Shown here: positions 1-64,000 of the stretch, in pieces
Layout of the letters: each line of letters starts with the position of its first letter
How positions within the stretch are numbered: the first letter of the stretch is position 1
Position numbers and translations under genes: made by a program
Assembly (NCBI RefSeq): GCF_004135345.1
Contig: NZ_CP035495.1
Coordinates: forward strand, 3,658,001 to 3,722,000
Source: Xylanimonas allomyrinae
Lineage (GTDB): Bacteria; Actinomycetota; Actinomycetes; Actinomycetales; Cellulomonadaceae
Direction of reading: 5' to 3'
DNA: 64,000 nucleotides
Notes under the pieces: generated by a model
What the model was told of the DNA's origin: nothing
Seen by the model: only the letters and a program-made list of their open reading frames with translations
Database searches by the model: none

Positions 1-12
1 CCGCGGGCGGCT

Positions 13-48
13 GAGCGTTCGGGCCCGGCAGAGCGTTCGGGCCCGGCA
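13..48. repeat. 18-bp tandem duplication
   Basis: Two identical, directly adjacent 18-bp units occupy 13-30 and 31-48. They lie in GC-rich DNA beyond the 3' end of the leftward RNA helicase gene. Bases 1-253 otherwise hold only further short GC-rich repeats and one strong hairpin; no gene is seen there. Confidence 0.8.
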
Positions 49-166
49 GAGTCGGACCGCGCTTCTGGCTGCGGGCCTGGCTGCCGGGTCCGGGGGGCGC
101 GGGTCCGGGGGCGCGGGCCCCGGCGGCGCCCGGATGCCTGGACGCGGTGCCGCCCCGACGTGGCAC

Positions 167-202
167 GTCCTCGCGGGCCCGGTCCGCCGGGCCCGCGAGG
201 AC
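167..202 (-). terminator. Hairpin downstream of the RNA helicase gene
   Basis: A perfect 16-bp stem (167-182 with 187-202) closes a 4-nt loop, 50 bp past the helicase stop codon. The stem is very GC-rich. There is no clear U tract on the minus strand, so this may be an actinobacterial U-less terminator or a 3'-end stabiliser. The hairpin is seen directly; its function is inferred. Confidence 0.6.
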
Positions 203-253
203 GGTCGTGTCTTCTCGGGCTCCCGTGCCGGGTGCCCGCGCGTGCGAGGGGCC

Positions 254-1882
254 TCAGCCCTCCGTCGTCCCCGCGGTGGGTCGTCCACCGCGCGTGCGGC
301 GCCGGTTGCGCGAACGCCGACGTGCGGCGTCGCCTCCCGCCCGGGACGCCGTCCCGTCCGCTGCCGCGTCCGGCGCCGTGGCGCCGTCGCGCGTGCGCTC
401 GCCCGCGCGCGAGCGGCCGCCGTCGCGACCGGACTGGCGCGAGCCGCCCCGCGCCTCACCCGCAGACCCTCCCGTGCGCGACCCGCTCGACGGGCGTGAC
501 GACGTCCGCTTGCCGGTCTCGCCGAGATCCTCGAGCGCCTCGGCGTCCAGGCCGGCAAGGGTGCGCTTGTCGCGGGGCAGGCGGCCCTTGGTGCCTGCCG
601 GGATGTTCAGGTCGGAGAACAGGTGCGGCGAGGTCGAGTAGGTCTCGACGGGCTCGGGGTGCCCCGTGTCGAGCGTCTTGTCGATGAGCCCCCAGCGCGG
701 CATGTCGTCCCAGTCGACGAACGTCACGGCCGTGCCCTTGTTGCCTGCGCGGCCCGTGCGGCCCACGCGGTGCAGGTAGGTGCGCTCGTCCTCCGGGCAC
801 TGGTAGTTGACGACGTGCGTGACGTCGTCGACGTCGATGCCGCGCGCCGCGACGTCGGTCGCGACCAGCACGTCGATGTTGCCGTGGCGCAGGGCGCGCA
901 GCGCCTGCTCACGGGCGCCCTGGCCCAGGTCGCCGTGGATCGCGCCGGCGGCGAACCCGCGGTCGCGCAGCTCGTCGCTCACCTTCGCGGCCGTGCGCTT
1001 GGTGCGCGCGAACACGATGGTGCGGCCCCGGCCCTCGGCCTGCAGCAGCCGGGCCAGCACCTCGATCTTGTCGAGCGCGTGCGCGCGGTAGACGAACTGC
1101 GTGATGTTCTTGACGGTCACGCTCTCGTCGTCCGGGTCGGCCGCGCGGATGTGCGTGGGCTGCGACATGTAGCGGCGCGCCATGGCCACGACCGGGCCGG
1201 GCATCGTCGCCGAGAACAGCATGGTGTGGCGCTGCGCGGGCAGCCGCGACAGGATCCGCTCGACGTCGGGCAGGAAGCCCAGGTCGAGCATCTCGTCGGC
1301 CTCGTCGAGCACGATCGTCTGCGCGCGCAGCAGGTTCAGGTGGCCCTGGTTGAGCAGGTCGACCATGCGGCCCGGCGTGCCGACGACAACCTCGGCGCCG
1401 GCCTTGAGCTGCTCGATCTGCGGTTCGTAGGCGCGGCCGCCGTAGATCTGGACGACGCGCAGGCTCGGCCGCATCGCCGACGCGGTGGCGAGGTCGCCCG
1501 CGACCTGCACGGCCAGCTCGCGCGTCGGGGCGACGACGACGGCCTGCGGCTTGCCTGCCGCGACCAGGTCGTCCCAGCCGGGCTCGCCGGGCGCGACGAC
1601 ACGGTTCAGCAGCGGGATGCCGAAGCCCAGGGTCTTGCCGGTGCCGGTCTTGGCCTGGCCGATGATGTCGTGGCCCTGGAGGGCCACGGGCAGCGTCATC
1701 GCCTGGATGGGGAACGGGTGGGTGATGCCGACGGCGGCGAGCGCCTCGACGATCTGGGGTCGGACCCCGAAGTCGGCGAACGAGACGTCCTGCCGCTGGA
1801 TGGACGAGGCCGCGTGGTGGGCCCGGGTGGCGTTCGGGGACGCGAGCGCCGTTGCGGCGCCCGGTGTGTGCTCTGTGGTCAC
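254..1882 (-). CDS. DEAD-box ATP-dependent RNA helicase (RhlE/CsdA-like)
   Basis: ATP-dependent RNA unwinding enzyme, probably acting in ribosome assembly or RNA turnover. The 542-aa product has a Q motif near residues 35-60, motif I AKTGTGKT (K83), DEAD at 193-196, SAT at 224-226 and HRVGRTGR at 371-378. A basic Arg/Gly/Ser-rich tail from about residue 450 probably binds RNA. Start is GTG, with GAAGG 5 nt upstream. It diverges from the ferritin-like gene, the same pairing as M. tuberculosis rhlE (Rv3211) and Rv3210c. Family assignment is firm; the exact RNA substrate cannot be read from sequence. Confidence 0.95.
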   Translation of the reverse strand: MTTEHTPGAATALASPNATRAHHAASSIQRQDVSFADFGVRPQIVEALAAVGITHPFPIQAMTLPVALQGHDIIGQAKTGTGKTLGFGIPLLNRVVAPGEPGWDDLVAAGKPQAVVVAPTRELAVQVAGDLATASAMRPSLRVVQIYGGRAYEPQIEQLKAGAEVVVGTPGRMVDLLNQGHLNLLRAQTIVLDEADEMLDLGFLPDVERILSRLPAQRHTMLFSATMPGPVVAMARRYMSQPTHIRAADPDDESVTVKNITQFVYRAHALDKIEVLARLLQAEGRGRTIVFARTKRTAAKVSDELRDRGFAAGAIHGDLGQGAREQALRALRHGNIDVLVATDVAARGIDVDDVTHVVNYQCPEDERTYLHRVGRTGRAGNKGTAVTFVDWDDMPRWGLIDKTLDTGHPEPVETYSTSPHLFSDLNIPAGTKGRLPRDKRTLAGLDAEALEDLGETGKRTSSRPSSGSRTGGSAGEARGGSRQSGRDGGRSRAGERTRDGATAPDAAADGTASRAGGDAARRRSRNRRRTRGGRPTAGTTEG

Positions 1883-2071
1883 AAGTGCCTTCGGTCAGTT
1901 CGTCGGCGCGGCACGCTCCAAAGTGGCGGCGCCGAATGGACGGCAGCCGATCGCGGAAGGACATCGCGACGCCCGGCGGGAGAGCCCGCCTGCCGTCGCG
2001 GGAGATCTGTGCGGGACGACCGGGCAACCGTGGTACAGAGTCAGTCTACGCGACGGGCGGTAACCGGCCCG

Positions 2072-2077
2072 TATCCT
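2072..2077 (+). promoter_or_regulatory. Putative -10 element of a leaderless promoter
   Basis: TATCCT lies six bases upstream of the ATG at 2084. That spacing fits a leaderless transcript starting at or next to the start codon, common in actinobacteria. No Shine-Dalgarno sequence is visible in front of this ATG. Inference from spacing. Confidence 0.5.
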
Positions 2078-2083
2078 GACCGC

Positions 2084-2788
2084 ATGAGCGAGCAACCCGT
2101 GGTGCCCGACGTCGCCGCACCCGCTGGGAGAGGACCGCTCCTGGAGGTGGTCGGGCTCGCCGCGTACGTGCGGCTCGGGCTGTTCGGGATCATCGGCCAG
2201 CACACGTGGGACGCCCCCGACCTGGCCTCCTCGCAGCGCATGCTCGCGATCGGCCTGCGCGTCGGCGAGCAGCAGGGCAGGCTCCTGGCCATCGGCGCGA
2301 GCCACGGCGTCGAGCCGGTCGAGCTCATGCGGCCGTTCGCGGGCGTTCTCGACTCGTTCGAGGCGCGCACGCCGGAGTCGTCCTGGTGGGAGGGGCTGCT
2401 CAAGGGCGTCGTCGGCCACGGCGTCGCCAGCGACCTGTGCCGGCTGCTGGCCCGCGGCCTTCCGGGCGACCTCGCCGCTCAGGTCGTCGGGGCGATGGAG
2501 TACACCGACGACGACGAGCGCGCGACATCGATCGTGCGCGCCGGCGTCGAGGCGGACGGACGTCTCGGGTCACGGCTCGCTCTGTGGGGCCGGCGCGTCG
2601 TCGGCGAGTCGCTCTCGCTGTCGCAGGCGCTGCTGACGACGCGGCCGTCGTTCGGCGAGCTCGCCCGGGCGGCGATGCCGGCGACCGTCGCACCGGAAGG
2701 ACCCTCGGCGGACGTGGTCGCCTGGGTGCTTGGTGAGCTCACCGCCGAGCACACGCGGCGCATGGACCGGATGGGGCTCGCGGCCTGA
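2084..2788 (+). CDS. Ferritin-like fold protein (Rv3210c-type)
   Basis: A 234-aa soluble, helix-rich protein resembling the ferritin-like/tRNA hydroxylase-like family found next to DEAD-box helicases in actinobacteria. Plausible helical metal-ligand regions include residues around EQQGRLLAIGASHGVEP and the C-terminal ELTAEHTRRMDRM, but I cannot place a complete di-iron site with certainty. The reading frame stays open upstream. I chose ATG 2084 because a TATCCT -10 element sits 6 nt before it and homologous proteins begin here. Function unknown; family and synteny are established knowledge. Confidence 0.8.
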   Translation: MSEQPVVPDVAAPAGRGPLLEVVGLAAYVRLGLFGIIGQHTWDAPDLASSQRMLAIGLRVGEQQGRLLAIGASHGVEPVELMRPFAGVLDSFEARTPESSWWEGLLKGVVGHGVASDLCRLLARGLPGDLAAQVVGAMEYTDDDERATSIVRAGVEADGRLGSRLALWGRRVVGESLSLSQALLTTRPSFGELARAAMPATVAPEGPSADVVAWVLGELTAEHTRRMDRMGLAA

Positions 2789-2860
2789 GATCGGGTTTGA
2801 GGCCCGCGGCCGCCAGACCGTCCGATCCGGGCCCCGCGAACGGCGGGCTCGGGTCAGCGC

Positions 2861-2908
2861 AGGCCCGGCAGCAGGCCCGGCAGCAGGCCCGGCAGCAAGG
2901 TTGGCAGC
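2861..2908. repeat. 12-bp tandem repeat, four units
   Basis: AGGCCCGGCAGC is repeated three times exactly (2861-2896), then once imperfectly (2897-2908). The array lies in the short gap between the convergent ferritin-like and DUF3107 genes. It is not part of either gene. Confidence 0.8.
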
Positions 2909-2923
2909 AGGGTCGGCGCGCGG

Positions 2924-3148
2924 TCAGAGCGAACCGAAGCCGACCCGGTGCGTCTCCTCGGGGCCGACCTCGACATAGCCGATCGTCGCGGTCGGAACGA
3001 TGATGCGGCGGCCCCGCGTGTCGGTGAGCTCGAGGACGCCGCCGTCGGCGAGGGCCTTCTTCAAGGTCGCGGTGACCTCGTCCGCAGTGAGATCCGTCTC
3101 CACGGCCAGCTCGCGCGGCAGGTTCTGCACACCGATCGTGACTTCCAC
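2924..3148 (-). CDS. DUF3107 family protein (Rv3208A/TB9.4-like)
   Basis: A 74-aa acidic protein opening with MEVTIGVQNLPREL and ending HRVGFGSL, the usual length and pattern of DUF3107. The frame stays open far upstream. GTG 3148 is chosen because a strong GAAGGAGA Shine-Dalgarno lies just before it. Homologues sit beside rhlE in mycobacteria. Biochemical role unknown. A TAGGAT -10-like hexamer is visible on the minus strand near 3227-3232. Confidence 0.9.
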   Translation of the reverse strand: MEVTIGVQNLPRELAVETDLTADEVTATLKKALADGGVLELTDTRGRRIIVPTATIGYVEVGPEETHRVGFGSL

Positions 3149-3359
3149 GTTCTCTCCTTCGCCGTCACGCGCAGGTGGTGCGCGCGAGAGGTGGGCCGGG
3201 GCTCCGGCGACCCGAGGGCCACTGTCGATCCTAACCAGCGGCGTGAGCCCCCAGGGCGCGGCGCCCGGAGGTTTCGCCCAGGGCCGATCGGCGGCCACCC
3301 GCCGGTACGCATGCGCGGCCGCGAGCGCCGGCTGGCCCTGACGGGGTGACGGGAGCGGC

Positions 3360-6300
3360 GTGCCGAGGGCCGTCCGGGCGTGCCGGGTCCCGGCGCAGCC
3401 CGTTGTCGGTGGCGCGTGGTCGGATGTGCGGCATGCCGATCGACTCCGCCCCCGGCTCGTCGCGCCGGCCCCTGCCGGGGCCGGCGTCGTGCTCGACCGC
3501 ACGCAGCGGGCCGCGCTCGAGGCGGCGCGGACGGCGTCGGCGCTGCTCGTCGCGGGGGCACCCGGCACGGGGCGGACCACGCTGGCCGCGGCGGTCGCCG
3601 TCGAGGCCGTGACCACGTGGGGGCTCGATCCCGCGCGGGTGCTGGTGCTCGCCGCGTCACGGCGCGGGGCCGCCCGCCTGCGCGACCAGGTGGCCTCGGC
3701 CTCCGGCCGCACGATCGGCGCGCCCATGGTGCGGACGGCGGCGTCCGCGGCGTTCGCCGTGCTGCGGACGCGTGCGGCCGCGGTGGGCGAGCCCCCGCCG
3801 ACCCTCGTCTCGGGTCCCGAGCAGGACCTGGTGCTCGGTGAGCTGCTGGCCGGCCACCTGGAGGGTGAGGGGACGGCGCTGCTGGTGCCCGACGGCCTGC
3901 CCGAGGAGGCGCTGGGTCTGCGCGGGTTCCGCCAGGAGCTGCGGGACCTGCTCATGCGCGCGGCCGAGCGCGGCGTCGGGCCCGCCGACCTCGCCGAGCT
4001 GGGGCGGGCGCACGCGCGCCCCGAGTGGCGCATGGCGGCCCAGCTCTACGAGGAGTACCTGGACGTCACGTCCCTGCGCGCGGGCACGCCCGACTCCGGC
4101 GCGCGCTACGACCCCGCGGTGGTGATCGACGAGGCGGCGCAGGCGCTCGCGGCGTGGGACGAGGAGGTGCCGGGAGGCGCCCGGCCGGGGTGGGACCTCG
4201 TCGTCGTCGACGACTACCAGGAGGCGACCGTCGCGACCGCCCGCCTGCTGCGCGTGCTGCACGGATCGGGGCGTCACGGCACGTCGACGGCGGGAGCCGA
4301 CGGGGCGCGGCTCGTGCTGCTCGCCGACCCGGACTCTGCCGTGCAGGGGTTCCGCGGTGCGACACCCGGGCTGGTCGGGCGGGCGGCGGCCCCCGGGGTG
4401 TCGTCGGGTGCGTTCGACGCCGACGTCGTCGTGCTCGGCACGGTCTGGCGGCAGACGGAGGTCTTGCGTGAGGTGACGCGGGCCGTCACCTCACGTATCC
4501 CGACGGTCGGCGGGCCGCTCCAGCGCGGGGCGGCGGCCGCGGAGGAGCGGGACGGTCGTGGCGGGATGGATGTCGCCGGTGCCGGGAGCGCGGCCTCGCC
4601 GGACGTCGGCGGCGTGCCTGGTGGCGTGCCTGATGGTGTGCCCGGCTCTGACGACGGTGTGTCGCGCATCGGGCCTCACGCCGACGGGGAACCGTCCGCC
4701 GGAGCGGCGGAGACCACCCCCGGCGGTGCCGACGCCCCGTCGGGGGTGGCCGTCGCGGTGCTCGCGGGGACCTCGCAGGAGGCCGCGTACATCGCCCGTG
4801 AGCTGCGTGCCGAGCACCTGGTGCACGGCACGCCCTGGGAGCGCATGGCCGTCGTGGCACGCACGGGTGATCGGCTCGCGGCGTTGCGGCGCGACCTCGT
4901 CGCCGCGTCCGTGCCGGTCGCCCTGCTCGGCTCTGACGTGCCGCTGCGCGACGAGCCCGCGGTGGCGCCGCTGCTCGCCGCGCTGCGCGTGAGCGCCGGG
5001 CCGCCGCCGGGCAGCCTGGAGGCGGTGCTCGACGACCTCGCGGGCGGCCGTGCCACGGCCGCCGGCACCGACGCCGGCGGCCGCGCGGACGGCGCCGTTG
5101 CGGCCGTCGACGGTGACCCTTCCCGCTCCACGGGCGTCGAGGCCGCTCCACCTGCGTTCGCGCTGCTCGACCCCGCCACTGCCGCCGCGTTGCTGACGTC
5201 GCCCGTCGGCGGGCTCGACGCCGTCGCGCTGCGTCGCCTGCGCCGGGCGCTGCGCGCCGAGGAGCTCGACGGGGGAGGCGGGCGCTCGTCCGACGCGCTG
5301 CTGGTCGAGGTGCTCGGGGACCCGGCGCGCGCGGCGAGCCTGCCGGCCGCGGTGCGCCGCGGGCCGACGGCGGTCGCGCGCGTGCTCGCCGCCGGGCGCG
5401 CCGCGGCGGGCGAGCCGGGCGCGACGGCGCAGACGGTGCTGTGGGCCGTGTGGCATGCGACGGGGCTGGCCGACCGGTGGCGTGACAACGCGCTCGCGGG
5501 CGGACCGGCCGGTGCGCGCGCGGACCGTGACCTCGACGCCGTGCTCGCCCTCTTCCGTGCCGCCGAGACCTATGTCGACAGGCTCCCGGGCGCGCCCGTC
5601 GCCGCCTTCGTTGACTATCTCGACTCGCAGGACCTGCCTGCCGACTCGCTGGCGGCCGCGGCCGTGGGTGCACGTGCCGTCGAGGCGCTCACGCCCGCGG
5701 GCGCCGCCGGGCGCGAGTGGGACGTGGTCGTGGTCGCGGGCGTGCAGGACGGCGTCTGGCCCGATCTGCGGCTGCGTGACTCGTTGCTCGGGTCGCAGGC
5801 ATTGGTCGAGCTGCTGGCGGGCCGCTCGCAGGACGCGCACGGGCTCGGCCCCGAGGCGCGTTCGCAGGTGCTCGCGGACGAGCTGCGTGCGTTCGCGGTC
5901 GCGACCTCGCGCGCGCGCCGACGGCTGCTGGTCACCGCGGTCGAGGACGCCGAGGACGCGCCGAGCGTGTTCTGCGACCTCGTCGAGCCGCCCGACGGGG
6001 AGGACGAGGAGCGCGACTCGCGGCGAGTCGAGGTGGACGCCCCGCTCGACCTGCGCGGCGTCGTCGCGACGGCGCGCGCGGTGCTCGTGCGGGCCGCGGC
6101 GGCGCGCACGCCCGGGCCCGACGGCGACGCCCTGGGCGCCGCGTGCCAGGCCGTCGGCTCCGGGGGTTCCGACCCCGGTCAGGGGACCACGGAGGCGAGC
6201 GTCGCGGCGGCTCTGCTCGCCGATCTCGCGGCCGCGGGCGTCCCCGAGGCCGACCCGCGCACCTGGTACGGCGTGGCCGGAGCGTCGAGCGACGGGGCGC

Positions 6301-7067
6301 TGTGGAGCGACGACGCGGTGGTTCCGGTGTCGCCGTCGAAGGTCGAGACCGTCACCACGTGCGCGCTGCGCTGGGCGTTCGAGGCCGCGGGTGGCACGGC
6401 CGCGGACGACACCAGCCAGACGCTCGGCACGCTGGTCCACGCGATCGCGGAGGACCTGCCCACGGGGTCGCTGCACGAGCTCAAGGCCGAGCTGGACCGG
6501 CGCTGGCCCCAGCTCGCCCTGCCGCCGGGCTGGCCGGCGCGGCAGCTGCGCAAGCGCGCGGACCGGATGATCGAGCGGCTCGCCGGCTACCTCGGGGATG
6601 CCGGGACGCCGCTGGCCGTCGAGGCCGCGTTCGACCTCGAGGTGGGGCGCGCGCGGCTGCGCGGCAAGATCGACCGGGTCGAGGACGCCGGCGCGGGCGC
6701 CGCGCTGGTGGCGGACCTCAAGACCGGGCGGAGCGCCCCGACCAAGGACAAGGCGGCCGAGCACCCCCAGCTCGGCGCCTACCAGCTTGCCGTCGAGGCC
6801 GGGGCGCTCGGCCTGCCCGACGGCACCCGCAGCGCGGGCGCGCGCCTGGTGTACGTCGGCACCGACACCGTCTCGGCGTCGCTGCGCGAGCAGAGCGCGC
6901 TCGCCCCCGAGCCCGACGGGTCGAGCTGGGCGCGGGCGCTCGTCGAGGGCGCGGCGGACTCCATGGCCGCGGCGCGGTTCGCGGCACACACCAACGACCT
7001 GTGCCCGATGTGCCCGGTGCGCCGCTCGTGCCCGTTGCAGCCTGAAGGAAGGGGCGTGGTCGCGTGA
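3360..7067 (+). CDS. adnA: AdnA-like subunit of the AdnAB helicase-nuclease
   Basis: Subunit of the actinobacterial RecBCD/AddAB counterpart that resects double-strand breaks. The 1,235-aa protein has a UvrD-like motor region and a C-terminal RecB-type nuclease domain with the motif VADLKTG. Cys1001 and the C1215/C1218/C1224 cluster match the layout of an Fe-S staple nuclease. The motor looks degenerate: the Walker A lysine is Arg72 (GAPGTGRT), and Walker B reads VVDDYQE at about 284-287 instead of DEYQD. That suits a subunit that is not the main motor. The stop overlaps the adnB start (GTGA). The GTG start has GGGAG 4 nt upstream but is uncertain, because the first 45 residues look poorly conserved. 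Confidence 0.88.
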   Translation: MPRAVRACRVPAQPVVGGAWSDVRHADRLRPRLVAPAPAGAGVVLDRTQRAALEAARTASALLVAGAPGTGRTTLAAAVAVEAVTTWGLDPARVLVLAASRRGAARLRDQVASASGRTIGAPMVRTAASAAFAVLRTRAAAVGEPPPTLVSGPEQDLVLGELLAGHLEGEGTALLVPDGLPEEALGLRGFRQELRDLLMRAAERGVGPADLAELGRAHARPEWRMAAQLYEEYLDVTSLRAGTPDSGARYDPAVVIDEAAQALAAWDEEVPGGARPGWDLVVVDDYQEATVATARLLRVLHGSGRHGTSTAGADGARLVLLADPDSAVQGFRGATPGLVGRAAAPGVSSGAFDADVVVLGTVWRQTEVLREVTRAVTSRIPTVGGPLQRGAAAAEERDGRGGMDVAGAGSAASPDVGGVPGGVPDGVPGSDDGVSRIGPHADGEPSAGAAETTPGGADAPSGVAVAVLAGTSQEAAYIARELRAEHLVHGTPWERMAVVARTGDRLAALRRDLVAASVPVALLGSDVPLRDEPAVAPLLAALRVSAGPPPGSLEAVLDDLAGGRATAAGTDAGGRADGAVAAVDGDPSRSTGVEAAPPAFALLDPATAAALLTSPVGGLDAVALRRLRRALRAEELDGGGGRSSDALLVEVLGDPARAASLPAAVRRGPTAVARVLAAGRAAAGEPGATAQTVLWAVWHATGLADRWRDNALAGGPAGARADRDLDAVLALFRAAETYVDRLPGAPVAAFVDYLDSQDLPADSLAAAAVGARAVEALTPAGAAGREWDVVVVAGVQDGVWPDLRLRDSLLGSQALVELLAGRSQDAHGLGPEARSQVLADELRAFAVATSRARRRLLVTAVEDAEDAPSVFCDLVEPPDGEDEERDSRRVEVDAPLDLRGVVATARAVLVRAAAARTPGPDGDALGAACQAVGSGGSDPGQGTTEASVAAALLADLAAAGVPEADPRTWYGVAGASSDGALWSDDAVVPVSPSKVETVTTCALRWAFEAAGGTAADDTSQTLGTLVHAIAEDLPTGSLHELKAELDRRWPQLALPPGWPARQLRKRADRMIERLAGYLGDAGTPLAVEAAFDLEVGRARLRGKIDRVEDAGAGAALVADLKTGRSAPTKDKAAEHPQLGAYQLAVEAGALGLPDGTRSAGARLVYVGTDTVSASLREQSALAPEPDGSSWARALVEGAADSMAAARFAAHTNDLCPMCPVRRSCPLQPEGRGVVA

Positions 7068-10000
7068 GCCGCGACGAGAACCAGCTCGGGTTCGACGAGA
7101 TCGACCCGGACGCCGACGGCGTCACGCTCGGCGACTGGTCGGCGCTCGGCGCCGCGGCTGCGCGGGCCGCGGGCAGCGGCCCCGCCGCGCTCGATGCCGT
7201 CGAACCCCAGGCGGACCCCGGTGCAGCAGGGTCCGACGTCGCGGCCCCCGCCCCGGCGCCGGGACCGGGACCGGCACCCAGCCTCACGGCCCGCGAGATC
7301 GCACGTCTCATCGGACGCCACGAGCCCACCGACGAGCAGGTAGCCGTCATCGAGGCCCCGCTCGAACCGACCCTGGTGGTCGCGGGCGCCGGGTCGGGCA
7401 AGACGGAGACGATGGCCGCCCGCGTGGTGTGGCTCATCGCCAACGAGCTGGTCGAGCCCGACCAGGTGCTCGGCCTGACGTTCACGCGCAAGGCCGCCGG
7501 CGAGCTGCAGACCCGGGTCACCTCACGCCTGGCCCAGCTCGCCCGCGCCCAGGGCCGGGCGGCGGGAGCCGTCGCACCGATCGACCTGCTCGCGCGCCCG
7601 ACGATCGCCACCTACAACGCGTACGCGGCGTCGCTCGTCACCGACCACGGGCTGCGGCTCGGCGTCGAGCCGGGGTCGCGCCTGCTCGGCGAGGCCAACC
7701 GGTGGCAGCTCGCGGCCGAGCTCGTCGACTCCTGGGACGGCGACCTGGGCACCGACCGCGCGGTCTCGGGCGTCGTCGGCGCGGTCATGGCGCTCGCCGG
7801 CGAGCTGGGGGAGCATCTCGTCCCGGTCGACGTGGCCCGCGCCACGCTCGACGCGATGCTCGAGCGCCTTGAGGCGTTGCCGCTCGGCAAGCGGCAGCGC
7901 TCGCGCGGCGCCGACGTCGAGAAGCTGCTGCGCAGCCTTGCCGAGCGGCGTCACCTGCTGGACCTCGTCGCCGAGTACCGCCGCCGCAAGCGGGCCGCCG
8001 ACGCGCTCGACTTCGGCGACCAGATCGCGTTCGGTGCCGAGCTCGCACGGTCGGTGCCGCACGTGGGCGAGGTCGAGCGGGCACGGTTCCGGGTGGTGCT
8101 GCTCGACGAGTACCAGGACACGTCGTACGCGCAGGTCGAGCTGCTCGCCGGGCTGTTCGGCGGCGGGCACGCGGTGACGGCCGTCGGTGACCCGCACCAG
8201 TCGATCTACGGATGGCGGGGTGCCTCGGCGTCAGGTCTGGCGCGCTTTCCGGAGCGCTTCCGCCGCGCCGGCGGAGGGCACGCGGGCGTGCGGTACCTGT
8301 CGACGTCGTGGCGCAACGACGCCGCGGTGCTCGCGGCCGCGAACGTCGCGTCGGCGCCGCTGCGGCGCGGCTCGACGCCCGCCGGCAGTGGGGACGCCGC
8401 GTCGGTGAGTGGTGCCGCGGCCGGTGCGTCGCTCGGCGTGCCCGTGCCCGTGCCGGCTCCGGCCGTCCACGTCCCGCCGCTCGACCTGCGTCCGGGCGCG
8501 GGCACTGGTTCCGTAACCGCGCACGTGGCCACGACGCTCGAGGAGGAGGCCGAGGCCGTCGCCGCGTGGGTGGCGGAGCGCTGGCGCCCGGGGTCGCACC
8601 CCGGCGGGCGCGTCACGGCAGCGGTCCTGTGCCGCGCGCGCTCGCAGTTCGCGGCCGTCGAGGTCGCGCTGCGGCGGCGTGGCCTGCCGGTCGAGGTCGT
8701 GGGCCTGGGCGGCCTGTTGTCAACCCCCGAGGTGGTCGACGTCGTGGCGATGCTCGAAGCCGTCCACGACCCGTCGCGGGGGACTCGCTGCTGCGCCTGA
8801 TCACCGGGCCTCGCGTGAACCTCGGCGCGGCGGACCTGCACGCGCTCGGCTCCTGGGCGCACGACCTGGCCCGCGCGGACGACCCGCGCCGGACGTCGGG
8901 TGCGCGCCACGCGCAGGACGGTCCCGGAGCCGAGGGCGCGCGGAGCGACGACGCGGCGCGCGCCGACGAGCCCACGCACGCAGCCGGGCAGCAGGGGACG
9001 ACCGCGGACGACGCCTCGGCACCGGCGGTCGTCGAGGGCGACGTCGTCGACCACCGTTCGCTGGTCGACGCGCTCGACGACCTGCCCGCGCCCGGCCGTG
9101 CGGCCCGGGACGGACGCGTCCTCACGTCCGAGGGCCACGCGCGGCTCGCCGCGCTGGGCGCCGTCCTGCGCGGACTGCGCGGGCTGACCTACCTCTCCCT
9201 GCCCGAGCTCGTCGTGCAGGCGGAGCGCGCCCTCGGCCTCGACGTCGAGGCCGCGACCGCAGACGTCCTGGCGGCGCTCGCGCCGGACGCGGGCGAGCGC
9301 GTCAGCCGCCGCGGGCGCGAGCACCTCGACGCGTTCCGCGACGTCGCCGCCACCTTCGCGCAGTCGGCCGACGTGGCGACCTTGGGCGCTTTCCTCGCGT
9401 GGCTCGGCGTGGCGCAGAACCAGGAGCGGGGCCTCGACCTGCCCGTGCGCGAGCCGGACCCGGACGCCGTCCAGGTCATCACCGCGCACGCCGCGAAAGG
9501 GCTGGAGTGGGATGTCGTCGCCGTCCCGGGCCTCGTCGACGGCGTGTTCCCGACGATCGCCGAGTCGAGCGCCGGGACGCGTGCCGAGAGCGCGTGGCTG
9601 ACCGACGCGGGTGCCCTGCCGTATCCGCTGCGTGGCGACGCGGCCGACCTGCCGGTGTTCCGCTGGGAGGCCGCCGCCGACACGCGCGAGCTCGAGGAAC
9701 GGCGCGTCGAGTTCCGCCTCGCGGCGGGCGAGCACGCGCTCGCCGAGGAGCGCCGACTCGCCTACGTCGCGTTCACGCGGGCGCGGCGCGAGCTGCTGCT
9801 CACGGCGCACTGGTGGGGTACGGGGGCCAAGCCACGGCGTGTGTCGCCGTTTCTCGTCGAGCTCGCCGAGGCCGGTCTGGTGACCGGTGACGGGTGGGCG
9901 GCGGCGCCCGGCCCGGCGGACGTCAACCCGCGCGATGCCGACGAGGTGACGGCGTCGTGGCCGGCGTCCGACGACGTCGAGACGGGGTCACCGCGCGACC

Positions 10001-10821
10001 TGCTGCGCGCGGCGGCGGCCCTCGTCGACGCCGCAGCGAGCGCGCGCGCCGCACTGGTTGCCGGTGCTGCCCGATCCGGGACCGGCGCCCGGCCCGCCGC
10101 TCCGGGCGAGGTCTTCGCACCGACCGGTGTGCTGCGGGACGGTGCGGGGCACGACGTCGTCGAGCTCTCGCGCATGCTGCTGGCCGAGCGCGACGAGCGC
10201 ACCGGTCACGAGGTCGTCATGCCCGCGCACGTGTCGGCGTCGGGCCTCGTGCGGCTCGCCTCCGACCGCGACGCCTTCGCGCTCCAGCTGCGCCGGCCCG
10301 TGCCCGCGCAGCCCACGGTCCACGCCCGCCGCGGCACGCGGTTCCACGAATGGATCGAGCAGTACTTCACCGCGTCGTCGCTCGTCGACGTCGACGACCT
10401 GCCGGGTGCGGACGACGGCGACCTGCCGGGAGACGCGGACCTGGAGGCCCTGCGTGAACGCTTCCTGTCGAGCGAGTGGTCGGGACGCACCCCGGTCGCC
10501 GTCGAGCAGGACGTCGAGACCCCGCTCGCGGGAGTCATGACCCGCTCGCGCATGGACGCGGTGTTCCCCGACCCGGAACGCGGCCCGGACGCCGTCGTCG
10601 TCGTCGACTGGAAGACGGGCCGGCCGCCTGCCGACGCCGCCGCGCGTGCGGCACGCGAGGTGCAGCTCGCGGTGTACCGGCTGGCCTGGTCGCGGTGGTC
10701 GGGTCTGCCGCTCGAACGGGTGAGCGCCGCGTTCCACTACGTCGTGACGGGGGAGACGGTGCGTCCCGAACGGTTGCGCACCCAGGAGGAGCTGGAGGAG
10801 CTGATCGTGACCGGCCGGTGA
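7064..10821 (+). CDS. adnB: AdnB-like lead motor/nuclease subunit, frame broken once
   Basis: Partner of AdnA and the active motor of the complex. The composite product is about 1,252 aa. It shows intact Walker A AGAGSGKT (K113), Walker B LLDEYQD (D348/E349), GDPHQSIYGWRG, and a C-terminal RecB-like nuclease with VVDWKTG. The frame starting at 7064 ends at 8800, but the protein continues in the next frame from about 8782. One extra G in the G run at 8778-8782 restores a continuous, family-like sequence (SRGDSLLRLITGP). I read this as a sequencing deletion, not decay, since both halves are well conserved. Start GTG overlaps the adnA stop by 4 nt. Confidence 0.88.
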
Positions 10822-10831
10822 GTGCCCGGGG

Positions 10832-11751
10832 TCAGGACGCGTCCTCGCGGGTCGCCTCGTCGAGGTCGGTGAGCATCGCCTCGGCGTCCGCCACCACCTC
10901 GGGCAGACCCTGCCGCACGCCGTGCAGGAGCCAGCGGGCGAGTGCGAGCTCGCCCACGAGCAGCGCGCGGTCCACGAGACGCGGGTCCTGCAGCTCGGTC
11001 CGTCGGAGCTGGTAGGCCTCCATGATCGAGTCGACCGCGTCGGGCGGGGCCGCGACCAGCAGCCAGGCAAGGTCGTCGGCAGGGTCGGCGACCCTCGCGT
11101 CCGACCATCCGGTCACGGCCGCGACGCGACCCCCCGCGACGAGCACCTGATCGGCGGCGAGGTCTCCGTGCACGACGACGGGCCGGAACCGCCACAGGGC
11201 GACGTCCTCGAGAGCAGCCTCCCAGCGGCGCAGCAGCGGCGTCGGGACACGGCCCGTCGCGGCCGCCTCGTCGAGCTCGACGAGGCGGCGCTCGCGGTAG
11301 ACGTCCGCGGTGTACGACGGCAGACCGCACGTCTCGATGACCGACACGGGCAGCTCGTGGATCGCGGCGAGCGTGCGTCCGAGGTCGGCCGCGAGCCCTG
11401 GCCCGGGGCGAGGGACTCGATGTCGAGGCGTTGCCCGTCGATGTGCCGGTGGACGATCGCCCGTCCGCCCTCGGGCAGCAGCGCCGACCCGGCGACGCGC
11501 GGCACGGTGAAGGGCAGCACACCCGCCTCCTGGTACAGGTGCAGCGACTCGAGCAGTTCCATCTCGGCCTCGAGCGCGGCTCCTGCCATCGCCGAGCGTG
11601 GCGCGCGCACCTCCCACTGCACGCCGTCTGCCGCCGTGACCACGGCGACGTCGTAGTCCCCGGGCGTGTCCTCCTGCCTGACCGCGCGGGCGTCGAGGCC
11701 GGGCACGGCAGCCGTGGCGAGCGCGGCGAGGGCGAGGGCAGATCGTGACAC
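10832..11751 (-). CDS. APH-family phosphotransferase, frame broken once
   Basis: Aminoglycoside/choline-kinase-like phosphotransferase, about 306 aa as a composite. The C-terminal half holds the catalytic loop VVVHGDLAADQVLV and, in place of the DFG-like metal site, TGWSDARVADPADDLAW. The N-terminal half has the nucleotide-binding lobe, including IVHRHIDG. The two halves are in different frames, and one missing base near 11395 joins them. The chosen start is GTG 11751. It converges with adnB, a neighbour pairing seen in other actinobacteria. The substrate is unknown, and position does not imply antibiotic resistance. Confidence 0.75.
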
Positions 11752-11940
11752 GTGCCCCACCGTAGTCGCGGTCGCAGCACGGTCAGTGATCCCGTGGGCG
11801 TGTCGAAGGATGCGCCGCCCGAGTCGTGGCGTTCGCGCGGCGCGCCCGCCCGGGCGGGCCGCTCCGGGCAGCGTGTGCCGACCGCCGACGCGGTGCCCGG
11901 AGCGGGCATGACGGCGCTTCCGGGCCACGGGGGCAGCGGC

Positions 11941-11946
11941 TACGGT
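11941..11946 (+). promoter_or_regulatory. Putative -10 element of leaderless nudC promoter
   Basis: TACGGT lies six bases before GTG 11953, the spacing of leaderless actinobacterial transcripts. It supports GTG 11953 over the in-frame ATG at 11908. Confidence 0.5.
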
Positions 11947-11952
11947 CGAACC

Positions 11953-13077
11953 GTGCCCGCCGTCCCTGTGCCTGCCGTCCCTGCTGTCCCTGTGCCTGCC
12001 GTCCCTGTGCCTGCCGTCCCTGTGCCTGCCAGCCCTGTGCCTGCCAGCCCTGTGCCCGTCGTCGCCGCGCTCGACCTGCCGCTCGCTCGCGCCCGCCACG
12101 ACCGTGCGGCCGAGCGTCGTGACCGCGCCGGCCTGCTGCCCAGCCTGTACGCCGACGCGGCGACCCGCGTGCTCCTGGTGCACGGCGACCGCCTCTCGGT
12201 CGCAGACGCCGGTGGCCGGGCGAGGCTCGCGTGGCGTGGCCCGGCGGGACTGCCGGCGCCCGCGGACCCGGCGCCGACGCCGCCCCCGCGGCCGGACGCC
12301 GCCGACGACCCGGCGGACGTCGCCCGTGACACCCCCCGCGAGCAGGAGCCGCCCCTGTGGCTCTACCTCGGTGAGCACGACGGCGTCGCGTACGTCGCGC
12401 TCGCACTCCCGCAGACGGACGCGGCGCTCGCCACGCTCGACGTCGTACCCGGATGGGCGACCTTGCGCGACCTCGACCATCTCGACGACCTGGAGCAGGG
12501 GCTGGCCACCGAGGCCGTCGCGCTCGCGAACTGGCATGCGGTGCACGCGTTCTGCCCGCGCTGCGGTGCGCCCGCCCAGGTGCGCGCCGCGGGCTGGGTG
12601 CGCTGGTGCCCGGTCGAGGACCGCGAGCTGTACCCGCGCACCGACCCCGCTGTGATCATGGCGGTCGTCGACGACGACGAGCGACTCCTCCTGGGGCACG
12701 CGGCGCACTGGCCGGCGCACAGGTTCTCGACGCTGGCCGGGTTCGTCGAGCCGGGCGAGAGCCTGGAACAGGCGGTGCGCCGCGAGGTCGCCGAGGAGGT
12801 CGGGCTGAGCGTCTGCGACGGGCGCGACGACGTCGTCTACCGCGGTTCGCAGGCGTGGCCGTTCCCGGCGTCGCTCATGCTCGGCTTCCGGGCGCGGGTC
12901 GCGGGGACGGCAGCCGACCCGGCTCCGGACGGCGTCGAGCTCACCCAGGCGCGCTGGTTCACGCGCGCGGAACTGTCGGAGCGGGTGCGGACGGGAGAGG
13001 TCGTGCTGCCGACGCGCCTGTCGATCGCGCGGGCGCTCATCGAGGAGTGGTTCGGGGCGTCCCTGCCCGGTGCGTGA
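11953..13077 (+). CDS. nudC: NAD(+) diphosphatase NudC (Nudix)
   Basis: Hydrolyses NAD(H) and can remove NAD caps from RNA. The 374-aa protein contains a zinc-ribbon segment (FCPRCGAP, later WCP), a full Nudix box from GFVEPGES to EEVG, and the family tag GSQAWPFPAS that marks NADH pyrophosphatases. The first 35 residues are an unusual Val-Pro-Ala run encoded by 15-bp tandem repeats. Real starts could be GTG 11953 (leaderless promoter in front) or GTG 12052 after the repeats. Homologues normally begin near LDLPLAR, so the repeat may be a recent addition. Syntenic with M. tuberculosis Rv3199c. Confidence 0.92.
   Translation: MPAVPVPAVPAVPVPAVPVPAVPVPASPVPASPVPVVAALDLPLARARHDRAAERRDRAGLLPSLYADAATRVLLVHGDRLSVADAGGRARLAWRGPAGLPAPADPAPTPPPRPDAADDPADVARDTPREQEPPLWLYLGEHDGVAYVALALPQTDAALATLDVVPGWATLRDLDHLDDLEQGLATEAVALANWHAVHAFCPRCGAPAQVRAAGWVRWCPVEDRELYPRTDPAVIMAVVDDDERLLLGHAAHWPAHRFSTLAGFVEPGESLEQAVRREVAEEVGLSVCDGRDDVVYRGSQAWPFPASLMLGFRARVAGTAADPAPDGVELTQARWFTRAELSERVRTGEVVLPTRLSIARALIEEWFGASLPGA
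11954..12058 (+). repeat. 15-bp tandem repeats encoding Val-Pro-Ala run
   Basis: Units of the type CCTGTGCCTGCCGTC recur about seven times with small changes and keep the reading frame of nudC. They encode alternating VP/PA residues ahead of the conserved NudC sequence. Confidence 0.8.
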
Positions 13078-13140
13078 CCGGTCGGTGCGTGACCGGTCGG
13101 TGCGTGACAGGCCCGGTGCGTGACAGGCCCGGTGCGTGCG
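13069..13140. repeat. 15/16-bp tandem repeats over the nudC stop codon
   Basis: Five units of the form GGTGCGTGACCGGTC or GGTGCGTGACAGGCCC run from 13069. The first unit contains the nudC stop codon (TGA 13075-13077), so the repeats arose at or spread from the gene end. Confidence 0.8.
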
Positions 13141-13305
13141 TGGCCGGGAGACACCTCGGCGCCGGACGCCGTGGTGCGCGGCGTCGCGACGCCGGGCGCG
13201 ATGTCACGCACCGGCCCGCGCCGACCTGGGCCTGGGGTCTCGCCGGGCCACGTTCTGGGTGACGGCCGACCGTGCTCCACGACCTGCGCGGGCCGACGAC
13301 CGTGG

Positions 13306-13575
13306 TTACGACGCGAGCGCCTTCTTGACGTCGGCGAGCGACGGGTTGGTCGCCGCGGTGCCGTCCGGGTAGACGACGGTGGGCACGGTGCGGTTGCCTC
13401 CGTTGACCTGCTCGACGAACGCCGCCGTCTCGGGCCGCTCCTCGATGTCGATCACGGTGTAACCGATGCCGACAGAGTCGAGCTGGGTGCGCAGGCGGCG
13501 GCAGTACCCGCACCAGGTGGTCGAGTACATCGTGATGGTGCCGGGGTCGGGCAGTGTCGGGGTGGCGCCGGTCAT
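13306..13575 (-). CDS. mrx1: Mycoredoxin-1 (glutaredoxin-like)
   Basis: An 89-aa glutaredoxin-fold protein that reduces mycothiol mixed disulfides. The redox motif is TTWCGYCRRL, and the cis-proline segment NRTVPTVVYPDGT is present. Length and motif match mycoredoxin rather than classical glutaredoxin. ATG 13575 has GGAGGA four bases upstream. Divergent from uvrD2, as in mycobacteria (Rv3198A/Rv3198c). The presence of mycoredoxin implies a mycothiol-producing actinobacterium. Confidence 0.92.
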   Translation of the reverse strand: MTGATPTLPDPGTITMYSTTWCGYCRRLRTQLDSVGIGYTVIDIEERPETAAFVEQVNGGNRTVPTVVYPDGTAATNPSLADVKKALAS

Positions 13576-13630
13576 GTGTCCTCCGTCGGGGTCGGTGGTG
13601 GTGTCGGATGCGGCTGCAAGAATCGCAGCG

Positions 13631-15708
13631 ATGTCCGCCTCGACCAACTCCGACAGCGCCCCAGGTCTTCCCGGGGCGGTCCCTGGTGCGCCCGACCTTC
13701 CCGATGCGATCCTCGACGCCCTCGACCCCGAGCAGCGCGAGGTCGCGACGGCGCTGCACGGGCCCGTCGTCGTGCTCGCGGGCGCGGGCACGGGCAAGAC
13801 GCGCGCGATCACCCACCGCATCGCCTACGGCGTGCGCGCCGGCGTCTACAAGCCGACGGCGGTGCTGGCCGTGACCTTCACGGCGCGCGCGGCGGGGGAG
13901 CTGCGCACCCGCCTGCGCGAGCTGGGCGTGGCGGGCGTGCAGGCACGAACCTTCCACGCGGCGGCGCTGCGGCAGCTCGGGTATTTCTGGCCGCGCGTCA
14001 TCGGCGGGGCGCCGAACCGGATCGTGGAGCACAAGGCGCAGCTGGTCGCTGAGGCCGCGCGGCTGGTGGGCGTGAGCGTGGACCGGGTGGCCGTGCGCGA
14101 CCTGGCCTCGGAGATCGAGTGGGCCAAGGTGAGCCTGGTCGGCCCCGAGGACTACGAGCGCCGGGCGCTCGCGGACGGCCGGCCAGCGCCGGCGGGCTTC
14201 GACCACCATCAGGTGGCCCGGCTGGCGACGGCGTACGAGGACGTCAAGTCCGAGCGCGGTGTCATCGACTTCGAGGACGTGCTGCAGATCCTCGCGGGCA
14301 TCCTGGCCGAGAACCGTGCGATCGCCGAGGAGGTGCGGGCCCAGTACCGGCACTTCGTGGTCGACGAGTACCAGGACGTCTCGCCCTTGCAGCAGTTCCT
14401 GCTGGACCAGTGGCTGGGCGACCGCACCGAGCTGTGCGTCGTGGGCGACCCGTCGCAGACCATCTACTCGTTCGCGGGCGCCACCCCGCGTTACCTGCTG
14501 GGGTTCCGTCGCCGGTTCCCCGCCGCGCAGGAGGTCCGCCTGGTGCGCGACTACCGCTCGACGCCGCAGGTCGTCGGCGTCGCCAACGAGGTGCTGCGCC
14601 GCGGCCGCGTGACGGGCGCGCTGGAGCTGCGCGCGCAGCGCCCGCCGGGCCCGCCGGTGAGCTTCGTGGCCTATGACGACGACGACGCGGAGGCGGCGGG
14701 TGTCGCCGCGAAGGCGGGGCGGCTGATCGCGACCGGGACGCGCCCGAGCGAGATCGCGGTCCTGTACCGCACCAACGCCCAGTCGGAGGCGTTCGAGGCC
14801 GCGCTGGCCGACGCGGGGATCGGCTACCAGGTGCGCGGCGGCGAGCGGTTCTTCCAGCGCAAGGAGGTGCGCGACGCCGTCGTGCTGCTGCGTGGGGCGG
14901 CCCGGTCGGCGGACCCGGACCAGCCGATGCCCGAGCAGGTGCGTGACGTCCTGACGTCGGTCGGCTGGTCGCCCGACCCGCTGGCCGCGCGCGGTGCCGC
15001 ACGCGAGCGCTGGGACGCGATGGCGGCGCTGGTCGCGCTCGCCGACGATCTCGCGCGTGCGAGCCGGCCGGGGGCCCAGGCCACCGTGGCCAGCCTGGTC
15101 GCCGAGCTCGAGGAGCGTGCGGCGGCGCAGCATGCCCCGACGGTCGAGGGCGTGACGCTCGCGTCGCTGCACGCGGCCAAGGGCCTGGAGTGGGACGCCG
15201 TGTTCCTCGCGGGGATGAGCGAGGGGCTCATGCCGATCTCGCTCGCGGAGACGGACGCGGCCGTCGCCGAGGAGCGGCGCCTGCTGTACGTCGGGGTGAC
15301 GCGCGCGCGGGTCCACCTGGAGGTGTCGTTCGCCCGTTCGCGCACGCCCGGTGGCCGCGCGACCCGCAAGCGCACCCGGTTCCTCGACGGCCTGTGGCCC
15401 GAGCCGGGCGGCGGCCGTCGCCCGGGGCCGAGCGGACCCGCGCCCGCGACCTGCTGACGGGCGAGCATGACGTGACGCTCTTCGAGGCGCTGCGCGACTG
15501 GCGGCGGCAGGTCGCGGCCGAGATCGACAAGCCCGCCTACACGGTGCTCAGCGACGCGGTGCTGGCAGCGGTCGCGGAGGTTCGCCCGTCGACGACGATG
15601 CAGCTGGCGCGGATTCATGGCATCGGACCTGCCAAGATCGACCGCTACGGGGCCGCGGTGCTGGCCGTCGTGGCACGCGCGGGCGGCGCGGGAAACACGA
15701 CGCGATGA
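13631..15708 (+). CDS. uvrD2: UvrD2-like superfamily 1 DNA helicase with HRDC domain, frame broken once
   Basis: 3'-5' DNA helicase, about 692 aa as a composite. Motif I is LAGAGTGKT (K56), motif II VVDEYQD (D245/E246), then GDPSQTIYSFAGA, RDYRSTPQV, HAAKGLEWD and LYVGVTRAR. A C-terminal HRDC domain (LFEALRDWR to GIGPAKIDRYG) lies in the next frame. One missing base in the G run at 15424-15427 joins the two parts. The tetracysteine motif that links motor and HRDC in M. tuberculosis UvrD2 is not visible. Start ATG 13631 lacks a Shine-Dalgarno but has AAGAAT about 7 nt upstream, suggesting a leaderless mRNA. Confidence 0.88.
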
Positions 15709-15753
15709 GAAAGCCGAAAAAGAGGTGGCGTTCGGCGTCGGACGCTCTATCCT
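15709..15753 (+). promoter_or_regulatory. Putative whiB7 promoter with upstream A-rich block
   Basis: TATCCT (15748-15753) is a good -10. About 17 bp upstream sits a weak -35 region (15725-15730). It is directly preceded by an A-rich stretch (AAAGCCGAAAAAGAG) in otherwise GC-rich DNA. WhiB7-activated promoters are known to carry an AT-rich patch just upstream of -35 for its AT-hook, so autoregulation is plausible. Position and composition are seen; regulation is inferred. Confidence 0.45.
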
Positions 15754-15823
15754 CGGAGAGTCCCTGACGGAGGCGGCGCACGCCGAGAGGCGAGCGCCCG
15801 AGCGCGCGAAGGAGGTGGAAGCA

Positions 15824-16003
15824 GTGGAGACCAACGACAAGACGATGGCGGCATTCGCCGTGCCAACGCATGCACTGGGCACGGGTCTGTCTATCCGCCT
15901 GCGTCGCCGCGCCAACGATCGCGCCGGCGTCACGCACACCTGGATCGACGGCGACCGCCTCGCCCCCGCACCCGACTCCGCTCCTGGGAGAAGTCCGGCC
16001 TAG
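15824..16003 (+). CDS. Putative leader peptide (uORF) of whiB7
   Basis: A 59-aa frame beginning at GTG 15824 behind a strong AAGGAGGTG Shine-Dalgarno 7 nt upstream. Its stop codon (16001-16003) lies 10 nt before a textbook intrinsic terminator, and the whiB7 start is 147 nt further on. In mycobacteria and Streptomyces, whiB7 has an upstream ORF whose translation controls read-through of such a terminator when ribosomes are inhibited. The layout fits that model. Alternatively it is an unrelated small conserved protein. No domain is recognised. Confidence 0.55.
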   Translation: METNDKTMAAFAVPTHALGTGLSIRLRRRANDRAGVTHTWIDGDRLAPAPDSAPGRSPA

Positions 16004-16013
16004 CCCGGATCCA

Positions 16014-16056
16014 GGCCGCGGAGTCCTCCCAGGACCCGCGGCCTTCGTTCTCTCTT
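16014..16056 (+). terminator. Intrinsic terminator/attenuator in the whiB7 leader
   Basis: Stem GGCCGCGG (16014-16021) pairs with CCGCGGCC (16036-16043). An inner 5-bp stem (16023-16027 with 16031-16035) closes a CCC loop. The T-rich TTCGTTCTCTCTT follows at 16044-16056. A second short hairpin follows at 16062-16076. Placed between the uORF stop and the whiB7 start, it is a likely antibiotic-responsive attenuator. Confidence 0.75.
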
Positions 16057-16149
16057 GAGCGGATCTCGACGAGATCTCGATGAGAACGGCCCGTTCCGCA
16101 GGTCCTGAAAGAGCCACAGACAGCTTTCAGCACCTGACGGAGGAAGACC

Positions 16150-16521
16150 GTGCGACTCGCGCACCTGCTGGACGAGCGTTACCTGGAGACGGCCCCAGGT
16201 TCCGCCGCCTGGACTCCCCACCAACCCCTGCCCGTCGCCGAGAGCGCGGGCGTCGACGCGGCGTTCGACGCCGTCATGCAGAGCGTCCTGCCCTGCCGCA
16301 CGCACGACCCGGAGCTGTGGTTCGCCGAGCACACCGCCCAGGTCGAACAGGCCAAGGCCCTGTGCCGCACCTGCCCCCTGATCGCGGGCTGTCTCGCGGG
16401 CGCCGTCGAGCGCGCCGAGCCGTGGGGCGTGTGGGGCGGCGAGGTCTTCGTCGACGGCGTGATCGTGGCCCGCAAGCGGGGCCGCGGGCGGCCCCGCAAG
16501 TCGGAGGCCGCGGCTGCATGA
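16150..16521 (+). CDS. whiB7: WhiB7-family redox/antibiotic-response transcription factor
   Basis: An Fe-S cluster transcription factor that activates intrinsic antibiotic-resistance genes with the primary sigma factor. The 123-aa protein has four cluster cysteines (one in LPCRTHD, three in ALCRTCPLIAGC), the GVWGGE turn, and a C-terminal AT-hook (RGRGRPRK) diagnostic of WhiB7. GTG 16150 follows GGAGGA. It lies downstream of uvrD2 as in M. tuberculosis (Rv3197A). Expression is probably governed by the attenuator and by autoactivation. Confidence 0.93.
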   Translation: MRLAHLLDERYLETAPGSAAWTPHQPLPVAESAGVDAAFDAVMQSVLPCRTHDPELWFAEHTAQVEQAKALCRTCPLIAGCLAGAVERAEPWGVWGGEVFVDGVIVARKRGRGRPRKSEAAAA

Positions 16522-16553
16522 CCCTCATTCACGGCTGAGGGTCATGCAGCCGC
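16510..16553. terminator. 18-bp perfect hairpin spanning the whiB7 stop codon
   Basis: 16510-16527 pairs without mismatch with 16536-16553 around an 8-nt loop. The 5' arm includes the whiB7 TGA (16519-16521). The 3' arm overlaps the end of the convergent ThiF-like gene. No T tract follows on either strand. It probably acts as a bidirectional terminator or mRNA end protector. Confidence 0.65.
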
Positions 16554-17574
16554 ACCGCCGGTGCGCGCGCAGCGGGCGCGCGACCGGCAGCACCTGCGGC
16601 AGCGCGAGCTCGACGAGGGCCCCTGCCGCGGCCGGGCGCGTCCCGTCGAGGTGCGCGAGCACCTGAGCGCTCGCGACCGCCGCCGCACCTGCGGCGAGCG
16701 CCGTCTCGTGCGGCGGCGGGGAGCCGCCCGCAGCTGGGCGGCGAGCGCCGGCCACGCCGGATCCTCGTCGGCGTGGTGCAGGTCGGCGCACCGCGCGCAC
16801 GGCGTGACCCCCGGCAGCACGAACGGTCCGACGACGACATCGGCCTCGCGCACGGTCACGGTCAGGTGCGCCACCCCTTCCCCATCAGGCGCGTGTAGCG
16901 CGCGGGCATCGGCGCGTGCGCCTCGACCAGGACGACGACGTCGGCGACGCCGTCGGGCCGCACCAGGGTGCGTGAGGCGACGCGCGCGACAGCGTCGGCG
17001 ATCGCGTCGCGGCGCGGGCGCCCGACGTCGTCGGCCACGTAGGCGCCCAGTCCTAGGTCGGTCGTCTGCACGGGGGAGGCGTCGGGGACGATGATCGTGC
17101 CGACCCCGGCCGTGGCGAGCTGGACGGCGACGACGGCACCGAGCCGTCCGGGCCGGTCACCGCGACGGCGGCCCGGGCCCGGCGGGCGAGCGTCGCGCGA
17201 CCTGCCCCGTCGGGCCGCAGCGCGCCCAGCGCGGGCGCGTCGGCGGCACCGTTCCCGACGGCGCGTACCGCCGCGGTGCCCCCGGGATCGGCCGGCAGCA
17301 GGAACCCGCCGCGGCTCAGCACGGCGGCGATCGCCTCGCACCGCTCCGGTTCCACGCCCAGCCGTGCCGCCGCGGCGACGGGCGACGTGTGGCGCCGGGT
17401 CGCGAGCTCGCGCAGCCACGCCACCTCGGCCGCCTCGAGGCCGGCCAGGCGCAGCGCCCACCGCGGGTCGGTGCCGAGCTGCACCTCGCCCTGTCCACGG
17501 TCGAGCACGGGCATGCCGGTACGCATCCGAAGCCGAGCCAGCGGCAGGTCTGCGTCAGTCTGGTCCGTGGTCAC
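16525..17574 (-). pseudogene. ThiF-like (E1/cyclodehydratase-type) protein, frame broken three times
   Basis: The composite of about 350 aa is spread over three reading frames. The N-terminal part (start GTG 17574) has a winged-helix-like region. The middle carries a Rossmann segment that becomes VTGPGRLGAVVA when one base is added near 17150. The third part has PCARCADLH and DPAWPAL, and the last ends HRRCGC. These are marks of the ThiF/TOMM precursor-binding-like family common beside uvrD2 in actinobacteria. Missing bases near 17150, 16874 and 16724 each restore the next block. All are one-base losses in G/C runs, so sequencing error is as likely as true decay. Function unknown. Confidence 0.65.
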
Positions 17575-17677
17575 GGTGCCAGCGTGCCAGGTGCGTCGTG
17601 CGCGCGGCTGGAATCGTCCACAGGCCACGAATGTGCGGATGCGGTGTGTGAATGACCACAGGACGGGAACATTTCGG

Positions 17678-17683
17678 TACGGT
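17678..17683 (+). promoter_or_regulatory. Putative -10 element, leaderless
   Basis: TACGGT ends six bases before GTG 17690, the same spacing as in front of nudC. It supports the GTG as start and transcription from the next few bases. Confidence 0.45.
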
Positions 17684-17689
17684 CGGGGC

Positions 17690-18199
17690 GTGCCCCACGA
17701 CGCGCCGCCGTCCGTCGAGGTCCGCCGCAGCCGGCGCCGGACCGCGACGGTCAGCGCCTACCGGGAGGGCGACCGCACCATCGTCGCCATCCCGGCGCGG
17801 TTCTCCCGCGCCCAGGAGCAGGAGTGGGTCGCCAAGATGCTGGCGCGCCTGGAGAGCAAGGAACGCCGGCGCCGGCCGAGCGACGGCGAGCTCATCGCCC
17901 GGGCACGCGAGCTGTCCGAGCGTTACCTCGACGGCAGAGCGGACCCCTCGAGCGTGCGGTGGTCGACCAACCAGGGCCGCCGCTGGGGATCGTGCACGCT
18001 CGTCGACCGGTCGATCCGCATCTCCACGCGCGTGCAGGGCATGCCGTCCTGGGTGCTCGACTACGTGCTGCTGCACGAGCTCGCCCACCTGCTGCACGCA
18101 GGGCACGGCCCGGAGTTCTGGCGCCTGCTGGAGGCCTACCCCCGCACCGACCGCGCGCGCGGGTTCCTGGACGGTGTCACCTTCGTCCAGGACGACTGA
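17690..18199 (+). CDS. YgjP-type (DUF45, M48-like) zinc metallopeptidase
   Basis: A 169-aa putative metallopeptidase with HELAH at 129-133 and a third ligand His139 in HAGHGPEFW, the YgjP/SprT-like signature. The conserved RWGSCT segment precedes it. The frame is open upstream, but GTG 17690 is preferred because a TACGGT -10 hexamer lies just before it and homologues start with a similar short N-terminus. It converges end to end with the DUF2342-type gene; the two stop codons abut at 18199/18200. Physiological substrate unknown. Confidence 0.88.
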   Translation: MPHDAPPSVEVRRSRRRTATVSAYREGDRTIVAIPARFSRAQEQEWVAKMLARLESKERRRRPSDGELIARARELSERYLDGRADPSSVRWSTNQGRRWGSCTLVDRSIRISTRVQGMPSWVLDYVLLHELAHLLHAGHGPEFWRLLEAYPRTDRARGFLDGVTFVQDD

Positions 18200-19615
18200 T
18201 CACTCGTCGCCCAGCAGGTCGGCCAGCGCCGCGTCGAGCTCGGTGTCGGCGATCGCCTGCGCCGCGCGCCGCGCGAGGTACCCCGCCGGGTCGTCCAGGT
18301 CGCCCGGGCCCGGCAGCAGGTCGGGGTGGTCCCACACGGCGTCGCGTCGCTCGACCCCGCCCGCCGTGTAGACGTGCGCGAACAGGGCGGCCGCATCGCG
18401 CGAGCGCCGCGGCCGCAGCTCCAGCCCCACGAGCGACGCGAACGTCTGCTCGGCCGGCCCGCCCGCCGCACGCCGTCGGCGCACCATCTCCCGCAGCGGG
18501 ACCGCGTGCGGCAGGTGCGCCAGCGCCGCCTGCGTGGCGACCTCGTCGACCCAGCCCTCCACCAGGGCCAACGCCGTCTCGAGCCGCAGCAGCGTCGCCT
18601 TCTGCTCGGCCGTCGGCTGCACGCCGAACACGCCCCCGCCCGAGAGCGCGCGCCGGAGCTGGTCCGGGTCGGACGGGTCGACGTCGCGGACCTGCTGCTC
18701 GAGCGTGTCGAGGTCGATCGTGATGCCGCGCGCGTACCGGTCCACCAGGCCGAGCAGGTGCGCGCGCACCCACGGCACGTGCGTGAACAGGCGGGCGTGG
18801 GCCGCCTCGCGCACCGCGAGGAACAGCCGCACCTCCTCGAGCGGGGCGTCGAGGCCCTCGGCGAACTGGGCGACGTTCGTGGGCAGCAGCGCCGTCCCCG
18901 GACCGGGCAGCAGCGGCAGCCCGACGTCGGTCGCGCCGAACACCTCGCGCGACAACGTGCCTGCGGCCTGACCCACCTGCATGCCGAACGCCGCGGCCCC
19001 CAGCCGCCGCAGGACCTGCGCCGGCTCGAGACCACCCAGGCCGAGCTGCTCCAGCCCGAGCACCTCGCTCTGGCCCGTCATACCGGGCAGCCGCAGGCTC
19101 ACGTCGACGTCGTCGCCGAGCTGGTCGCCCAGCACGGTGGCCAGCGCGTCCGCCATCGACGCCGCCACGGGCGCGACCAGCAGGCTCCAGGCCGGCAGCG
19201 TCGCCTCGACCCATTCCGAACGGCTCCAGGCGTGCGCCTGGCCGCCCGACGGCGCGAGCGTCGTCGCCGCGTCGAGCCACAGCTCGGCGACGCTCAGCGC
19301 GTCGGTCGCCGCCTTCGCGTCGGCGGCCGTGAGCGACGGGTCGCCCTCGGCGACCGCGACCTGGCGTGCCAGGTCGTGGGCGACACCGGTGTTCACCGGA
19401 CCGTCGCCCGGCGTCGACAGCAGCCGTTGCACCTGGGCGAGCGCCTGCTGGACGGCCGCCGCGTCGGGCAGCGGACCGTCGCCGGCGAACGCCGCGGGGT
19501 CCAGCCCCTGCGCGCGCATCTGCTCCAGCACCTCGTCGGCGCGCTCGCCGAAGAGCTGGCTCAGCATCTCGCGCAGCTGGCGCTCGCGGTCGTCGGCGTC
19601 GTCGGAGTGGGTCAT
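18200..19615 (-). CDS. DUF2342-type zinc-dependent metalloprotease/hydrolase (Rv3195-like)
   Basis: A 471-aa protein of the actinobacterial family annotated as zinc-dependent metalloprotease (DUF2342; M. tuberculosis Rv3195). The family's helix with metal-binding residues appears as LAVREAAHARLFTHVPW, followed by DRYARGITIDL. An acidic N-terminal segment resembles LREMLSQLFG in relatives. ATG 19615 has AGGAG upstream. It diverges from the Lon/PDZ gene as in mycobacteria. The proteolytic activity is an annotation tradition; I see no classical HExxH. Confidence 0.85.
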   Translation of the reverse strand: MTHSDDADDRERQLREMLSQLFGERADEVLEQMRAQGLDPAAFAGDGPLPDAAAVQQALAQVQRLLSTPGDGPVNTGVAHDLARQVAVAEGDPSLTAADAKAATDALSVAELWLDAATTLAPSGGQAHAWSRSEWVEATLPAWSLLVAPVAASMADALATVLGDQLGDDVDVSLRLPGMTGQSEVLGLEQLGLGGLEPAQVLRRLGAAAFGMQVGQAAGTLSREVFGATDVGLPLLPGPGTALLPTNVAQFAEGLDAPLEEVRLFLAVREAAHARLFTHVPWVRAHLLGLVDRYARGITIDLDTLEQQVRDVDPSDPDQLRRALSGGGVFGVQPTAEQKATLLRLETALALVEGWVDEVATQAALAHLPHAVPLREMVRRRRAAGGPAEQTFASLVGLELRPRRSRDAAALFAHVYTAGGVERRDAVWDHPDLLPGPGDLDDPAGYLARRAAQAIADTELDAALADLLGDE

Positions 19616-19800
19616 CGGGGACTCCTGGGTGCGTCGGTGCGTCGGTGCGTGGGGGTGCCGCCCCGAGCGCGTCTCGGGTCGTGTTCACCGTAACCACGAC
19701 GACGACGCGAAGGCTCTCCCGGTTCCCCCTTTCGCCCACAGCGGAGCGGAGTTCGGGCCACCGGAGGGGTCGTGTCGGCGGGAGCGGGGATGATGGGTCG

Positions 19801-20861
19801 GTGACGTCGACCGAACCTCGCACTCGACTGCTGGCCGGTTCCTTCCTGGCGACCGCCGCGCTCGCCGCCGCCGCGCTCGTGCTGCCCACGGGCTTCGTGG
19901 TACGCGGCCCGGGCCCGACCGAGGACACTCTGGGGGAGCAGAACGACGTACCGCTCGTCGAGATCTCGGGCGCGACGACCTACCCGCCGTCGGGCGAGCT
20001 GCGGCTGACGACGGTCTCCGTGGGCGGAGGGCCGGTGAGCGACGTGTTCGCGGCCGATGTCCTGGCCGCGTGGGCCTCGCCGCAGCGAGCGGTCCTGCCG
20101 GCCGAGGCGGTGTTCCCGGTGGGGATCACGCAGCAGGAGCAACAGCAGCAGGGCCAGCAGCAGATGACGACGTCGCAGCAGTCGGCGACCGCCGCCGCCC
20201 TGACCGAGCTGGGGTACACCGTGCCCGCGAAGCTGACGATCGCCGGCGCTCCGGCCGGCTCGCCCGCCGAGGGATCGTCGCCGAGGGCGACGTGATCCGG
20301 ACGCTCGACGGCGCGGCCATCACCACCTACGGCGACCTGCTCTCCGACCTCGCGGCCGTCACGCCCGGATCGGACGTCGTGCTCGGCGTGGACCGCGACG
20401 GCACGCGCACCGACCTCACCATCACCACGACCGACGGGACGACGCCCGACGGAGGGCGGCGCGCGGCGCTCGGCGTGCTCGTCTCCTCGACCTTCGACTT
20501 CCCGATCGACGTCGCCATCCGGATCGAGGACATCGGCGGGCCGAGCGCCGGCATGATGTTCGCGCTCGCCATCATCGACCGGCTCACGCCCGAGGACGAG
20601 CTCAACGGCCAGGTCGTCGCGGGCACGGGAACGATCGACGTCGACGGCGCCGTCGGCCCGATCGGCGGCATCGAGCAGAAGATGCACGGCGCGGTGCGCG
20701 ACGGCGCCGACTGGTTCCTCGCGCCCGAGAGCAACTGTGGCGAGGTCGTCGGCAGGGTGCCCGACGGCTTGCGGGTCGTCCAGGTCTCGACGCTCGCCGA
20801 GGCGCGCCACGCGATCACCGCGATCGGGGCAGGCGAGGGAGCGTCGCTGCCGACGTGCTGA
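19801..20861 (+). CDS. PDZ/Lon-type S16 membrane protease, frame broken once
   Basis: Membrane-anchored serine protease of the YlbL/Rv3194c type, about 353 aa as a composite. It has an N-terminal transmembrane helix (about residues 10-32), a Gln-rich linker (EQQQQGQQQ), a PDZ domain (IVAEGDVIRTLDGAAI) and a Lon catalytic domain with Ser in GGPSAGMM and Lys in GGIEQKMHGAV. The frame breaks near 20271 inside the PDZ domain; adding one G to the GGG run restores PAEGIVAEGD. Start GTG 19801. A mature quality-control role at the membrane is inferred from the family. Confidence 0.87.
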
Positions 20862-21013
20862 CCGCACCCGCCGCGGCGCATGTGTGACAGGCTCGCAGCG
20901 CCGACCGTGCTACCACGCAGGCGCCAAGGGTGGGAACCTGGGTCGACCGGAGGACGTTAGCCCAGTTGGCCGTGCGCATCGCGCGGCCCCGGACCCATCC
21001 GAGGTAGGTACTC

Positions 21014-24000
21014 GTGTCGTTCGCTCAACCCCGCCGACCATCGCCGTCCGCGCGACGCCGGCCGAGCCCGATCGTCATCACCGTCGTCGTGCTCGCGGTC
21101 GTGATCGCGGCCGTGCTGCTCCTGGCCCAGTTCTGGACCGAGGTGATGTGGTTCCAGGCGCTCGACTTCGGGCGGGTGATCTGGACGCAGTGGATCGCGC
21201 GGGCGATCCTGTTCGCCGTCGGGTTCGGCCTCATGGCCGGGGCGCTGTCCTTCTCGTTCCGCGCCGCCTACCGGGCGAGGCCCGTCTACGCGCCGTCGAC
21301 GCCCGAGCAGGCGACGCTCGACCAGTACCGCGAGGCCGTCGAGCCGCTGCGCCGCGTCGTCATGATCGCGGCCCCGATCGTCGTCGGCTTCTTCGCGGGC
21401 GTCGCGGCGGCGGCGCAGTGGCGCACCGTGCTGCTGGCGATCAACGCCGTCCGGTTCGGGACGAGCGACCCGCAGTTCCACATCGACCTCTCCTTCTACG
21501 TCTTCCAGCTTCCCGCGCTGCGGTTCGCGCTGAGCCTTCTGCTCGCCGTCGTCATCGTGTCCGGGATCGCCGCGCTGGTGACGCACTACCTGTACGGAGG
21601 GCTCCGGCTGGGGCCGGTCCCCGAGGGCATGTCGCGCACGACGTCGGCGGCGCGCGTCCACCTTGCGGTCAACGCCGCCGTGCTCATGCTGCTCATCGCG
21701 GCGAACTACTGGCTCGACCGGTACTCCCTGCTGACCGCCTCGGGCGGGCGCTTCGACGGCGCCTCGTACGCCGACGTCCACGCCGTCCTGCCCTCCAAGG
21801 CGATCCTCGCCGGCGTGGCCGTACTGGTGGCCGTCGCGTTCGCCGTCGCCGCGTTCCGCGGGAACTGGCGGCTGCCCGCGATCGGGGCAGCCCTGATGAT
21901 CGTGTCCGCGATCGCGATCGGCGGCATCTACCCGTGGGTGGTCCAGCGGTTCCAGGTCACCCCCAACGCGCAGGAGCTGGAGACCCCGTACATCCAGCGC
22001 AACATCGACGCCACGCTCACCGCGTTCGGGCTCGACGACGTCGACACACAGCAGTACGAGGCGAAAACGACGGCCGAAGCCGGGGCGCTGCGGCAGGACG
22101 CCGAGACGACGGCGTCGATCCGCCTGCTCGACCCGCAGATCGTCAGCCCGTCGTTCCGCCAGCTTCAGCAGAACAAGCAGTACTACAACTTCACGGGCAA
22201 CCTCGCCGTCGACAGGTACACCGTCGACGGTGAGTCGCGCGACACCGTCATCGCGGTGCGCGAGCTCAACCTCGACGGCCTGGGCGCCACCCAGCGCAAC
22301 TGGGTCAACGACCACACGGTGTACACGCACGGGTACGGCGTCGTCGCCGCCTACGGCAACCAGACCGGCCCGGACGGGCGGCCCGCGTTCTTCGAGGGCG
22401 GCATCCCCACCCAGGGTGCGCTGACCGACTCGCAGAAGTACGAGCCGCGCATCTACTTCAGCCCCCAGACGCAGTCGTACTCCATCGTGGGTGCACCCGA
22501 GGGCACCACGCCGTGGGAGCTCGACTACCAGGCGGACGACGAGCAGGGTGGCGGCCAGGTCAACACCGCCTTCCCGACCGGCGACGTCACCGCCGGGCCG
22601 AGCATCGGGTCGATGTGGTCGAAGCTGCTGTACGCGGTCAAGTTCGGATCGCAGGAGATCCTGTTCTCCGACCGGGTCACCGGTGACTCGCAGATCCTCT
22701 ACGACCGCAACCCGCAGGAGCGGGTGTCCAAGGTCGCACCCTGGCTGACGCTCGACAACCGCGTGTACCCCGCCGTCGTCGACGGCAGGGTCAAGTGGAT
22801 CGTCGACGCGTACACGACGTCGAACGCCTACCCGTACTCGACGTCGACGCCGCTCAGCGAGTCCATCGCCGACTCGCTGACGACCGCAGGCCAGGCCCAA
22901 GGGGTGGCGCTCCAGCTCCCGCAGAGCGTCAACTACATCCGCAACTCGGTCAAGGCGACCGTCGACGCCTACGACGGCACGGTGACCCTCTACGCGTGGG
23001 AGCCGAACGACCCGGTGCTCCAGGCATGGGAGAAGGTGTACCCCGGCGCGGTCGAGCCGATGTCCGCGATCTCAGGCGACCTGATGAGCCACCTGCGCTA
23101 CCCCGAGGACCTGTTCAAGGTGCAGCGCACGCTGCTCCAGCGCTACCACGTCACGGACGCCGGCCAGTTCTTCTCGGGCCAGGACTTCTGGCAGAGCCCG
23201 CAGGACCCGACGGCGAGCAGCACCACGACCGCGGCGCCCCTCCAGCCGCCGTACTACCTCACCCTGCAGATGCCGGGTCAGGACGCGGCCGCGTTCTCGC
23301 TGACCAGCCTGTTCATCCCCGGAGGCACGTCCGACCGGCAGATCCTCACCGGGTTCCTGGCCGTGGACGCCGAGGCGGGATCGACCCAGGGCCAGAGAGC
23401 CGACGGCTACGGCAAGCTCAGGCTGCTGGCGATGCCACGCGACAACACCGTGCCCGGCCCCGGACAGGTGCAGACCAACTTCAACACCAACACCACGATC
23501 TCCACACAGCTCAACGTGCTCGAGATCGGGTCGTCGACCATCAGACGCGGCAACCAGCTGACGCTGCCCATCGGCGGTGGCCTGCTGTACGTGCAACCCG
23601 TCTACATCCAGTCGGCGACCGGCACGCAGTTCCCGCTGCTGCGCAAGGTTCTCGTGGCGTTCGGCGACTCGATCGGGTTCGCCGACACGCTCGACCAGGC
23701 GCTCGACCAAGTGTTCCAGGGCGACTCGGGAGCCGCCGCCGGCGATGCCGACGGCGAGGCGACCGACCAGGCTCCGGTCGCGCCACCGACCGACGAGCAG
23801 CCGCCCGTCACACCGCCGTCGGACGGCGAGACACCACCGCCCGCGACCGGCGACACGCGAACCCAGCTCAACCAGGCGCTGCAGGACGCCAACCAGGCCC
23901 TCCAGGACGGGCAGGCCGCCCTCCAGAAGGGGGACTTCGCGGCCTACGGGGAGGCCCAGACACGGCTCCAGGCGGCACTTGAGCGGGCGCTCGCCGCAGA

Positions 24001-24034
24001 CGAGGCACTGGGTGGCGGCGCGGCAGGCAGCTGA
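21014..24034 (+). CDS. UPF0182 family membrane protein (Rv3193c-like)
   Basis: A 1,006-aa integral membrane protein. About seven hydrophobic helices lie in the first 320 residues, followed by a large extracytoplasmic region rich in Tyr/Gln/Asp (for example QQNKQYYNFTGNLAVDRY). The C-terminal tail is Pro/Asp-rich with a helical segment of repeated NQALQD. Length and layout match UPF0182 (COG1615). Start GTG 21014 has GAGG upstream. Function unknown; it is a conserved neighbour of the Lon/PDZ protease, which suggests a shared envelope role. Confidence 0.92.
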   Translation: MSFAQPRRPSPSARRRPSPIVITVVVLAVVIAAVLLLAQFWTEVMWFQALDFGRVIWTQWIARAILFAVGFGLMAGALSFSFRAAYRARPVYAPSTPEQATLDQYREAVEPLRRVVMIAAPIVVGFFAGVAAAAQWRTVLLAINAVRFGTSDPQFHIDLSFYVFQLPALRFALSLLLAVVIVSGIAALVTHYLYGGLRLGPVPEGMSRTTSAARVHLAVNAAVLMLLIAANYWLDRYSLLTASGGRFDGASYADVHAVLPSKAILAGVAVLVAVAFAVAAFRGNWRLPAIGAALMIVSAIAIGGIYPWVVQRFQVTPNAQELETPYIQRNIDATLTAFGLDDVDTQQYEAKTTAEAGALRQDAETTASIRLLDPQIVSPSFRQLQQNKQYYNFTGNLAVDRYTVDGESRDTVIAVRELNLDGLGATQRNWVNDHTVYTHGYGVVAAYGNQTGPDGRPAFFEGGIPTQGALTDSQKYEPRIYFSPQTQSYSIVGAPEGTTPWELDYQADDEQGGGQVNTAFPTGDVTAGPSIGSMWSKLLYAVKFGSQEILFSDRVTGDSQILYDRNPQERVSKVAPWLTLDNRVYPAVVDGRVKWIVDAYTTSNAYPYSTSTPLSESIADSLTTAGQAQGVALQLPQSVNYIRNSVKATVDAYDGTVTLYAWEPNDPVLQAWEKVYPGAVEPMSAISGDLMSHLRYPEDLFKVQRTLLQRYHVTDAGQFFSGQDFWQSPQDPTASSTTTAAPLQPPYYLTLQMPGQDAAAFSLTSLFIPGGTSDRQILTGFLAVDAEAGSTQGQRADGYGKLRLLAMPRDNTVPGPGQVQTNFNTNTTISTQLNVLEIGSSTIRRGNQLTLPIGGGLLYVQPVYIQSATGTQFPLLRKVLVAFGDSIGFADTLDQALDQVFQGDSGAAAGDADGEATDQAPVAPPTDEQPPVTPPSDGETPPPATGDTRTQLNQALQDANQALQDGQAALQKGDFAAYGEAQTRLQAALERALAADEALGGGAAGS

Positions 24035-24070
24035 GACACCGCGAGGCCGAGCGAGGCCGCGGATCGCGCC

Positions 24071-24106
24071 CACCCCCGGGAACGGATTTGGTCGTTCCCG
24101 GGGGTG
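24071..24106 (+). terminator. Terminator-like hairpin after the UPF0182 gene
   Basis: A perfect 14-bp stem (24071-24084 with 24093-24106) closes an 8-nt loop. No long T run follows. It lies between the UPF0182 gene and the initiator tRNA. Confidence 0.65.
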
Positions 24107-24117
24107 TGGCGTAGTGT
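24088..24117 (+). promoter_or_regulatory. Putative promoter of initiator tRNA
   Basis: TTGGTC (24088-24093) and TAGTGT (24112-24117) are 18 bp apart and 12 bp upstream of the tRNA. The -35 lies in the loop of the preceding terminator hairpin. Confidence 0.45.
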
Positions 24118-24129
24118 TCACGGAGTCGA

Positions 24130-24203
24130 CGCGGGGTGGAGCAGCTCGGTAGCTCGCTGGGCTCATAACCCAGAGGTCGCAGGTTCAAATCCTGCCCCCG
24201 CTA
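24130..24203 (+). tRNA. tRNA-Met (CAT), initiator type
   Basis: A cloverleaf is readable: acceptor CGCGGGG/CCCCGCT with a mismatched first pair (C1 with T72), anticodon loop CTCATAA, and an anticodon stem ending in three G-C pairs (GGG/CCC). The T-loop is TTCAAAT. The mismatched 1-72 pair and three consecutive G-C pairs are hallmarks of initiator tRNA. The discriminator is A at 24203, and CCA is not encoded. A strong terminator follows at once. Confidence 0.95.
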
Positions 24204-24209
24204 CGAAAG

Positions 24210-24253
24210 AAGGCCCCCGACCTGCAGGTTTGCAGGTCGGGGGCCTTCGTTTT
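24210..24253 (+). terminator. Intrinsic terminator of the initiator tRNA
   Basis: A perfect 17-bp stem (24210-24226 with 24231-24247) has a 4-nt loop and is followed by CGTTTT. Confidence 0.9.
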
Positions 24254-24324
24254 GCCTTGTCAGGCTCCCTCTGGCCGCCTACGGGCTAGCGGCCAGAAAG
24301 TGTGTCTGCGCCGGGCGTGTCGCG

Positions 24325-25085
24325 GGTCAGTTCGAGCGTCCAACCCAGCCTTTGCGTGCCCACAGCCCTTCTTCGGCGGTGGCGGTTGTGCTGTAGCCGC
24401 CGGGAAGCGGCGCCGTGCGCTCACCGTTGCTGGACTTGGTGCCCGCGACGAACGCGGTTCCGGCGTCGAGGTTCACGTCCTCCCACCGCACCGCCAGAGC
24501 CTTGCTGACCGGGTGCCCGTGTCCGCCATGAACGCCACCAGGTCGGCCACGTCGTGACGCTTCGCTCGCTCGCTCGCTACCGTCCGCCGCTGCAACGATG
24601 GCGTCGCGCTCCTTGCGGGAGCACGCGCGGGGCGTGTCTCGAGCTTCGGCCTTGAACGTCTCCGCCTTCTCGCCGCGTCAGATGGCACTGGTCTTGGCCG
24701 TCGTCGCCTTCTTCGCTTGAGCCTTCGCGAACCGGGTCGAGCGGATCGCGCTCATGGCCACGGTTCGGTCCCGCGGAGCCTCGCCCATGATCGATGACAG
24801 GACGCTCCGGGCGGTCTTGGCTGCGCTGCAGCCCGCGCCGTCTGCGGCCACCTGTAGCCATGCCTCCGCGATGCTGACTGCGTTCACCTCACGGGAGCGG
24901 TCAGGTCTGCGACCTGCGAGCCGTCCACCGCCGACGTCGACGCGCTTGAGCCAGAGGGCAGCCGCTTCGGTAACGGTCATGTCCGCCCGGTAGCCAGCCG
25001 TCGTCGTGGTGGGCTCCTGATGGACCTTGAGCGCGGACTCCGCCTTCGCATTCGTCGTCGCGTGCCGCCTGACCTGAGTTCTCCG
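24325..25085 (-). pseudogene. Decayed tyrosine-type integrase
   Basis: Fragments of a phage/ICE-type integrase lie in several frames on the minus strand. The N-terminal part has RRHATTNAKAESALK and TVTEAAALWLKRV. The SAM-like domain reads AADGAGCSAAKTARSVLSS. The catalytic-domain start has HDVADLVAFMADTGTR, followed in another frame by ALAVRWEDVNLDAGTAFVAG. Later boxes, including the catalytic Tyr, are not found. Frameshifts and lost segments show it is dead. It sits beside the initiator tRNA, a typical integration target, and abuts the galE stump, so it marks an old insertion. Confidence 0.7.
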
Positions 25086-25089
25086 AGCC

Positions 25090-25215
25090 GGGGGACGACC
25101 GACGGTTGGCGCTGGACCAGCTGTCGGCGACGACAACGTCGGGCCCGGCCCCGGTGAGCGCGACGACGATGCGGGAGCCGATGTAGTTCGCTCCACCGGA
25201 GACGAGGACTCGTAT
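25090..25215 (-). pseudogene. 5' stump of galE (UDP-glucose 4-epimerase)
   Basis: About 40 codons match the N-terminus of GalE: RVLVSGGANYIGSRIVVAL, then VVVADSWSSAN. The usual GxxGxxG NAD-binding motif is altered (GGANYIGS for GGAGYIGS), and the start codon reads ATA. Homology stops where integrase sequence begins. The stump starts 26 bp after the pyrophosphorylase stop, as expected for a former galK-ugp-galE operon. A functional galE must be elsewhere if galactose is used. Confidence 0.65.
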
Positions 25216-25241
25216 GAGGGATGACTGCCTTCTGCTGGCGG

Positions 25242-26681
25242 TCAGGACCGGATGCCGGAGGCGTCGATGGTGGAGTGGTCGGGGACGGCACCGGTGGCAT
25301 CGGTGGGTGCGATGTCGAGAGAGACGAGCGCCTCGTCGGGGTCGGGCAGGCGGGCGTCGCCGAGCACGCGCACCCTGGCGCCGAAGTTCCAGTCCCCCTG
25401 AACGGTCAGGGAGGTCGCTCCGCGCAGGGAAGGGGGCTCGGCCGGGAAACGGGAGTCGAACCCGGAGATGGTCTTGTACGGTGCGCTCAGCGACACCAGG
25501 GGTGCGGGGACCTGCGCGACGACCCGGTAGTCGTCGGTGAGCTCGTACACGTCCGAGCGGAGCACGAGCAGGTCGTTGGTCGTCTTGACGGGGAGGAACC
25601 GATCCCGGCCGACCTCGATCGCGGTGGCCCCCTCGAAGACCGCGACGGCGGCACCCATGGCGGACTCGATCTGGACTACCTTCGTCGAGGCGGGGTCGGC
25701 GGGGTCAACAGTCTTGTCGTTACGGATCAGCGGCAGTTCGAGGACCCCTCCCGTGCGGTCCAGCTCGGCGGCCAGCACCTCCAGGTCGAACCACAGGTTG
25801 TTGGTGTGGAAGTACCGGTGCCGCGTCGGGTCCAGGCCGACGGTGAGATCGTCGGGGTGGGTCTGCGCGGTCTCCCGCTGCACGATCCGCCCGTCGGCCT
25901 TGCGCACCACGAGCTGGCCGCCCTTGACGTCCGCAGGCGTCTTGAGGCACATCTCGGCGGCGTACGGGGCGCCCGACGCCGCGAACCACCCCGCGATCCG
26001 CGCTTCCGGGGCCGCGCCCAGGTTGTCCGAGTTCGACACCGACGCATACCGGAACCCCGCATCCAGCAGCGCACGGACCACACCTGCGGCGTGCAGTGCG
26101 GGGTACAGGTCACCGTGCCCCGGTGGGCACCACTCGAGATCCGGGTCCGAGGGCCACTCCACCGGCGTCAGGTCGTCTGCCCGCAGCTTGGGCTCCCGGT
26201 TCTGCAGGAAGTCGAGCGGCAACCCGTCCATCGCAACGTCGTCATACCGGCCCAGCAGCGCGAGCGTGTCTGCCTGCGTGCGGAACGAGTTCATGAACAC
26301 CAGCGGTAGCCGGGCACCCGTCGCCGCCCGTGCCGCGCGCACTTGCCCGACGATGATGTCGAGGAACGTCAGATCCTCGCCCTCGGCGGTGCGGCGCACC
26401 GGCAGCAGCGACTTCGCCTTGTCCATTCCCATCGAGGTGCCCAGGCCGCCGTTGAGCTTGATGATCGCCGTCCGGTCCAGTGCGGCGGCTTCGCCGTCGG
26501 ACGGCTCAAGCTCGTCCGCGCGGGCGAGCTGTGGCAGCGGTTCGACGTCCTCTTCCCGGATGAGGCCCGAGACGCCGGACTCCAGCAGCCGGTAGAACCT
26601 CGTGAAGGTCTCCACGGCCGCGGGCGCCACGCCCGCACCCCGCATCTTCTCCCGCGCCTGCACGAGGCCGATGGCACTCAT
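25242..26681 (-). CDS. UDPGP-type UTP-glucose/galactose-1-phosphate uridylyltransferase
   Basis: Makes UDP-sugar from UTP and a hexose 1-phosphate. The 479-aa protein is of the eukaryotic UDPGP type. It has KLNGGLGTSMGMDKAKSLL near residue 75-95, NSFRTQADT, SNSDNLGA and NNLWFDLE. ATG 26681 follows GGAGGA; an upstream in-frame start is possible but has no ribosome site. It is 37 bp downstream of galK. In bifidobacteria, enzymes of this type can take over the GalT step by using Gal-1-P. Here, with galK, no galT in view and a GH112 phosphorylase nearby, that role is likely but inferred. Confidence 0.88.
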   Translation of the reverse strand: MSAIGLVQAREKMRGAGVAPAAVETFTRFYRLLESGVSGLIREEDVEPLPQLARADELEPSDGEAAALDRTAIIKLNGGLGTSMGMDKAKSLLPVRRTAEGEDLTFLDIIVGQVRAARAATGARLPLVFMNSFRTQADTLALLGRYDDVAMDGLPLDFLQNREPKLRADDLTPVEWPSDPDLEWCPPGHGDLYPALHAAGVVRALLDAGFRYASVSNSDNLGAAPEARIAGWFAASGAPYAAEMCLKTPADVKGGQLVVRKADGRIVQRETAQTHPDDLTVGLDPTRHRYFHTNNLWFDLEVLAAELDRTGGVLELPLIRNDKTVDPADPASTKVVQIESAMGAAVAVFEGATAIEVGRDRFLPVKTTNDLLVLRSDVYELTDDYRVVAQVPAPLVSLSAPYKTISGFDSRFPAEPPSLRGATSLTVQGDWNFGARVRVLGDARLPDPDEALVSLDIAPTDATGAVPDHSTIDASGIRS

Positions 26682-26718
26682 ATGTGTTCCTCCAGTGGTC
26701 GTCAAGGTGGGCCGGTGG

Positions 26719-27951
26719 TCAGGCGTCGCGGCCGGCGGGAGCCGATGCCGGTGCGGTGAGGAATGCGGGGGCGGTCAGCCCGGCATCGGCGAACGCGGTG
26801 GCGACGGCGACCACGTCGATCTCACCGGTCGGGACCAGGGCGATGGTCGACCCGCCGAACCCGCCGTCCGTCATGCGCGCGCCGATCGCCCCCGCGGCGC
26901 GGCTTGCGGTGACCGCGAGGTCGGTCTCGCGCACGGTGACCTGGTAGTCGTCGCGCAGCGATGCGTGGGAGGCGTCCATGAGGGCCCCCGCCTCGTCATA
27001 GCGGCCCGCGCGCTCCAGGTCGACGAACCGCGCGGTGCGCGCGGTCTCGGTGACGACGTGCCGCACCCGCCTGCCCAGTGTCCCGGCCGGGTCTTGCGCT
27101 GTCAGCCCGGTCAGGGCGTCGTCCAGGGCGTCCGGGGTGATCTCGCGCAGGGCAGCCACACCGAAGAGTTGTGCGGCCCGTTCGCACGAGGCGCGGCGTT
27201 CGGCGTACTGGCCGTCGACCAGCCGGTGCGGGGCGCGGGTGTCGATCACCAGCAGGCTCAGCCCGGCCGCGGTCAGGCTGAACGCCACAGGGGTTGCGGA
27301 CTCGGGGCGGGCCAAATCGATCGAGAAGTCGAGCAGCAGGGCTTGCCCGGTCCGGGAGCTGTCGACGACGCTCTGGTCGAGCCCACCCGTGGGCGCCCCG
27401 GCGATCTCGTTCTCGGCACGCACGCACGCCGCCACTAAGGTCGTGACCCCGTCGGGTGAGCTCGCTAGGCCCAGCCCGTAGACGTCGTCGAGGGCGACGG
27501 CGACCGCCGACTCAAGCGCTGCCGAACTGGAGAGCGATGCGCCGAATGGCACACACGAGTCGACGGCCGCGTCGAACCCGCCGACGTTGTGCCCGGCCCG
27601 GCGCAGCGCCCAAGCCGCCCCCGCGACGTACACGCCCCAGCCCCGCACCGCGCCCGGGGCGACATCACGCAGGTCAGCCTCCCACGGCTCGTCCGTGTTC
27701 GCCGAGACCAGACGAACCAGATCGTCCGCTCGCGGGCGCAACGCCACAAACGTGCGATGTGGCAGAGCGATCGGCAGGCACAGCCCAGCGTTGTAGTCGG
27801 TGTGCTCACCGATCCAGTTCACCCGCCCCGGAGCCGACCACGCCCCGGCGGCGGGCCCCTCGTGTCCGAAGGTGCGTGCGAACAGGGCCCGCGCACGGTC
27901 GGCGCCCTCGGCAGGCGCCCAGGCGGGCACCCAGGTCAGTTCGTGCTGCAT
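26719..27951 (-). CDS. galK: Galactokinase
   Basis: Phosphorylates galactose to Gal-1-P in the cytoplasm. The 410-aa GHMP kinase has the galactokinase signature GRVNWIGEHTDYNAG, the ATP loop PFGASLSSSAALE, and GGFGGSTIAL near the C-terminus. A Leloir operon is suggested by the pyrophosphorylase 37 bp downstream and the galE stump beyond. The DUF5107 gene lies 132 bp upstream, separated by a hairpin. Length and motifs are complete, so the enzyme should be active. Confidence 0.95.
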   Translation of the reverse strand: MQHELTWVPAWAPAEGADRARALFARTFGHEGPAAGAWSAPGRVNWIGEHTDYNAGLCLPIALPHRTFVALRPRADDLVRLVSANTDEPWEADLRDVAPGAVRGWGVYVAGAAWALRRAGHNVGGFDAAVDSCVPFGASLSSSAALESAVAVALDDVYGLGLASSPDGVTTLVAACVRAENEIAGAPTGGLDQSVVDSSRTGQALLLDFSIDLARPESATPVAFSLTAAGLSLLVIDTRAPHRLVDGQYAERRASCERAAQLFGVAALREITPDALDDALTGLTAQDPAGTLGRRVRHVVTETARTARFVDLERAGRYDEAGALMDASHASLRDDYQVTVRETDLAVTASRAAGAIGARMTDGGFGGSTIALVPTGEIDVVAVATAFADAGLTAPAFLTAPASAPAGRDA

Positions 27952-28020
27952 CAGGTCTCCTGGTCGTGTTCAGGCGGTATGCGGTGTCGGGCGGCGCGGT
28001 GGCGCTCGGGTGCGGCTGAG

Positions 28021-28055
28021 CGTCGGCGGATCGTGGTGGTCACGGTCCGCCGACG
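28021..28055 (-). terminator. Hairpin between the DUF5107 gene and galK
   Basis: CGTCGGCGGA (28021-28030) pairs with TCCGCCGACG (28046-28055), with partial pairing inside. There is no T run on the minus strand. It may partly terminate transcription or stabilise the upstream mRNA. Confidence 0.5.
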
Positions 28056-28083
28056 ATCAGAGTGCGCCGACCCGGCGGGCCGC

Positions 28084-31000
28084 TCAGTCGAGCGGCGGGA
28101 AGAGCAACAGGTCGGGCAGTGACGTGGCGAAGTAGTCGACCGACCCGTCGTCGAGGACGGGAGTGACGATGGCGTGGCCGCGCACCTGGGTGCGAGCGGC
28201 GGTCGCTTCGTCGTGGCGCCCGGACTGGTCGAGGAGCGTCGCAAGCCGGGTATAGATCTCGGTCGTGTCCGCCAGCGGGTGTCGGGTCTCACCGAGGTGC
28301 TCCGGGACGGCAATCGCGTCGTGCACTGCCTTGATTGCGCCGGGCAGATCGCCCTCTTGCTCAGACGTTCGGGAGAGTGCGAGGTTGAGGCGCTCCCAGA
28401 CGGCGAGGACCTGACCCTCACCACCTTCGAACGGTGCGAATCGGCGGGTGTCCAGGATCGTGGCGGCGTCGTCGAGGCGCTGGACGTAAATGAGCAGGTT
28501 GCAGTATGTCACCGTCGCGTCGTCGCGCCGCAGCACGAGGTCGCGACGCGCGTCGAGGTTCGCAACCCGACCAACCACTGAGACCCCTGCGCGGGCGCAC
28601 AGTTGGTCGTGTTCGTAGACGAGCCGCGCATCCGGGCGCACTGCGAGGGCCCGCTCGTAGAGGGCCAGTGCACCGGCAGGGTCGGCCTTCACGCTGTAGG
28701 TGGCGATGGCGGCGTTGCGCAGTGCGACGGTGCCGGTTTCGCCGTCGGCGATTGCCGACTCCCACAGGTCGAGCGCCTCGTCGCCGCGTTGGGCGTCGAA
28801 GTAGAGCATCGCGAGCAGGCAGCGGACCTGCCGGTTGGTGGGATCGGCGCTGAGCGCGGACTCCAGGACGTGCTGGTCGTCGAGTCCGGCCGGGAAGCAC
28901 AGCGTGTCCGGGGTGTCCTGCGCGATCAAGCGAGCGGCGACGGCCTCCTGCGTGCGGCCGAGGCGGTCCAGGATCGCCGCACGGTGGTAGTGCGCCAGTG
29001 GGCGGAACTCGCCCGCGGGCGTGGGGGCGATGCGTGCGGCAAGTTCGAGCGCCTCAAGGGCCCCGTCGTCGTCGCCGGCCCGGGATAGGTCGAGCGCGAC
29101 GTCGATGACGGTGCGGCCGTCGAGTCCGGAGAGCGCGCAGATGCCGTCACGCAGGGCGCACACCGTGTGGTCGAGCGGGCTCGCGGCCAGTGCCGTCGCG
29201 ATGACGTCGTCGGCCTCGGTCGGTCGGCCGAGGCGGCGCAGCGCGACGATCTGCAGGGCACGGGCGCGGTTGTCGTCAGGGCCGCAGGAGAGCGCCTCGA
29301 TCGAGAGGCGCAGGGCCTCGCCGAAGTGCCCGGTGCGGGCAGCGATGCGGGCTCGCTCGACGGCGGCGGGTGCCACCCAGGCACGGTTCCACGCGGCCTT
29401 GGCGAGCGCGTCGACCGCGGCGTCGGTGTTGCCCAGGCGCAGCAGCGTCAGGCCCAGCAGGTACGACGTCTCGCCGTCGCGCGGCTGCGCGTTGTACCTC
29501 GTGAGGCGGGCCAGGGCGCGGCGCAAGTACGCCTCGGCCTCCGAGTACAGGCCGCGGTGGAACCGCTCGGTGCCCAGGGCGAGGTTGCAGCGGGCGTCGC
29601 CCGGGTCGCGGCGCAGGCCTTCTTCCCAGTACGGGATAGGGGAGCGCGTGGGGTGGCGGTACTGGGTCAGGTGCAGACCCGTGAGGTAGAGCTCGTCGAC
29701 GCTCTCGATCTCGGCCGGCTGCGGTGGCGGGACGGCTTGCCACGGTTCGGCACTCTCGGTGCGCGGGCGCGGCGCCCAGTCGATGACCGTCGTACCGTCG
29801 TGCTCGACGATGATGCGCGCATCAGTCGGGGCGGCGTCGTCGGTAAGCAGCGTCGACCATGTGAACGGCGCATCGGGGGCGAGGTTGACCTGCTGCTCGC
29901 AGATGGCCTTGCCGCGGACCGTGATGCGCACAACGGCGCTTGGGCGCGGGCGCGAGACCGCGACACCGGCCTGAAGGTGGTGACCGGTCACCTCAAGGTT
30001 GACCGCGGCCTCCGCGTTGGCCTGGTGAGCGACGCCGATCTTCTGGATCGGGAACCACGACTGCGTGAAGGTCTTGGTCTCGCCGGGCTCAAGCCACGTG
30101 AAGTCGGGTTGGTTGTCTGTGTAGACCCCGGCCATGAGCTCGATGTACGGGCCGTCGGAGTCGGTGAGCTGGCGATCCCATGCGTGGCCGAACGCCGCGT
30201 CCCCCCACGTCCACATCTTCTTGCCCGGGGCGATGTGGCGGTCCGCGACGTGCACGAAGCCAGCCTGCGCGGCGTGGTCGTAGCCGCCGAAGAAGTCGTC
30301 TTGGGTGTCGCACACCATGTACGACGTCGGCACCTTGACGTTCTTGTAGAAGTCGAGACGGTCTCCGCCGGTCTCGTGGTGAGCCGGATAGTCGTAGCCG
30401 TAGTACGGGCGGTCGGCCTTCGGGTAGGCGGTGATCGCGCGACGGGCGTGGTCCGCGACATAGTCGACGTCGGTCGGGAAGAACGCCTGATAGTCGTCGT
30501 GCACACGGGCCGCGACGTTCGCCCACCACAGGAAAGTCTGCGCCTCGGACGTCCGGTTGTGCAGGCGCACCACGACCTCCACGACGGCGCGGTCAGGGTG
30601 CAGGCGCACACCGTGCGTACCCCTCATACGAGCGAACGGGTCGTGGTCCGAGCACCAGACCGTCACGGAACCGTCCTCGTGCTCCTCGATCTGCGTCTCG
30701 ACCGGCAGGTAGGTGGCCGGGCGGTGGTGCTGTGGCCAGTTGAACTCGACTCCGCCGGAGATCCAGGGGCCCCCGAGGCCAACCAGCGCGGGCTTGATGA
30801 CACTGTTGCGGTAGAAGAAGTCGTAGTCGGCGCTCTTGTCGTAGCCGACGTGGATGCGTCCGCCCAACTCGGGCAGCACCATCAGGCGCACCCACCGATT
30901 CTCCAGGTGGATGGCCCGCCACTGACGGTCCACCGGGACCTCCTCGACGTGGTCGACGAACGGCACCGGGTAGATCCGTCCGCTGGAGCCCTGGTACACG

Positions 31001-31155
31001 CGACGGTTGACAAAGAGGGGGTACTCGTCAGGCGCGCCCGCCTCGTACGTCCTCATCGTGACGGGCTGCGACCACGCCACGGCGCCACCGGCGGCAATGC
31101 GGGCGGCGAGGCTCTCCGGGACGGCCGGGAGGTTGAGCTGAGCATCGTGGTTCAT
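28084..31155 (-). CDS. DUF5107 and TPR-repeat protein
   Basis: A 1,023-aa cytoplasmic protein without signal peptide. Residues 1 to about 430 form the DUF5107 region, which resembles the galactose mutarotase-like beta-sandwich (ENRWVRLMVLPELGGRIHVG, FNWPQHHRPATYLPV). The remainder is tetratricopeptide repeats, with the spacing visible in YSEAEAYLRRALARL and GALALYERALAVRP. Such proteins occur in sugar-use loci, often near rhamnose or arabinose genes. Here it heads the leftward Leloir operon and diverges from an AraC regulator. Enzymatic role unknown; a glycan-acting or binding protein is inferred. ATG 31155 is the chosen start. Confidence 0.85.
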   Translation of the reverse strand: MNHDAQLNLPAVPESLAARIAAGGAVAWSQPVTMRTYEAGAPDEYPLFVNRRVYQGSSGRIYPVPFVDHVEEVPVDRQWRAIHLENRWVRLMVLPELGGRIHVGYDKSADYDFFYRNSVIKPALVGLGGPWISGGVEFNWPQHHRPATYLPVETQIEEHEDGSVTVWCSDHDPFARMRGTHGVRLHPDRAVVEVVVRLHNRTSEAQTFLWWANVAARVHDDYQAFFPTDVDYVADHARRAITAYPKADRPYYGYDYPAHHETGGDRLDFYKNVKVPTSYMVCDTQDDFFGGYDHAAQAGFVHVADRHIAPGKKMWTWGDAAFGHAWDRQLTDSDGPYIELMAGVYTDNQPDFTWLEPGETKTFTQSWFPIQKIGVAHQANAEAAVNLEVTGHHLQAGVAVSRPRPSAVVRITVRGKAICEQQVNLAPDAPFTWSTLLTDDAAPTDARIIVEHDGTTVIDWAPRPRTESAEPWQAVPPPQPAEIESVDELYLTGLHLTQYRHPTRSPIPYWEEGLRRDPGDARCNLALGTERFHRGLYSEAEAYLRRALARLTRYNAQPRDGETSYLLGLTLLRLGNTDAAVDALAKAAWNRAWVAPAAVERARIAARTGHFGEALRLSIEALSCGPDDNRARALQIVALRRLGRPTEADDVIATALAASPLDHTVCALRDGICALSGLDGRTVIDVALDLSRAGDDDGALEALELAARIAPTPAGEFRPLAHYHRAAILDRLGRTQEAVAARLIAQDTPDTLCFPAGLDDQHVLESALSADPTNRQVRCLLAMLYFDAQRGDEALDLWESAIADGETGTVALRNAAIATYSVKADPAGALALYERALAVRPDARLVYEHDQLCARAGVSVVGRVANLDARRDLVLRRDDATVTYCNLLIYVQRLDDAATILDTRRFAPFEGGEGQVLAVWERLNLALSRTSEQEGDLPGAIKAVHDAIAVPEHLGETRHPLADTTEIYTRLATLLDQSGRHDEATAARTQVRGHAIVTPVLDDGSVDYFATSLPDLLLFPPLD

Positions 31156-31190
31156 GCCGCCATAGGACAGGATTGGTGCATGTCTCGGCT

Positions 31191-31223
31191 ATGGACAACC
31201 GACGTCAAGCATGGACGATCCGA
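31191..31223. promoter_or_regulatory. Direct repeat in the DUF5107/araC intergenic region
   Basis: ATGGACAACCGA (31191) and ATGGACGATCCGA (31211) are in the same orientation with starts 20 bp apart, near two helical turns. AraC-family regulators commonly bind such half-sites. They lie in the 92-bp gap between the divergent genes. Function inferred. Confidence 0.4.
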
Positions 31224-31247
31224 TGATTCTTGCGCGACAATCGGTCC

Positions 31248-32117
31248 ATGCCGATCCGTGACGGCTTTCCTGAGCAGCGCCTCGTCGCGGTGCCCCGCCC
31301 TCTGGTGGAGGCGGCCCTGCAACAGCCGATCACTCGACGACTCGTTGTCACCGATGCGGGGTACTTCCCTCAGGCACCGGATCATCTCGTGGCCCGTCCA
31401 GAGGGCATCGGTGAACACGTCGCAATCCTGTGTACCTCCGGACGTGGATGGGTTCGCTTCGGCGAGCGTCGGCACCCGGTGGGATCCGGTCAAGCGCTAG
31501 TAATACCTGCGACGATCCCGCATGAGTACGGTTCAGGCGCCGAGGATCCGTGGGCGATATGGTGGGTACACGCGGCAGGAAAGGACGCGGGCGAACTGGT
31601 CAGTGCCATCGGCCCGAGGGCTCACCGGCCCACCTTTGAGATTCGTGTGGTTGAGCGTGCCGTGGCACTCATCGACGAGGCCGTGACATCACTCGAACGG
31701 GGAGCATCGGCCGCGACGCTCATCGCTGCCTCTGGCGCCGTCTGGAAGCTTCTGGCGCAACTTGCGGTTGACAGGATCCTGCCACCGCCAGGATCACCGC
31801 TCCAGCGGGCCATGGCGTACCTCGAGGCGCGCGTCGAGTCCCGCGTCCGCGTGAGCGAACTGGCGGCGATGGTTGGTGTGTCGCCATCGCACCTGACGGC
31901 GCTCTTCGGCGAGGCGACCGGCGGAGGGGTGCTTGCCTACCACACGGAGCTCCGCATGGCCCGAGCGCGTCGACTCCTCGACACGACAGGGCTGTCTGTG
32001 AGCGAGATCGCCCAGGACAGCGGGTACGGCGACGCGTTGTACTTCTCGCGACACTTCCGCAAGCACCATGCGCTGAGTCCGACCGAGTACCGACGCCGTG
32101 AACACGGAGGGTCATGA
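31248..32117 (+). CDS. AraC-family sugar-responsive regulator
   Basis: A 289-aa regulator with an N-terminal cupin-like sensing domain (for example GEHVAILCTSGRGWVRFGE and PATIPHEYGSG) and a C-terminal double helix-turn-helix (VRVSELAAMVGVSPSHLTAL, then LSVSEIAQDSGYGDALYFSR). ATG 31248 is preferred over an in-frame TTG at 31230, because GACAAT at 31235-31240 could be the -10. It diverges from the DUF5107-galK operon and is its likely regulator. Its end nearly touches the convergent lacI gene. Confidence 0.9.
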   Translation: MPIRDGFPEQRLVAVPRPLVEAALQQPITRRLVVTDAGYFPQAPDHLVARPEGIGEHVAILCTSGRGWVRFGERRHPVGSGQALVIPATIPHEYGSGAEDPWAIWWVHAAGKDAGELVSAIGPRAHRPTFEIRVVERAVALIDEAVTSLERGASAATLIAASGAVWKLLAQLAVDRILPPPGSPLQRAMAYLEARVESRVRVSELAAMVGVSPSHLTALFGEATGGGVLAYHTELRMARARRLLDTTGLSVSEIAQDSGYGDALYFSRHFRKHHALSPTEYRRREHGGS

Positions 32118-32121
32118 GCCG

Positions 32122-33135
32122 TCAGCCGACGGTGCTCGCCCGCACGACGAGCGTCGGTTCGAGGATCGCGGTCTCGTGGGCGTGGGTGGAACCGTCCGCG
32201 ATCTCCTTGAGCAGTAGACGCATCGCGACGCGGCCGATCGCCTCTCCCGGTTGCTGAACGGTAGTAATCGCGACCGGGCTGTTCCAGGTCGCTTGATTGT
32301 TGTCGTAGCCGACGATCGCAATATCGCCTGGGATTGCGACGCCTGCCATTTGGAGGGCTTGCACCACGCCCACCGCAAGGAGGTCTGTCGATGCAACGAT
32401 GCCATCGATCCTTCCGGCTCTGGCGTCGTCGGCGAGTTCCTGGCCTGCAGACCAGCCGTCGGCACGGCTCACGCCTGCGGGGTCAACGGTTCGAACGTGT
32501 TCGATCGCGTGCTCCTTCACTGCGCGATCGAACCCGGCTGCTCGATGTCGGATCGGACGCAACCCGAGTGGTCCGCCCACAAACGCTAGGCGCTGGCGGC
32601 CAAGACCTGCGAGGTGACAGGTTGCCAGGTAAGCGCCGTGCTCGTTGTCTGCTGAGACCGAGCAACTGAGCGCCGATGGTACCGACAAGTTCACCGAGAC
32701 TGTTGGCAGTCTGCGCCCAAGACTGCCGAGCAACGCCGTGAAGTGGTCGTCATCGTTGAGTCCGAGAAGCACACCAGATGCTCGTTCCTCGTCGAACGCC
32801 TTCAAGTAGCGCTGCTCACGCTCGAGCCGCCCGTCGCTGTGGGCAATCATCAGCACGTGCCCTGCCTCCTCGGCCGCCGCCTCGGCGCCACGGGCCACGT
32901 CGACGAAGAACGAGTTGCCGAGATCGGGCAGAATCAGGCCGGTCAGTCGGCTCGACCCCGCAGCTAGCGTTCGCGCATTTGCGTTTGGCTGATAGTCGAG
33001 TGCCTCGATTGCCCGGGTAACCTTCGCGAGCGTCGCGGGTCGGACCCGGTCTGCGTGGTTGAGCACGTTCGAGACAGTGCCCGTCGAGACGCCCGCGAGT
33101 CGGGCAACATCCGTGATCGATGCTCGCGCTTGCAT
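32122..33135 (-). CDS. LacI-family transcriptional regulator
   Basis: A 337-aa repressor with an N-terminal helix-turn-helix (ITDVARLAGVSTGTVSNVLN), a hinge (ANARTLAAGSSRLTGLILPD) and a periplasmic-binding-protein-like effector domain (DGIVASTDLLAVGVVQAL, IAIVGYDNNQATW). It diverges from the ABC transporter operon across 450 bp containing three matching palindromes, one of them 52 bp before its own start. It probably represses the import and rhamnose genes and itself. The effector is unknown; rhamnose, rhamnulose or a Gal-Rha disaccharide are candidates. Confidence 0.93.
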   Translation of the reverse strand: MQARASITDVARLAGVSTGTVSNVLNHADRVRPATLAKVTRAIEALDYQPNANARTLAAGSSRLTGLILPDLGNSFFVDVARGAEAAAEEAGHVLMIAHSDGRLEREQRYLKAFDEERASGVLLGLNDDDHFTALLGSLGRRLPTVSVNLSVPSALSCSVSADNEHGAYLATCHLAGLGRQRLAFVGGPLGLRPIRHRAAGFDRAVKEHAIEHVRTVDPAGVSRADGWSAGQELADDARAGRIDGIVASTDLLAVGVVQALQMAGVAIPGDIAIVGYDNNQATWNSPVAITTVQQPGEAIGRVAMRLLLKEIADGSTHAHETAILEPTLVVRASTVG

Positions 33136-33186
33136 CAGGGCGTCCCCGCCCGCATGTCGGCAACCGTCATGTCTCCACCCTATCGA

Positions 33187-33199
33187 TGCAGCGCTTCAA
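33187..33199. promoter_or_regulatory. LacI-type operator, copy 1
   Basis: TGCAGCGCTTCAA, a near-palindrome centred on AGCGCT, lies 52 bp upstream of the lacI start. It fits autoregulation. Confidence 0.55.
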
Positions 33200-33435
33200 C
33201 CTGATGCGTGACGCCCGATGGCAGCCCAACCGACAGCCCGCGCCGTCGCTCAGAGGTCCCGGGCATGGCGCCGGCCGCAACGAGCGGGCCATCGGCCCAG
33301 GTGATGCCTTCGAAGGCGAACCACCAGAAGCATCGCTGGGGTCTGGCGCGCCAGAGGCCTTCTAGAGCCGCCCGTGGCCGACCAGTTCGCGGACAAGCGT
33401 CAACCGGCCGACGCTCACTATGCGCCAGCACTTGA

Positions 33436-33450
33436 TTGCAGCGCTTCAAT
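33436..33450. promoter_or_regulatory. LacI-type operator, copy 2
   Basis: TTGCAGCGCTTCAAT is almost a perfect palindrome. It overlaps a possible -35 (TTGATT, 33432-33437) and fills the spacer to a possible -10 (TGATGC, 33454-33459), the position expected for repression. Confidence 0.6.
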
Positions 33451-33471
33451 CCGTGATGCTTGACCCAGGCG

Positions 33472-33486
33472 TTGGAGCGCTTCAAG
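33472..33486. promoter_or_regulatory. LacI-type operator, copy 3
   Basis: TTGGAGCGCTTCAAG lies about 100 bp before the first permease gene and 35 bp after copy 2, which would allow cooperative repressor binding. The rest of 33136-33586 contains no gene I can support. Confidence 0.55.
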
Positions 33487-33586
33487 AAGGTCCGGAGCCC
33501 TCCGTTGCCAGCCAGCCCGGCCACAAGGCCGGGGAAGGCTCGCTCCATCCGGCACCGGAGCCGGACGGGCTACAAGGAGGTGGCAT

Positions 33587-34516
33587 GTGGCAGCAGTGAC
33601 GAGCGCCGCGAGTGTCGGCGAACGGGCCCCGCGAACGGTGGAGGCGGGCAACGGGCGCCGTCGGCGATGGGCTGGGTGGGCCTTCATCGGCCCTTTCATG
33701 GCTGTCTTCACACTTGTCTTCCTGGCCCCCATTGCGTACTCACTCTGGCTCAGCGTCCACCGCACGCAGTTCGTCGGCGGAACGCAGTTCGTGGGGCTCG
33801 ACAATTACGTTCGCGCCCTGCAGGACCCTCGATTCTGGGAGGGCGCAGTCCGGGTAGGACTGTTCCTGGCCGTCCAAGTCCCGGTCATGTTCGTCCTCGC
33901 GCTCCTCGCAGCGCTCGCTCTCGACTCGGGGCGCCTGTACGGAAAGAGCTTCTTCCGGATCTCGATCTTCATGCCGTACGCAGTGCCCGGTGTGGTCTCC
34001 GCGCTCATGTGGGGGTTCCTCTATGGAACTCGGTTTGGGTTGACTGGAAACCTGAACGACCTGTTCGGCTGGAACCTCGATCCTCTGAATTCGAGTCTCC
34101 TTCTGCCTGCGATCGGAAACATTGTGACCTGGCAATGGGTCGGATATTCCATGCTCATTTTCTACTCCGCGCTCAAGGTTGTGGACACCTCGTTGTACGA
34201 GGCGGCAGCAATCGACGGCGCCACTCAGTTTCAGATCATTCGCAAGATCAAGATACCGGCTCTTCGCGGCGCGATGGTGATCGCCACGATCTTCTCAATC
34301 ATCGGTAGTTTCCAACTGTTCAACGAACCCCAGATTCTCCAGGCGTTGACTCCGCAGCGAATCACGTCACACTATACCCCGAACATGTTCGCATTCAACC
34401 TGTCCTTTGCCGGGCAGCAGGTCAATTATGCCGCTGCGATCGCCATCATCATGGGCCTGATCACCATGGTGATCGCCTACGTGGTGCAGCTTCGCGGCAC
34501 GCGAAAGGACGTGTGA
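33587..34516 (+). CDS. ABC sugar transporter permease (MalF/CUT1-type)
   Basis: Inner-membrane permease of a carbohydrate importer. The 309-aa protein has about six hydrophobic helices, beginning with GWAFIGPFMAVFTLVFLAPI, and the EAA loop EAAAIDGATQFQIIRKIKIP that contacts the ATPase. GTG 33587 follows AAGGAGG. The next permease starts inside its stop codon. No ATPase gene is nearby, as is usual for CUT1 systems that share an MsmX/MsiK-type ATPase. Its base composition is visibly less GC-rich than the flanks. Confidence 0.93.
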   Translation: MAAVTSAASVGERAPRTVEAGNGRRRRWAGWAFIGPFMAVFTLVFLAPIAYSLWLSVHRTQFVGGTQFVGLDNYVRALQDPRFWEGAVRVGLFLAVQVPVMFVLALLAALALDSGRLYGKSFFRISIFMPYAVPGVVSALMWGFLYGTRFGLTGNLNDLFGWNLDPLNSSLLLPAIGNIVTWQWVGYSMLIFYSALKVVDTSLYEAAAIDGATQFQIIRKIKIPALRGAMVIATIFSIIGSFQLFNEPQILQALTPQRITSHYTPNMFAFNLSFAGQQVNYAAAIAIIMGLITMVIAYVVQLRGTRKDV

Positions 34517-35472
34517 TGGCCAGGCTCGCATCCACTGCCGTTCCGTCGAATGGCACCGAGTCCGACGGGCGCCGAACCGGTCGGCCCGGTCCCATCACGC
34601 TTCGGCCAGGGTTGCTTCGACCCGACAAGAAGCCGAAGAAGTCGATCGTCCGCACCATCCTGATGGCTTTGATGGCGCTCTACACGCTGGTGCCCCTGGC
34701 CTGGCTCGTCTTCAGCTCGACCAAGACACTCGAGGGTCTCCAGACATCGTTCGGACTGTGGTTCGCTGGGGATTTCGCACTGTGGGACAACATCCGGCTC
34801 GTCCTGACGCACCAAGACGGTGTGTTCCTGCGATGGTTTGCGAACACGCTCCTGTATGTGGTCGTGGGAGCAGGGGGCGCGACTCTGCTTGCGCTGCTGG
34901 GCGGCTACGCCCTGGCAAAGTTCGACTTCCCCGGCAAGCGCGCGGTCTTCGCCATAGTCATCGGCGCTGTCGCCGTGCCAGGCACTGCCCTCGCAGTACC
35001 AACCTTCCTGCTTTTCAGCCGACTCGGCTTCACCAACACGCCTTGGGCGGTGATCATCCCATCGCTCATCTCGCCGTTCGCGCTGTATCTCATGTGGACC
35101 TTTGCTAGCGAGGCAATTCCGACGGAACTCATGGAGGCTGCTCGAATTGACGGTGCCGGGGAGTTCCGCACCTTCTTCAAGGTGGGATTGCCACTGCTCG
35201 CACCGGGCACGGTCACTGTCATTCTCATTACGACCGTCACGACCTGGAACAACTTCTTCCTTCCTCTGATCATGTTACGCGATCCCCAGTGGTTCCCGCT
35301 CACGCTTGGGCTCAACAACTGGAATCAGGCGGCATTCACTCCGGGCGGGCAAGCACTCTTCCATCTTGTGCTCACGGGTTCGCTGCTCACTGTCATCCCG
35401 TTGGCGGTCACCTTCCTGCTGCTCCAGCGCTACTGGCAGAACGGTCTGGCCGCCGGCGCGGTCAAGGGTTGA
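34516..35472 (+). CDS. ABC sugar transporter permease (MalG/CUT1-type)
   Basis: Second permease of the importer, 318 aa, with about six membrane helices and the EAA loop EAARIDGAGEFRTFFKVGLP. ATG 34516 overlaps the upstream TGA by one base, indicating translational coupling; a GTG one codon upstream is possible. An N-terminal 50-residue cytoplasmic stretch precedes the first helix. It forms the channel with the preceding permease and takes sugar from the binding protein encoded next. Confidence 0.93.
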   Translation: MARLASTAVPSNGTESDGRRTGRPGPITLRPGLLRPDKKPKKSIVRTILMALMALYTLVPLAWLVFSSTKTLEGLQTSFGLWFAGDFALWDNIRLVLTHQDGVFLRWFANTLLYVVVGAGGATLLALLGGYALAKFDFPGKRAVFAIVIGAVAVPGTALAVPTFLLFSRLGFTNTPWAVIIPSLISPFALYLMWTFASEAIPTELMEAARIDGAGEFRTFFKVGLPLLAPGTVTVILITTVTTWNNFFLPLIMLRDPQWFPLTLGLNNWNQAAFTPGGQALFHLVLTGSLLTVIPLAVTFLLLQRYWQNGLAAGAVKG

Positions 35473-35543
35473 CCCCTGCAACTTCTCACAGCAACCTCAC
35501 GATCCGATACGCGGCTCATGCCGCACACCACGAAAGGTCAACG

Positions 35544-36892
35544 ATGACAAACATTCTCAGGCGTGCCGCACACGTCGGCGTCGCAGCCACGACCGCACTC
35601 GGACTCGGGCTCACGCTCGGCGCATGCGGCGGGGGAAGCGGCGACGCTGCTCAGGAAGTCGGTGCCGATGCTGTACGGGCGGCTCTTGAGGAGGGGGGTG
35701 ACCTGCTCATCTGGGCGTGGGAGCCCACGCTTCAGGCCACGGTGGACGCGTTCGTCGCTGAGTACCCGCAGGTGAACGTCGAACTGGTCAATGTCGGTTC
35801 CGGTGCGGACCACTACACGGCGCTGCAGAATGCGCTCACTGCGGGCTCGGGTATACCTGACATCGCACAAATCGAGTACATGGCAGTCGAGCAGTTCAAC
35901 ATGACTGGTGACCTCGCAGACCTCACCCCGTTCGGCGCGGCCGAGCTTGAGGACCGCTTCGTACCGTCCTCGTGGGACGCGGTGGCGACCGGAGACGGCA
36001 TCTTCGGGATGCCAATCGGCGGTGGTCCCATGGTGCTGTTCTATCGTGCGGACGTCCTCGCTGAGCACGGCATCGCAGCTCCCCAGAGACGTGGGACGAG
36101 ATGATCGAGACGATGCGTATGCTGCGGGCGCAGAACCCTGACGTCTACATCGGGTCGAGCGCGATGGACTTCGGCTCGATGCTCGGGCTCATCTGGGCAG
36201 CTGGAGGCGACCCCTTCTCTGTCGATGGCACAACGGTCGGGATCAACCTGACTGATGACCCCGGCGTCGCCCGCGTCGCCGAGGTGTGGCAGACCCTCCA
36301 CGACGAGGGCATGTCGTTCCCTATCCTCAACTGGACCGACGAGTGGTTCCGTGCCCTTGGCGACGGCACCATTGCCTTCTTGCCGATGGGCGCGTGGATG
36401 CCGGGGAACCTGATCGGCTCCGTGCCTGCTGGTGAGGGCGAGTGGCGGGTGGCGCCTCTTCCGCAGTTCGAGGCTGGTGGCACTGGCACTGGTCACCACG
36501 GGGGCTCCACGATCGCGATGATGGACGCTTCGCAGAACAAGGCCCTCGCATACGGGTTCCTTGAGTTCGCGGGTGTCGGCGCGGGCGTCCAGCCGCGCGT
36601 GGACGACGGGATCTTCCCTGACACCGTCGAACACCTTGAGGCGTCCTCTTGGCGTGACGCCGAGGTCGAGTACTTCGGCGACCGGCAGATCAACCAGGTG
36701 CTCGGCGACGCGGCTGCGAATGCTCTGCCCGGCTGGCAGTTCCTGCCCTTCCAGGTCTACGCCAACTCCATCTACTCCGACACCGTCGGTCAGGCGTTCA
36801 TCGACCAGGGCACGATCATGGACGGAATGGCTGCCTGGCAGACGCGGCTTGAGTCCTTCGCGGAGACGCAAGGCTTCGATCTGAAGCAGTAG
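35544..36892 (+). CDS. Extracellular sugar-binding lipoprotein of ABC importer, frame broken once
   Basis: Solute-binding protein, about 449 aa as a composite. The signal peptide ends in the lipobox TLGAC, so it is lipid-anchored outside the membrane. It shows the family 1 pattern, including DLLIWAWEPT, then GIPDIAQIEY, and FLPMGAWMPG. Translation breaks after GIAAP. Adding one C to the CCCC run at 36081-36084 gives GIAAPPETWDEM, a normal hinge sequence, so a base is probably missing from the sequence. ATG 35544 follows AAAGG. Confidence 0.9.
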
Positions 36893-36913
36893 TCGACAAG
36901 GGTTCAGCGAGGC

Positions 36914-36948
36914 GGGGCGGACATCCGCCATGAGCGGATGTCCGCCCC
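36914..36948 (+). terminator. Intergenic hairpin after the binding-protein gene
   Basis: A perfect 15-bp stem (36914-36928 with 36934-36948) has a 5-nt loop and no T tract. Hairpins here often protect the mRNA of highly expressed binding proteins while allowing read-through to downstream genes. Confidence 0.6.
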
Positions 36949-37013
36949 GGTACCACCTCACGCGACCAGCGCTACCAGCAGCACTTCCCGCCGCTTGCCT
37001 TCTGGAGATCAGC

Positions 37014-38336
37014 ATGTCCTACCAGCCGGTTCCGATCCCCTCACACATCCCCGAGAAGCTCACGATCACCTTGTGGGACTTTTCCTGGTACACGCGGACC
37101 GGGCCTGGGGAACCGTTCGAGGATCTAGACGCGGCGTTCCTGCAGTCCGCCGAGCGCGGGTACAACACGATCCGGATCTGCGCGATGCCGTTCCTTCTCT
37201 TCGGAACGTCCCATGGCGGCGAGTCCGCCTCGTTCGGACCGCTGGGAGGCCAGTACGCGCAGAATGTGCGCTGGTATGACGTGAAGCACCGTGTCACGAT
37301 GAACGCGCGCGACCACCTGATCTCGTTGTTCGAGGCCGCGAAGCGGCATGGCTTCTTCGTTATCGTGTCGAGTTGGGAGTACCAGCAGAGTTCAGCATTC
37401 TACGGCGATGCATCCTGGTTCGACGAGCTAATGGCCGTCGATCTGTCCAACAGGCCAGCCGTGCTCGCTCGCTGCATCGCCGACATGGTCGATTTCCTGG
37501 CCTCACGCGATCTGGCGGACAGGATCGCCTTCGTCGAGTTGCACAACGAGGTCCAGTTCGGTTTCCTTGCGAACGCGCTCCCGGATGGCGAGGTCCAGCC
37601 TGGGTTTGCCACGGGCGGGCTGTCCAATGGCATGGATCCGGTGCTCGATCTGAAAGAGCGACTCACCGCGGGGCTCGACCTGTTCCACGACCGGCACCCC
37701 GGCATTGCGGTCACCGTGAACTACGCGGGCGTCCCCGCGGGTGTGATGCGCGGGATCCCCGAGAACATCGACGTCGCCGTGTTCCATCCGTATGTCTACG
37801 GGGTTCTCGACGAGTTCACTGCCAGGTTCAAGCTCCGCGACGAGTCGCGGTTCTCCACCGCCGTCGTGAGGCCGCTCCTGCGGTCGGGCGCACCCGACTA
37901 CGTGGACTGGCAGCCGCCGGCTGAGGACGCGTGGCGCAAGCGCGCCACCATCGTCGGAAAGCCCGAGATCTACGTGCACGACTGGTGTGATGTGGAAGCG
38001 GTCGACCGGTACCTGTACGAGCGGTTCCAGAACCATCACTACGCGATGCTCACCAAGCTTGACTTGTGGATCGACGTCGCCGCCGACTTCGCCGCGAGCC
38101 GTGGGATCCCTCTCGTCTTTGCGGAGGGATGGGTCGGCTATACGCCGCTGCACTCGTGGTATGAAGAAGGGCCGATCGGGGCAGAGTTTTGCCGGATCGC
38201 CGCGAGAAAGTCCAATGAGATCGATGCATGGGGCTACATTGTGTGCTCCAATGCGGCCCCCCATCACCCAATGTGGGGCGAGGCCGCTTTGCAGCGGCAG
38301 TGCAACACCATTTTCACCCAAGGCCTCGAGGCGTAG
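37014..38336 (+). CDS. Cellulase-like TIM-barrel protein (putative clan GH-A hydrolase)
   Basis: A 440-aa cytoplasmic protein without signal peptide, resembling the cellulase-like sugar-binding family found in rhamnose loci. Two glutamates occupy typical clan GH-A positions: E179 in VELHNEVQF (acid/base, after Asn) and E371 in LVFAEGWVGY (nucleophile). An opening strand TLWDFSWYTRTGPGE and many Trp/Tyr suggest a sugar cleft. ATG 37014 follows GGAGATCAGC. Because it is inside the cell, it should act on imported oligosaccharides. Exact family and substrate are not known to me. Confidence 0.75.
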   Translation: MSYQPVPIPSHIPEKLTITLWDFSWYTRTGPGEPFEDLDAAFLQSAERGYNTIRICAMPFLLFGTSHGGESASFGPLGGQYAQNVRWYDVKHRVTMNARDHLISLFEAAKRHGFFVIVSSWEYQQSSAFYGDASWFDELMAVDLSNRPAVLARCIADMVDFLASRDLADRIAFVELHNEVQFGFLANALPDGEVQPGFATGGLSNGMDPVLDLKERLTAGLDLFHDRHPGIAVTVNYAGVPAGVMRGIPENIDVAVFHPYVYGVLDEFTARFKLRDESRFSTAVVRPLLRSGAPDYVDWQPPAEDAWRKRATIVGKPEIYVHDWCDVEAVDRYLYERFQNHHYAMLTKLDLWIDVAADFAASRGIPLVFAEGWVGYTPLHSWYEEGPIGAEFCRIAARKSNEIDAWGYIVCSNAAPHHPMWGEAALQRQCNTIFTQGLEA

Positions 38337-38488
38337 CCACCGCTCGGCAGTCGGCCGGGTCGCTACGCCCCATCGACGAAGACCGCATTGGTCGCGTCCT
38401 GTGGTCCGCTCTGGACTTCGCAAATCGCAGCATCCCGCCGCCCGGTTCCCACCATCGCGGGTGCGTTCAATGACTAAGGAGTGCCTTC

Positions 38489-39653
38489 GTGCGCCGCTTT
38501 TCTGACACTACCTCTGCACTTGACCGCCTCTCTATCGAGGTACCGTCGTGGGCGTATGGGAACTCTGGGACACGGTTCAAGGTGTTTTCGACGCCAGGGA
38601 CGCCGCGGGACCCGTGGGAGAAGATCGCCGACGCGGCGAAGGTGAATGAGCTGACAGGGCTGGCATCGGCTGTGGCGTTGCACATCCCGTGGGACAAGGT
38701 CGACGACTACACGGAGCTGCGGCAGTTCGCGAACGACCTGGGCGTCGAGCTCGGAACGATCAACTCAAACACGTTCCAGGACGACGAGTACAAGTTCGGG
38801 TCGCTAACCCACGTCGATCCGGCCGTTCGCCGCCGGGCGGTCGATCACCACCTGGACTGCATCGAGATCATGGGGCAGACCGGGTCGCGGGATCTGAAGA
38901 TCTGGCTCGCGGACGGCTCCAACTATGCCGGGCAGGCCGACCTGCGCACGCGCCAGGACCTCCTCGCTGGGTCGTTGGCAGAGATCTACGCAGCCCTGGG
39001 CGACGAGCAGCGGCTGGTGCTGGAGTACAAGTTCTTCGAGCCGGCGTTTTACCACATGGACGTACCGGATTGGGGGACTGCGTACGCCCACGTCGCCGCT
39101 CTCGGGAACAGGGCCATGGTCTGCCTGGACACGGGACACCACGCCCCGGGTACGAACATCGAGTTCATCGTCGCCCAGCTCCTGCGCCTCGGAAAGCTCG
39201 GCTCGTTCGACTTCAACTCGCGCAACTACGCCGACGACGACCTGATTGTCGGGGCGGCAGATCCGTTCCAGCTCTTCCGCATCATGGTTGAGGTCATCCG
39301 CGGGGTGGCCTGGACGAGAGCTCCCCCGTGGCGTTCATGCTCGACCAGTGCCACAACGTCGAAGAAAAGATCCCTGGCCAGATCCGCTCCGTGCTCAACG
39401 TCCAGGAGGCCGCGGCCAAGGCGCTGCTCATCGACCGTGACGCCCTGTCCGCGTTGCAGGCTGCCGGTGACGTGCTCGGCGCGCACAACCTGCTAATGGA
39501 CGCGTTCTGGACCGATGTGCGCGACGACCTCGCTGCCCACCGTGCTGCCAGGGGCCTCCCCGCAGACCCGGTCGCCGCTTTCCACGCCTCCGGATATTCC
39601 GCCCGTGTGGCGACGGAGCGTGTTAGCGGCACTCAGGCGTCCTGGGGGCTTGA
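38489..39653 (+). CDS. rhaI: L-rhamnose isomerase (RhaI type), frame broken near 39303
   Basis: Converts L-rhamnose to L-rhamnulose. It is of the RhaI/xylose-isomerase-like type. Metal-site regions are visible in LVLEYKFFEPAFYHMD, CLDTGHHAPGTN and FDFNSRNYADDD. The frame starting at GTG 38489 (AAGGAG upstream) breaks at about 39302-39305, where GGGG should probably be GGGGG, giving IRGGGLDESSPVAFML. A second missing G at 39644-39648 would create the expected TGA at 39651-39653. With both corrections the protein is 388 aa, the normal length. Without the second it reads straight into rhaB. Confidence 0.88.
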
Positions 39654-39654
39654 C

Positions 39655-41130
39655 ATGCCGGCACGGGCGACGCGGGTGGCGGCTGTGGACATCGGGGCGA
39701 CGTCGGGCCGTGTGATGGCCGTGACCATTGGCGCCGACGGGATCTTCATGGAGGAACTGCACCGGTTTCCCAATGGCCTGTGCGACGTCTCCGGTCACCT
39801 GGTCTGGGACTACACGCGCCTGACCGACGGCGTCGTCGAAGGCCTCAGGGCTGCTGCGGAGTCGGGTCCGGTGGATGGGATCGGGATCGACACGTGGGCG
39901 GTCGACTACGGCCTCCTCGACGAAGACGGAAATCTGCTCGGGAGCCCAGTCTGTTACCGCGATGAACGGACGACCAGTGCTGTTGAACGCTTCCCACTGT
40001 CGTCGGAGCGCTTGTACTCGGTCACGGGGATTCAGCACCAGCGGTTCAACACGGTCTATCAGCTCGCCGCCGACAAGGCCGGGCTGGCCCCGGTCAGCGA
40101 TCGACTGGAGCGGGCGGCCCGGCTCCTGCTGATCCCGGACCTGCTCGCCTACGACCTGACCGGCGTGGCGGTGACCGAGGCGACGAACGCGTCCACGACG
40201 GGGATGTTCGACGCCACCACCCGTACCTGGTCACCGGAAGTCCTCGCCGCCGCGGGCGTGGAAGAGTCACTGTTCGGACGGTTGGTCGAGCCGGGTACGG
40301 TCATCGGACCTGTCACCGACCGGGTTGCGGCCCACACCGGGCTCGCGGTGGGCACGCCTGTGATCGCCGTCGGTTCGCACGACACCGCATCCGCCGTCGC
40401 CGCCACCCCCGGCCTGACGCGGGGGGGTGCGTTCATCTCGTCGGGGACCTGGTCGCTCGTCGGGATCGAGCTGAGTGCTCCGGTCCTGACGCAGGCCGGC
40501 AGGGCCGCGAATTTCACCAACGAGCTCGGCGTCGATGACACGGTGCGGTATCTGCGGAACGTCATGGGCCTGTGGCTCCTCACAGAGTGCCTGCGGTCCT
40601 GGGCGGCCGCAGGGAACCACCTGGACCTTCAAGAGCTGCTTGATGACGCCGCCCGCCAGCCCGTCGGTGTCGCGGTGATCGCTGCGGACGACGAGGCGTT
40701 CCTCGCCCCCGGCGACATGCCGGCTCGCATCGCGGCCGCCGTCCAAGCGACTGGCGGTGTCGTGCCGCAGACCCCAAGCCAGTTCGCACGTTGCATCATC
40801 GACTCCCTTGCCCATGCCTACGCTCGCACGATCGAGCAAGCATCCCGGCTCACCGCCACACCCATCGACTCCGTCCACATCGTCGGTGGCGGCTCCCGCA
40901 ACGCCCTGCTGTGCCAGGCCACCGCCGACGCGACCGGCCTCCTCGTTCACGCCGGACCCGGTGAAGCGACGGTTCTGGGCAACGCGATCGTTCAGGCGCG
41001 GACACTCGGTGCCCTCAGCGGATCCCTCGATGACCTGCGCGCCATCGTCGCCGCGTCCTTCCCACCCACCGCCTACACGCCCGCCGCCGCGCCCACCGAC
41101 AAGGGCCAGCCCGCCCGAAAGGCCGTCTGA
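39655..41130 (+). CDS. rhaB: Rhamnulokinase
   Basis: Phosphorylates L-rhamnulose at O1. The 491-aa FGGY-family kinase begins MPARATRVAAVDIGATSGR (phosphate 1 motif). It has GIGIDTWAVDYGLLD, GSHDTASAVAATP, and IVGGGSRNALLCQATADATG (adenosine motif). In the given sequence it is fused in frame to rhaI. I start it at ATG 39655, because homologues begin here and a likely missing G in the run at 39644-39648 removes the rhaI stop. Its stop overlaps the rhaD start by one base. Confidence 0.92.
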   Translation: MPARATRVAAVDIGATSGRVMAVTIGADGIFMEELHRFPNGLCDVSGHLVWDYTRLTDGVVEGLRAAAESGPVDGIGIDTWAVDYGLLDEDGNLLGSPVCYRDERTTSAVERFPLSSERLYSVTGIQHQRFNTVYQLAADKAGLAPVSDRLERAARLLLIPDLLAYDLTGVAVTEATNASTTGMFDATTRTWSPEVLAAAGVEESLFGRLVEPGTVIGPVTDRVAAHTGLAVGTPVIAVGSHDTASAVAATPGLTRGGAFISSGTWSLVGIELSAPVLTQAGRAANFTNELGVDDTVRYLRNVMGLWLLTECLRSWAAAGNHLDLQELLDDAARQPVGVAVIAADDEAFLAPGDMPARIAAAVQATGGVVPQTPSQFARCIIDSLAHAYARTIEQASRLTATPIDSVHIVGGGSRNALLCQATADATGLLVHAGPGEATVLGNAIVQARTLGALSGSLDDLRAIVAASFPPTAYTPAAAPTDKGQPARKAV

Positions 41131-41942
41131 TGACCTATGACCTGAACGCCCTGCTCGCCGAGATGGGACAGGCGGGCACCCGCCTGAACCAGATCGACGC
41201 GTGCGAAGCCAACGCAGGCAATATCTCCGTGACCGTCCCGACCACCGGGCAAGAAGCCGACATCTTCCGCCACGTCGAGCCCTACGCCCTGCCGACCGCG
41301 GTTCCCGCGCTGCGCGGCCGGACGGTGCTGATGTCGGGGTCCCAGCAGCGACTCCGGGACATTGCGGACTCACCCACCGCGATCGTCGCCGCCATCGTGA
41401 TCGACCACGACGGGTCCGCCGTCGTGCGCTCGGCTGAGAACCGGGCCTTCGCCCGCCCCACCAGCGAGGCCAACTCCCACCTCGCCGTCCACAACGATCG
41501 CGTCGGACGCCACCCCGTCGGGGTTCACGCCGTCGTTCACGCTCATGCCCCGTACACCACCACCCTCAGCCACCAGTTCTCGGGCAGTGGCGCGGACCCG
41601 CGAGAGTTCACTCGGCAGATCATGCGCTGGGAACCCGAGCTCGTCGTCCACGTCCCAAACGGCATCGGCTTCCTCCCATTCGAGGTCCCCGGCTCCAAGC
41701 GTCTCGAAGCTGCCTCTGTCGCGGGACTCCGTGATGCCTCTATCGTCGCCTGGGCAAAGCATGGCGTCCTCGCTCGCTCCGACAAGGGCCCCCTCGGCGC
41801 TGTCGACGTCATCGAGTTCATTGAGACTGGCGCACGCTTCCATGTCACCGCCCGGCTGGCGGGCAGCACTGCCACCGGCCTGACCGACGACGAGCTCGCT
41901 GCCATCATCGATGCCTTCTCCATCGAGACCACGGTGTTCTGA
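41130..41942 (+). CDS. rhaD: Rhamnulose-1-phosphate aldolase (class II)
   Basis: Cleaves L-rhamnulose-1-P to DHAP and L-lactaldehyde. The 270-aa class II zinc aldolase has the metal-binding stretch GVHAVVHAHAPYTTTLSHQ, an upstream NAGNISVTVP loop and the late histidine in VAWAKHGVLA. ATG 41130 overlaps the rhaB stop, and rhaM follows 2 bp after its stop, so the three are one operon. The size matches bacterial RhaD. Confidence 0.93.
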   Translation: MTYDLNALLAEMGQAGTRLNQIDACEANAGNISVTVPTTGQEADIFRHVEPYALPTAVPALRGRTVLMSGSQQRLRDIADSPTAIVAAIVIDHDGSAVVRSAENRAFARPTSEANSHLAVHNDRVGRHPVGVHAVVHAHAPYTTTLSHQFSGSGADPREFTRQIMRWEPELVVHVPNGIGFLPFEVPGSKRLEAASVAGLRDASIVAWAKHGVLARSDKGPLGAVDVIEFIETGARFHVTARLAGSTATGLTDDELAAIIDAFSIETTVF

Positions 41943-41944
41943 CG

Positions 41945-42334
41945 ATGGCGCGAACGATGTTCAGGTTCCGGGTCCGCCCCGACCTGCTCGATGAGTACCG
42001 GGAAGCGCACGCTGCCGTCTGGCCCGAGATGCTCCGGGCGCTCCACGAGACGGGCTGGCGCAACTACTCCATCTTCACCGCCCCCGACGGTGAGGTCATC
42101 GGCTACGTGGAGAGCGACGACATCACCGCGGCCCGTGAAGCGATGAGCGCGTTGGCGGTCAATGAGCGCTGGCAGGCCGCTATGGCCCGCTACTTCGCTG
42201 GGGCGGGCCCCGACGAGCGCCTGGTCGAGCTGAACGAGACGTTTCACCTGGAGACCCAGCTTGCGGCGGCTGACGGTCGGCCCATCGCCGTTGACCGGCA
42301 GGCCCAGCCCCGCGACTACCCAGTCGGCCGCTAG
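41945..42334 (+). CDS. rhaM: L-rhamnose mutarotase
   Basis: Interconverts alpha and beta L-rhamnose. The 129-aa protein has the dimeric ferredoxin-like core with DEYREAHAAVWPEM (catalytic His) and WRNYSIFTAPDGEVIGYVE. Relatives average about 105 aa; a 20-residue C-terminal extension is present here. It lies between rhaD and the GH112 gene. A mutarotase next to the phosphorylase would present the released rhamnose in the form needed by the isomerase. Confidence 0.93.
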   Translation: MARTMFRFRVRPDLLDEYREAHAAVWPEMLRALHETGWRNYSIFTAPDGEVIGYVESDDITAAREAMSALAVNERWQAAMARYFAGAGPDERLVELNETFHLETQLAAADGRPIAVDRQAQPRDYPVGR

Positions 42335-42374
42335 GTCGACAGGGCCGCACCAACCGGCACGAAGGAGACAGGCA

Positions 42375-44606
42375 GTGAACCAGACATACACGGGTGGTTT
42401 CACCCTGCCCGGCGAGGCCGGCAAGGAGGCTCTGACCCTGCGGCTTGCGGAACGGTGGGGTGCCGACGTGATCCGTGACTCGGACGGGACGAAGCTCTCG
42501 GACGAGATCCTGGGATCCGGTCACGGGATCTACTCGACCTTGTGCCTGGTCCGAGAGGATCTGGAGTGGGCGAAGGCCCACCCGCAGCTCATGCAGCAGA
42601 ACTTCCTGATGTCGGCGCCCGTGGTCGCCGACGCGGACGCGGTGACGATCGACCTGCTGGCCGGGTTCTCTCGGGACCAGTTCGTGGTTCAGGACTGGGA
42701 CGGGGTCGAGGAGTTCTGGCAGGTCCACGACCGCACCACCGGCGAGGTCCTCCCGATCACGCGGTGGGCGCTGGGGAGTGAGGGCACCGTTGTCGTGCGC
42801 GACGCGGTCCCGGGTCACACCTACACGGTGAACTTCCTGGTCATGCGGACCTGGGAAGAGATCTCGATGTACAACCACGTCACCAACGACTGGGGCGACC
42901 GCGAGCACCTGATGGCGGTCGAACCACGGCACCCCGAGGTCGCCGAGCACCTGCTGGCTTGGCTGGAGCAGTGGTGCACGGAGAACCCGGCGACGACGGT
43001 GGTGCGGTTCACGTCGCTGTTCTACAACTTCGCGTGGTTCTGGGGCTCCGACGGGAACCTGCCCCACCTGTACGCGGACTGGGCCTCCTACGACTTCACC
43101 GTGAACCCGATCGCGTTGCGCGCCTTCCGTGAGCAGACGGGGCGGACGATCACGGCCGAGGACTTCGTCAACGCGGGCCGCTACACCTCGACGCACAACC
43201 CGCCGTCGGACGTCTACCGGGCGTGGATGGAGTTCACCTGGGAGTTCGTCCTCGACCTCGGTCGCAAGTGCGTGGATGTCGTGCACCGGCACGGCAAGAA
43301 GGCGTACGTGTTCTACGACGACTCCTGGGTGGGCCTGGAGCCGTTCTCGGGCCGGTTCGCCGAGTACGGCTTCGACGGGCTCATCAAGGCCGTCTTCAAC
43401 GGGTTCGAGGCCCGGCTCAACGCCGCCGTCGACGTCCCCATCCACGAGCTTCGCCTGCACCCTTACCTCTTCCCGGTGGACCTGGAGGGCAAACCCACGT
43501 TCGCGCCAGGTGGCGACCCGTCCACGGACTTGCTGCGGTACTGGGTCACTGTGCGGCAGGCGCTCGTGCGCGCGCGGATCGACCGGATTGGGCTCGGCGG
43601 GTATCTGTCGCTGGTCGAACCGTTTGAGGACTTCCAGGACGCCGTCGCCCGGATCGCCGATGAGCACCGCCGCATCCGCGCGCTTCATCTGTCGTCCGCC
43701 CGCAGCGGCGACGAGACGAGGCCGGTGCGCGTCGGCGTGGTCACCGCGTGGGGAGCGCTCCGCACCTGGTCGACCTCGGGGCACTTCCACGAGAACCGCA
43801 GCCTCTCGCTCATGCACGTCCTGGAGTCTCTGGCCGGGCAGGACTTCGACGTGTCCTTCCACCGCCTCGACGACATCGCTTCCGAAGGCGTCCCCGCCGT
43901 GGATGTCCTGCTCAACGCCGGCCTCGCCGGCTCCTCGTGGTCCGGCGGTGACGCGTGGTCCGACCCGCGCCTGGTCACCGCGATCACCCGGTTCGTGCAT
44001 GACGGCGGTGGGCTGGTCGGCATCGAGGAACCCTCGGCGGTCGCGCCGGGCGCAGGCCTGCGCCGGTTCGCGCTGGCCGACGTGCTCGGCGTTGACCAGG
44101 ACACCGGCGACCGCCGCGTCCTGGACCGTCGCCGCTTCGACATCAGCTCTGAAGCGCACCCGATCATGGACCGCGCCGCGAACGCCGCCGGGATCGGCCC
44201 CGTCCCGGGCCTGATGGTGCTGCGCGACGACGTGCACGTGCTGGCGGCCTCCGACGGCGCTCCGGTCGCGACCGCGACGCCGTTCGGCAAGGGCCGGGCC
44301 GTCTACCTCGCCGCCTACCGTCACGACGCGCACACAGCGCGCCTGCTGGAGAACGCCCTGCGCTGGGCCGCCGGCGCCGAGACCCCGCAGTGGTTGTCGA
44401 CAAACCCCGCGGTCTCGGTCGCCGCGTTTGCGGACGCCGACGGCGACGGCACCGTCGTCGTGCTCAACGACACTCTCGAGCCGCAGCACACGCTGATCCT
44501 CAGCAACGGACGAGCCGTGGCGACTCTCGATCTTCCCCCTGCCGGGTTGATCGAACTGGAGGTCGCGGAGCTCGTCGCGGAGCCTGCCCCACCGGGCACG
44601 TGTTGA
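42375..44606 (+). CDS. GH112 beta-galactoside phosphorylase, probably D-galactosyl-beta-1,4-L-rhamnose phosphorylase
   Basis: Phosphorolytic enzyme giving alpha-D-Gal-1-P plus the acceptor sugar. The 743-aa protein matches GH112 in length and order: ERWGADVIRDSDGTKL at the N-terminus, MYNHVTNDWGDREHLM, PATTVVRFTSLFYNF, and the FYDDSWVGLEP stretch, in which D316 matches the general-acid Asp of lacto-N-biose phosphorylase. GTG 42375 follows GAAGGAG. GH112 acts on Gal-1,3-HexNAc or Gal-1,4-Rha. Position between rhaM and lactaldehyde reductase, with no hexosamine genes, favours the rhamnose type. That specificity is inference; most databases would say lacto-N-biose phosphorylase. Confidence 0.85.
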   Translation: MNQTYTGGFTLPGEAGKEALTLRLAERWGADVIRDSDGTKLSDEILGSGHGIYSTLCLVREDLEWAKAHPQLMQQNFLMSAPVVADADAVTIDLLAGFSRDQFVVQDWDGVEEFWQVHDRTTGEVLPITRWALGSEGTVVVRDAVPGHTYTVNFLVMRTWEEISMYNHVTNDWGDREHLMAVEPRHPEVAEHLLAWLEQWCTENPATTVVRFTSLFYNFAWFWGSDGNLPHLYADWASYDFTVNPIALRAFREQTGRTITAEDFVNAGRYTSTHNPPSDVYRAWMEFTWEFVLDLGRKCVDVVHRHGKKAYVFYDDSWVGLEPFSGRFAEYGFDGLIKAVFNGFEARLNAAVDVPIHELRLHPYLFPVDLEGKPTFAPGGDPSTDLLRYWVTVRQALVRARIDRIGLGGYLSLVEPFEDFQDAVARIADEHRRIRALHLSSARSGDETRPVRVGVVTAWGALRTWSTSGHFHENRSLSLMHVLESLAGQDFDVSFHRLDDIASEGVPAVDVLLNAGLAGSSWSGGDAWSDPRLVTAITRFVHDGGGLVGIEEPSAVAPGAGLRRFALADVLGVDQDTGDRRVLDRRRFDISSEAHPIMDRAANAAGIGPVPGLMVLRDDVHVLAASDGAPVATATPFGKGRAVYLAAYRHDAHTARLLENALRWAAGAETPQWLSTNPAVSVAAFADADGDGTVVVLNDTLEPQHTLILSNGRAVATLDLPPAGLIELEVAELVAEPAPPGTC

Positions 44607-44672
44607 TCCCGGGACAAGCAGCCCCACCGGGGACCGCCAGACACCCATCATCGAGGAAAGGAACGCCTCACC

Positions 44673-45821
44673 GTGGCACACCGCATGATCTGGAACCAGA
44701 CTGCCTACTTCGGCCCGGGCTCGATCGCGGAGATCCCGCGTGAGCTCGTGGCGCGCGGCTTCACCAAAGCCCTTGTCGTGACCGACCAGGTGCTGGTCGA
44801 CACGGGCGTGACCGCCCGCGTCACGACCCTGCTGGATGAGGCCGGGTTCGCCTACGAAGTCTTCAGCGACGTCGCCCCGAACCCGCCGATCGAGTGCGTC
44901 CAGGCCGGCGTGGCGGCGTTCGCCACGGCCGGTGCCGACGTGCTCATCGCCGTCGGCGGCGGGTCACCGCAGGACACGTGCAAGGCGGTCGGCATCGTCA
45001 CCGCCAACCCGGAGTTCGCCGACGTGCGCTCGCTGGAGGGCGTGGCCGCGACGAGGAACCGGTCCGTGCCGATCATCGCGGTGCCCACGACGGCGGGCAC
45101 GGCCTCGGAGACGACCATCAACTACGTGATCACCGACGTCGAGCGGCAGCGCAAGTTCGTGTGCGTCGACCCCAACGACATCCCGCTCCTCGCGGTGGTC
45201 GACCCGGAGATGATGGCGACCGCGCCGCGCGCCCTGAAGGTCGCCACCGGGCTGGACGCACTGACCCACGCGATCGAGGGGTACATCACCGCGGGCGCGT
45301 GGGAGCTGTCCGACCTGTTCCACCTCAAGGCGATCCAGGTCATCGCTGCCGCGCTGCCCGGCGCGGCCGACGGGGACGACGAGGCGATGGAGCGTATGGC
45401 GATGGCGCAGTACATCGCCGGGATGGGCTACTCCAACGTGGGCCTGGGCCTCGTCCACGCCATGGCTCACCCGCTCGGCGCGTTCTTCGACGCCCCGCAC
45501 GGAGTGGCCAACGGCATCCTGCTCGCACCGGTCATGGCGTTCAACGCGTCGAGTTCCGCGGAGAAGTACCGCGACATCGCCGCCGCGTTCGGCGTCGACA
45601 CCACCGGTATGGGCATCGAGGATGCACGCCAGGCCGCCGTCGTCGCCGTCGCCGCGCTCACCGAGTCGCTGGGCAACCCGACCACCATCACCGAGATCGG
45701 CGCGAGCGAGGCCGACATCCCCGCCCTGGCCCAGGCCGCCTACGACGACGTGTGCGCAGGCGGCAACCCGCGCACCGCGACCGTCGAGCAGATCGCAGAC
45801 CTGTACCGCTCCCTGCTGTAG
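44673..45821 (+). CDS. fucO: Lactaldehyde reductase (iron-containing alcohol dehydrogenase)
   Basis: Reduces L-lactaldehyde from the RhaD reaction to 1,2-propanediol with NADH. The 382-aa group III alcohol dehydrogenase has the NAD-binding GGGSPQDTCKA, and metal-binding His in GLDALTHAIEGY and in VHAMAHPLGAFFDAPHGVANG (split here as two motifs within one helix). GTG 44673 has AAAGGAA upstream at rather long spacing. It completes rhamnose breakdown under low oxygen. A strong hairpin follows. Confidence 0.92.
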   Translation: MAHRMIWNQTAYFGPGSIAEIPRELVARGFTKALVVTDQVLVDTGVTARVTTLLDEAGFAYEVFSDVAPNPPIECVQAGVAAFATAGADVLIAVGGGSPQDTCKAVGIVTANPEFADVRSLEGVAATRNRSVPIIAVPTTAGTASETTINYVITDVERQRKFVCVDPNDIPLLAVVDPEMMATAPRALKVATGLDALTHAIEGYITAGAWELSDLFHLKAIQVIAAALPGAADGDDEAMERMAMAQYIAGMGYSNVGLGLVHAMAHPLGAFFDAPHGVANGILLAPVMAFNASSSAEKYRDIAAAFGVDTTGMGIEDARQAAVVAVAALTESLGNPTTITEIGASEADIPALAQAAYDDVCAGGNPRTATVEQIADLYRSLL

Positions 45822-45850
45822 CGAGCCGCCGCTCTCGCCTCCGACCTCGT

Positions 45851-48966
<3,116 letters not shown>

Positions 48967-49482
48967 CGATCGAGGTGATCCCCGCATCACCGCTCTCGCG
49001 GAGGGGCGATCCGGGGATCGCGCCGGTGGGCGTCCGCAGTCAGCGAAGGGTTTCGTGAGCGGGACGCCCGCGACGAGCCGCAACGCGGTCACGAGATCCT
49101 CGGTCAGGCCGCGACGGAGACCACCGCGCCTGTGCCCTGGTCGCGGGGGCGCGGAAGCGGCCGACGTGCCAGACCTGGGCCGGTGGGCCGAGGCGGTGCG
49201 ACTGCTTGCCAGATGCCGGTTCGAGACGGCGGAGCACCGCGGACCGCGGGTGTGCGGTTGCTGGCGATCGCCGTGGCGCTGGTCCGGGGGCGCTCTGACC
49301 AGGCGGTGTCTCCAGAGCGGGCAGCGACGAGGCGAGGCGCGCGGACCCTGCGCGTCGGCGCAACCCGGCTTCTCCGCCGGGTTCACCAAATCCCCTGGCG
49401 CGGCAAGGAGCGGACGACACTTCGTCGGTCAGCAAAGCAGTTGACCACTAGCATCGAGGGACGCGACACCGACGGAGGGATC
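48967..49482. other. 516 bp without a recognised gene
   Basis: A branched hairpin (GATCCCCG at 48977 with CGGGGATC at 49012) may terminate the beta-galactosidase mRNA. On the minus strand around 49020-49110 a coding-like stretch (LTEDLVTALRLVAGVPLTKP) is visible, but I recognise no family and no start. A TAGCAT -10-like hexamer at about 49449 may serve the next gene. Confidence 0.5.
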
Positions 49483-50676
49483 ATGGCCGAGGACCTGGTG
49501 ACACGGTTGTTGCCCGTCCTGAGCCGGTCGCTGGAGGCGGAGTTCAACGTCTTCGACGTGATGCGTCACGGGCGGCACGAGAAGCAGTTGTCGAACGTGT
49601 TCGGGTGGCTGCTGGAGGCGGGCGGCACGCACCGGCTGGGCGACGCGTTCGTGCGGATCTTCGTCGACGAGGTCAACCGGGCGTTGGCCGGCGCGACGGT
49701 CTTCCCGGTCGAGGCGCCGTACCTGGTGCGGCAGGAGGTCGACACGTCGGTGTCGGGCGTGGCGGACATCGCCGACCTGGTGCTGGAGAACAATGCCGCG
49801 CGGATCGTCGTGGAGAACTACTACACCTCCGACGGACATGGGCACTCCTACGACGGTTACCGGGCGTTCGGCGGCCGCGATGGGCGGGCGAGCGTCGTCG
49901 TGCTGTTGTGCCGGGACGAGGACAAGGGATTGCTGGTCGACGGATGGGAGGATGCCGTCGTCCTCACCTACGGGACGTTGCTGGAGCGGCTGCGGCGCGA
50001 GGTCGGTGAGGACTACGCGCGCGAGCACCCGGAGCAGCACGCGTTCATCGACCAGATGTACCGGAAGTACGTCAAGGGGAGAGGTCGGATGGACGACGGC
50101 GCGGTGCTCGACTTCGTGGTGGCGATGTGCGCCACGGGCGAGGCGGAGCGGTACGGGCGACGACCCATCGGCGTCGCCGGGGAGGAGTTCGCGACCGACC
50201 TGGCTCAGCAGGCGCGCGAACGTTTCACCGAGAGCCGTGAGCTGCTGCAGGCCGTCAAGGGCCGGCTGCGGGCCTTCGCGGTCAAGGTCCTGGTGCCGCA
50301 GCTCAACCAGGCCCTGGGGCAGGCCGTGTTCGACGACGCCACCGCCCGGTTCCAGGGCGGCTACGAGTGGACGGTCAACCTGGGCATCTCCGAGGTCGCG
50401 CACCCGGAAGGCTGGCGAGGGATGAGTGGCGGCTACGCCCTGCAGATCAAGTTCGGGCCGTCCGCCTGGCTGGCCAACGAGGGCGAGCCGCGTTGGACGG
50501 AGGCGGTCGACCCGGGCTTCGTCGACTACTCGCGCCCGCTGATCACCAACGGTGAGCGCGGGGTGGTCCGCCAGTCGAGCGTGCGGATGCAGGAGGTGCT
50601 CGACGGGCTCGGCCCGGACGACGTGCGCCTGCGCGACGAGTTTCTGTCACTACTCAACGAAGGAGGGGCGCGATGA
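49483..50676 (+). CDS. PD-(D/E)XK-like family protein, catalytic Lys apparently lost
   Basis: A 397-aa protein resembling the PD-(D/E)XK nuclease superfamily proteins of accessory regions (PF14281-like). The core reads VSGVADIADLVLENNAARI then VVENYYTSDGHGHSYDGYR. The Asp/Glu positions fit, but the usual ENK is ENY, so nuclease activity is doubtful. N-terminal helices include HEKQLSNVFGWLLEAG. ATG 49483 follows GGAGGG; the frame extends upstream without sense. The next gene overlaps by 4 nt (ATGA), so they are coupled. Function unknown; a role in defence is only a guess. Confidence 0.7.
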   Translation: MAEDLVTRLLPVLSRSLEAEFNVFDVMRHGRHEKQLSNVFGWLLEAGGTHRLGDAFVRIFVDEVNRALAGATVFPVEAPYLVRQEVDTSVSGVADIADLVLENNAARIVVENYYTSDGHGHSYDGYRAFGGRDGRASVVVLLCRDEDKGLLVDGWEDAVVLTYGTLLERLRREVGEDYAREHPEQHAFIDQMYRKYVKGRGRMDDGAVLDFVVAMCATGEAERYGRRPIGVAGEEFATDLAQQARERFTESRELLQAVKGRLRAFAVKVLVPQLNQALGQAVFDDATARFQGGYEWTVNLGISEVAHPEGWRGMSGGYALQIKFGPSAWLANEGEPRWTEAVDPGFVDYSRPLITNGERGVVRQSSVRMQEVLDGLGPDDVRLRDEFLSLLNEGGAR

Positions 50677-51344
50677 GCCAGGGAAGGCCCGGCGACATCC
50701 GTCCGTTCGTCCCGAAGGGCCCGCTCAAGGAGCTCTTGGAGCCGGCCGGGAGAGACCAGGCGCTCCGGATGGTGGCCGGTTACTTCGCCGAAGGGGCCCA
50801 GCCTTTCTCCGGGCGGCGGTTCGAGCGGTTCGCCGGCGGAGGCGACCGTGAGGCAGTCGCTGACGTCATCACCGCTGACGACCTGATCGCGACGACGATG
50901 CTCGGCGTGACGATCAGCGGTGACAGCGCGATCGCGATCCTGGAGACCGAGCGCGAGAAACTCAGCGCCCTCCTCGCGGATGTCTCGAAGACCGACACGT
51001 TCGAGAACCTGACGACCGAGCAGATTCTGGACCCGGAGTGGCCTGCGACGAAGCTCTACTGGGCGCTCCGCGACCGGAGCATCCCTGACGTCGGGGAGAC
51101 GAAGGCGACCAAGATGCTCGCCCGCAAGCGCCCTCACCTCGTCCCGATCATCGACTCATTCGTCCGTGCGCAGGTCCAGGACGAGCATGGGCTGGTCTGG
51201 GCGCCACTGCACCTGTGGCTGACGGACAACGGGCGGGAGAACGCGCAGTGGCTCCGCAGTCTCGGAGACGAGGCGGGCCTGCCGGACATCTCGACGCTCC
51301 GGATTTTCGACGTCCTCGCTTGGAGGTCCGGGACCGGCAAGTAG
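50673..51344 (+). CDS. DUF6308-like hypothetical protein
   Basis: A 223-aa soluble protein of the type listed as DUF6308, best marked by GETKATKMLARKRPHLVPIID followed by a Trp-rich C-terminal helix (VWAPLHLWLTD). Function unknown. It overlaps the preceding PD-(D/E)XK-like gene by four bases, so the two are probably made together and may work together. The family assignment is from memory of the motif. Confidence 0.6.
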   Translation: MSQGRPGDIRPFVPKGPLKELLEPAGRDQALRMVAGYFAEGAQPFSGRRFERFAGGGDREAVADVITADDLIATTMLGVTISGDSAIAILETEREKLSALLADVSKTDTFENLTTEQILDPEWPATKLYWALRDRSIPDVGETKATKMLARKRPHLVPIIDSFVRAQVQDEHGLVWAPLHLWLTDNGRENAQWLRSLGDEAGLPDISTLRIFDVLAWRSGTGK

Positions 51345-51433
51345 GGCTGCACGCGTTCCGGGTGTCTGTGAGAGTGAAGTGGCTCCGGGGACCGGCCGCT
51401 TGGCGGTGGCGTGTCGCCCGCTCCGCTGCGCGC

Positions 51434-51778
51434 CTACTTCCCGGAGCGGCTACCGGTGGGACTGGGTCCGCCGGGCGGGTCGGTGTACTCGACCGGCTTT
51501 CCGGTCTGGTGGGCGTAGCCGATCTCGCGTCGCGTGGACTCTCCGATGTACCCGCCGGGGTTGACCACGAGAACGCGGTCAGCAAGGTCGATCTTCGCGA
51601 GGTGCAGCGCGTCGAGCGCGGCCTTCTGCTCGTCGGTCATCCGGTCGCCCGCGTGAGCGAACACGCCCGGGGCGACGACGATCGACCCGCCGAGCGTCAG
51701 GTCGAGGTTGATCCGGCGGAACTCCTCGGCGAACCGCGTCGAGCCGCACAGGCACACGATCTCCGGTCGGTCAGTCAT
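51434..51778 (-). CDS. Nucleoside 2-deoxyribosyltransferase-like protein
   Basis: A 114-aa Rossmann-like protein. The N-terminal CLCGSTRFAEEFRRIN and the later LADRVLVVNPGGYIGESTRREI match the nucleoside 2-deoxyribosyltransferase/DUF4406-like superfamily. The Glu in GESTRREIGYA is the expected catalytic region. ATG 51778 overlaps the end of the upstream HAD-like gene by 8 bp. Activity on nucleosides, nucleotides or cyclic-nucleotide signals cannot be decided. Such proteins are frequent in phages and accessory regions. Confidence 0.7.
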   Translation of the reverse strand: MTDRPEIVCLCGSTRFAEEFRRINLDLTLGGSIVVAPGVFAHAGDRMTDEQKAALDALHLAKIDLADRVLVVNPGGYIGESTRREIGYAHQTGKPVEYTDPPGGPSPTGSRSGK

Positions 51779-52577
51779 CGGACTCGCCCGGAACGACGAC
51801 GACCTGGCCGTCGTCGGCGTAGACGACTCGGCCGGGCGCGGCAGAACGTCGTTCGGTCCACGGGACGCCGTACCGGTCGAGAAGGTCCAGATACTCGCGC
51901 GTCTTGTCGATGAGGTGGACAGCCGAGGGCCTGAACCACGCCGTCGCTCCCGGGTTGACCGCGTGGTCGTAGACCTGCGGGTCGACCGTGGACGGGTCCG
52001 GATAGGCCGCGTTGCACCAGTCGTTGGAGTGGCGCCACCACGCCCAGTCGTCGGGCGCCAGCGCCCCGTCGTGCGCAAGCCTGTTGGCGAGGCCGAACAC
52101 CCCGACGTGGCGGCCACGGGAGTTGGGCGTGGGGCTCTCGAAACGGACGAACCCCGGCGCGCCCCGAGCGTCGTCGAGGTTGCGGAGCACGTCGGCGAGC
52201 CGCGACGTCGGACGCCACCGGAACGCGCGCCAGCCTGCCGCGCGGGCAGCGTCGACGTTCGCCTGACTGCCGTCGACGAGGCAGTGCAGGCCCGGCGCCC
52301 GTCCCGTTCTGCGTTGCACGGCGTCGTAGAACCGGTGATCGGCCTTGCGGTATCCGACGTCAGCCGCGGAGTGGATCGCGGCGGACCGCTCCCGGAGACC
52401 CGATGTCTCCCACGGGTGCCGAGCGCGGTGGTGCTCGTGGGCGGTGGCGAGATGCGCGTCGAACCCCGCTGTGCGCGCACTCGCAAGGTCCGCTAGGAGC
52501 TGGTCGTCGAGCGTGGCGTCGTGGGCGACCAGGAGGACGAACCCGTCCACGTCGACCATCAACAGGGGCTTCGTCAC
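51771..52577 (-). CDS. HAD-like phosphatase with unknown C-terminal domain
   Basis: A 268-aa two-part protein. The N-terminal HAD core has DVDG (D9/D11), Thr in LATAHE, Lys in GYRKADHRF and the fourth motif as LVDGSQANVDAA, where the usual second Asp is Gly. No cap domain is seen. Residues from about 145 to the end form an unrecognised domain rich in Trp (APDDWAWWRHSNDWCN). Start GTG 52577 is weakly supported by ribosome-site sequence. Coupled by overlap to the deoxyribosyltransferase-like gene; both may act on nucleotides. Confidence 0.6.
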   Translation of the reverse strand: MTKPLLMVDVDGFVLLVAHDATLDDQLLADLASARTAGFDAHLATAHEHHRARHPWETSGLRERSAAIHSAADVGYRKADHRFYDAVQRRTGRAPGLHCLVDGSQANVDAARAAGWRAFRWRPTSRLADVLRNLDDARGAPGFVRFESPTPNSRGRHVGVFGLANRLAHDGALAPDDWAWWRHSNDWCNAAYPDPSTVDPQVYDHAVNPGATAWFRPSAVHLIDKTREYLDLLDRYGVPWTERRSAAPGRVVYADDGQVVVVPGESDD

Positions 52578-52756
52578 TCGGGCAGGCTATCGGCGCGCCT
52601 TTGTCGGTGCCTGTCTGGTAGGTTCCGGAACAGGTCAAGAGCGATCAGCGATACGCCCTCCGCGTGCTGGTCCGGCAACCGCGCACTCGCGCACGGTGCC
52701 CCTGGAGGAAGACCGGCCCGTCACGACCGTGACGGGAAGCGCGAAAGGAGACTGAG

Positions 52757-53473
52757 ATGACGGACCTGATGTTGCTGCGCCCGGACGGGGTGCTGCTGTG
52801 GCGCCCGGACGAGGCGACCGTGGCGAGACTCGGCGACCAGGGCGCGTATGCGATCGGCTCGGGCGAGCTGTGCACGGCGTGCCTGGTGGGCAGCACGCCG
52901 CGCACGACGCTCTCGGCCCACCGCACCACCTGCCCCGAGTGCGATGCCCTCGCCGTGCACGTCACACAGCTGGCCGGGCTGAGCGACCCGATCCGGGCCG
53001 GGAGGCACGACGGGGTGCTGGTGCTCGGGGTGGACGCCCCCGAGGGTCCGCGGTTCGAGCGGATCCGGGCGGCGCGCGCGTTTCGGGCGGCGCGGCTGCG
53101 GCCGGTGTTCGTCCAGGCGCGGGCGCTGGGCATCGTGCGGCTGGAGGAGTCGCGCCGCCTCGGGCAGCCGCCGGTCGAGCTGGTCGACGTCGAGGACCTG
53201 CACCTGCGGGGGCTGATCGAGCCGGGGGCGGCGGATCGGGTGCGCCGCTACGGCGAGTGGCTGCAGGCGCTGTCCCCGCAGGAGCACGCGCCGCGCGCCG
53301 CAGTGCTGGCCGACGTCGCCTCGCTCGGGGCGTGGCTGGTCGCACACATCCAGCGCGAGCATCGCAAGCGGGCGCTGCGGGACCTCGATGACGCGATCGC
53401 CCGCGCGAAGCGGGCGAGGCGGGCGGTCACAGCGGCCTCGGCGCGAGTGCGTCAGCTCGACGTCCGCGGGTAG
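52757..53473 (+). CDS. Hypothetical protein with paired CxxC motifs
   Basis: A 238-aa protein with no family I recognise. CTACL at about residues 39-43 and CPECD near 60 could bind zinc. The C-terminal third is highly charged and helical (KRALRDLDDAIARAKRARRA), probably a coiled coil. ATG 52757 has AAAGGAGA before it. It stands alone between divergent and convergent neighbours and is followed by a strong hairpin. Confidence 0.7.
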   Translation: MTDLMLLRPDGVLLWRPDEATVARLGDQGAYAIGSGELCTACLVGSTPRTTLSAHRTTCPECDALAVHVTQLAGLSDPIRAGRHDGVLVLGVDAPEGPRFERIRAARAFRAARLRPVFVQARALGIVRLEESRRLGQPPVELVDVEDLHLRGLIEPGAADRVRRYGEWLQALSPQEHAPRAAVLADVASLGAWLVAHIQREHRKRALRDLDDAIARAKRARRAVTAASARVRQLDVRG

Positions 53474-53480
53474 CGGCGAG

Positions 53481-53518
53481 GGCCCGGCCTGTCAGGTGTG
53501 AGGCCGCCAGGCCGGGCC
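53481..53518. terminator. Bidirectional terminator-like hairpin
   Basis: An 11-bp perfect stem (53481-53491 with 53508-53518) lies between two convergent genes. No T tract. Confidence 0.55.
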
Positions 53519-53571
53519 GGCCGCCGGCCTGCTCCGCGCACGGTAGAGGCAGCAGCCGAGCCTCGGGGCTG

Positions 53572-54489
53572 TCACGCCGGGCGTGGTGGACTCGTCGGCC
53601 GTGCGAGGCGGCCGCCCGCGCGACTCGTCCGCAGGGCCACCCATGGCGCGAGGCCCGTGGGCAGCGCCACGGCGGCCGCGGTGAGCACCCACGCCGAGTA
53701 GTCCAGCCCCAGGCAGGCCCAGATGCTGGTGTGCATCGCCGCGACGGCCAGCGCGAACGGCGCCCGCGTCCACCGTCCGTACAGCAGGAACGGGGAGGCC
53801 AGCTCGAGCAGCAGCGCGCCGCTCGCGAGCAGCTGCGGAACCACCGGCAGGTTCGCGATGGCCTGCGGGAACGCCGCCCCGAAGGGCGAGGAGTGCGCGC
53901 CCTCCAGCAGCACCCAGCGCATGTTGTCGGAGTAGGCCCAGTGCGGCCCGCTGTGGACGAGCTTCTGGAAGCCCGTGAGGAAGTAGATGCCGCCCAGCAC
54001 GGCGAGGCTCGCGCGGGGCGGCCACCCCCAGCGCACCGCCCGTTCGGCCGGTGGCACTCCGCGGCCAGGCGGACCGGCGAAGAGCCACACGGCTCCCACC
54101 CACACGGTGAGCACGTCGTTGTGCATGACCTTGCCGGAACTCGACCACAGCCCGCACAGCACCAGGTAGCACGCCCACGCGACGGTGAAGGCGAGCCGTG
54201 GCCGCCACCGCGCCACGGCGGCCGCGGCGGCCAGCACCCCGACCACCTGGACCGCGACGAGTCCCGCCGCGGGCAGGTCCGGGACCCAGCCCAGCAGGTT
54301 GGTGTGCGTCCGCAGGTCGGGCGCCCGGTCTGCGAGCACGGTCCAGTCGCGCGCCGCGAGGCGCCAGCCGACGACGGCGGCGACGCCCGCGTGCACCCAA
54401 CGCGCGGTGCGTGCCTCGCCCGGGGCGACGAGCGCACCGTCGAGGCGGCGCTTCAGATCGGCGAGCGGCCCGCGCGCTCCGGCCCTCAC
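53572..54489 (-). CDS. HTTM-domain membrane protein (vitamin K-dependent carboxylase-like)
   Basis: A 305-aa integral membrane protein with several hydrophobic helices of the HTTM type. Motifs include KVMHNDVLTVW and FLTGFQKLVHSGPHW. It belongs to the broad family related to gamma-carboxylase but may lack that activity. GTG 54489 overlaps the stop of the small upstream gene by 4 nt, so the two are translated together. Bacterial HTTM proteins have poorly known functions. Confidence 0.8.
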   Translation of the reverse strand: MRAGARGPLADLKRRLDGALVAPGEARTARWVHAGVAAVVGWRLAARDWTVLADRAPDLRTHTNLLGWVPDLPAAGLVAVQVVGVLAAAAAVARWRPRLAFTVAWACYLVLCGLWSSSGKVMHNDVLTVWVGAVWLFAGPPGRGVPPAERAVRWGWPPRASLAVLGGIYFLTGFQKLVHSGPHWAYSDNMRWVLLEGAHSSPFGAAFPQAIANLPVVPQLLASGALLLELASPFLLYGRWTRAPFALAVAAMHTSIWACLGLDYSAWVLTAAAVALPTGLAPWVALRTSRAGGRLARPTSPPRPA

Positions 54490-54893
54490 GGTTCGACCTC
54501 CAGCACGACGTCGCGGCTCGTCTCATGGGCGGTCAGCGTCTCGGGGTCGAGCTCCCATGTGTAGCGTTCCAGCGCGACGACGTCGACGGCGTCGGGCGCG
54601 ATGCCCGCGTCGTCGAGCCACGCGTCGACCTGGGCGGCGACGGCGTCGGGGGCGGCCCGGGCCAGCTTCGCGACCAGCTGGCGGTTCGTGGGGACGACGG
54701 TGCGGGTGCCGTCGGGGGCCACCGCGACGAGCTGGTACGTGGCGCCCGTCCCCGTGCGCACGTCGCTGAACAGCCGGAACGACGTGAGGGGCCACAGCTC
54801 AAGGTTCGCGACGGCCGCGACAGCGAGCACGGCGAGCATGCCGTAGGTGACGTACCTGGCGCGGCGACGTTGCCGCGCATCGAGCGAACGCAT
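54486..54893 (-). CDS. Small membrane-anchored partner of the HTTM protein
   Basis: A 135-aa protein with one N-terminal transmembrane helix (VTYGMLAVLAVAAVANL) and an extracytoplasmic domain that begins WPLTSFRLFSDVRTG. This segment is typical of proteins coded next to HTTM genes. It is translationally coupled to the HTTM gene. Function unknown. Confidence 0.75.
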   Translation of the reverse strand: MRSLDARQRRRARYVTYGMLAVLAVAAVANLELWPLTSFRLFSDVRTGTGATYQLVAVAPDGTRTVVPTNRQLVAKLARAAPDAVAAQVDAWLDDAGIAPDAVDVVALERYTWELDPETLTAHETSRDVVLEVEP

Positions 54894-55066
54894 CTGGTCT
54901 CCATCATTGGGACGCAGGCAATCTAGCAGCCGCGCCCACCGCCGGGGTCCGGCGGTCCTGGTCCGTCCTGGTGGCGGCGGCCCACCGCTGGGCGGATCCT
55001 CTAGTCTCGGTGCAGCGGCTCACGGCGCGACGCCCGTGCGGCCACCCGGGAGCGAGGGAGCTGGAC

Positions 55067-56536
55067 GTGGAGGACGCCGTCGTCGTCGGCTCGGGGCCCG
55101 GTGGCCTCGCCGCGGCCGTGACGCTCGCGCGTGCCGGAGTGCGCGTGACGGTGCTCGAGGCGCAGGACACGGTCGGCGGCGGGGCGCGCACTCTCGATCT
55201 CGGGCTCGCGCCGGGCGTCGTGCACGACGTGTGCTCGGCGGTGCACCCGATGGCGTGGGCGTCGCCGTTCTTCCGCGCGTTCGACCTCGCCGCGCACGGC
55301 GTCACCCTGCTCACCCCGGAGGTCTCGTACGCGCAGCCGCTCGACGGCCGGTCGCCTGCGGCCGCGTACCGGTCGCTTGCGCGGACGGTCGAGGGACTGG
55401 GCGCCGACGGCGATGCCTGGAGGTCGCTCGTCGGGGTGGCGTCGACGCAGTGGGAGGCCGTGACCGCCGTCGGGATGGGTGACAAGCGGTCGATACCGCC
55501 CGGGCTGGGTTCGCCCGGGGCGTTGCTCGGTGCCGCGCGGTTCGGGCTGGGTGTGCTCGAACAGGGCACCCCCGCCTGGGGCAGGCGCTGGCGGACGCCC
55601 GGCGCCGCCGCGCTGCTGACCGGCGTCGCCGCGCACTCGATCACGCCGCTTCCTTCGCTCGCCGGGGCCGGGACCGCGCTGCTCCTGGCGTCCCTCGCGC
55701 ACGCCGGTTCCGGCTGGGCCATCCCGCGCGGCGGCTCCCAGGCCATCGCCGACGCGCTCGTGCGCGACTTGCGCGCCCACGGCGGCGACGTCGTCACCGG
55801 GGTCCGGGTGCGGTCGCGGGCCGATCTCCCCATGGCCCGGGCGTACCTGTTCGACACGACGCCGCGCACGCTCCTCGACGTCCTCGGCGACGAGGTCCCC
55901 GCAGCCGCGCGTGCGGCGCTGCGACGGCTCCGGTATGGCGACGCGGCCGCCAAGGTCGACTTCGTGCTGGACGGCCCGGTGCCCTGGGCCGATCCCGAGG
56001 GCGTCGGGGCGATCGCGCAGGCGGGCACCGTGCATGTGGGCGGGACGCGTGAGGAAATGGCCGAGGCCGAGGCCGAGGTCGCCGCCGGACGGCATGCCGC
56101 GCGGCCGATGATGCTGGTCAGCGACCCGTCGGTGGTCGATCCGGGGCGGGAGGTGAACGGCCTGCGGCCCCTGTGGACGTACGCGCACGTTCCCGCCGGC
56201 TCCGACGTCGACGTCACGGAGGCCGTGACCGCCCAGATCGAGCGCTTCGCGCCCGGGTTCCGCGACGTCGTCGTGGCTGCGCGGTGCGTCCCGGCCGCGC
56301 AGATGGCGGACCACAACCAGAACTACGTCGGCGGCGACATCGCCGCCGGTGCCGTGACGATGTGGCAGATGATCGCCCGCCCGGCCCTGCGGGCGAACCC
56401 CTACCGCGCGGCGGGCGGGGTCTACCTGTGCTCGGCGTCGACACCGCCCGGCCCGGGCGTGCACGGGATGCCGGGATTCCACGCGGCCAGGCGGGCGCTG
56501 CGCGAGGTGTTCGGGGTGCGGGTCGCCGCGCTCTGA
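55067..56536 (+). CDS. FAD-dependent oxidoreductase (phytoene desaturase-like)
   Basis: A 489-aa flavoprotein. The N-terminal FAD-binding motif VVVGSGPGGLAAAVTLARAG is followed by LEAQDTVGGGARTLDL, and the C-terminal HGMPGFHAARRAL closes the FAD site. It resembles the phytoene dehydrogenase/amine oxidase group often called NAD(P)/FAD-dependent oxidoreductase. GTG 55067 is preceded by GAGGGAG; an earlier in-frame start lacks a ribosome site. No carotenoid genes are nearby, so the substrate is unknown. Divergent from the HTTM pair. Confidence 0.85.
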   Translation: MEDAVVVGSGPGGLAAAVTLARAGVRVTVLEAQDTVGGGARTLDLGLAPGVVHDVCSAVHPMAWASPFFRAFDLAAHGVTLLTPEVSYAQPLDGRSPAAAYRSLARTVEGLGADGDAWRSLVGVASTQWEAVTAVGMGDKRSIPPGLGSPGALLGAARFGLGVLEQGTPAWGRRWRTPGAAALLTGVAAHSITPLPSLAGAGTALLLASLAHAGSGWAIPRGGSQAIADALVRDLRAHGGDVVTGVRVRSRADLPMARAYLFDTTPRTLLDVLGDEVPAAARAALRRLRYGDAAAKVDFVLDGPVPWADPEGVGAIAQAGTVHVGGTREEMAEAEAEVAAGRHAARPMMLVSDPSVVDPGREVNGLRPLWTYAHVPAGSDVDVTEAVTAQIERFAPGFRDVVVAARCVPAAQMADHNQNYVGGDIAAGAVTMWQMIARPALRANPYRAAGGVYLCSASTPPGPGVHGMPGFHAARRALREVFGVRVAAL

Positions 56537-57195
56537 CCGGTGAGCGCCAGGCGCCCGGTGCCAGGTACGCCACGTCGCCTCTCGCCGAGCGGGCCTCGAC
56601 CGCGTGCGGCCTCCGGCCCGGCGTGCCCGGGAGGGTCTGGCTGCCGTTCGACGTGCCGGGCCGGCCCAGGCGAGGACGCTCGCCTGCAACCCGCCGACCT
56701 CCCGATCCGCCTGGCCGCGAACGACGGCCGCGTGGCTCGATACGACCTCGCTCGCGCCCTCGGCCGCCTGCGCTTCGTCACAGCGACCAGCGCGCCGGTT
56801 CGCCGGCACGCCCGGCGGCCGCACAGACCCGCCTGCGACTGGCCCGACCAGGCGTGACATCCCTGACGCCCGTGCGGCCTCAGGCCCGCACGCCGACGCG
56901 CCGGACGGGGGAAGGGCGGTGGCGGGACGCGCGTGAGCGCGGACGCGTTCTCGGTGTTCCCGCAGGTCACCCGATGCAAACGCGCCTCGTGCGGCTGTGC
57001 CGTGCCGGGCCGCTGGCTCCCGCGTTCCCGAGAGGCAGCCCGAGCGCTGCTGCGAGGATTCCGTGCGCGCGCCGGTCACTGGGGCCGATGTGCGCGCCAA
57101 GGGGATCGCGGTGTGGTGCCGTCCCGGGGTGACGTGCCCCGGCAGAAGTGGGAACACGCCGCCGGCATCGTGACGTGACATAGGGAGATGGGGAC
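56537..57195. other. 659 bp without a recognised gene
   Basis: GC-rich sequence with small open frames in all directions but none with a convincing start, ribosome site or family. It probably holds the promoter region of the adhesin gene; the short GACATAGGG near 57176 could include a -10. Confidence 0.5.
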
Positions 57196-60100
57196 ATGTC
57201 GAGCCGAGACCGAGAGGGCTTGAGGTGTGGCCGAGCGGCGTTGACGGTCGGCGCTCTGGTCGCTGCGCTGGCCGTTGGTCCGCTGGGCGTGATCGACGCC
57301 CTCGCGGATCCGTCGGCAGGCGGCTCGGCCATGATTCTCGAGAGATTCGCGGGCTCCTCGGTCGAGGACCCCAAGTTCATCGGCTTGGGCAGCGCATGCC
57401 TGACGGGTGCGTCGGCAGGGTCCGTCCCGCCGACCGGGCAGTCGAACCTCAGCAACTGTGACGGCTTCCGGGTCGGCCCCGTTCCGTCCCAGGGCACCGG
57501 CGGTGGTGGCGGCGGGTGGCTTCAGCTGACCGACGCCAGCGGCGGCAACATGAACAACAACGGCAACGGCGCCGGCTCGTCGGCGGCCCGCGCAGGAGGC
57601 GTGCTGTTCAACCAGGCGCTCCCCGCAACCGCCGGCCTGCACGCGCGTTTCGAGCAGGCCCAGTACGGCGGCTTCGTCAACGGGACACGTGACGCGCCCG
57701 AGGGCACGTTCCGCAGCTGGGGGGCCGACGGCATCAGCTTCATCCTGACGGACGGCAACTTCACGCTCACCGAGACCGGTCAGACGGGAGGCTCTCTCGG
57801 ATACGCGCAGTCGGGCAACGGGCCCGGTGTGGCCGGCGGGTTCCTCGGTCTCGGGCTGGACGCGTGGGGCAACTACCCCCGTGCGTCTGGTGCGCTCGGC
57901 GCCGGTTGTGCGGCGGCGGGGCAGAACCCCGGGCTGAGCGGGAGCTCGACGCTCCGGGACTCGGTCGCGCTACGCGGCCCCGGGTGGCAGGACTCGAACG
58001 GGAAGTGGACCCAGGGCTACTGCCTGCTCGCGGTCAACCAGCTGTCGTCGGGGAGCCTGCGCGAGCCGTGGGACCCGGCACTGGGCAACTCGGCCGACCC
58101 CGCGGACCACGATCTCTTCGCCGCCAAGGCGGCGCGGAAGGTCGACGTCGAGATCTCGCCCGCGGACCCCGACGGGTCGGCGATCATCACGGTCCAGCTC
58201 CAGTTCGCCGAGGGGGGCCGTGGCACACGGCCCTGTCCGCGAGGGTGCAAGACCTGCCGGCCACGTACAAGTTCGGCCTCGTGTCCTCGACGGGCAACGC
58301 GGGCGACGTCCACCTGGTGCGCAACCTCGCGATCGGCACGGTCAACCCGCTGACCGGCCTGACCTTGGTGAAGGCCGAGGACAACGCGAGCCCGCTGTTC
58401 CGCCCTGGGGGATACGCCGAGGGCGACAAGATCCCGTACACGATCGTCGTGTCGAACTTCGGCGAGGAAGCCGTCAACGACCTGGTCGTCTCGGACCCGC
58501 TCATCGACGACCTCGTGTGCCCGTCGACCCGTCTGGCGGCCCAGGAGAGGCCCGGTGCCAGCATCACCTGCACCGGCACGCACACGCTGACTGCGTCTGA
58601 AGCCACGAACCCGAGCGGCACGTTCGTGAACGCGGCCTCCGCGGCGGGGACGTCCGACCTCGGTGGCGGTCCCGTCACGTCGGACGTCTCGACCGCGACC
58701 GTGCGCGTGGTCGCGCCGGTGCCGGCGCTGGCCGTGGTGAAGCGGGCGTCCGTTGCTGATGTGAACAGGAGCGGGGTGACTGATGCGGGGGACGTGGTCA
58801 GTTACTCGTTCGAGGTGACGAACACGGGCAATGTGACGTTGGCTCCGGTGACGGTCTCGGACGGGATGCTGGGTCTGGTCGATGCGGCGTGTGCGGGTGT
58901 TCTGGCTCCGGACGAGTCGGTGGTCTGTGCGGCGACCGGGTCTCGCACGGTGACGGAGGCTGATCTGGGGGCGCCGTTGGTCAACACGGTGACGGCGACG
59001 GGTGTGCCGCCCGAGGGGTCGGGTCTGGCGCCGGTTGAGGCCTTGGGCGTGGTGTCGTCGGAGGTGGCCGATGCGACGACGGGTCTGGTGTTGGTGAAGT
59101 CCGCGGTGGTCGACGGGCCTGACCAGATCGGTGATGTGGGCGAGGTGGTCCGGTATGAGTTCGATGTGACGAACACGGGCACGATCAGCCTGGCTCCGGT
59201 GGTGGTCGACGATCCTGGTCTGGGGCTGGTGAGGTTGCGGTGTGCGGAGGTGCTGGCTCCGGGGGCGTCGGCGAGGTGTGCCGGCGGGAGGGCTCACACG
59301 GTCACGGAGGGTGATCTGGTCGCGGGCCGGGTGACGAACACGGCGACGGCGACGGGTGTCTCCACGCGTGCGGACGTGCCGGATCCTGAGCCGGTCACCA
59401 GTACGGCGGTCGTCGAGACTCGCGCGCCGGTGCCGGCGCTGGCCGTGGTGAAGCGGGCGTCCGTTGCTGATGTGAACAGGAGCGGGGTGACTGATGCGGG
59501 GGACGTGGTCAGTTACTCGTTCGAGGTGACGAACACGGGCAATGTGACGTTGGCTCCGGTGACGGTCTCGGACGGGATGCTGGGTCTGGTCGATGCGGCG
59601 TGTGCGGGTGTTCTGGCTCCGGACGAGTCGGTGGTCTGTGCGGCGACCGGGTCTCGCACGGTGACGGAGGCTGATCTGGGGGCGCCGTTGGTCAACACGG
59701 TGACGGCGACGGGTGTGCCGCCCGAGGGGTCGGGTCTGGCGCCGGTTGAGGCCTTGGGCGTGGTGTCGTCGGAGGTGGCCGATGCGACGACGGGTCTGGT
59801 GTTGGTGAAGTCCGCGGTGGTCGACGGGCCTGACCAGATCGGTGATGTGGGCGAGGTGGTCCGGTATGAGTTCGATGTGACGAACACGGGCACGATCAGC
59901 CTGGCTCCGGTGGTGGTCGACGATCCTGGTCTGGGGCTGGTGAGGTTGCGGTGTGCGGAGGTGCTGGCTCCGGGGGCGTCGGCGAGGTGTGCCGGCGGGA
60001 GGGCTCACACGGTCACGGAGGGTGATCTGGTCGCGGGCCGGGTGACGAACACGGCGACGGCGACGGGTGTCTCCACGCGTGCGGACGTGCCGGATCCTGA

Positions 60101-60764
60101 GCCGGTCACCAGTACGGCGGTCGTCGAGACTCGCGGGCCGGTGACGGGGTTGACGGTGGTCAAGCGGGCGGCACTGTCCGGGGGGAACGGTCTGGGTGTG
60201 GCCACCGTGGGCAACCGCGTCAGCTACTCGTTCGAGGTGACGAACACGGGCAATGTGACATTGGCTCCGGTGACGGTCTCGGACGGGATGCTGGGTCTGG
60301 TCGATGCGGCGTGTGCGGGTGTCCTGGCTCCGGGCGAGTCGGTGGTCTGCACGGCGACCGGAACGCACACCGTCTCCGAGGAGGACGCCCGCGCGTCGCG
60401 GGTTCGCAACACGGTGACGGCGACCGGGGTGCCGCCCGCAGGCGCCGGTGATCCTGTCACCAGTGCGGACACCGTCGAGACTCCCGTGCACCTGCCGCCG
60501 TTGCCGGCCCCGCTGCCGCCTCGGACGACCTCGCCGACCGCGGCTCAGGCGACCTCGCTGGCCACGGCATCGCTCGTGGTCTCTCGCGCAACGCCCAGTG
60601 GCCGCGGCGCATCGGTCCACACCGGCGGGCAGGGCTCCGAGCCGGCCGGTTCGGTGCTGGCACCGCTCGCGCTGCTCGCCGTCGGCATGATGGTGGCCTG
60701 CCCGAGCGCGGTCGTCGCCCGCAGACGGCACGACGCACGCAGGGGGCCCGGGCTCAGCTGCTGA
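57196..60764 (+). CDS. Secreted lectin-like/DUF11-repeat surface adhesin, frame broken once
   Basis: Surface protein of about 1,189 aa as a composite. A signal peptide (cleavage near ALA at residue 36) precedes an L-type lectin-like domain (SWGADGISFILTDG, GGFLGLGLDAWGNY). Six DUF11-type beta-sandwich repeats follow, marked by FEVTNTGNVTLAPVTVSD. The C-terminus has a Pro-rich linker, a weak sorting-like TGG, a hydrophobic helix and RRRH. The frame breaks at the G run 58212-58217; one extra base gives FAEGGPWHTALSARVQDLP. Repeats 2-3 and 4-5 are an exact duplication. Third codon positions in the repeats are less GC-rich than in neighbouring genes. Confidence 0.85.
58713..60134 (+). repeat. Exact 711-bp tandem duplication (two copies)
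   Basis: 58713-59423 and 59424-60134 appear identical base for base by eye and encode 237 residues, two DUF11 domains, per copy. A diverged further half-copy follows to about 60480. Identity in a coding repeat suggests very recent duplication or gene conversion. Confidence 0.9.
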
Positions 60765-60781
60765 CGCGACCCGCGACCCGG

Positions 60782-61822
60782 CTACTCCTCTGGGGTCGGA
60801 TCGCCCGCAGGTGTCCGGCGCAACCGGCGCGCGATCGACCGCGCCGGCCGCCACGCTGCCGCGGCGACGAGAGCGATCACGCCCGCCCCCACCCAGGGCG
60901 CGGCCCAGGACGACGCCTCGCCGGTGAGCGGGTCCGACGGGACGTACCCGTCGGATGCCTGCGGCCGGACGTCGAGGTGTGCGGACGCGCGGACGACGGG
61001 CGGCGCGTCGTCGAAGGTCTCGGTGAGGCGCACGCTCTGCCCGGGCAGGAGCGCGGGCACGTCGGCGGTGTGCGCGCGGGAGTGCCACAGGCCGCCCAGG
61101 CCCGCGGCGTCGACCGTGGTGGTGGCGGACTGCGCGAGGTTTCCGGTGTTGGTGAGCCGGTAGGCGACCGTCAGCCTGCCGAGCCCGAACCCGGCCGCGG
61201 CGGGGCGGTACGTGGTCGTCACGTCGGTCAGGGCGAGGCCGGCCGTCACGGGTCCGGGAACGGAGACGACCACTCGCGCACCGACGCGCAGGTCGAGCCG
61301 GACGCTCGAGGCGTCGGTCGCGGCGTCGCCCGCGTGTACGGACGTCACGATGCCGCCGCCGTGGTCGCCGGGCGTGACGTCGGGCGGCACCGTGACCCGG
61401 AACGGCAGGTCGACGCGCTTGCCGGCGGGGACGGTCACGACGGGCGCGTCGAACCCGATCCACGCGCCGACGTCGCGTCGCGGCTCGTCCCGGGCGGCGA
61501 CGGTGAAGTCGCCGCCGGCGGTGATCGCGGCGTCGGCGGCGTACACGTCGAGGGTGACGTCGTGCGCGGACAGGTTCGAGATGGAGACGGTGTCGGTCAC
61601 CGACTGCCCCGGTTCGAGCACGAGGTCGAACGCGGAGCGGGCCGTGCCGCTGCCGGCCGGCGCGGGGGACACGCCCCAGCGGAGGGTGTCGGCGTCCTCG
61701 GTGTGTGTCGCGCTCGTCGGCACCGCGGTCGCCGCGGTGGCCGTCCCGAGGAGGGCGACGGCCACGACGCCCAGGGCGGCCAGGGCAAGGAGGGCGCGGG
61801 AGGCGGTCTGAGGACCGTGCAT
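60782..61822 (-). CDS. DUF916 (WxL-associated) membrane-anchored surface protein
   Basis: A 346-aa protein with a signal peptide, two Ig-like domains of the DUF916 type (FDLVLEPGQSVTDTVSISNL, GAWIGFDAPVVTVPAGKR, VTPGDHGGGIVTS), a C-terminal transmembrane helix and a basic tail (RPARSIARRLRR). In Firmicutes, DUF916 proteins anchor WxL-domain proteins to peptidoglycan. ATG 61822 has GAGG at good spacing and is preferred over ATG 61846. It lies downstream of the peptidase in the same orientation. Confidence 0.88.
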   Translation of the reverse strand: MHGPQTASRALLALAALGVVAVALLGTATAATAVPTSATHTEDADTLRWGVSPAPAGSGTARSAFDLVLEPGQSVTDTVSISNLSAHDVTLDVYAADAAITAGGDFTVAARDEPRRDVGAWIGFDAPVVTVPAGKRVDLPFRVTVPPDVTPGDHGGGIVTSVHAGDAATDASSVRLDLRVGARVVVSVPGPVTAGLALTDVTTTYRPAAAGFGLGRLTVAYRLTNTGNLAQSATTTVDAAGLGGLWHSRAHTADVPALLPGQSVRLTETFDDAPPVVRASAHLDVRPQASDGYVPSDPLTGEASSWAAPWVGAGVIALVAAAAWRPARSIARRLRRTPAGDPTPEE

Positions 61823-61848
61823 GGTGAGCCTCGCAGGGACGGGCATCG

Positions 61849-61888
61849 CCCGGTGCGGGGCCGCCCGCAGGGGCAGCCCCGCACCGGG
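61849..61888 (-). terminator. Hairpin between peptidase and DUF916 genes
   Basis: A perfect 12-bp stem (61849-61860 with 61877-61888) between the two leftward genes. No T tract. It may attenuate or separate their transcripts. Confidence 0.5.
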
Positions 61889-61899
61889 CAGGTGCGGCG

Positions 61900-61931
61900 G
61901 GATCAGATCAGGGTGGGATCAGATCAGGGTG
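61900..61931. repeat. 16-bp tandem duplication over the peptidase stop codon
   Basis: GGATCAGATCAGGGTG occurs twice in succession (61900-61915, 61916-61931). The second copy contains the stop codon and last codons of the peptidase. Confidence 0.8.
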
Positions 61932-64000
61932 AGCGTGAGCACCCCGGTGTAGACGCCCGCGCGGGCGGTGCCGGGGATGCCGAGGTCGAGGCGGCCGCCG
62001 GCGCCGAACTGCCCCGCCGAGGCGCCCAGGGGCGCCGCCGCGAGCGTCTGCGGCACGCTGAGCCCGCCGTCGGCCGCGGGCGCGATGCGCGGTCCGGCGG
62101 CCACGGACGGCGCCTCGTCGTCGGCGGTGACCAGGCCCAGACCGGAGGTGCTGACCGCGGCGGTCGGCTCCCAGCCGAGGTTGGCGGCCAGGATGCGGCC
62201 ACCGGAGGAGGAGCCGAAGTCGGACGTCTCGCCCGCGAGCACCCAGCCTGCGGACGTGCCGCGCCCGTCGGACACCGACACCGGGACGAGGTCACCGGAG
62301 GCGATCTGGTCGGCGCCGGTCAGGGTGACCTGCGACAGCGGCACGGTGGCCGTGTCCGGGACCTCGAGCGCGAGCACGCCGGGCTGGACGTCGGCCACGA
62401 CGAGCTCGTGCCCGGCGCCGGGGCCGGCGGCGAGCGGGTCCAGCCAGCGCGTCTGCCACGGCCCCCAGCCGGCCGAGCTCTTGGCCCGCACGTGGACCTC
62501 CTGGCGCTGGTGCACGTCGGCGCTCGGCGCGACCGAGCCGGCGAAGGACGCCGTCACGCCCGACGACGTCAGCGGCACCGACCGGGGAGCGGCGCTCGCC
62601 GGGGTGTCCCCGACGACCACCTGGACGTCCGTGACCTCGTGGGTCGCGGGGCGCCGGGACGCGGCCGCGGGGTGGTTGCCCAGCGTGTCGTCGCTGGCCA
62701 CGCCGGCGACGGACACCGAGCCGTCGCCGGTGTAGGCCACGCTCACGTCGGTCACCGACGGGCCCAGGGGGAGGTGTACGGCGACCCGGCCGCCTCGGCG
62801 AGGTAGTAGATCGCCCGCTCCGTCTGCGCCCAGAACGCCGGGACGCGGCTGTAGGACGAGAAGAACCCGCCCTCGGCGCTCGAGCCGAGCTCCCACGTGT
62901 ACGCCGGGATGCCGAGCTGGTCGTAGATCCAGTCGATGTCGTTGCCGGCGTTGTTGTAGAGGATCTCGCCGGCCTTGCCGGTGTTCTGCCCGCTGAAGTA
63001 CGTCTGGCGGAACCCGAGCGTCTTGACCTGTTCGAGGTTCGGCACGTTCGCCTGGTAGTCGTAGGCGTACGGGTAGATCGCCAGGCCGCCGGACGTGTGC
63101 AGGTTGAGGAACGTGCCGCGGCGGTCGTCCGGGGCGGCGGTCGTGGTGCCGGTCTCGTACGTGCCGAAGAGCGTGGTGAGCAGCGTGGCCTCGGCGGCCG
63201 CCTCCGGCTCGGAGAAGGGGGCCGTGCCCCGGTAGGTCTGCGAGCTCGGGGTCGCCGACGTCGACGCGCCGCCCCAGTCGGTCGCGAAGTTGCGGTTCAG
63301 GTCGATGCCCGGCTGCGAGCTGGACCAGCTGGTGCTGGTCTGCACGTAGTCGGAGTCGTCGAGGTTCTTGCGCTGCCACGCCTTCGACTGGTTGACGGGG
63401 TTGCCGTCACCGGCCGCCGTCAGGCGCAGGTCGGGGTCGTCCAGGGCGTCCTCGACGAGGTCGATGCCGTCGGGGTTGTTCTGCGTCTGGACCCAGATCT
63501 CGGTGGACTGCAGGAGCTGGGTGACCTGCGGGTCCTTGCCGTAGTTGTCGAGCAGCGACACGATGTAGCGCCAGGCGATCTCCGAGGTGAGGATCTCGCG
63601 GGCGTGCGCCTGGGCGGTGAGGAAGAACCGCGGCTTGCCGTTGTCGTTGGTCTCCCAGCGGCCGTCGTGGTCCGCGCCCTCGGTGATGCGCAGCGCGACC
63701 AGGTCGTGCCCGCCGCGGCCTTGGGTCTTGAGCCACGAGTCGCCGTAGTCGACCAGCTCGACGAGCTCGGGGTAGGCCGCGGCGACGTCGCGCAGGAACT
63801 GCTCGTGCGCCGAGACGGTGCGGTACCCGCCGAAGAACGTCTCGTACTGGTTGCCCGCGATGCGCTCGGGGACCGGGTACAGGGACTGCGCCGGGGCTGC
63901 GCGCAGGGCGCGCGGCTGGGGTGCCGAGCCGATGACGTCGCCGTAGGCCCGCGTGCGGACGACGTCGACGCCGGCGGCCTCGAGGTCCTCGACCGTCGCG
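61919..64000 (-). CDS. M14 zinc carboxypeptidase with C-terminal WxL-like domain, 5' end outside window, frame broken once
   Basis: Secreted metallocarboxypeptidase; the start lies beyond base 64000. The M14 domain has the zinc motif AQAHAREILTSE (HxxE), GIDLNRNFATDWG (Arg of the substrate site), the third zinc ligand in LNLHTSGG, and catalytic Glu in YTWELGSS. A linker and Ig-like region follow. The C-terminus is a WxL-type cell-wall-binding domain: AGWVLAGETSDF, LGWEPTAAV, and a final YTGVLTLTLI. The frame breaks at the G run 62767-62771; one extra base gives SPYTSPLGPSVTDVSV. It pairs with the DUF916 protein. A peptidase fused to WxL is unusual. Confidence 0.85.

Follow-up and report, generated by a model that had tools for sequence, protein, structure and literature searches.

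A GH112 gene of the galactosyl-rhamnose phosphorylase type within a rhamnose operon of the actinobacterium Xylanimonas allomyrinae

Introduction

Which disaccharide is cleaved by the GH112 phosphorylase whose gene lies among the rhamnose genes of Xylanimonas allomyrinae? According to a table in the review PMC8950772, the characterised actinobacterial members of this family (from Bifidobacterium and Cutibacterium) act on N-acetylhexosamine disaccharides. The same review lists Oter_1377 of Opitutus terrae PB90-1 as a GH112 D-galactosyl-beta-1,4-L-rhamnose phosphorylase, assign to Cphy_1920 of Lachnoclostridium phytofermentans the activity that we propose here, and suggest a role for Cphy_1920 in the degradation of rhamnogalacturonan I (PMC8950772). 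Based on sequence comparisons, we estimate the probability at about 0.82 that the product of the X. allomyrinae gene is a D-galactosyl-beta-1,4-L-rhamnose phosphorylase supplying an operon for rhamnose catabolism. The enzyme type is known but would not have been expected in this bacterial group. The gene represents both a taxonomic extension and an annotation problem, and it would place in actinobacteria a phosphorolytic route for what is likely a pectin side-chain fragment.

Results and Discussion

The GH112 gene and the rhamnose operon

Coordinates refer to the window, i.e. the whole stretch of 64,000 nucleotides that was analysed. The enzyme genes and adjoining features are:

37014..38336, + strand: PF12876 sugar-binding cellulase-like protein, barrel-like model
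38489..39496, + strand: rhaI, L-rhamnose isomerase, 5' part (TIGR02635); frame shift at about 39305, homology going on in another frame to 39648
39658..41130, + strand: rhaB, rhamnulokinase (TIGR02627); no stop between the rhaI tail and rhaB as assembled
41130..41942, + strand: rhaD, rhamnulose-1-phosphate aldolase (NF002963, 147.9 bits, under the cut-off of 170)
41945..42334, + strand: rhaM, L-rhamnose mutarotase (PF05336, 86 bits)
42375..44606, + strand: GH112 phosphorylase of 743 aa, predicted galactosyl-rhamnose type; Asp316, which aligns to Asp313 of GLNBP, as general acid
44673..45821, + strand: fucO-type lactaldehyde reductase (NF007911, 621 bits against a cut-off of 537)
45851..45887: perfect 15-nt inverted repeat 3' of fucO, possible operon end; not called terminator-like by the terminator scan
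45934..48966, + strand: GH2 LacZ-type beta-galactosidase, beyond the inverted repeat and possibly on a separate transcript

The GH112 gene starts with a GTG codon, has GAAGGAGA just 5' of this start, and ends with a stop codon at 44606. Its product matches PF09508 (554 bits) and PF17385 (191 bits), which together span its length and identify it as a GH112 protein, as well as TIGR02336 (614 bits, cut-off 560), and its fold resembles that of 2zus (TM 0.90). It is the single GH112 protein of the 3.85-Mb genome (E = 3.7e-167). The catalytic aspartate is kept in all 128 aligned GH112 rows; it corresponds to residue 313 of bifidobacterial GLNBP, which we take to be the proton donor. A full-length GH112 gene between rhaM and the lactaldehyde reductase gene, after rhaI-rhaB-rhaD, was described in an earlier note on this DNA, and the family matches of the neighbours bear this out. 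The PF12876 protein and the GH2 beta-galactosidase were absent from that note's reading of the island.

The genes for isomerase, kinase, aldolase and mutarotase lie together as best family matches. Among the rhamnose and galactose proteins only the lactaldehyde reductase passed its NCBIfam cut-off, the best matches of the others falling short of theirs (rhaI 469.6/531, rhaB 444.6/528, rhaD 147.9/170, rhaM 45.6/99.6); Pfam cut-offs were passed by rhaB, rhaM, galK, the UDPGP protein and the permeases. The earlier description of the rhamnose operon as complete does not stand for the assembled sequence. Firstly, rhaI consists of two tblastn pieces, in frames 3 and 2, when compared with the intact RhaI of two related loci (L127 and L128). 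Secondly, its tail continues into rhaB in the same reading frame, with no stop codon between them. Thirdly, the gene for the solute-binding protein listed below is frameshifted near 36084. All three lesions are located at short G or C runs, which is common for assembly errors. The frameshifts and the missing stop may reflect either sequencing error or decay.

If they reflect decay, the enzyme type could be right and the operon a decaying acquisition that does not work in this strain, a reading that is compatible with our main one and that we consider doubtful, though the least so of the alternatives. Besides the two frameshifted genes and the missing stop, it would fit with a genome-wide search that found no second convincing rhaI (one other place matches residues 78-260 of the 270 at 29% identity), with a GC content of 0.59-0.73 at about 21-53 kb of the window, lower than on its left (0.72-0.79) or right (0.69-0.77) side, and with searches of 10 further congeners, four of them <80% complete, that gave no GH112. 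On the other hand, the position of the lesions is typical of assembly errors, and rhaB, rhaD, rhaM, the GH112 gene, fucO and both permease genes have open frames.

Transport and regulation

The genes and sites upstream of the enzyme genes are:

28084..31155, - strand: DUF5107 and TPR protein; in related genomes forms a module with the AraC and PF12876 genes
31230..32117, + strand: AraC-family regulator, part of the same module
32122..33135, - strand: LacI-family regulator, oriented divergently to the transporter genes
33187..33485: three operator-like sites TGNAGCGCTTCAA (at 33187, 33437 and 33473), a pattern picked after the repeats were seen
33587..34516, + strand: CUT1-type ABC permease (PF00528, BPD_transp_1)
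34513..35472, + strand: CUT1-type ABC permease (PF00528, BPD_transp_1)
35544..36104, + strand: solute-binding protein, N-terminal piece with lipoprotein-like start; frame shift near 36084
36101..36892, + strand: solute-binding protein, C-terminal piece (PF01547, SBP_bac_1), out of frame with the N-terminal one
36913..36949: perfect 16-nt inverted repeat, separating the binding-protein gene from the enzyme genes

The CUT1 importer that the earlier note placed upstream is recognisable from its two permeases and the SBP_bac_1 piece, but its binding-protein gene is interrupted as assembled. The exact operator-like site was found in none of the 224 loci, and promoter and terminator scans gave nothing beyond shuffled sequences.

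Assignment to the galactosyl-rhamnose type

As an anchor we used the sole GH112 protein of a genome that we take to be that of O. terrae PB90-1, this protein then being the characterised galactosyl-rhamnose phosphorylase (EC 2.4.1.247). The X. allomyrinae protein shares 51.8% identity with this anchor versus 37.4% with bifidobacterial GLNBP. The first alignment held 98 GH112 sequences, 51 of which entered the first tree, and the second held 128, with 39 in the second tree; the alignments and trees do not include L005 (68.7% identity), L091-L095, L097, most Opitutaceae loci and the locus-less matches from the sampling of Lachnotalea's family. In both trees the X. allomyrinae protein falls on the O. 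terrae side of a 100/100 branch and not with GLNBP, and in both the actinobacterial rows were marked by the tree software as deviating in composition.

A second line of evidence comes from 50 positions that separate the two GH112 types and that were defined without actinobacterial sequences. At these positions the X. allomyrinae protein has 45 residues of the rhamnose type, one of the N-acetylhexosamine type and four of neither; the O. terrae protein, itself one of the defining sequences, has the rhamnose-type residue at 50/50, and three other actinobacterial proteins (L002, L003 and L009) have 7-9 rhamnose-type and 30 N-type residues. Furthermore, Pro161, Val162 and Ser336 of GLNBP, which we assume to lie on the acceptor side, are Glu162, Ile163 and Ala339 in X. 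allomyrinae. Taken together, the protein clusters with the O. terrae galactosyl-rhamnose enzyme and has residues of that type. The outcome that the earlier note had named as refuting its reading, namely clustering with lacto-N-biose phosphorylases and conserved N-acetyl-binding residues, was thus not obtained, and the reading is supported at the sequence level.

Position 339 and the actinobacterial branch bear on whether the acceptor preference of this rhamnose-type enzyme has shifted in actinobacteria, for instance towards a different deoxysugar or linkage or towards a longer piece of rhamnogalacturonan. This residue is Ala in all six aligned actinobacterial rhamnose-type proteins, Cys in 84 of the 87 other rhamnose-type rows and Ser in 32/32 N-type training rows, and the stem to the actinobacterial clade is long (0.63 and 0.68 changes per column in the two trees). 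The clade marked by Ala339 might then be a phosphorylase for another beta-galactosyl-6-deoxyhexose or for a longer rhamnogalacturonan I fragment, and might work together with the conserved AraC-DUF5107-PF12876 module as a line that processes rhamnogalacturonan inside the cell. However, the operon is for rhamnose itself and 45 of the 50 type-defining positions are kept, and we regard such a shift, with or without this processing line, as unlikely.

It is highly improbable that the protein is a galacto-N-biose/lacto-N-biose phosphorylase, as the name of TIGR02336 says, standing by chance beside rhamnose genes: it passes that equivalog cut-off, and members of that type do occur in related genomes, from within its family and class (L002, L003 and L009), but the trees and the separating residues, including the three acceptor-side replacements, put it on the opposite side, and TIGR02336 does not discriminate between the types, because the O. 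terrae galactosyl-rhamnose enzyme scores 749 bits. The model thus gives the O. terrae and X. allomyrinae proteins the name of the other type. As a result of such misnaming, a capacity to use plant-derived sugar can be taken for one to use mucin or milk glycans; one paper places Firmicutes GH112 under animal glycan (PMC8702856). The 50 separating positions provide a simple means of distinguishing the two types.

Proposed pathway

Enzyme family, subfamily, catalytic residue and gene order can be read from the sequence, and substrate, uptake, regulation and flux are our predictions for a galactosyl-rhamnose phosphorylase in this setting. The LacI regulator would sense the sugar, and galactosyl-rhamnose, most likely derived from extracellular cleavage of rhamnogalacturonan I, perhaps by other organisms, would be taken up by the CUT1 importer. 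Its cytosolic phosphorolysis by the GH112 enzyme, in which Asp316 would act as general acid and phosphate would be the nucleophile, would give alpha-Gal-1-P and L-rhamnose. The latter would yield DHAP and L-lactaldehyde via RhaM, RhaI, RhaB and RhaD, and FucO would reduce L-lactaldehyde to 1,2-propanediol. For the galactose half, the island holds, as the earlier note had also pointed out:

25242..26705, - strand: UDPGP-family UDP-sugar pyrophosphorylase (PF01704, 355 bits), with Gal-1-P as proposed substrate
26719..27951, - strand: galK, galactokinase, with galactokinase signature; best score against its cut-off 223.1 of 226.65

The GalT N-terminal domain PF01087 was not found genome-wide, in a search whose control was positive in 6/14 genomes. 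Gal-1-P would skip galactokinase. Because of the GalT result, and because the UDPGP gene lies beside galK, it is probably converted by the pyrophosphorylase to UDP-galactose. Whether the galactose half is used at no energy cost depends on the UTP/PPi balance of this route. Scanning or visual inspection of island genes revealed no hexosamine kinase or NahK, and a GH53 galactanase was not found. The one PF07470 match (42.6 bits, cut-off 26.6) lies 7 kb beyond the window, where it clusters with KduI, two permease-like matches and DUF2264; we judged this to be a separate uronate-type cluster.

Comparison with known systems

Oter_1377 belongs to the same family and subfamily as the X. allomyrinae protein, but its host is verrucomicrobial and it has Cys where X. 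allomyrinae has Ala at the GLNBP Ser336 position; no rha gene was found in the 20 kb of its locus (L132), in which GH112 lies near one end. Cphy_1920 is likened here by stated activity alone; other Lachnospiraceae relatives are 45-52% identical to the X. allomyrinae protein. The bifidobacterial system has the same GH112 fold, the aligned catalytic Asp and the same logic of ABC importer plus phosphorylase (PMC8106489, in which a catalytic acid is mentioned). It differs in the residues at the separating positions, and B. longum has NahK, GalT and GalE, whereas the X. allomyrinae island has rhamnose genes and the UDPGP enzyme.

Four clostridial loci also combine a rhamnose-type GH112 gene with rhamnose catabolism (L083 directly adjacent, L017 and L023 no more than about 6 kb apart from it, L087 with a RhaA match only), but with RhaA and not RhaI as isomerase and with different gene orders. 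A rhaA or rhaB gene lies near the GH112 gene in 4 of 80 named rhamnose-type loci, versus 0 of 20 loci of the other type, a difference too weak to separate the types statistically. In L127 and L128 the neighbours are rhaI-rhaM.

Distribution and origin

The six actinobacterial proteins form one clade of the rhamnose type that is rare and patchy, which suggests that it was acquired by horizontal transfer. Of 572 relatives in the contig database, the 80 most similar to the X. allomyrinae protein were kept, so that the other type is under-sampled; one of these 80 is actinobacterial, and a genome search gave five more of the same clade. A tRNA-Met gene (24130-24204) lies where the GC content drops, but a search of the window gave no repeat of its 3' end, and we rejected it as an integration site. 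No close relative was confirmed in viral contigs, and one plasmid record with GH112, from Subdoligranulum, shows 33% identity. In the family of Lachnotalea, GH112 is present in 111 of 397 sampled genomes.

Gene content of the rhamnose operon

The GH112 gene of Xylanimonas allomyrinae is an uninterrupted frame of 743 residues, with a GTG start and GAAGGAGA directly upstream, and is the sole GH112 found in the 3,848,642-base genome. Its product, hereafter the window protein, matches TIGR02336 (614 bits, residues 5-725), PF09508 (554 bits) and PF17385 (191 bits). The open frame and these family matches confirm the earlier note, which had placed a full-length GH112 gene between rhaM and the lactaldehyde reductase gene. 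The gene order is rhaI, rhaB, rhaD, rhaM, GH112 and lactaldehyde reductase, with a GH2 beta-galactosidase downstream. Only lactaldehyde reductase reaches its NCBIfam cut-off; rhaI, rhaB, rhaD and rhaM are best matches below theirs, with rhaM and rhaB above the Pfam cut-offs. The main features are:

24130-24204, tRNA-Met
28084-32117, AraC-DUF5107 part of a module discussed below
35544-36892, binding-protein gene
37014-38336, PF12876 gene
38489-39660, rhaI
42375-44606, + strand, GH112 phosphorylase

Upstream of the rha genes are the PF12876 gene, the binding-protein gene, two permease genes and a divergent LacI regulator gene, and beyond these the minus strand carries DUF5107, galK and a UDPGP gene. 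The importer genes reported for this island are present, as are galK and, beside it, the UDP-sugar pyrophosphorylase gene; the genes examined include no recognisable ABC ATPase gene. A search for GalT (PF01087) found nothing in this genome, with GalT detected in 6 of 14 genomes in the control. The UDPGP protein would convert Gal-1-P and UTP into UDP-galactose, and galK may serve free galactose released by the GH2 enzyme.

The operon had also been called complete, which does not hold as assembled: rhaI and the binding-protein gene are frameshifted. Aligned with the intact RhaI of loci L127 and L128, rhaI runs in frame 3 to 39301-39310 and in frame 2 over 39310-39648; frame 2 has no stop ahead of the rhaB start at 39658, so that the rhaI tail continues into rhaB. 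In the binding-protein gene the frame changes near 36084. All three lesions are located at short G or C runs, and could reflect assembly error or decay; their position suits assembly error without proving it. A search of the genome found only one convincing RhaI.

Assignment to the galactosyl-rhamnose type

Among the GH112 rows seen in a review table, the galactosyl-rhamnose phosphorylases are Oter_1377 of Opitutus terrae PB90-1 and Cphy_1920, and the remaining ones are N-acetylhexosamine (N) types (PMC8950772). GH112 occurred in 27 of the 130 genomes sampled from the family to which the Opitutaceae record L030 belongs, including genome G600, whose one GH112 is L098. We take G600 to be O. terrae PB90-1, and hence L098 to be its GH112 and the anchor of the rhamnose type. 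A species genome collection contains 572 relatives; the best 80 of these, ranked by likeness to the window protein and with taxa read from record titles, belong mostly to Lachnospiraceae, other Clostridia, Opitutaceae and Paenibacillus (45-54% identity), and include one actinobacterium, Miniimonas arenae (63%). The window protein shares 51.8% identity with L098 versus 37.4% with the bifidobacterial N-type reference GLNBP; for L002 and L003, whose genomes belong to the window's family, the relation is reversed (37.9 and 38.9% to L098, 53.8% to GLNBP).

Two trees, one of 51 rows and one of 39 rows with ten more N-type proteins, place the window protein with L098 and apart from GLNBP at 100/100, in line with the earlier reading. 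In the larger tree, the window protein, L004, L006, L007, L008 and L010 make up a single clade (100/100) among the 46 rows that fall with L098 (100/100), with GLNBP, L090, L002, L003 and L009 opposite; the smaller tree again splits at 100/100, into 24 rhamnose-type and 15 N-type rows. In both, the actinobacterial clade is nested within Firmicutes sequences, beside L016, L017 and L018 (96/95 and 96/91), with program warnings for actinobacterial rows of unlike letter make-up, for the long L009 branch and, in the 51-row tree, for the meeting of long branches (L090 with GLNBP). L010 is Miniimonas by name; we infer that the other clade members are actinobacterial from search-table kinship, from GC content and from the matches of contig C2 of genome G000 to plasmids. 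These matches fall in the first 12 kb of this 32160-base contig, are short and come with transfer genes; the plasmids are those of Miniimonas, Paenarthrobacter, Arthrobacter, Leifsonia and Cellulomonas.

The residues agree with the trees. In a set of 87 sequences of the rhamnose type and 32 of the N type, typed by closeness to L098 or GLNBP and excluding actinobacterial ones, there are 50 columns in which each side is at least 90% uniform and different. At these columns the six excluded clade proteins, including the window protein, carry 45-48 rhamnose-type and 0-2 N-type residues, and L002, L003 and L009 carry 7-9 and 30. GLNBP, itself within the training set, has 8 and 28, a low N-type score because Lachnospiraceae supply all but one of the 32 N-type rows. 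Window Asp316 aligns with GLNBP Asp313, and Asp is found in 128 of 128 rows. At GLNBP Pro161, Val162 and Ser336, which we take to be acceptor-side positions, the window protein differs, having Glu162, Ile163 and Ala339; the last is unusual, as 84 of 87 other rhamnose-type rows have Cys there. The predicted model (pLDDT 82.8) matches 2zus with a TM score of 0.90. At the level of sequence, therefore, the main reading holds: the protein is predicted to be of the galactosyl-rhamnose phosphorylase type, within an actinobacterial rhamnose operon.

This bears on annotation. TIGR02336 is an equivalog named '1,3-beta-galactosyl-N-acetylhexosamine phosphorylase', with a cut-off of 560.3 bits; the two rhamnose-type proteins scanned, the window protein (614) and L098 (749), both exceed it, as does L002 (972), and the remaining rhamnose-type proteins are expected to pass as well. 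It is a useful correction that the model puts an N-acetylhexosamine name on rhamnose-type proteins. The kind of enzyme is already known, and what is new is its predicted occurrence in an actinobacterial rhamnose operon, for which no report was found in a mostly open literature, with CAZy outside the scope, which is weak evidence of absence.

Distribution and possible origin

Of 200 genomes in the family, 8 carry GH112, the window's own counted: by identity, the protein is of the rhamnose type in six (G000, G050, G129, G099, G102 and G115) and of the N type in the other two (G015 and G012). GH112 is absent from all ten other congeners searched, four of them less than 80% complete, and in the class sample it occurs in 2 of 394 genomes, the window's own and one with an N-type protein. 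GC content is 0.59-0.73 at about 21-53 kb, compared with 0.72-0.79 leftward and 0.69-0.77 rightward. Seven of these 10 congeners have a RhaB relative, a weak one in one case and 48-56% identical in the other six; among four such loci fetched, rhaI accompanies rhaB in two and GH112 matches in none. The simplest reading is a horizontal acquisition. No repeat of the tRNA-Met end was found; from this tRNA to 25200 no clear gene is seen by eye, and the stretch might be an integrase remnant.

Linkage of GH112 to rhamnose genes is recurrent in Clostridia and not general. Of 80 named rhamnose-type loci (mean length 17.7 kb), four have RhaA or RhaB matches (L017, L023, L083 and L087), with the order GH112-rhaB-rhaA in L083; of 20 N-type loci, none has such a match. 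Among five 20-kb loci, rhaI and rhaM occur in the near-identical sisters L127 and L128, and are absent from L125, L126 and the Opitutus locus L132; three actinobacterial N-type loci have no rha genes. CUT1 transporter-like genes lie upstream in L010 and L126. In L078 (Clostridium sp. Marseille-P2415), two GH112 matches, at 10001-12067 and from about 13.3 kb, lie within about 5 kb; they share 49 and 45% identity with the window protein.

The PF12876 module and other features

Of 200 family genomes, 33 have a match to the PF12876 gene, at 54-57% identity in 20 cases and marginal in two; the 10 other congeners have none. Ten such loci were fetched: DUF5107 is near in nine, an AraC regulator in seven, and GH112 or rha genes in none. 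We therefore read the island in the window as an AraC-DUF5107-PF12876 module, known from related genomes, joined by an added rhamnose-GH112 unit. One locus, L184, has a GH35 gene between the DUF5107 and PF12876 genes. The predicted fold of the PF12876 protein (pLDDT 74.3) most resembles that of the putative glycoside hydrolase 3gyc (TM 0.64, 17% identity).

The stretch that separates the LacI gene from the first permease gene holds three TGNAGCGCTTCAA sites. With at most two mismatches, the window has 9 matches versus 2.12 expected, palindromic sites being counted on both strands, a count that is biased because the pattern was picked after the repeats were seen.

A PD-(D/E)XK_4 nuclease-superfamily gene (PF14281, 32.2 bits) adjoins a 223-aa frame (49483-51344), and the two might conceivably be a defence pair. 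A SAM-IV riboswitch (52633-52747, 76.3 bits) is directly upstream of a 238-aa frame (52757-53473). Starting 7 kb beyond the window, locus L167 holds GH88-like, KduI, permease-like and DUF2264 genes (6963-17760), another sugar-uptake cluster with unsaturated uronides as the probable substrates.
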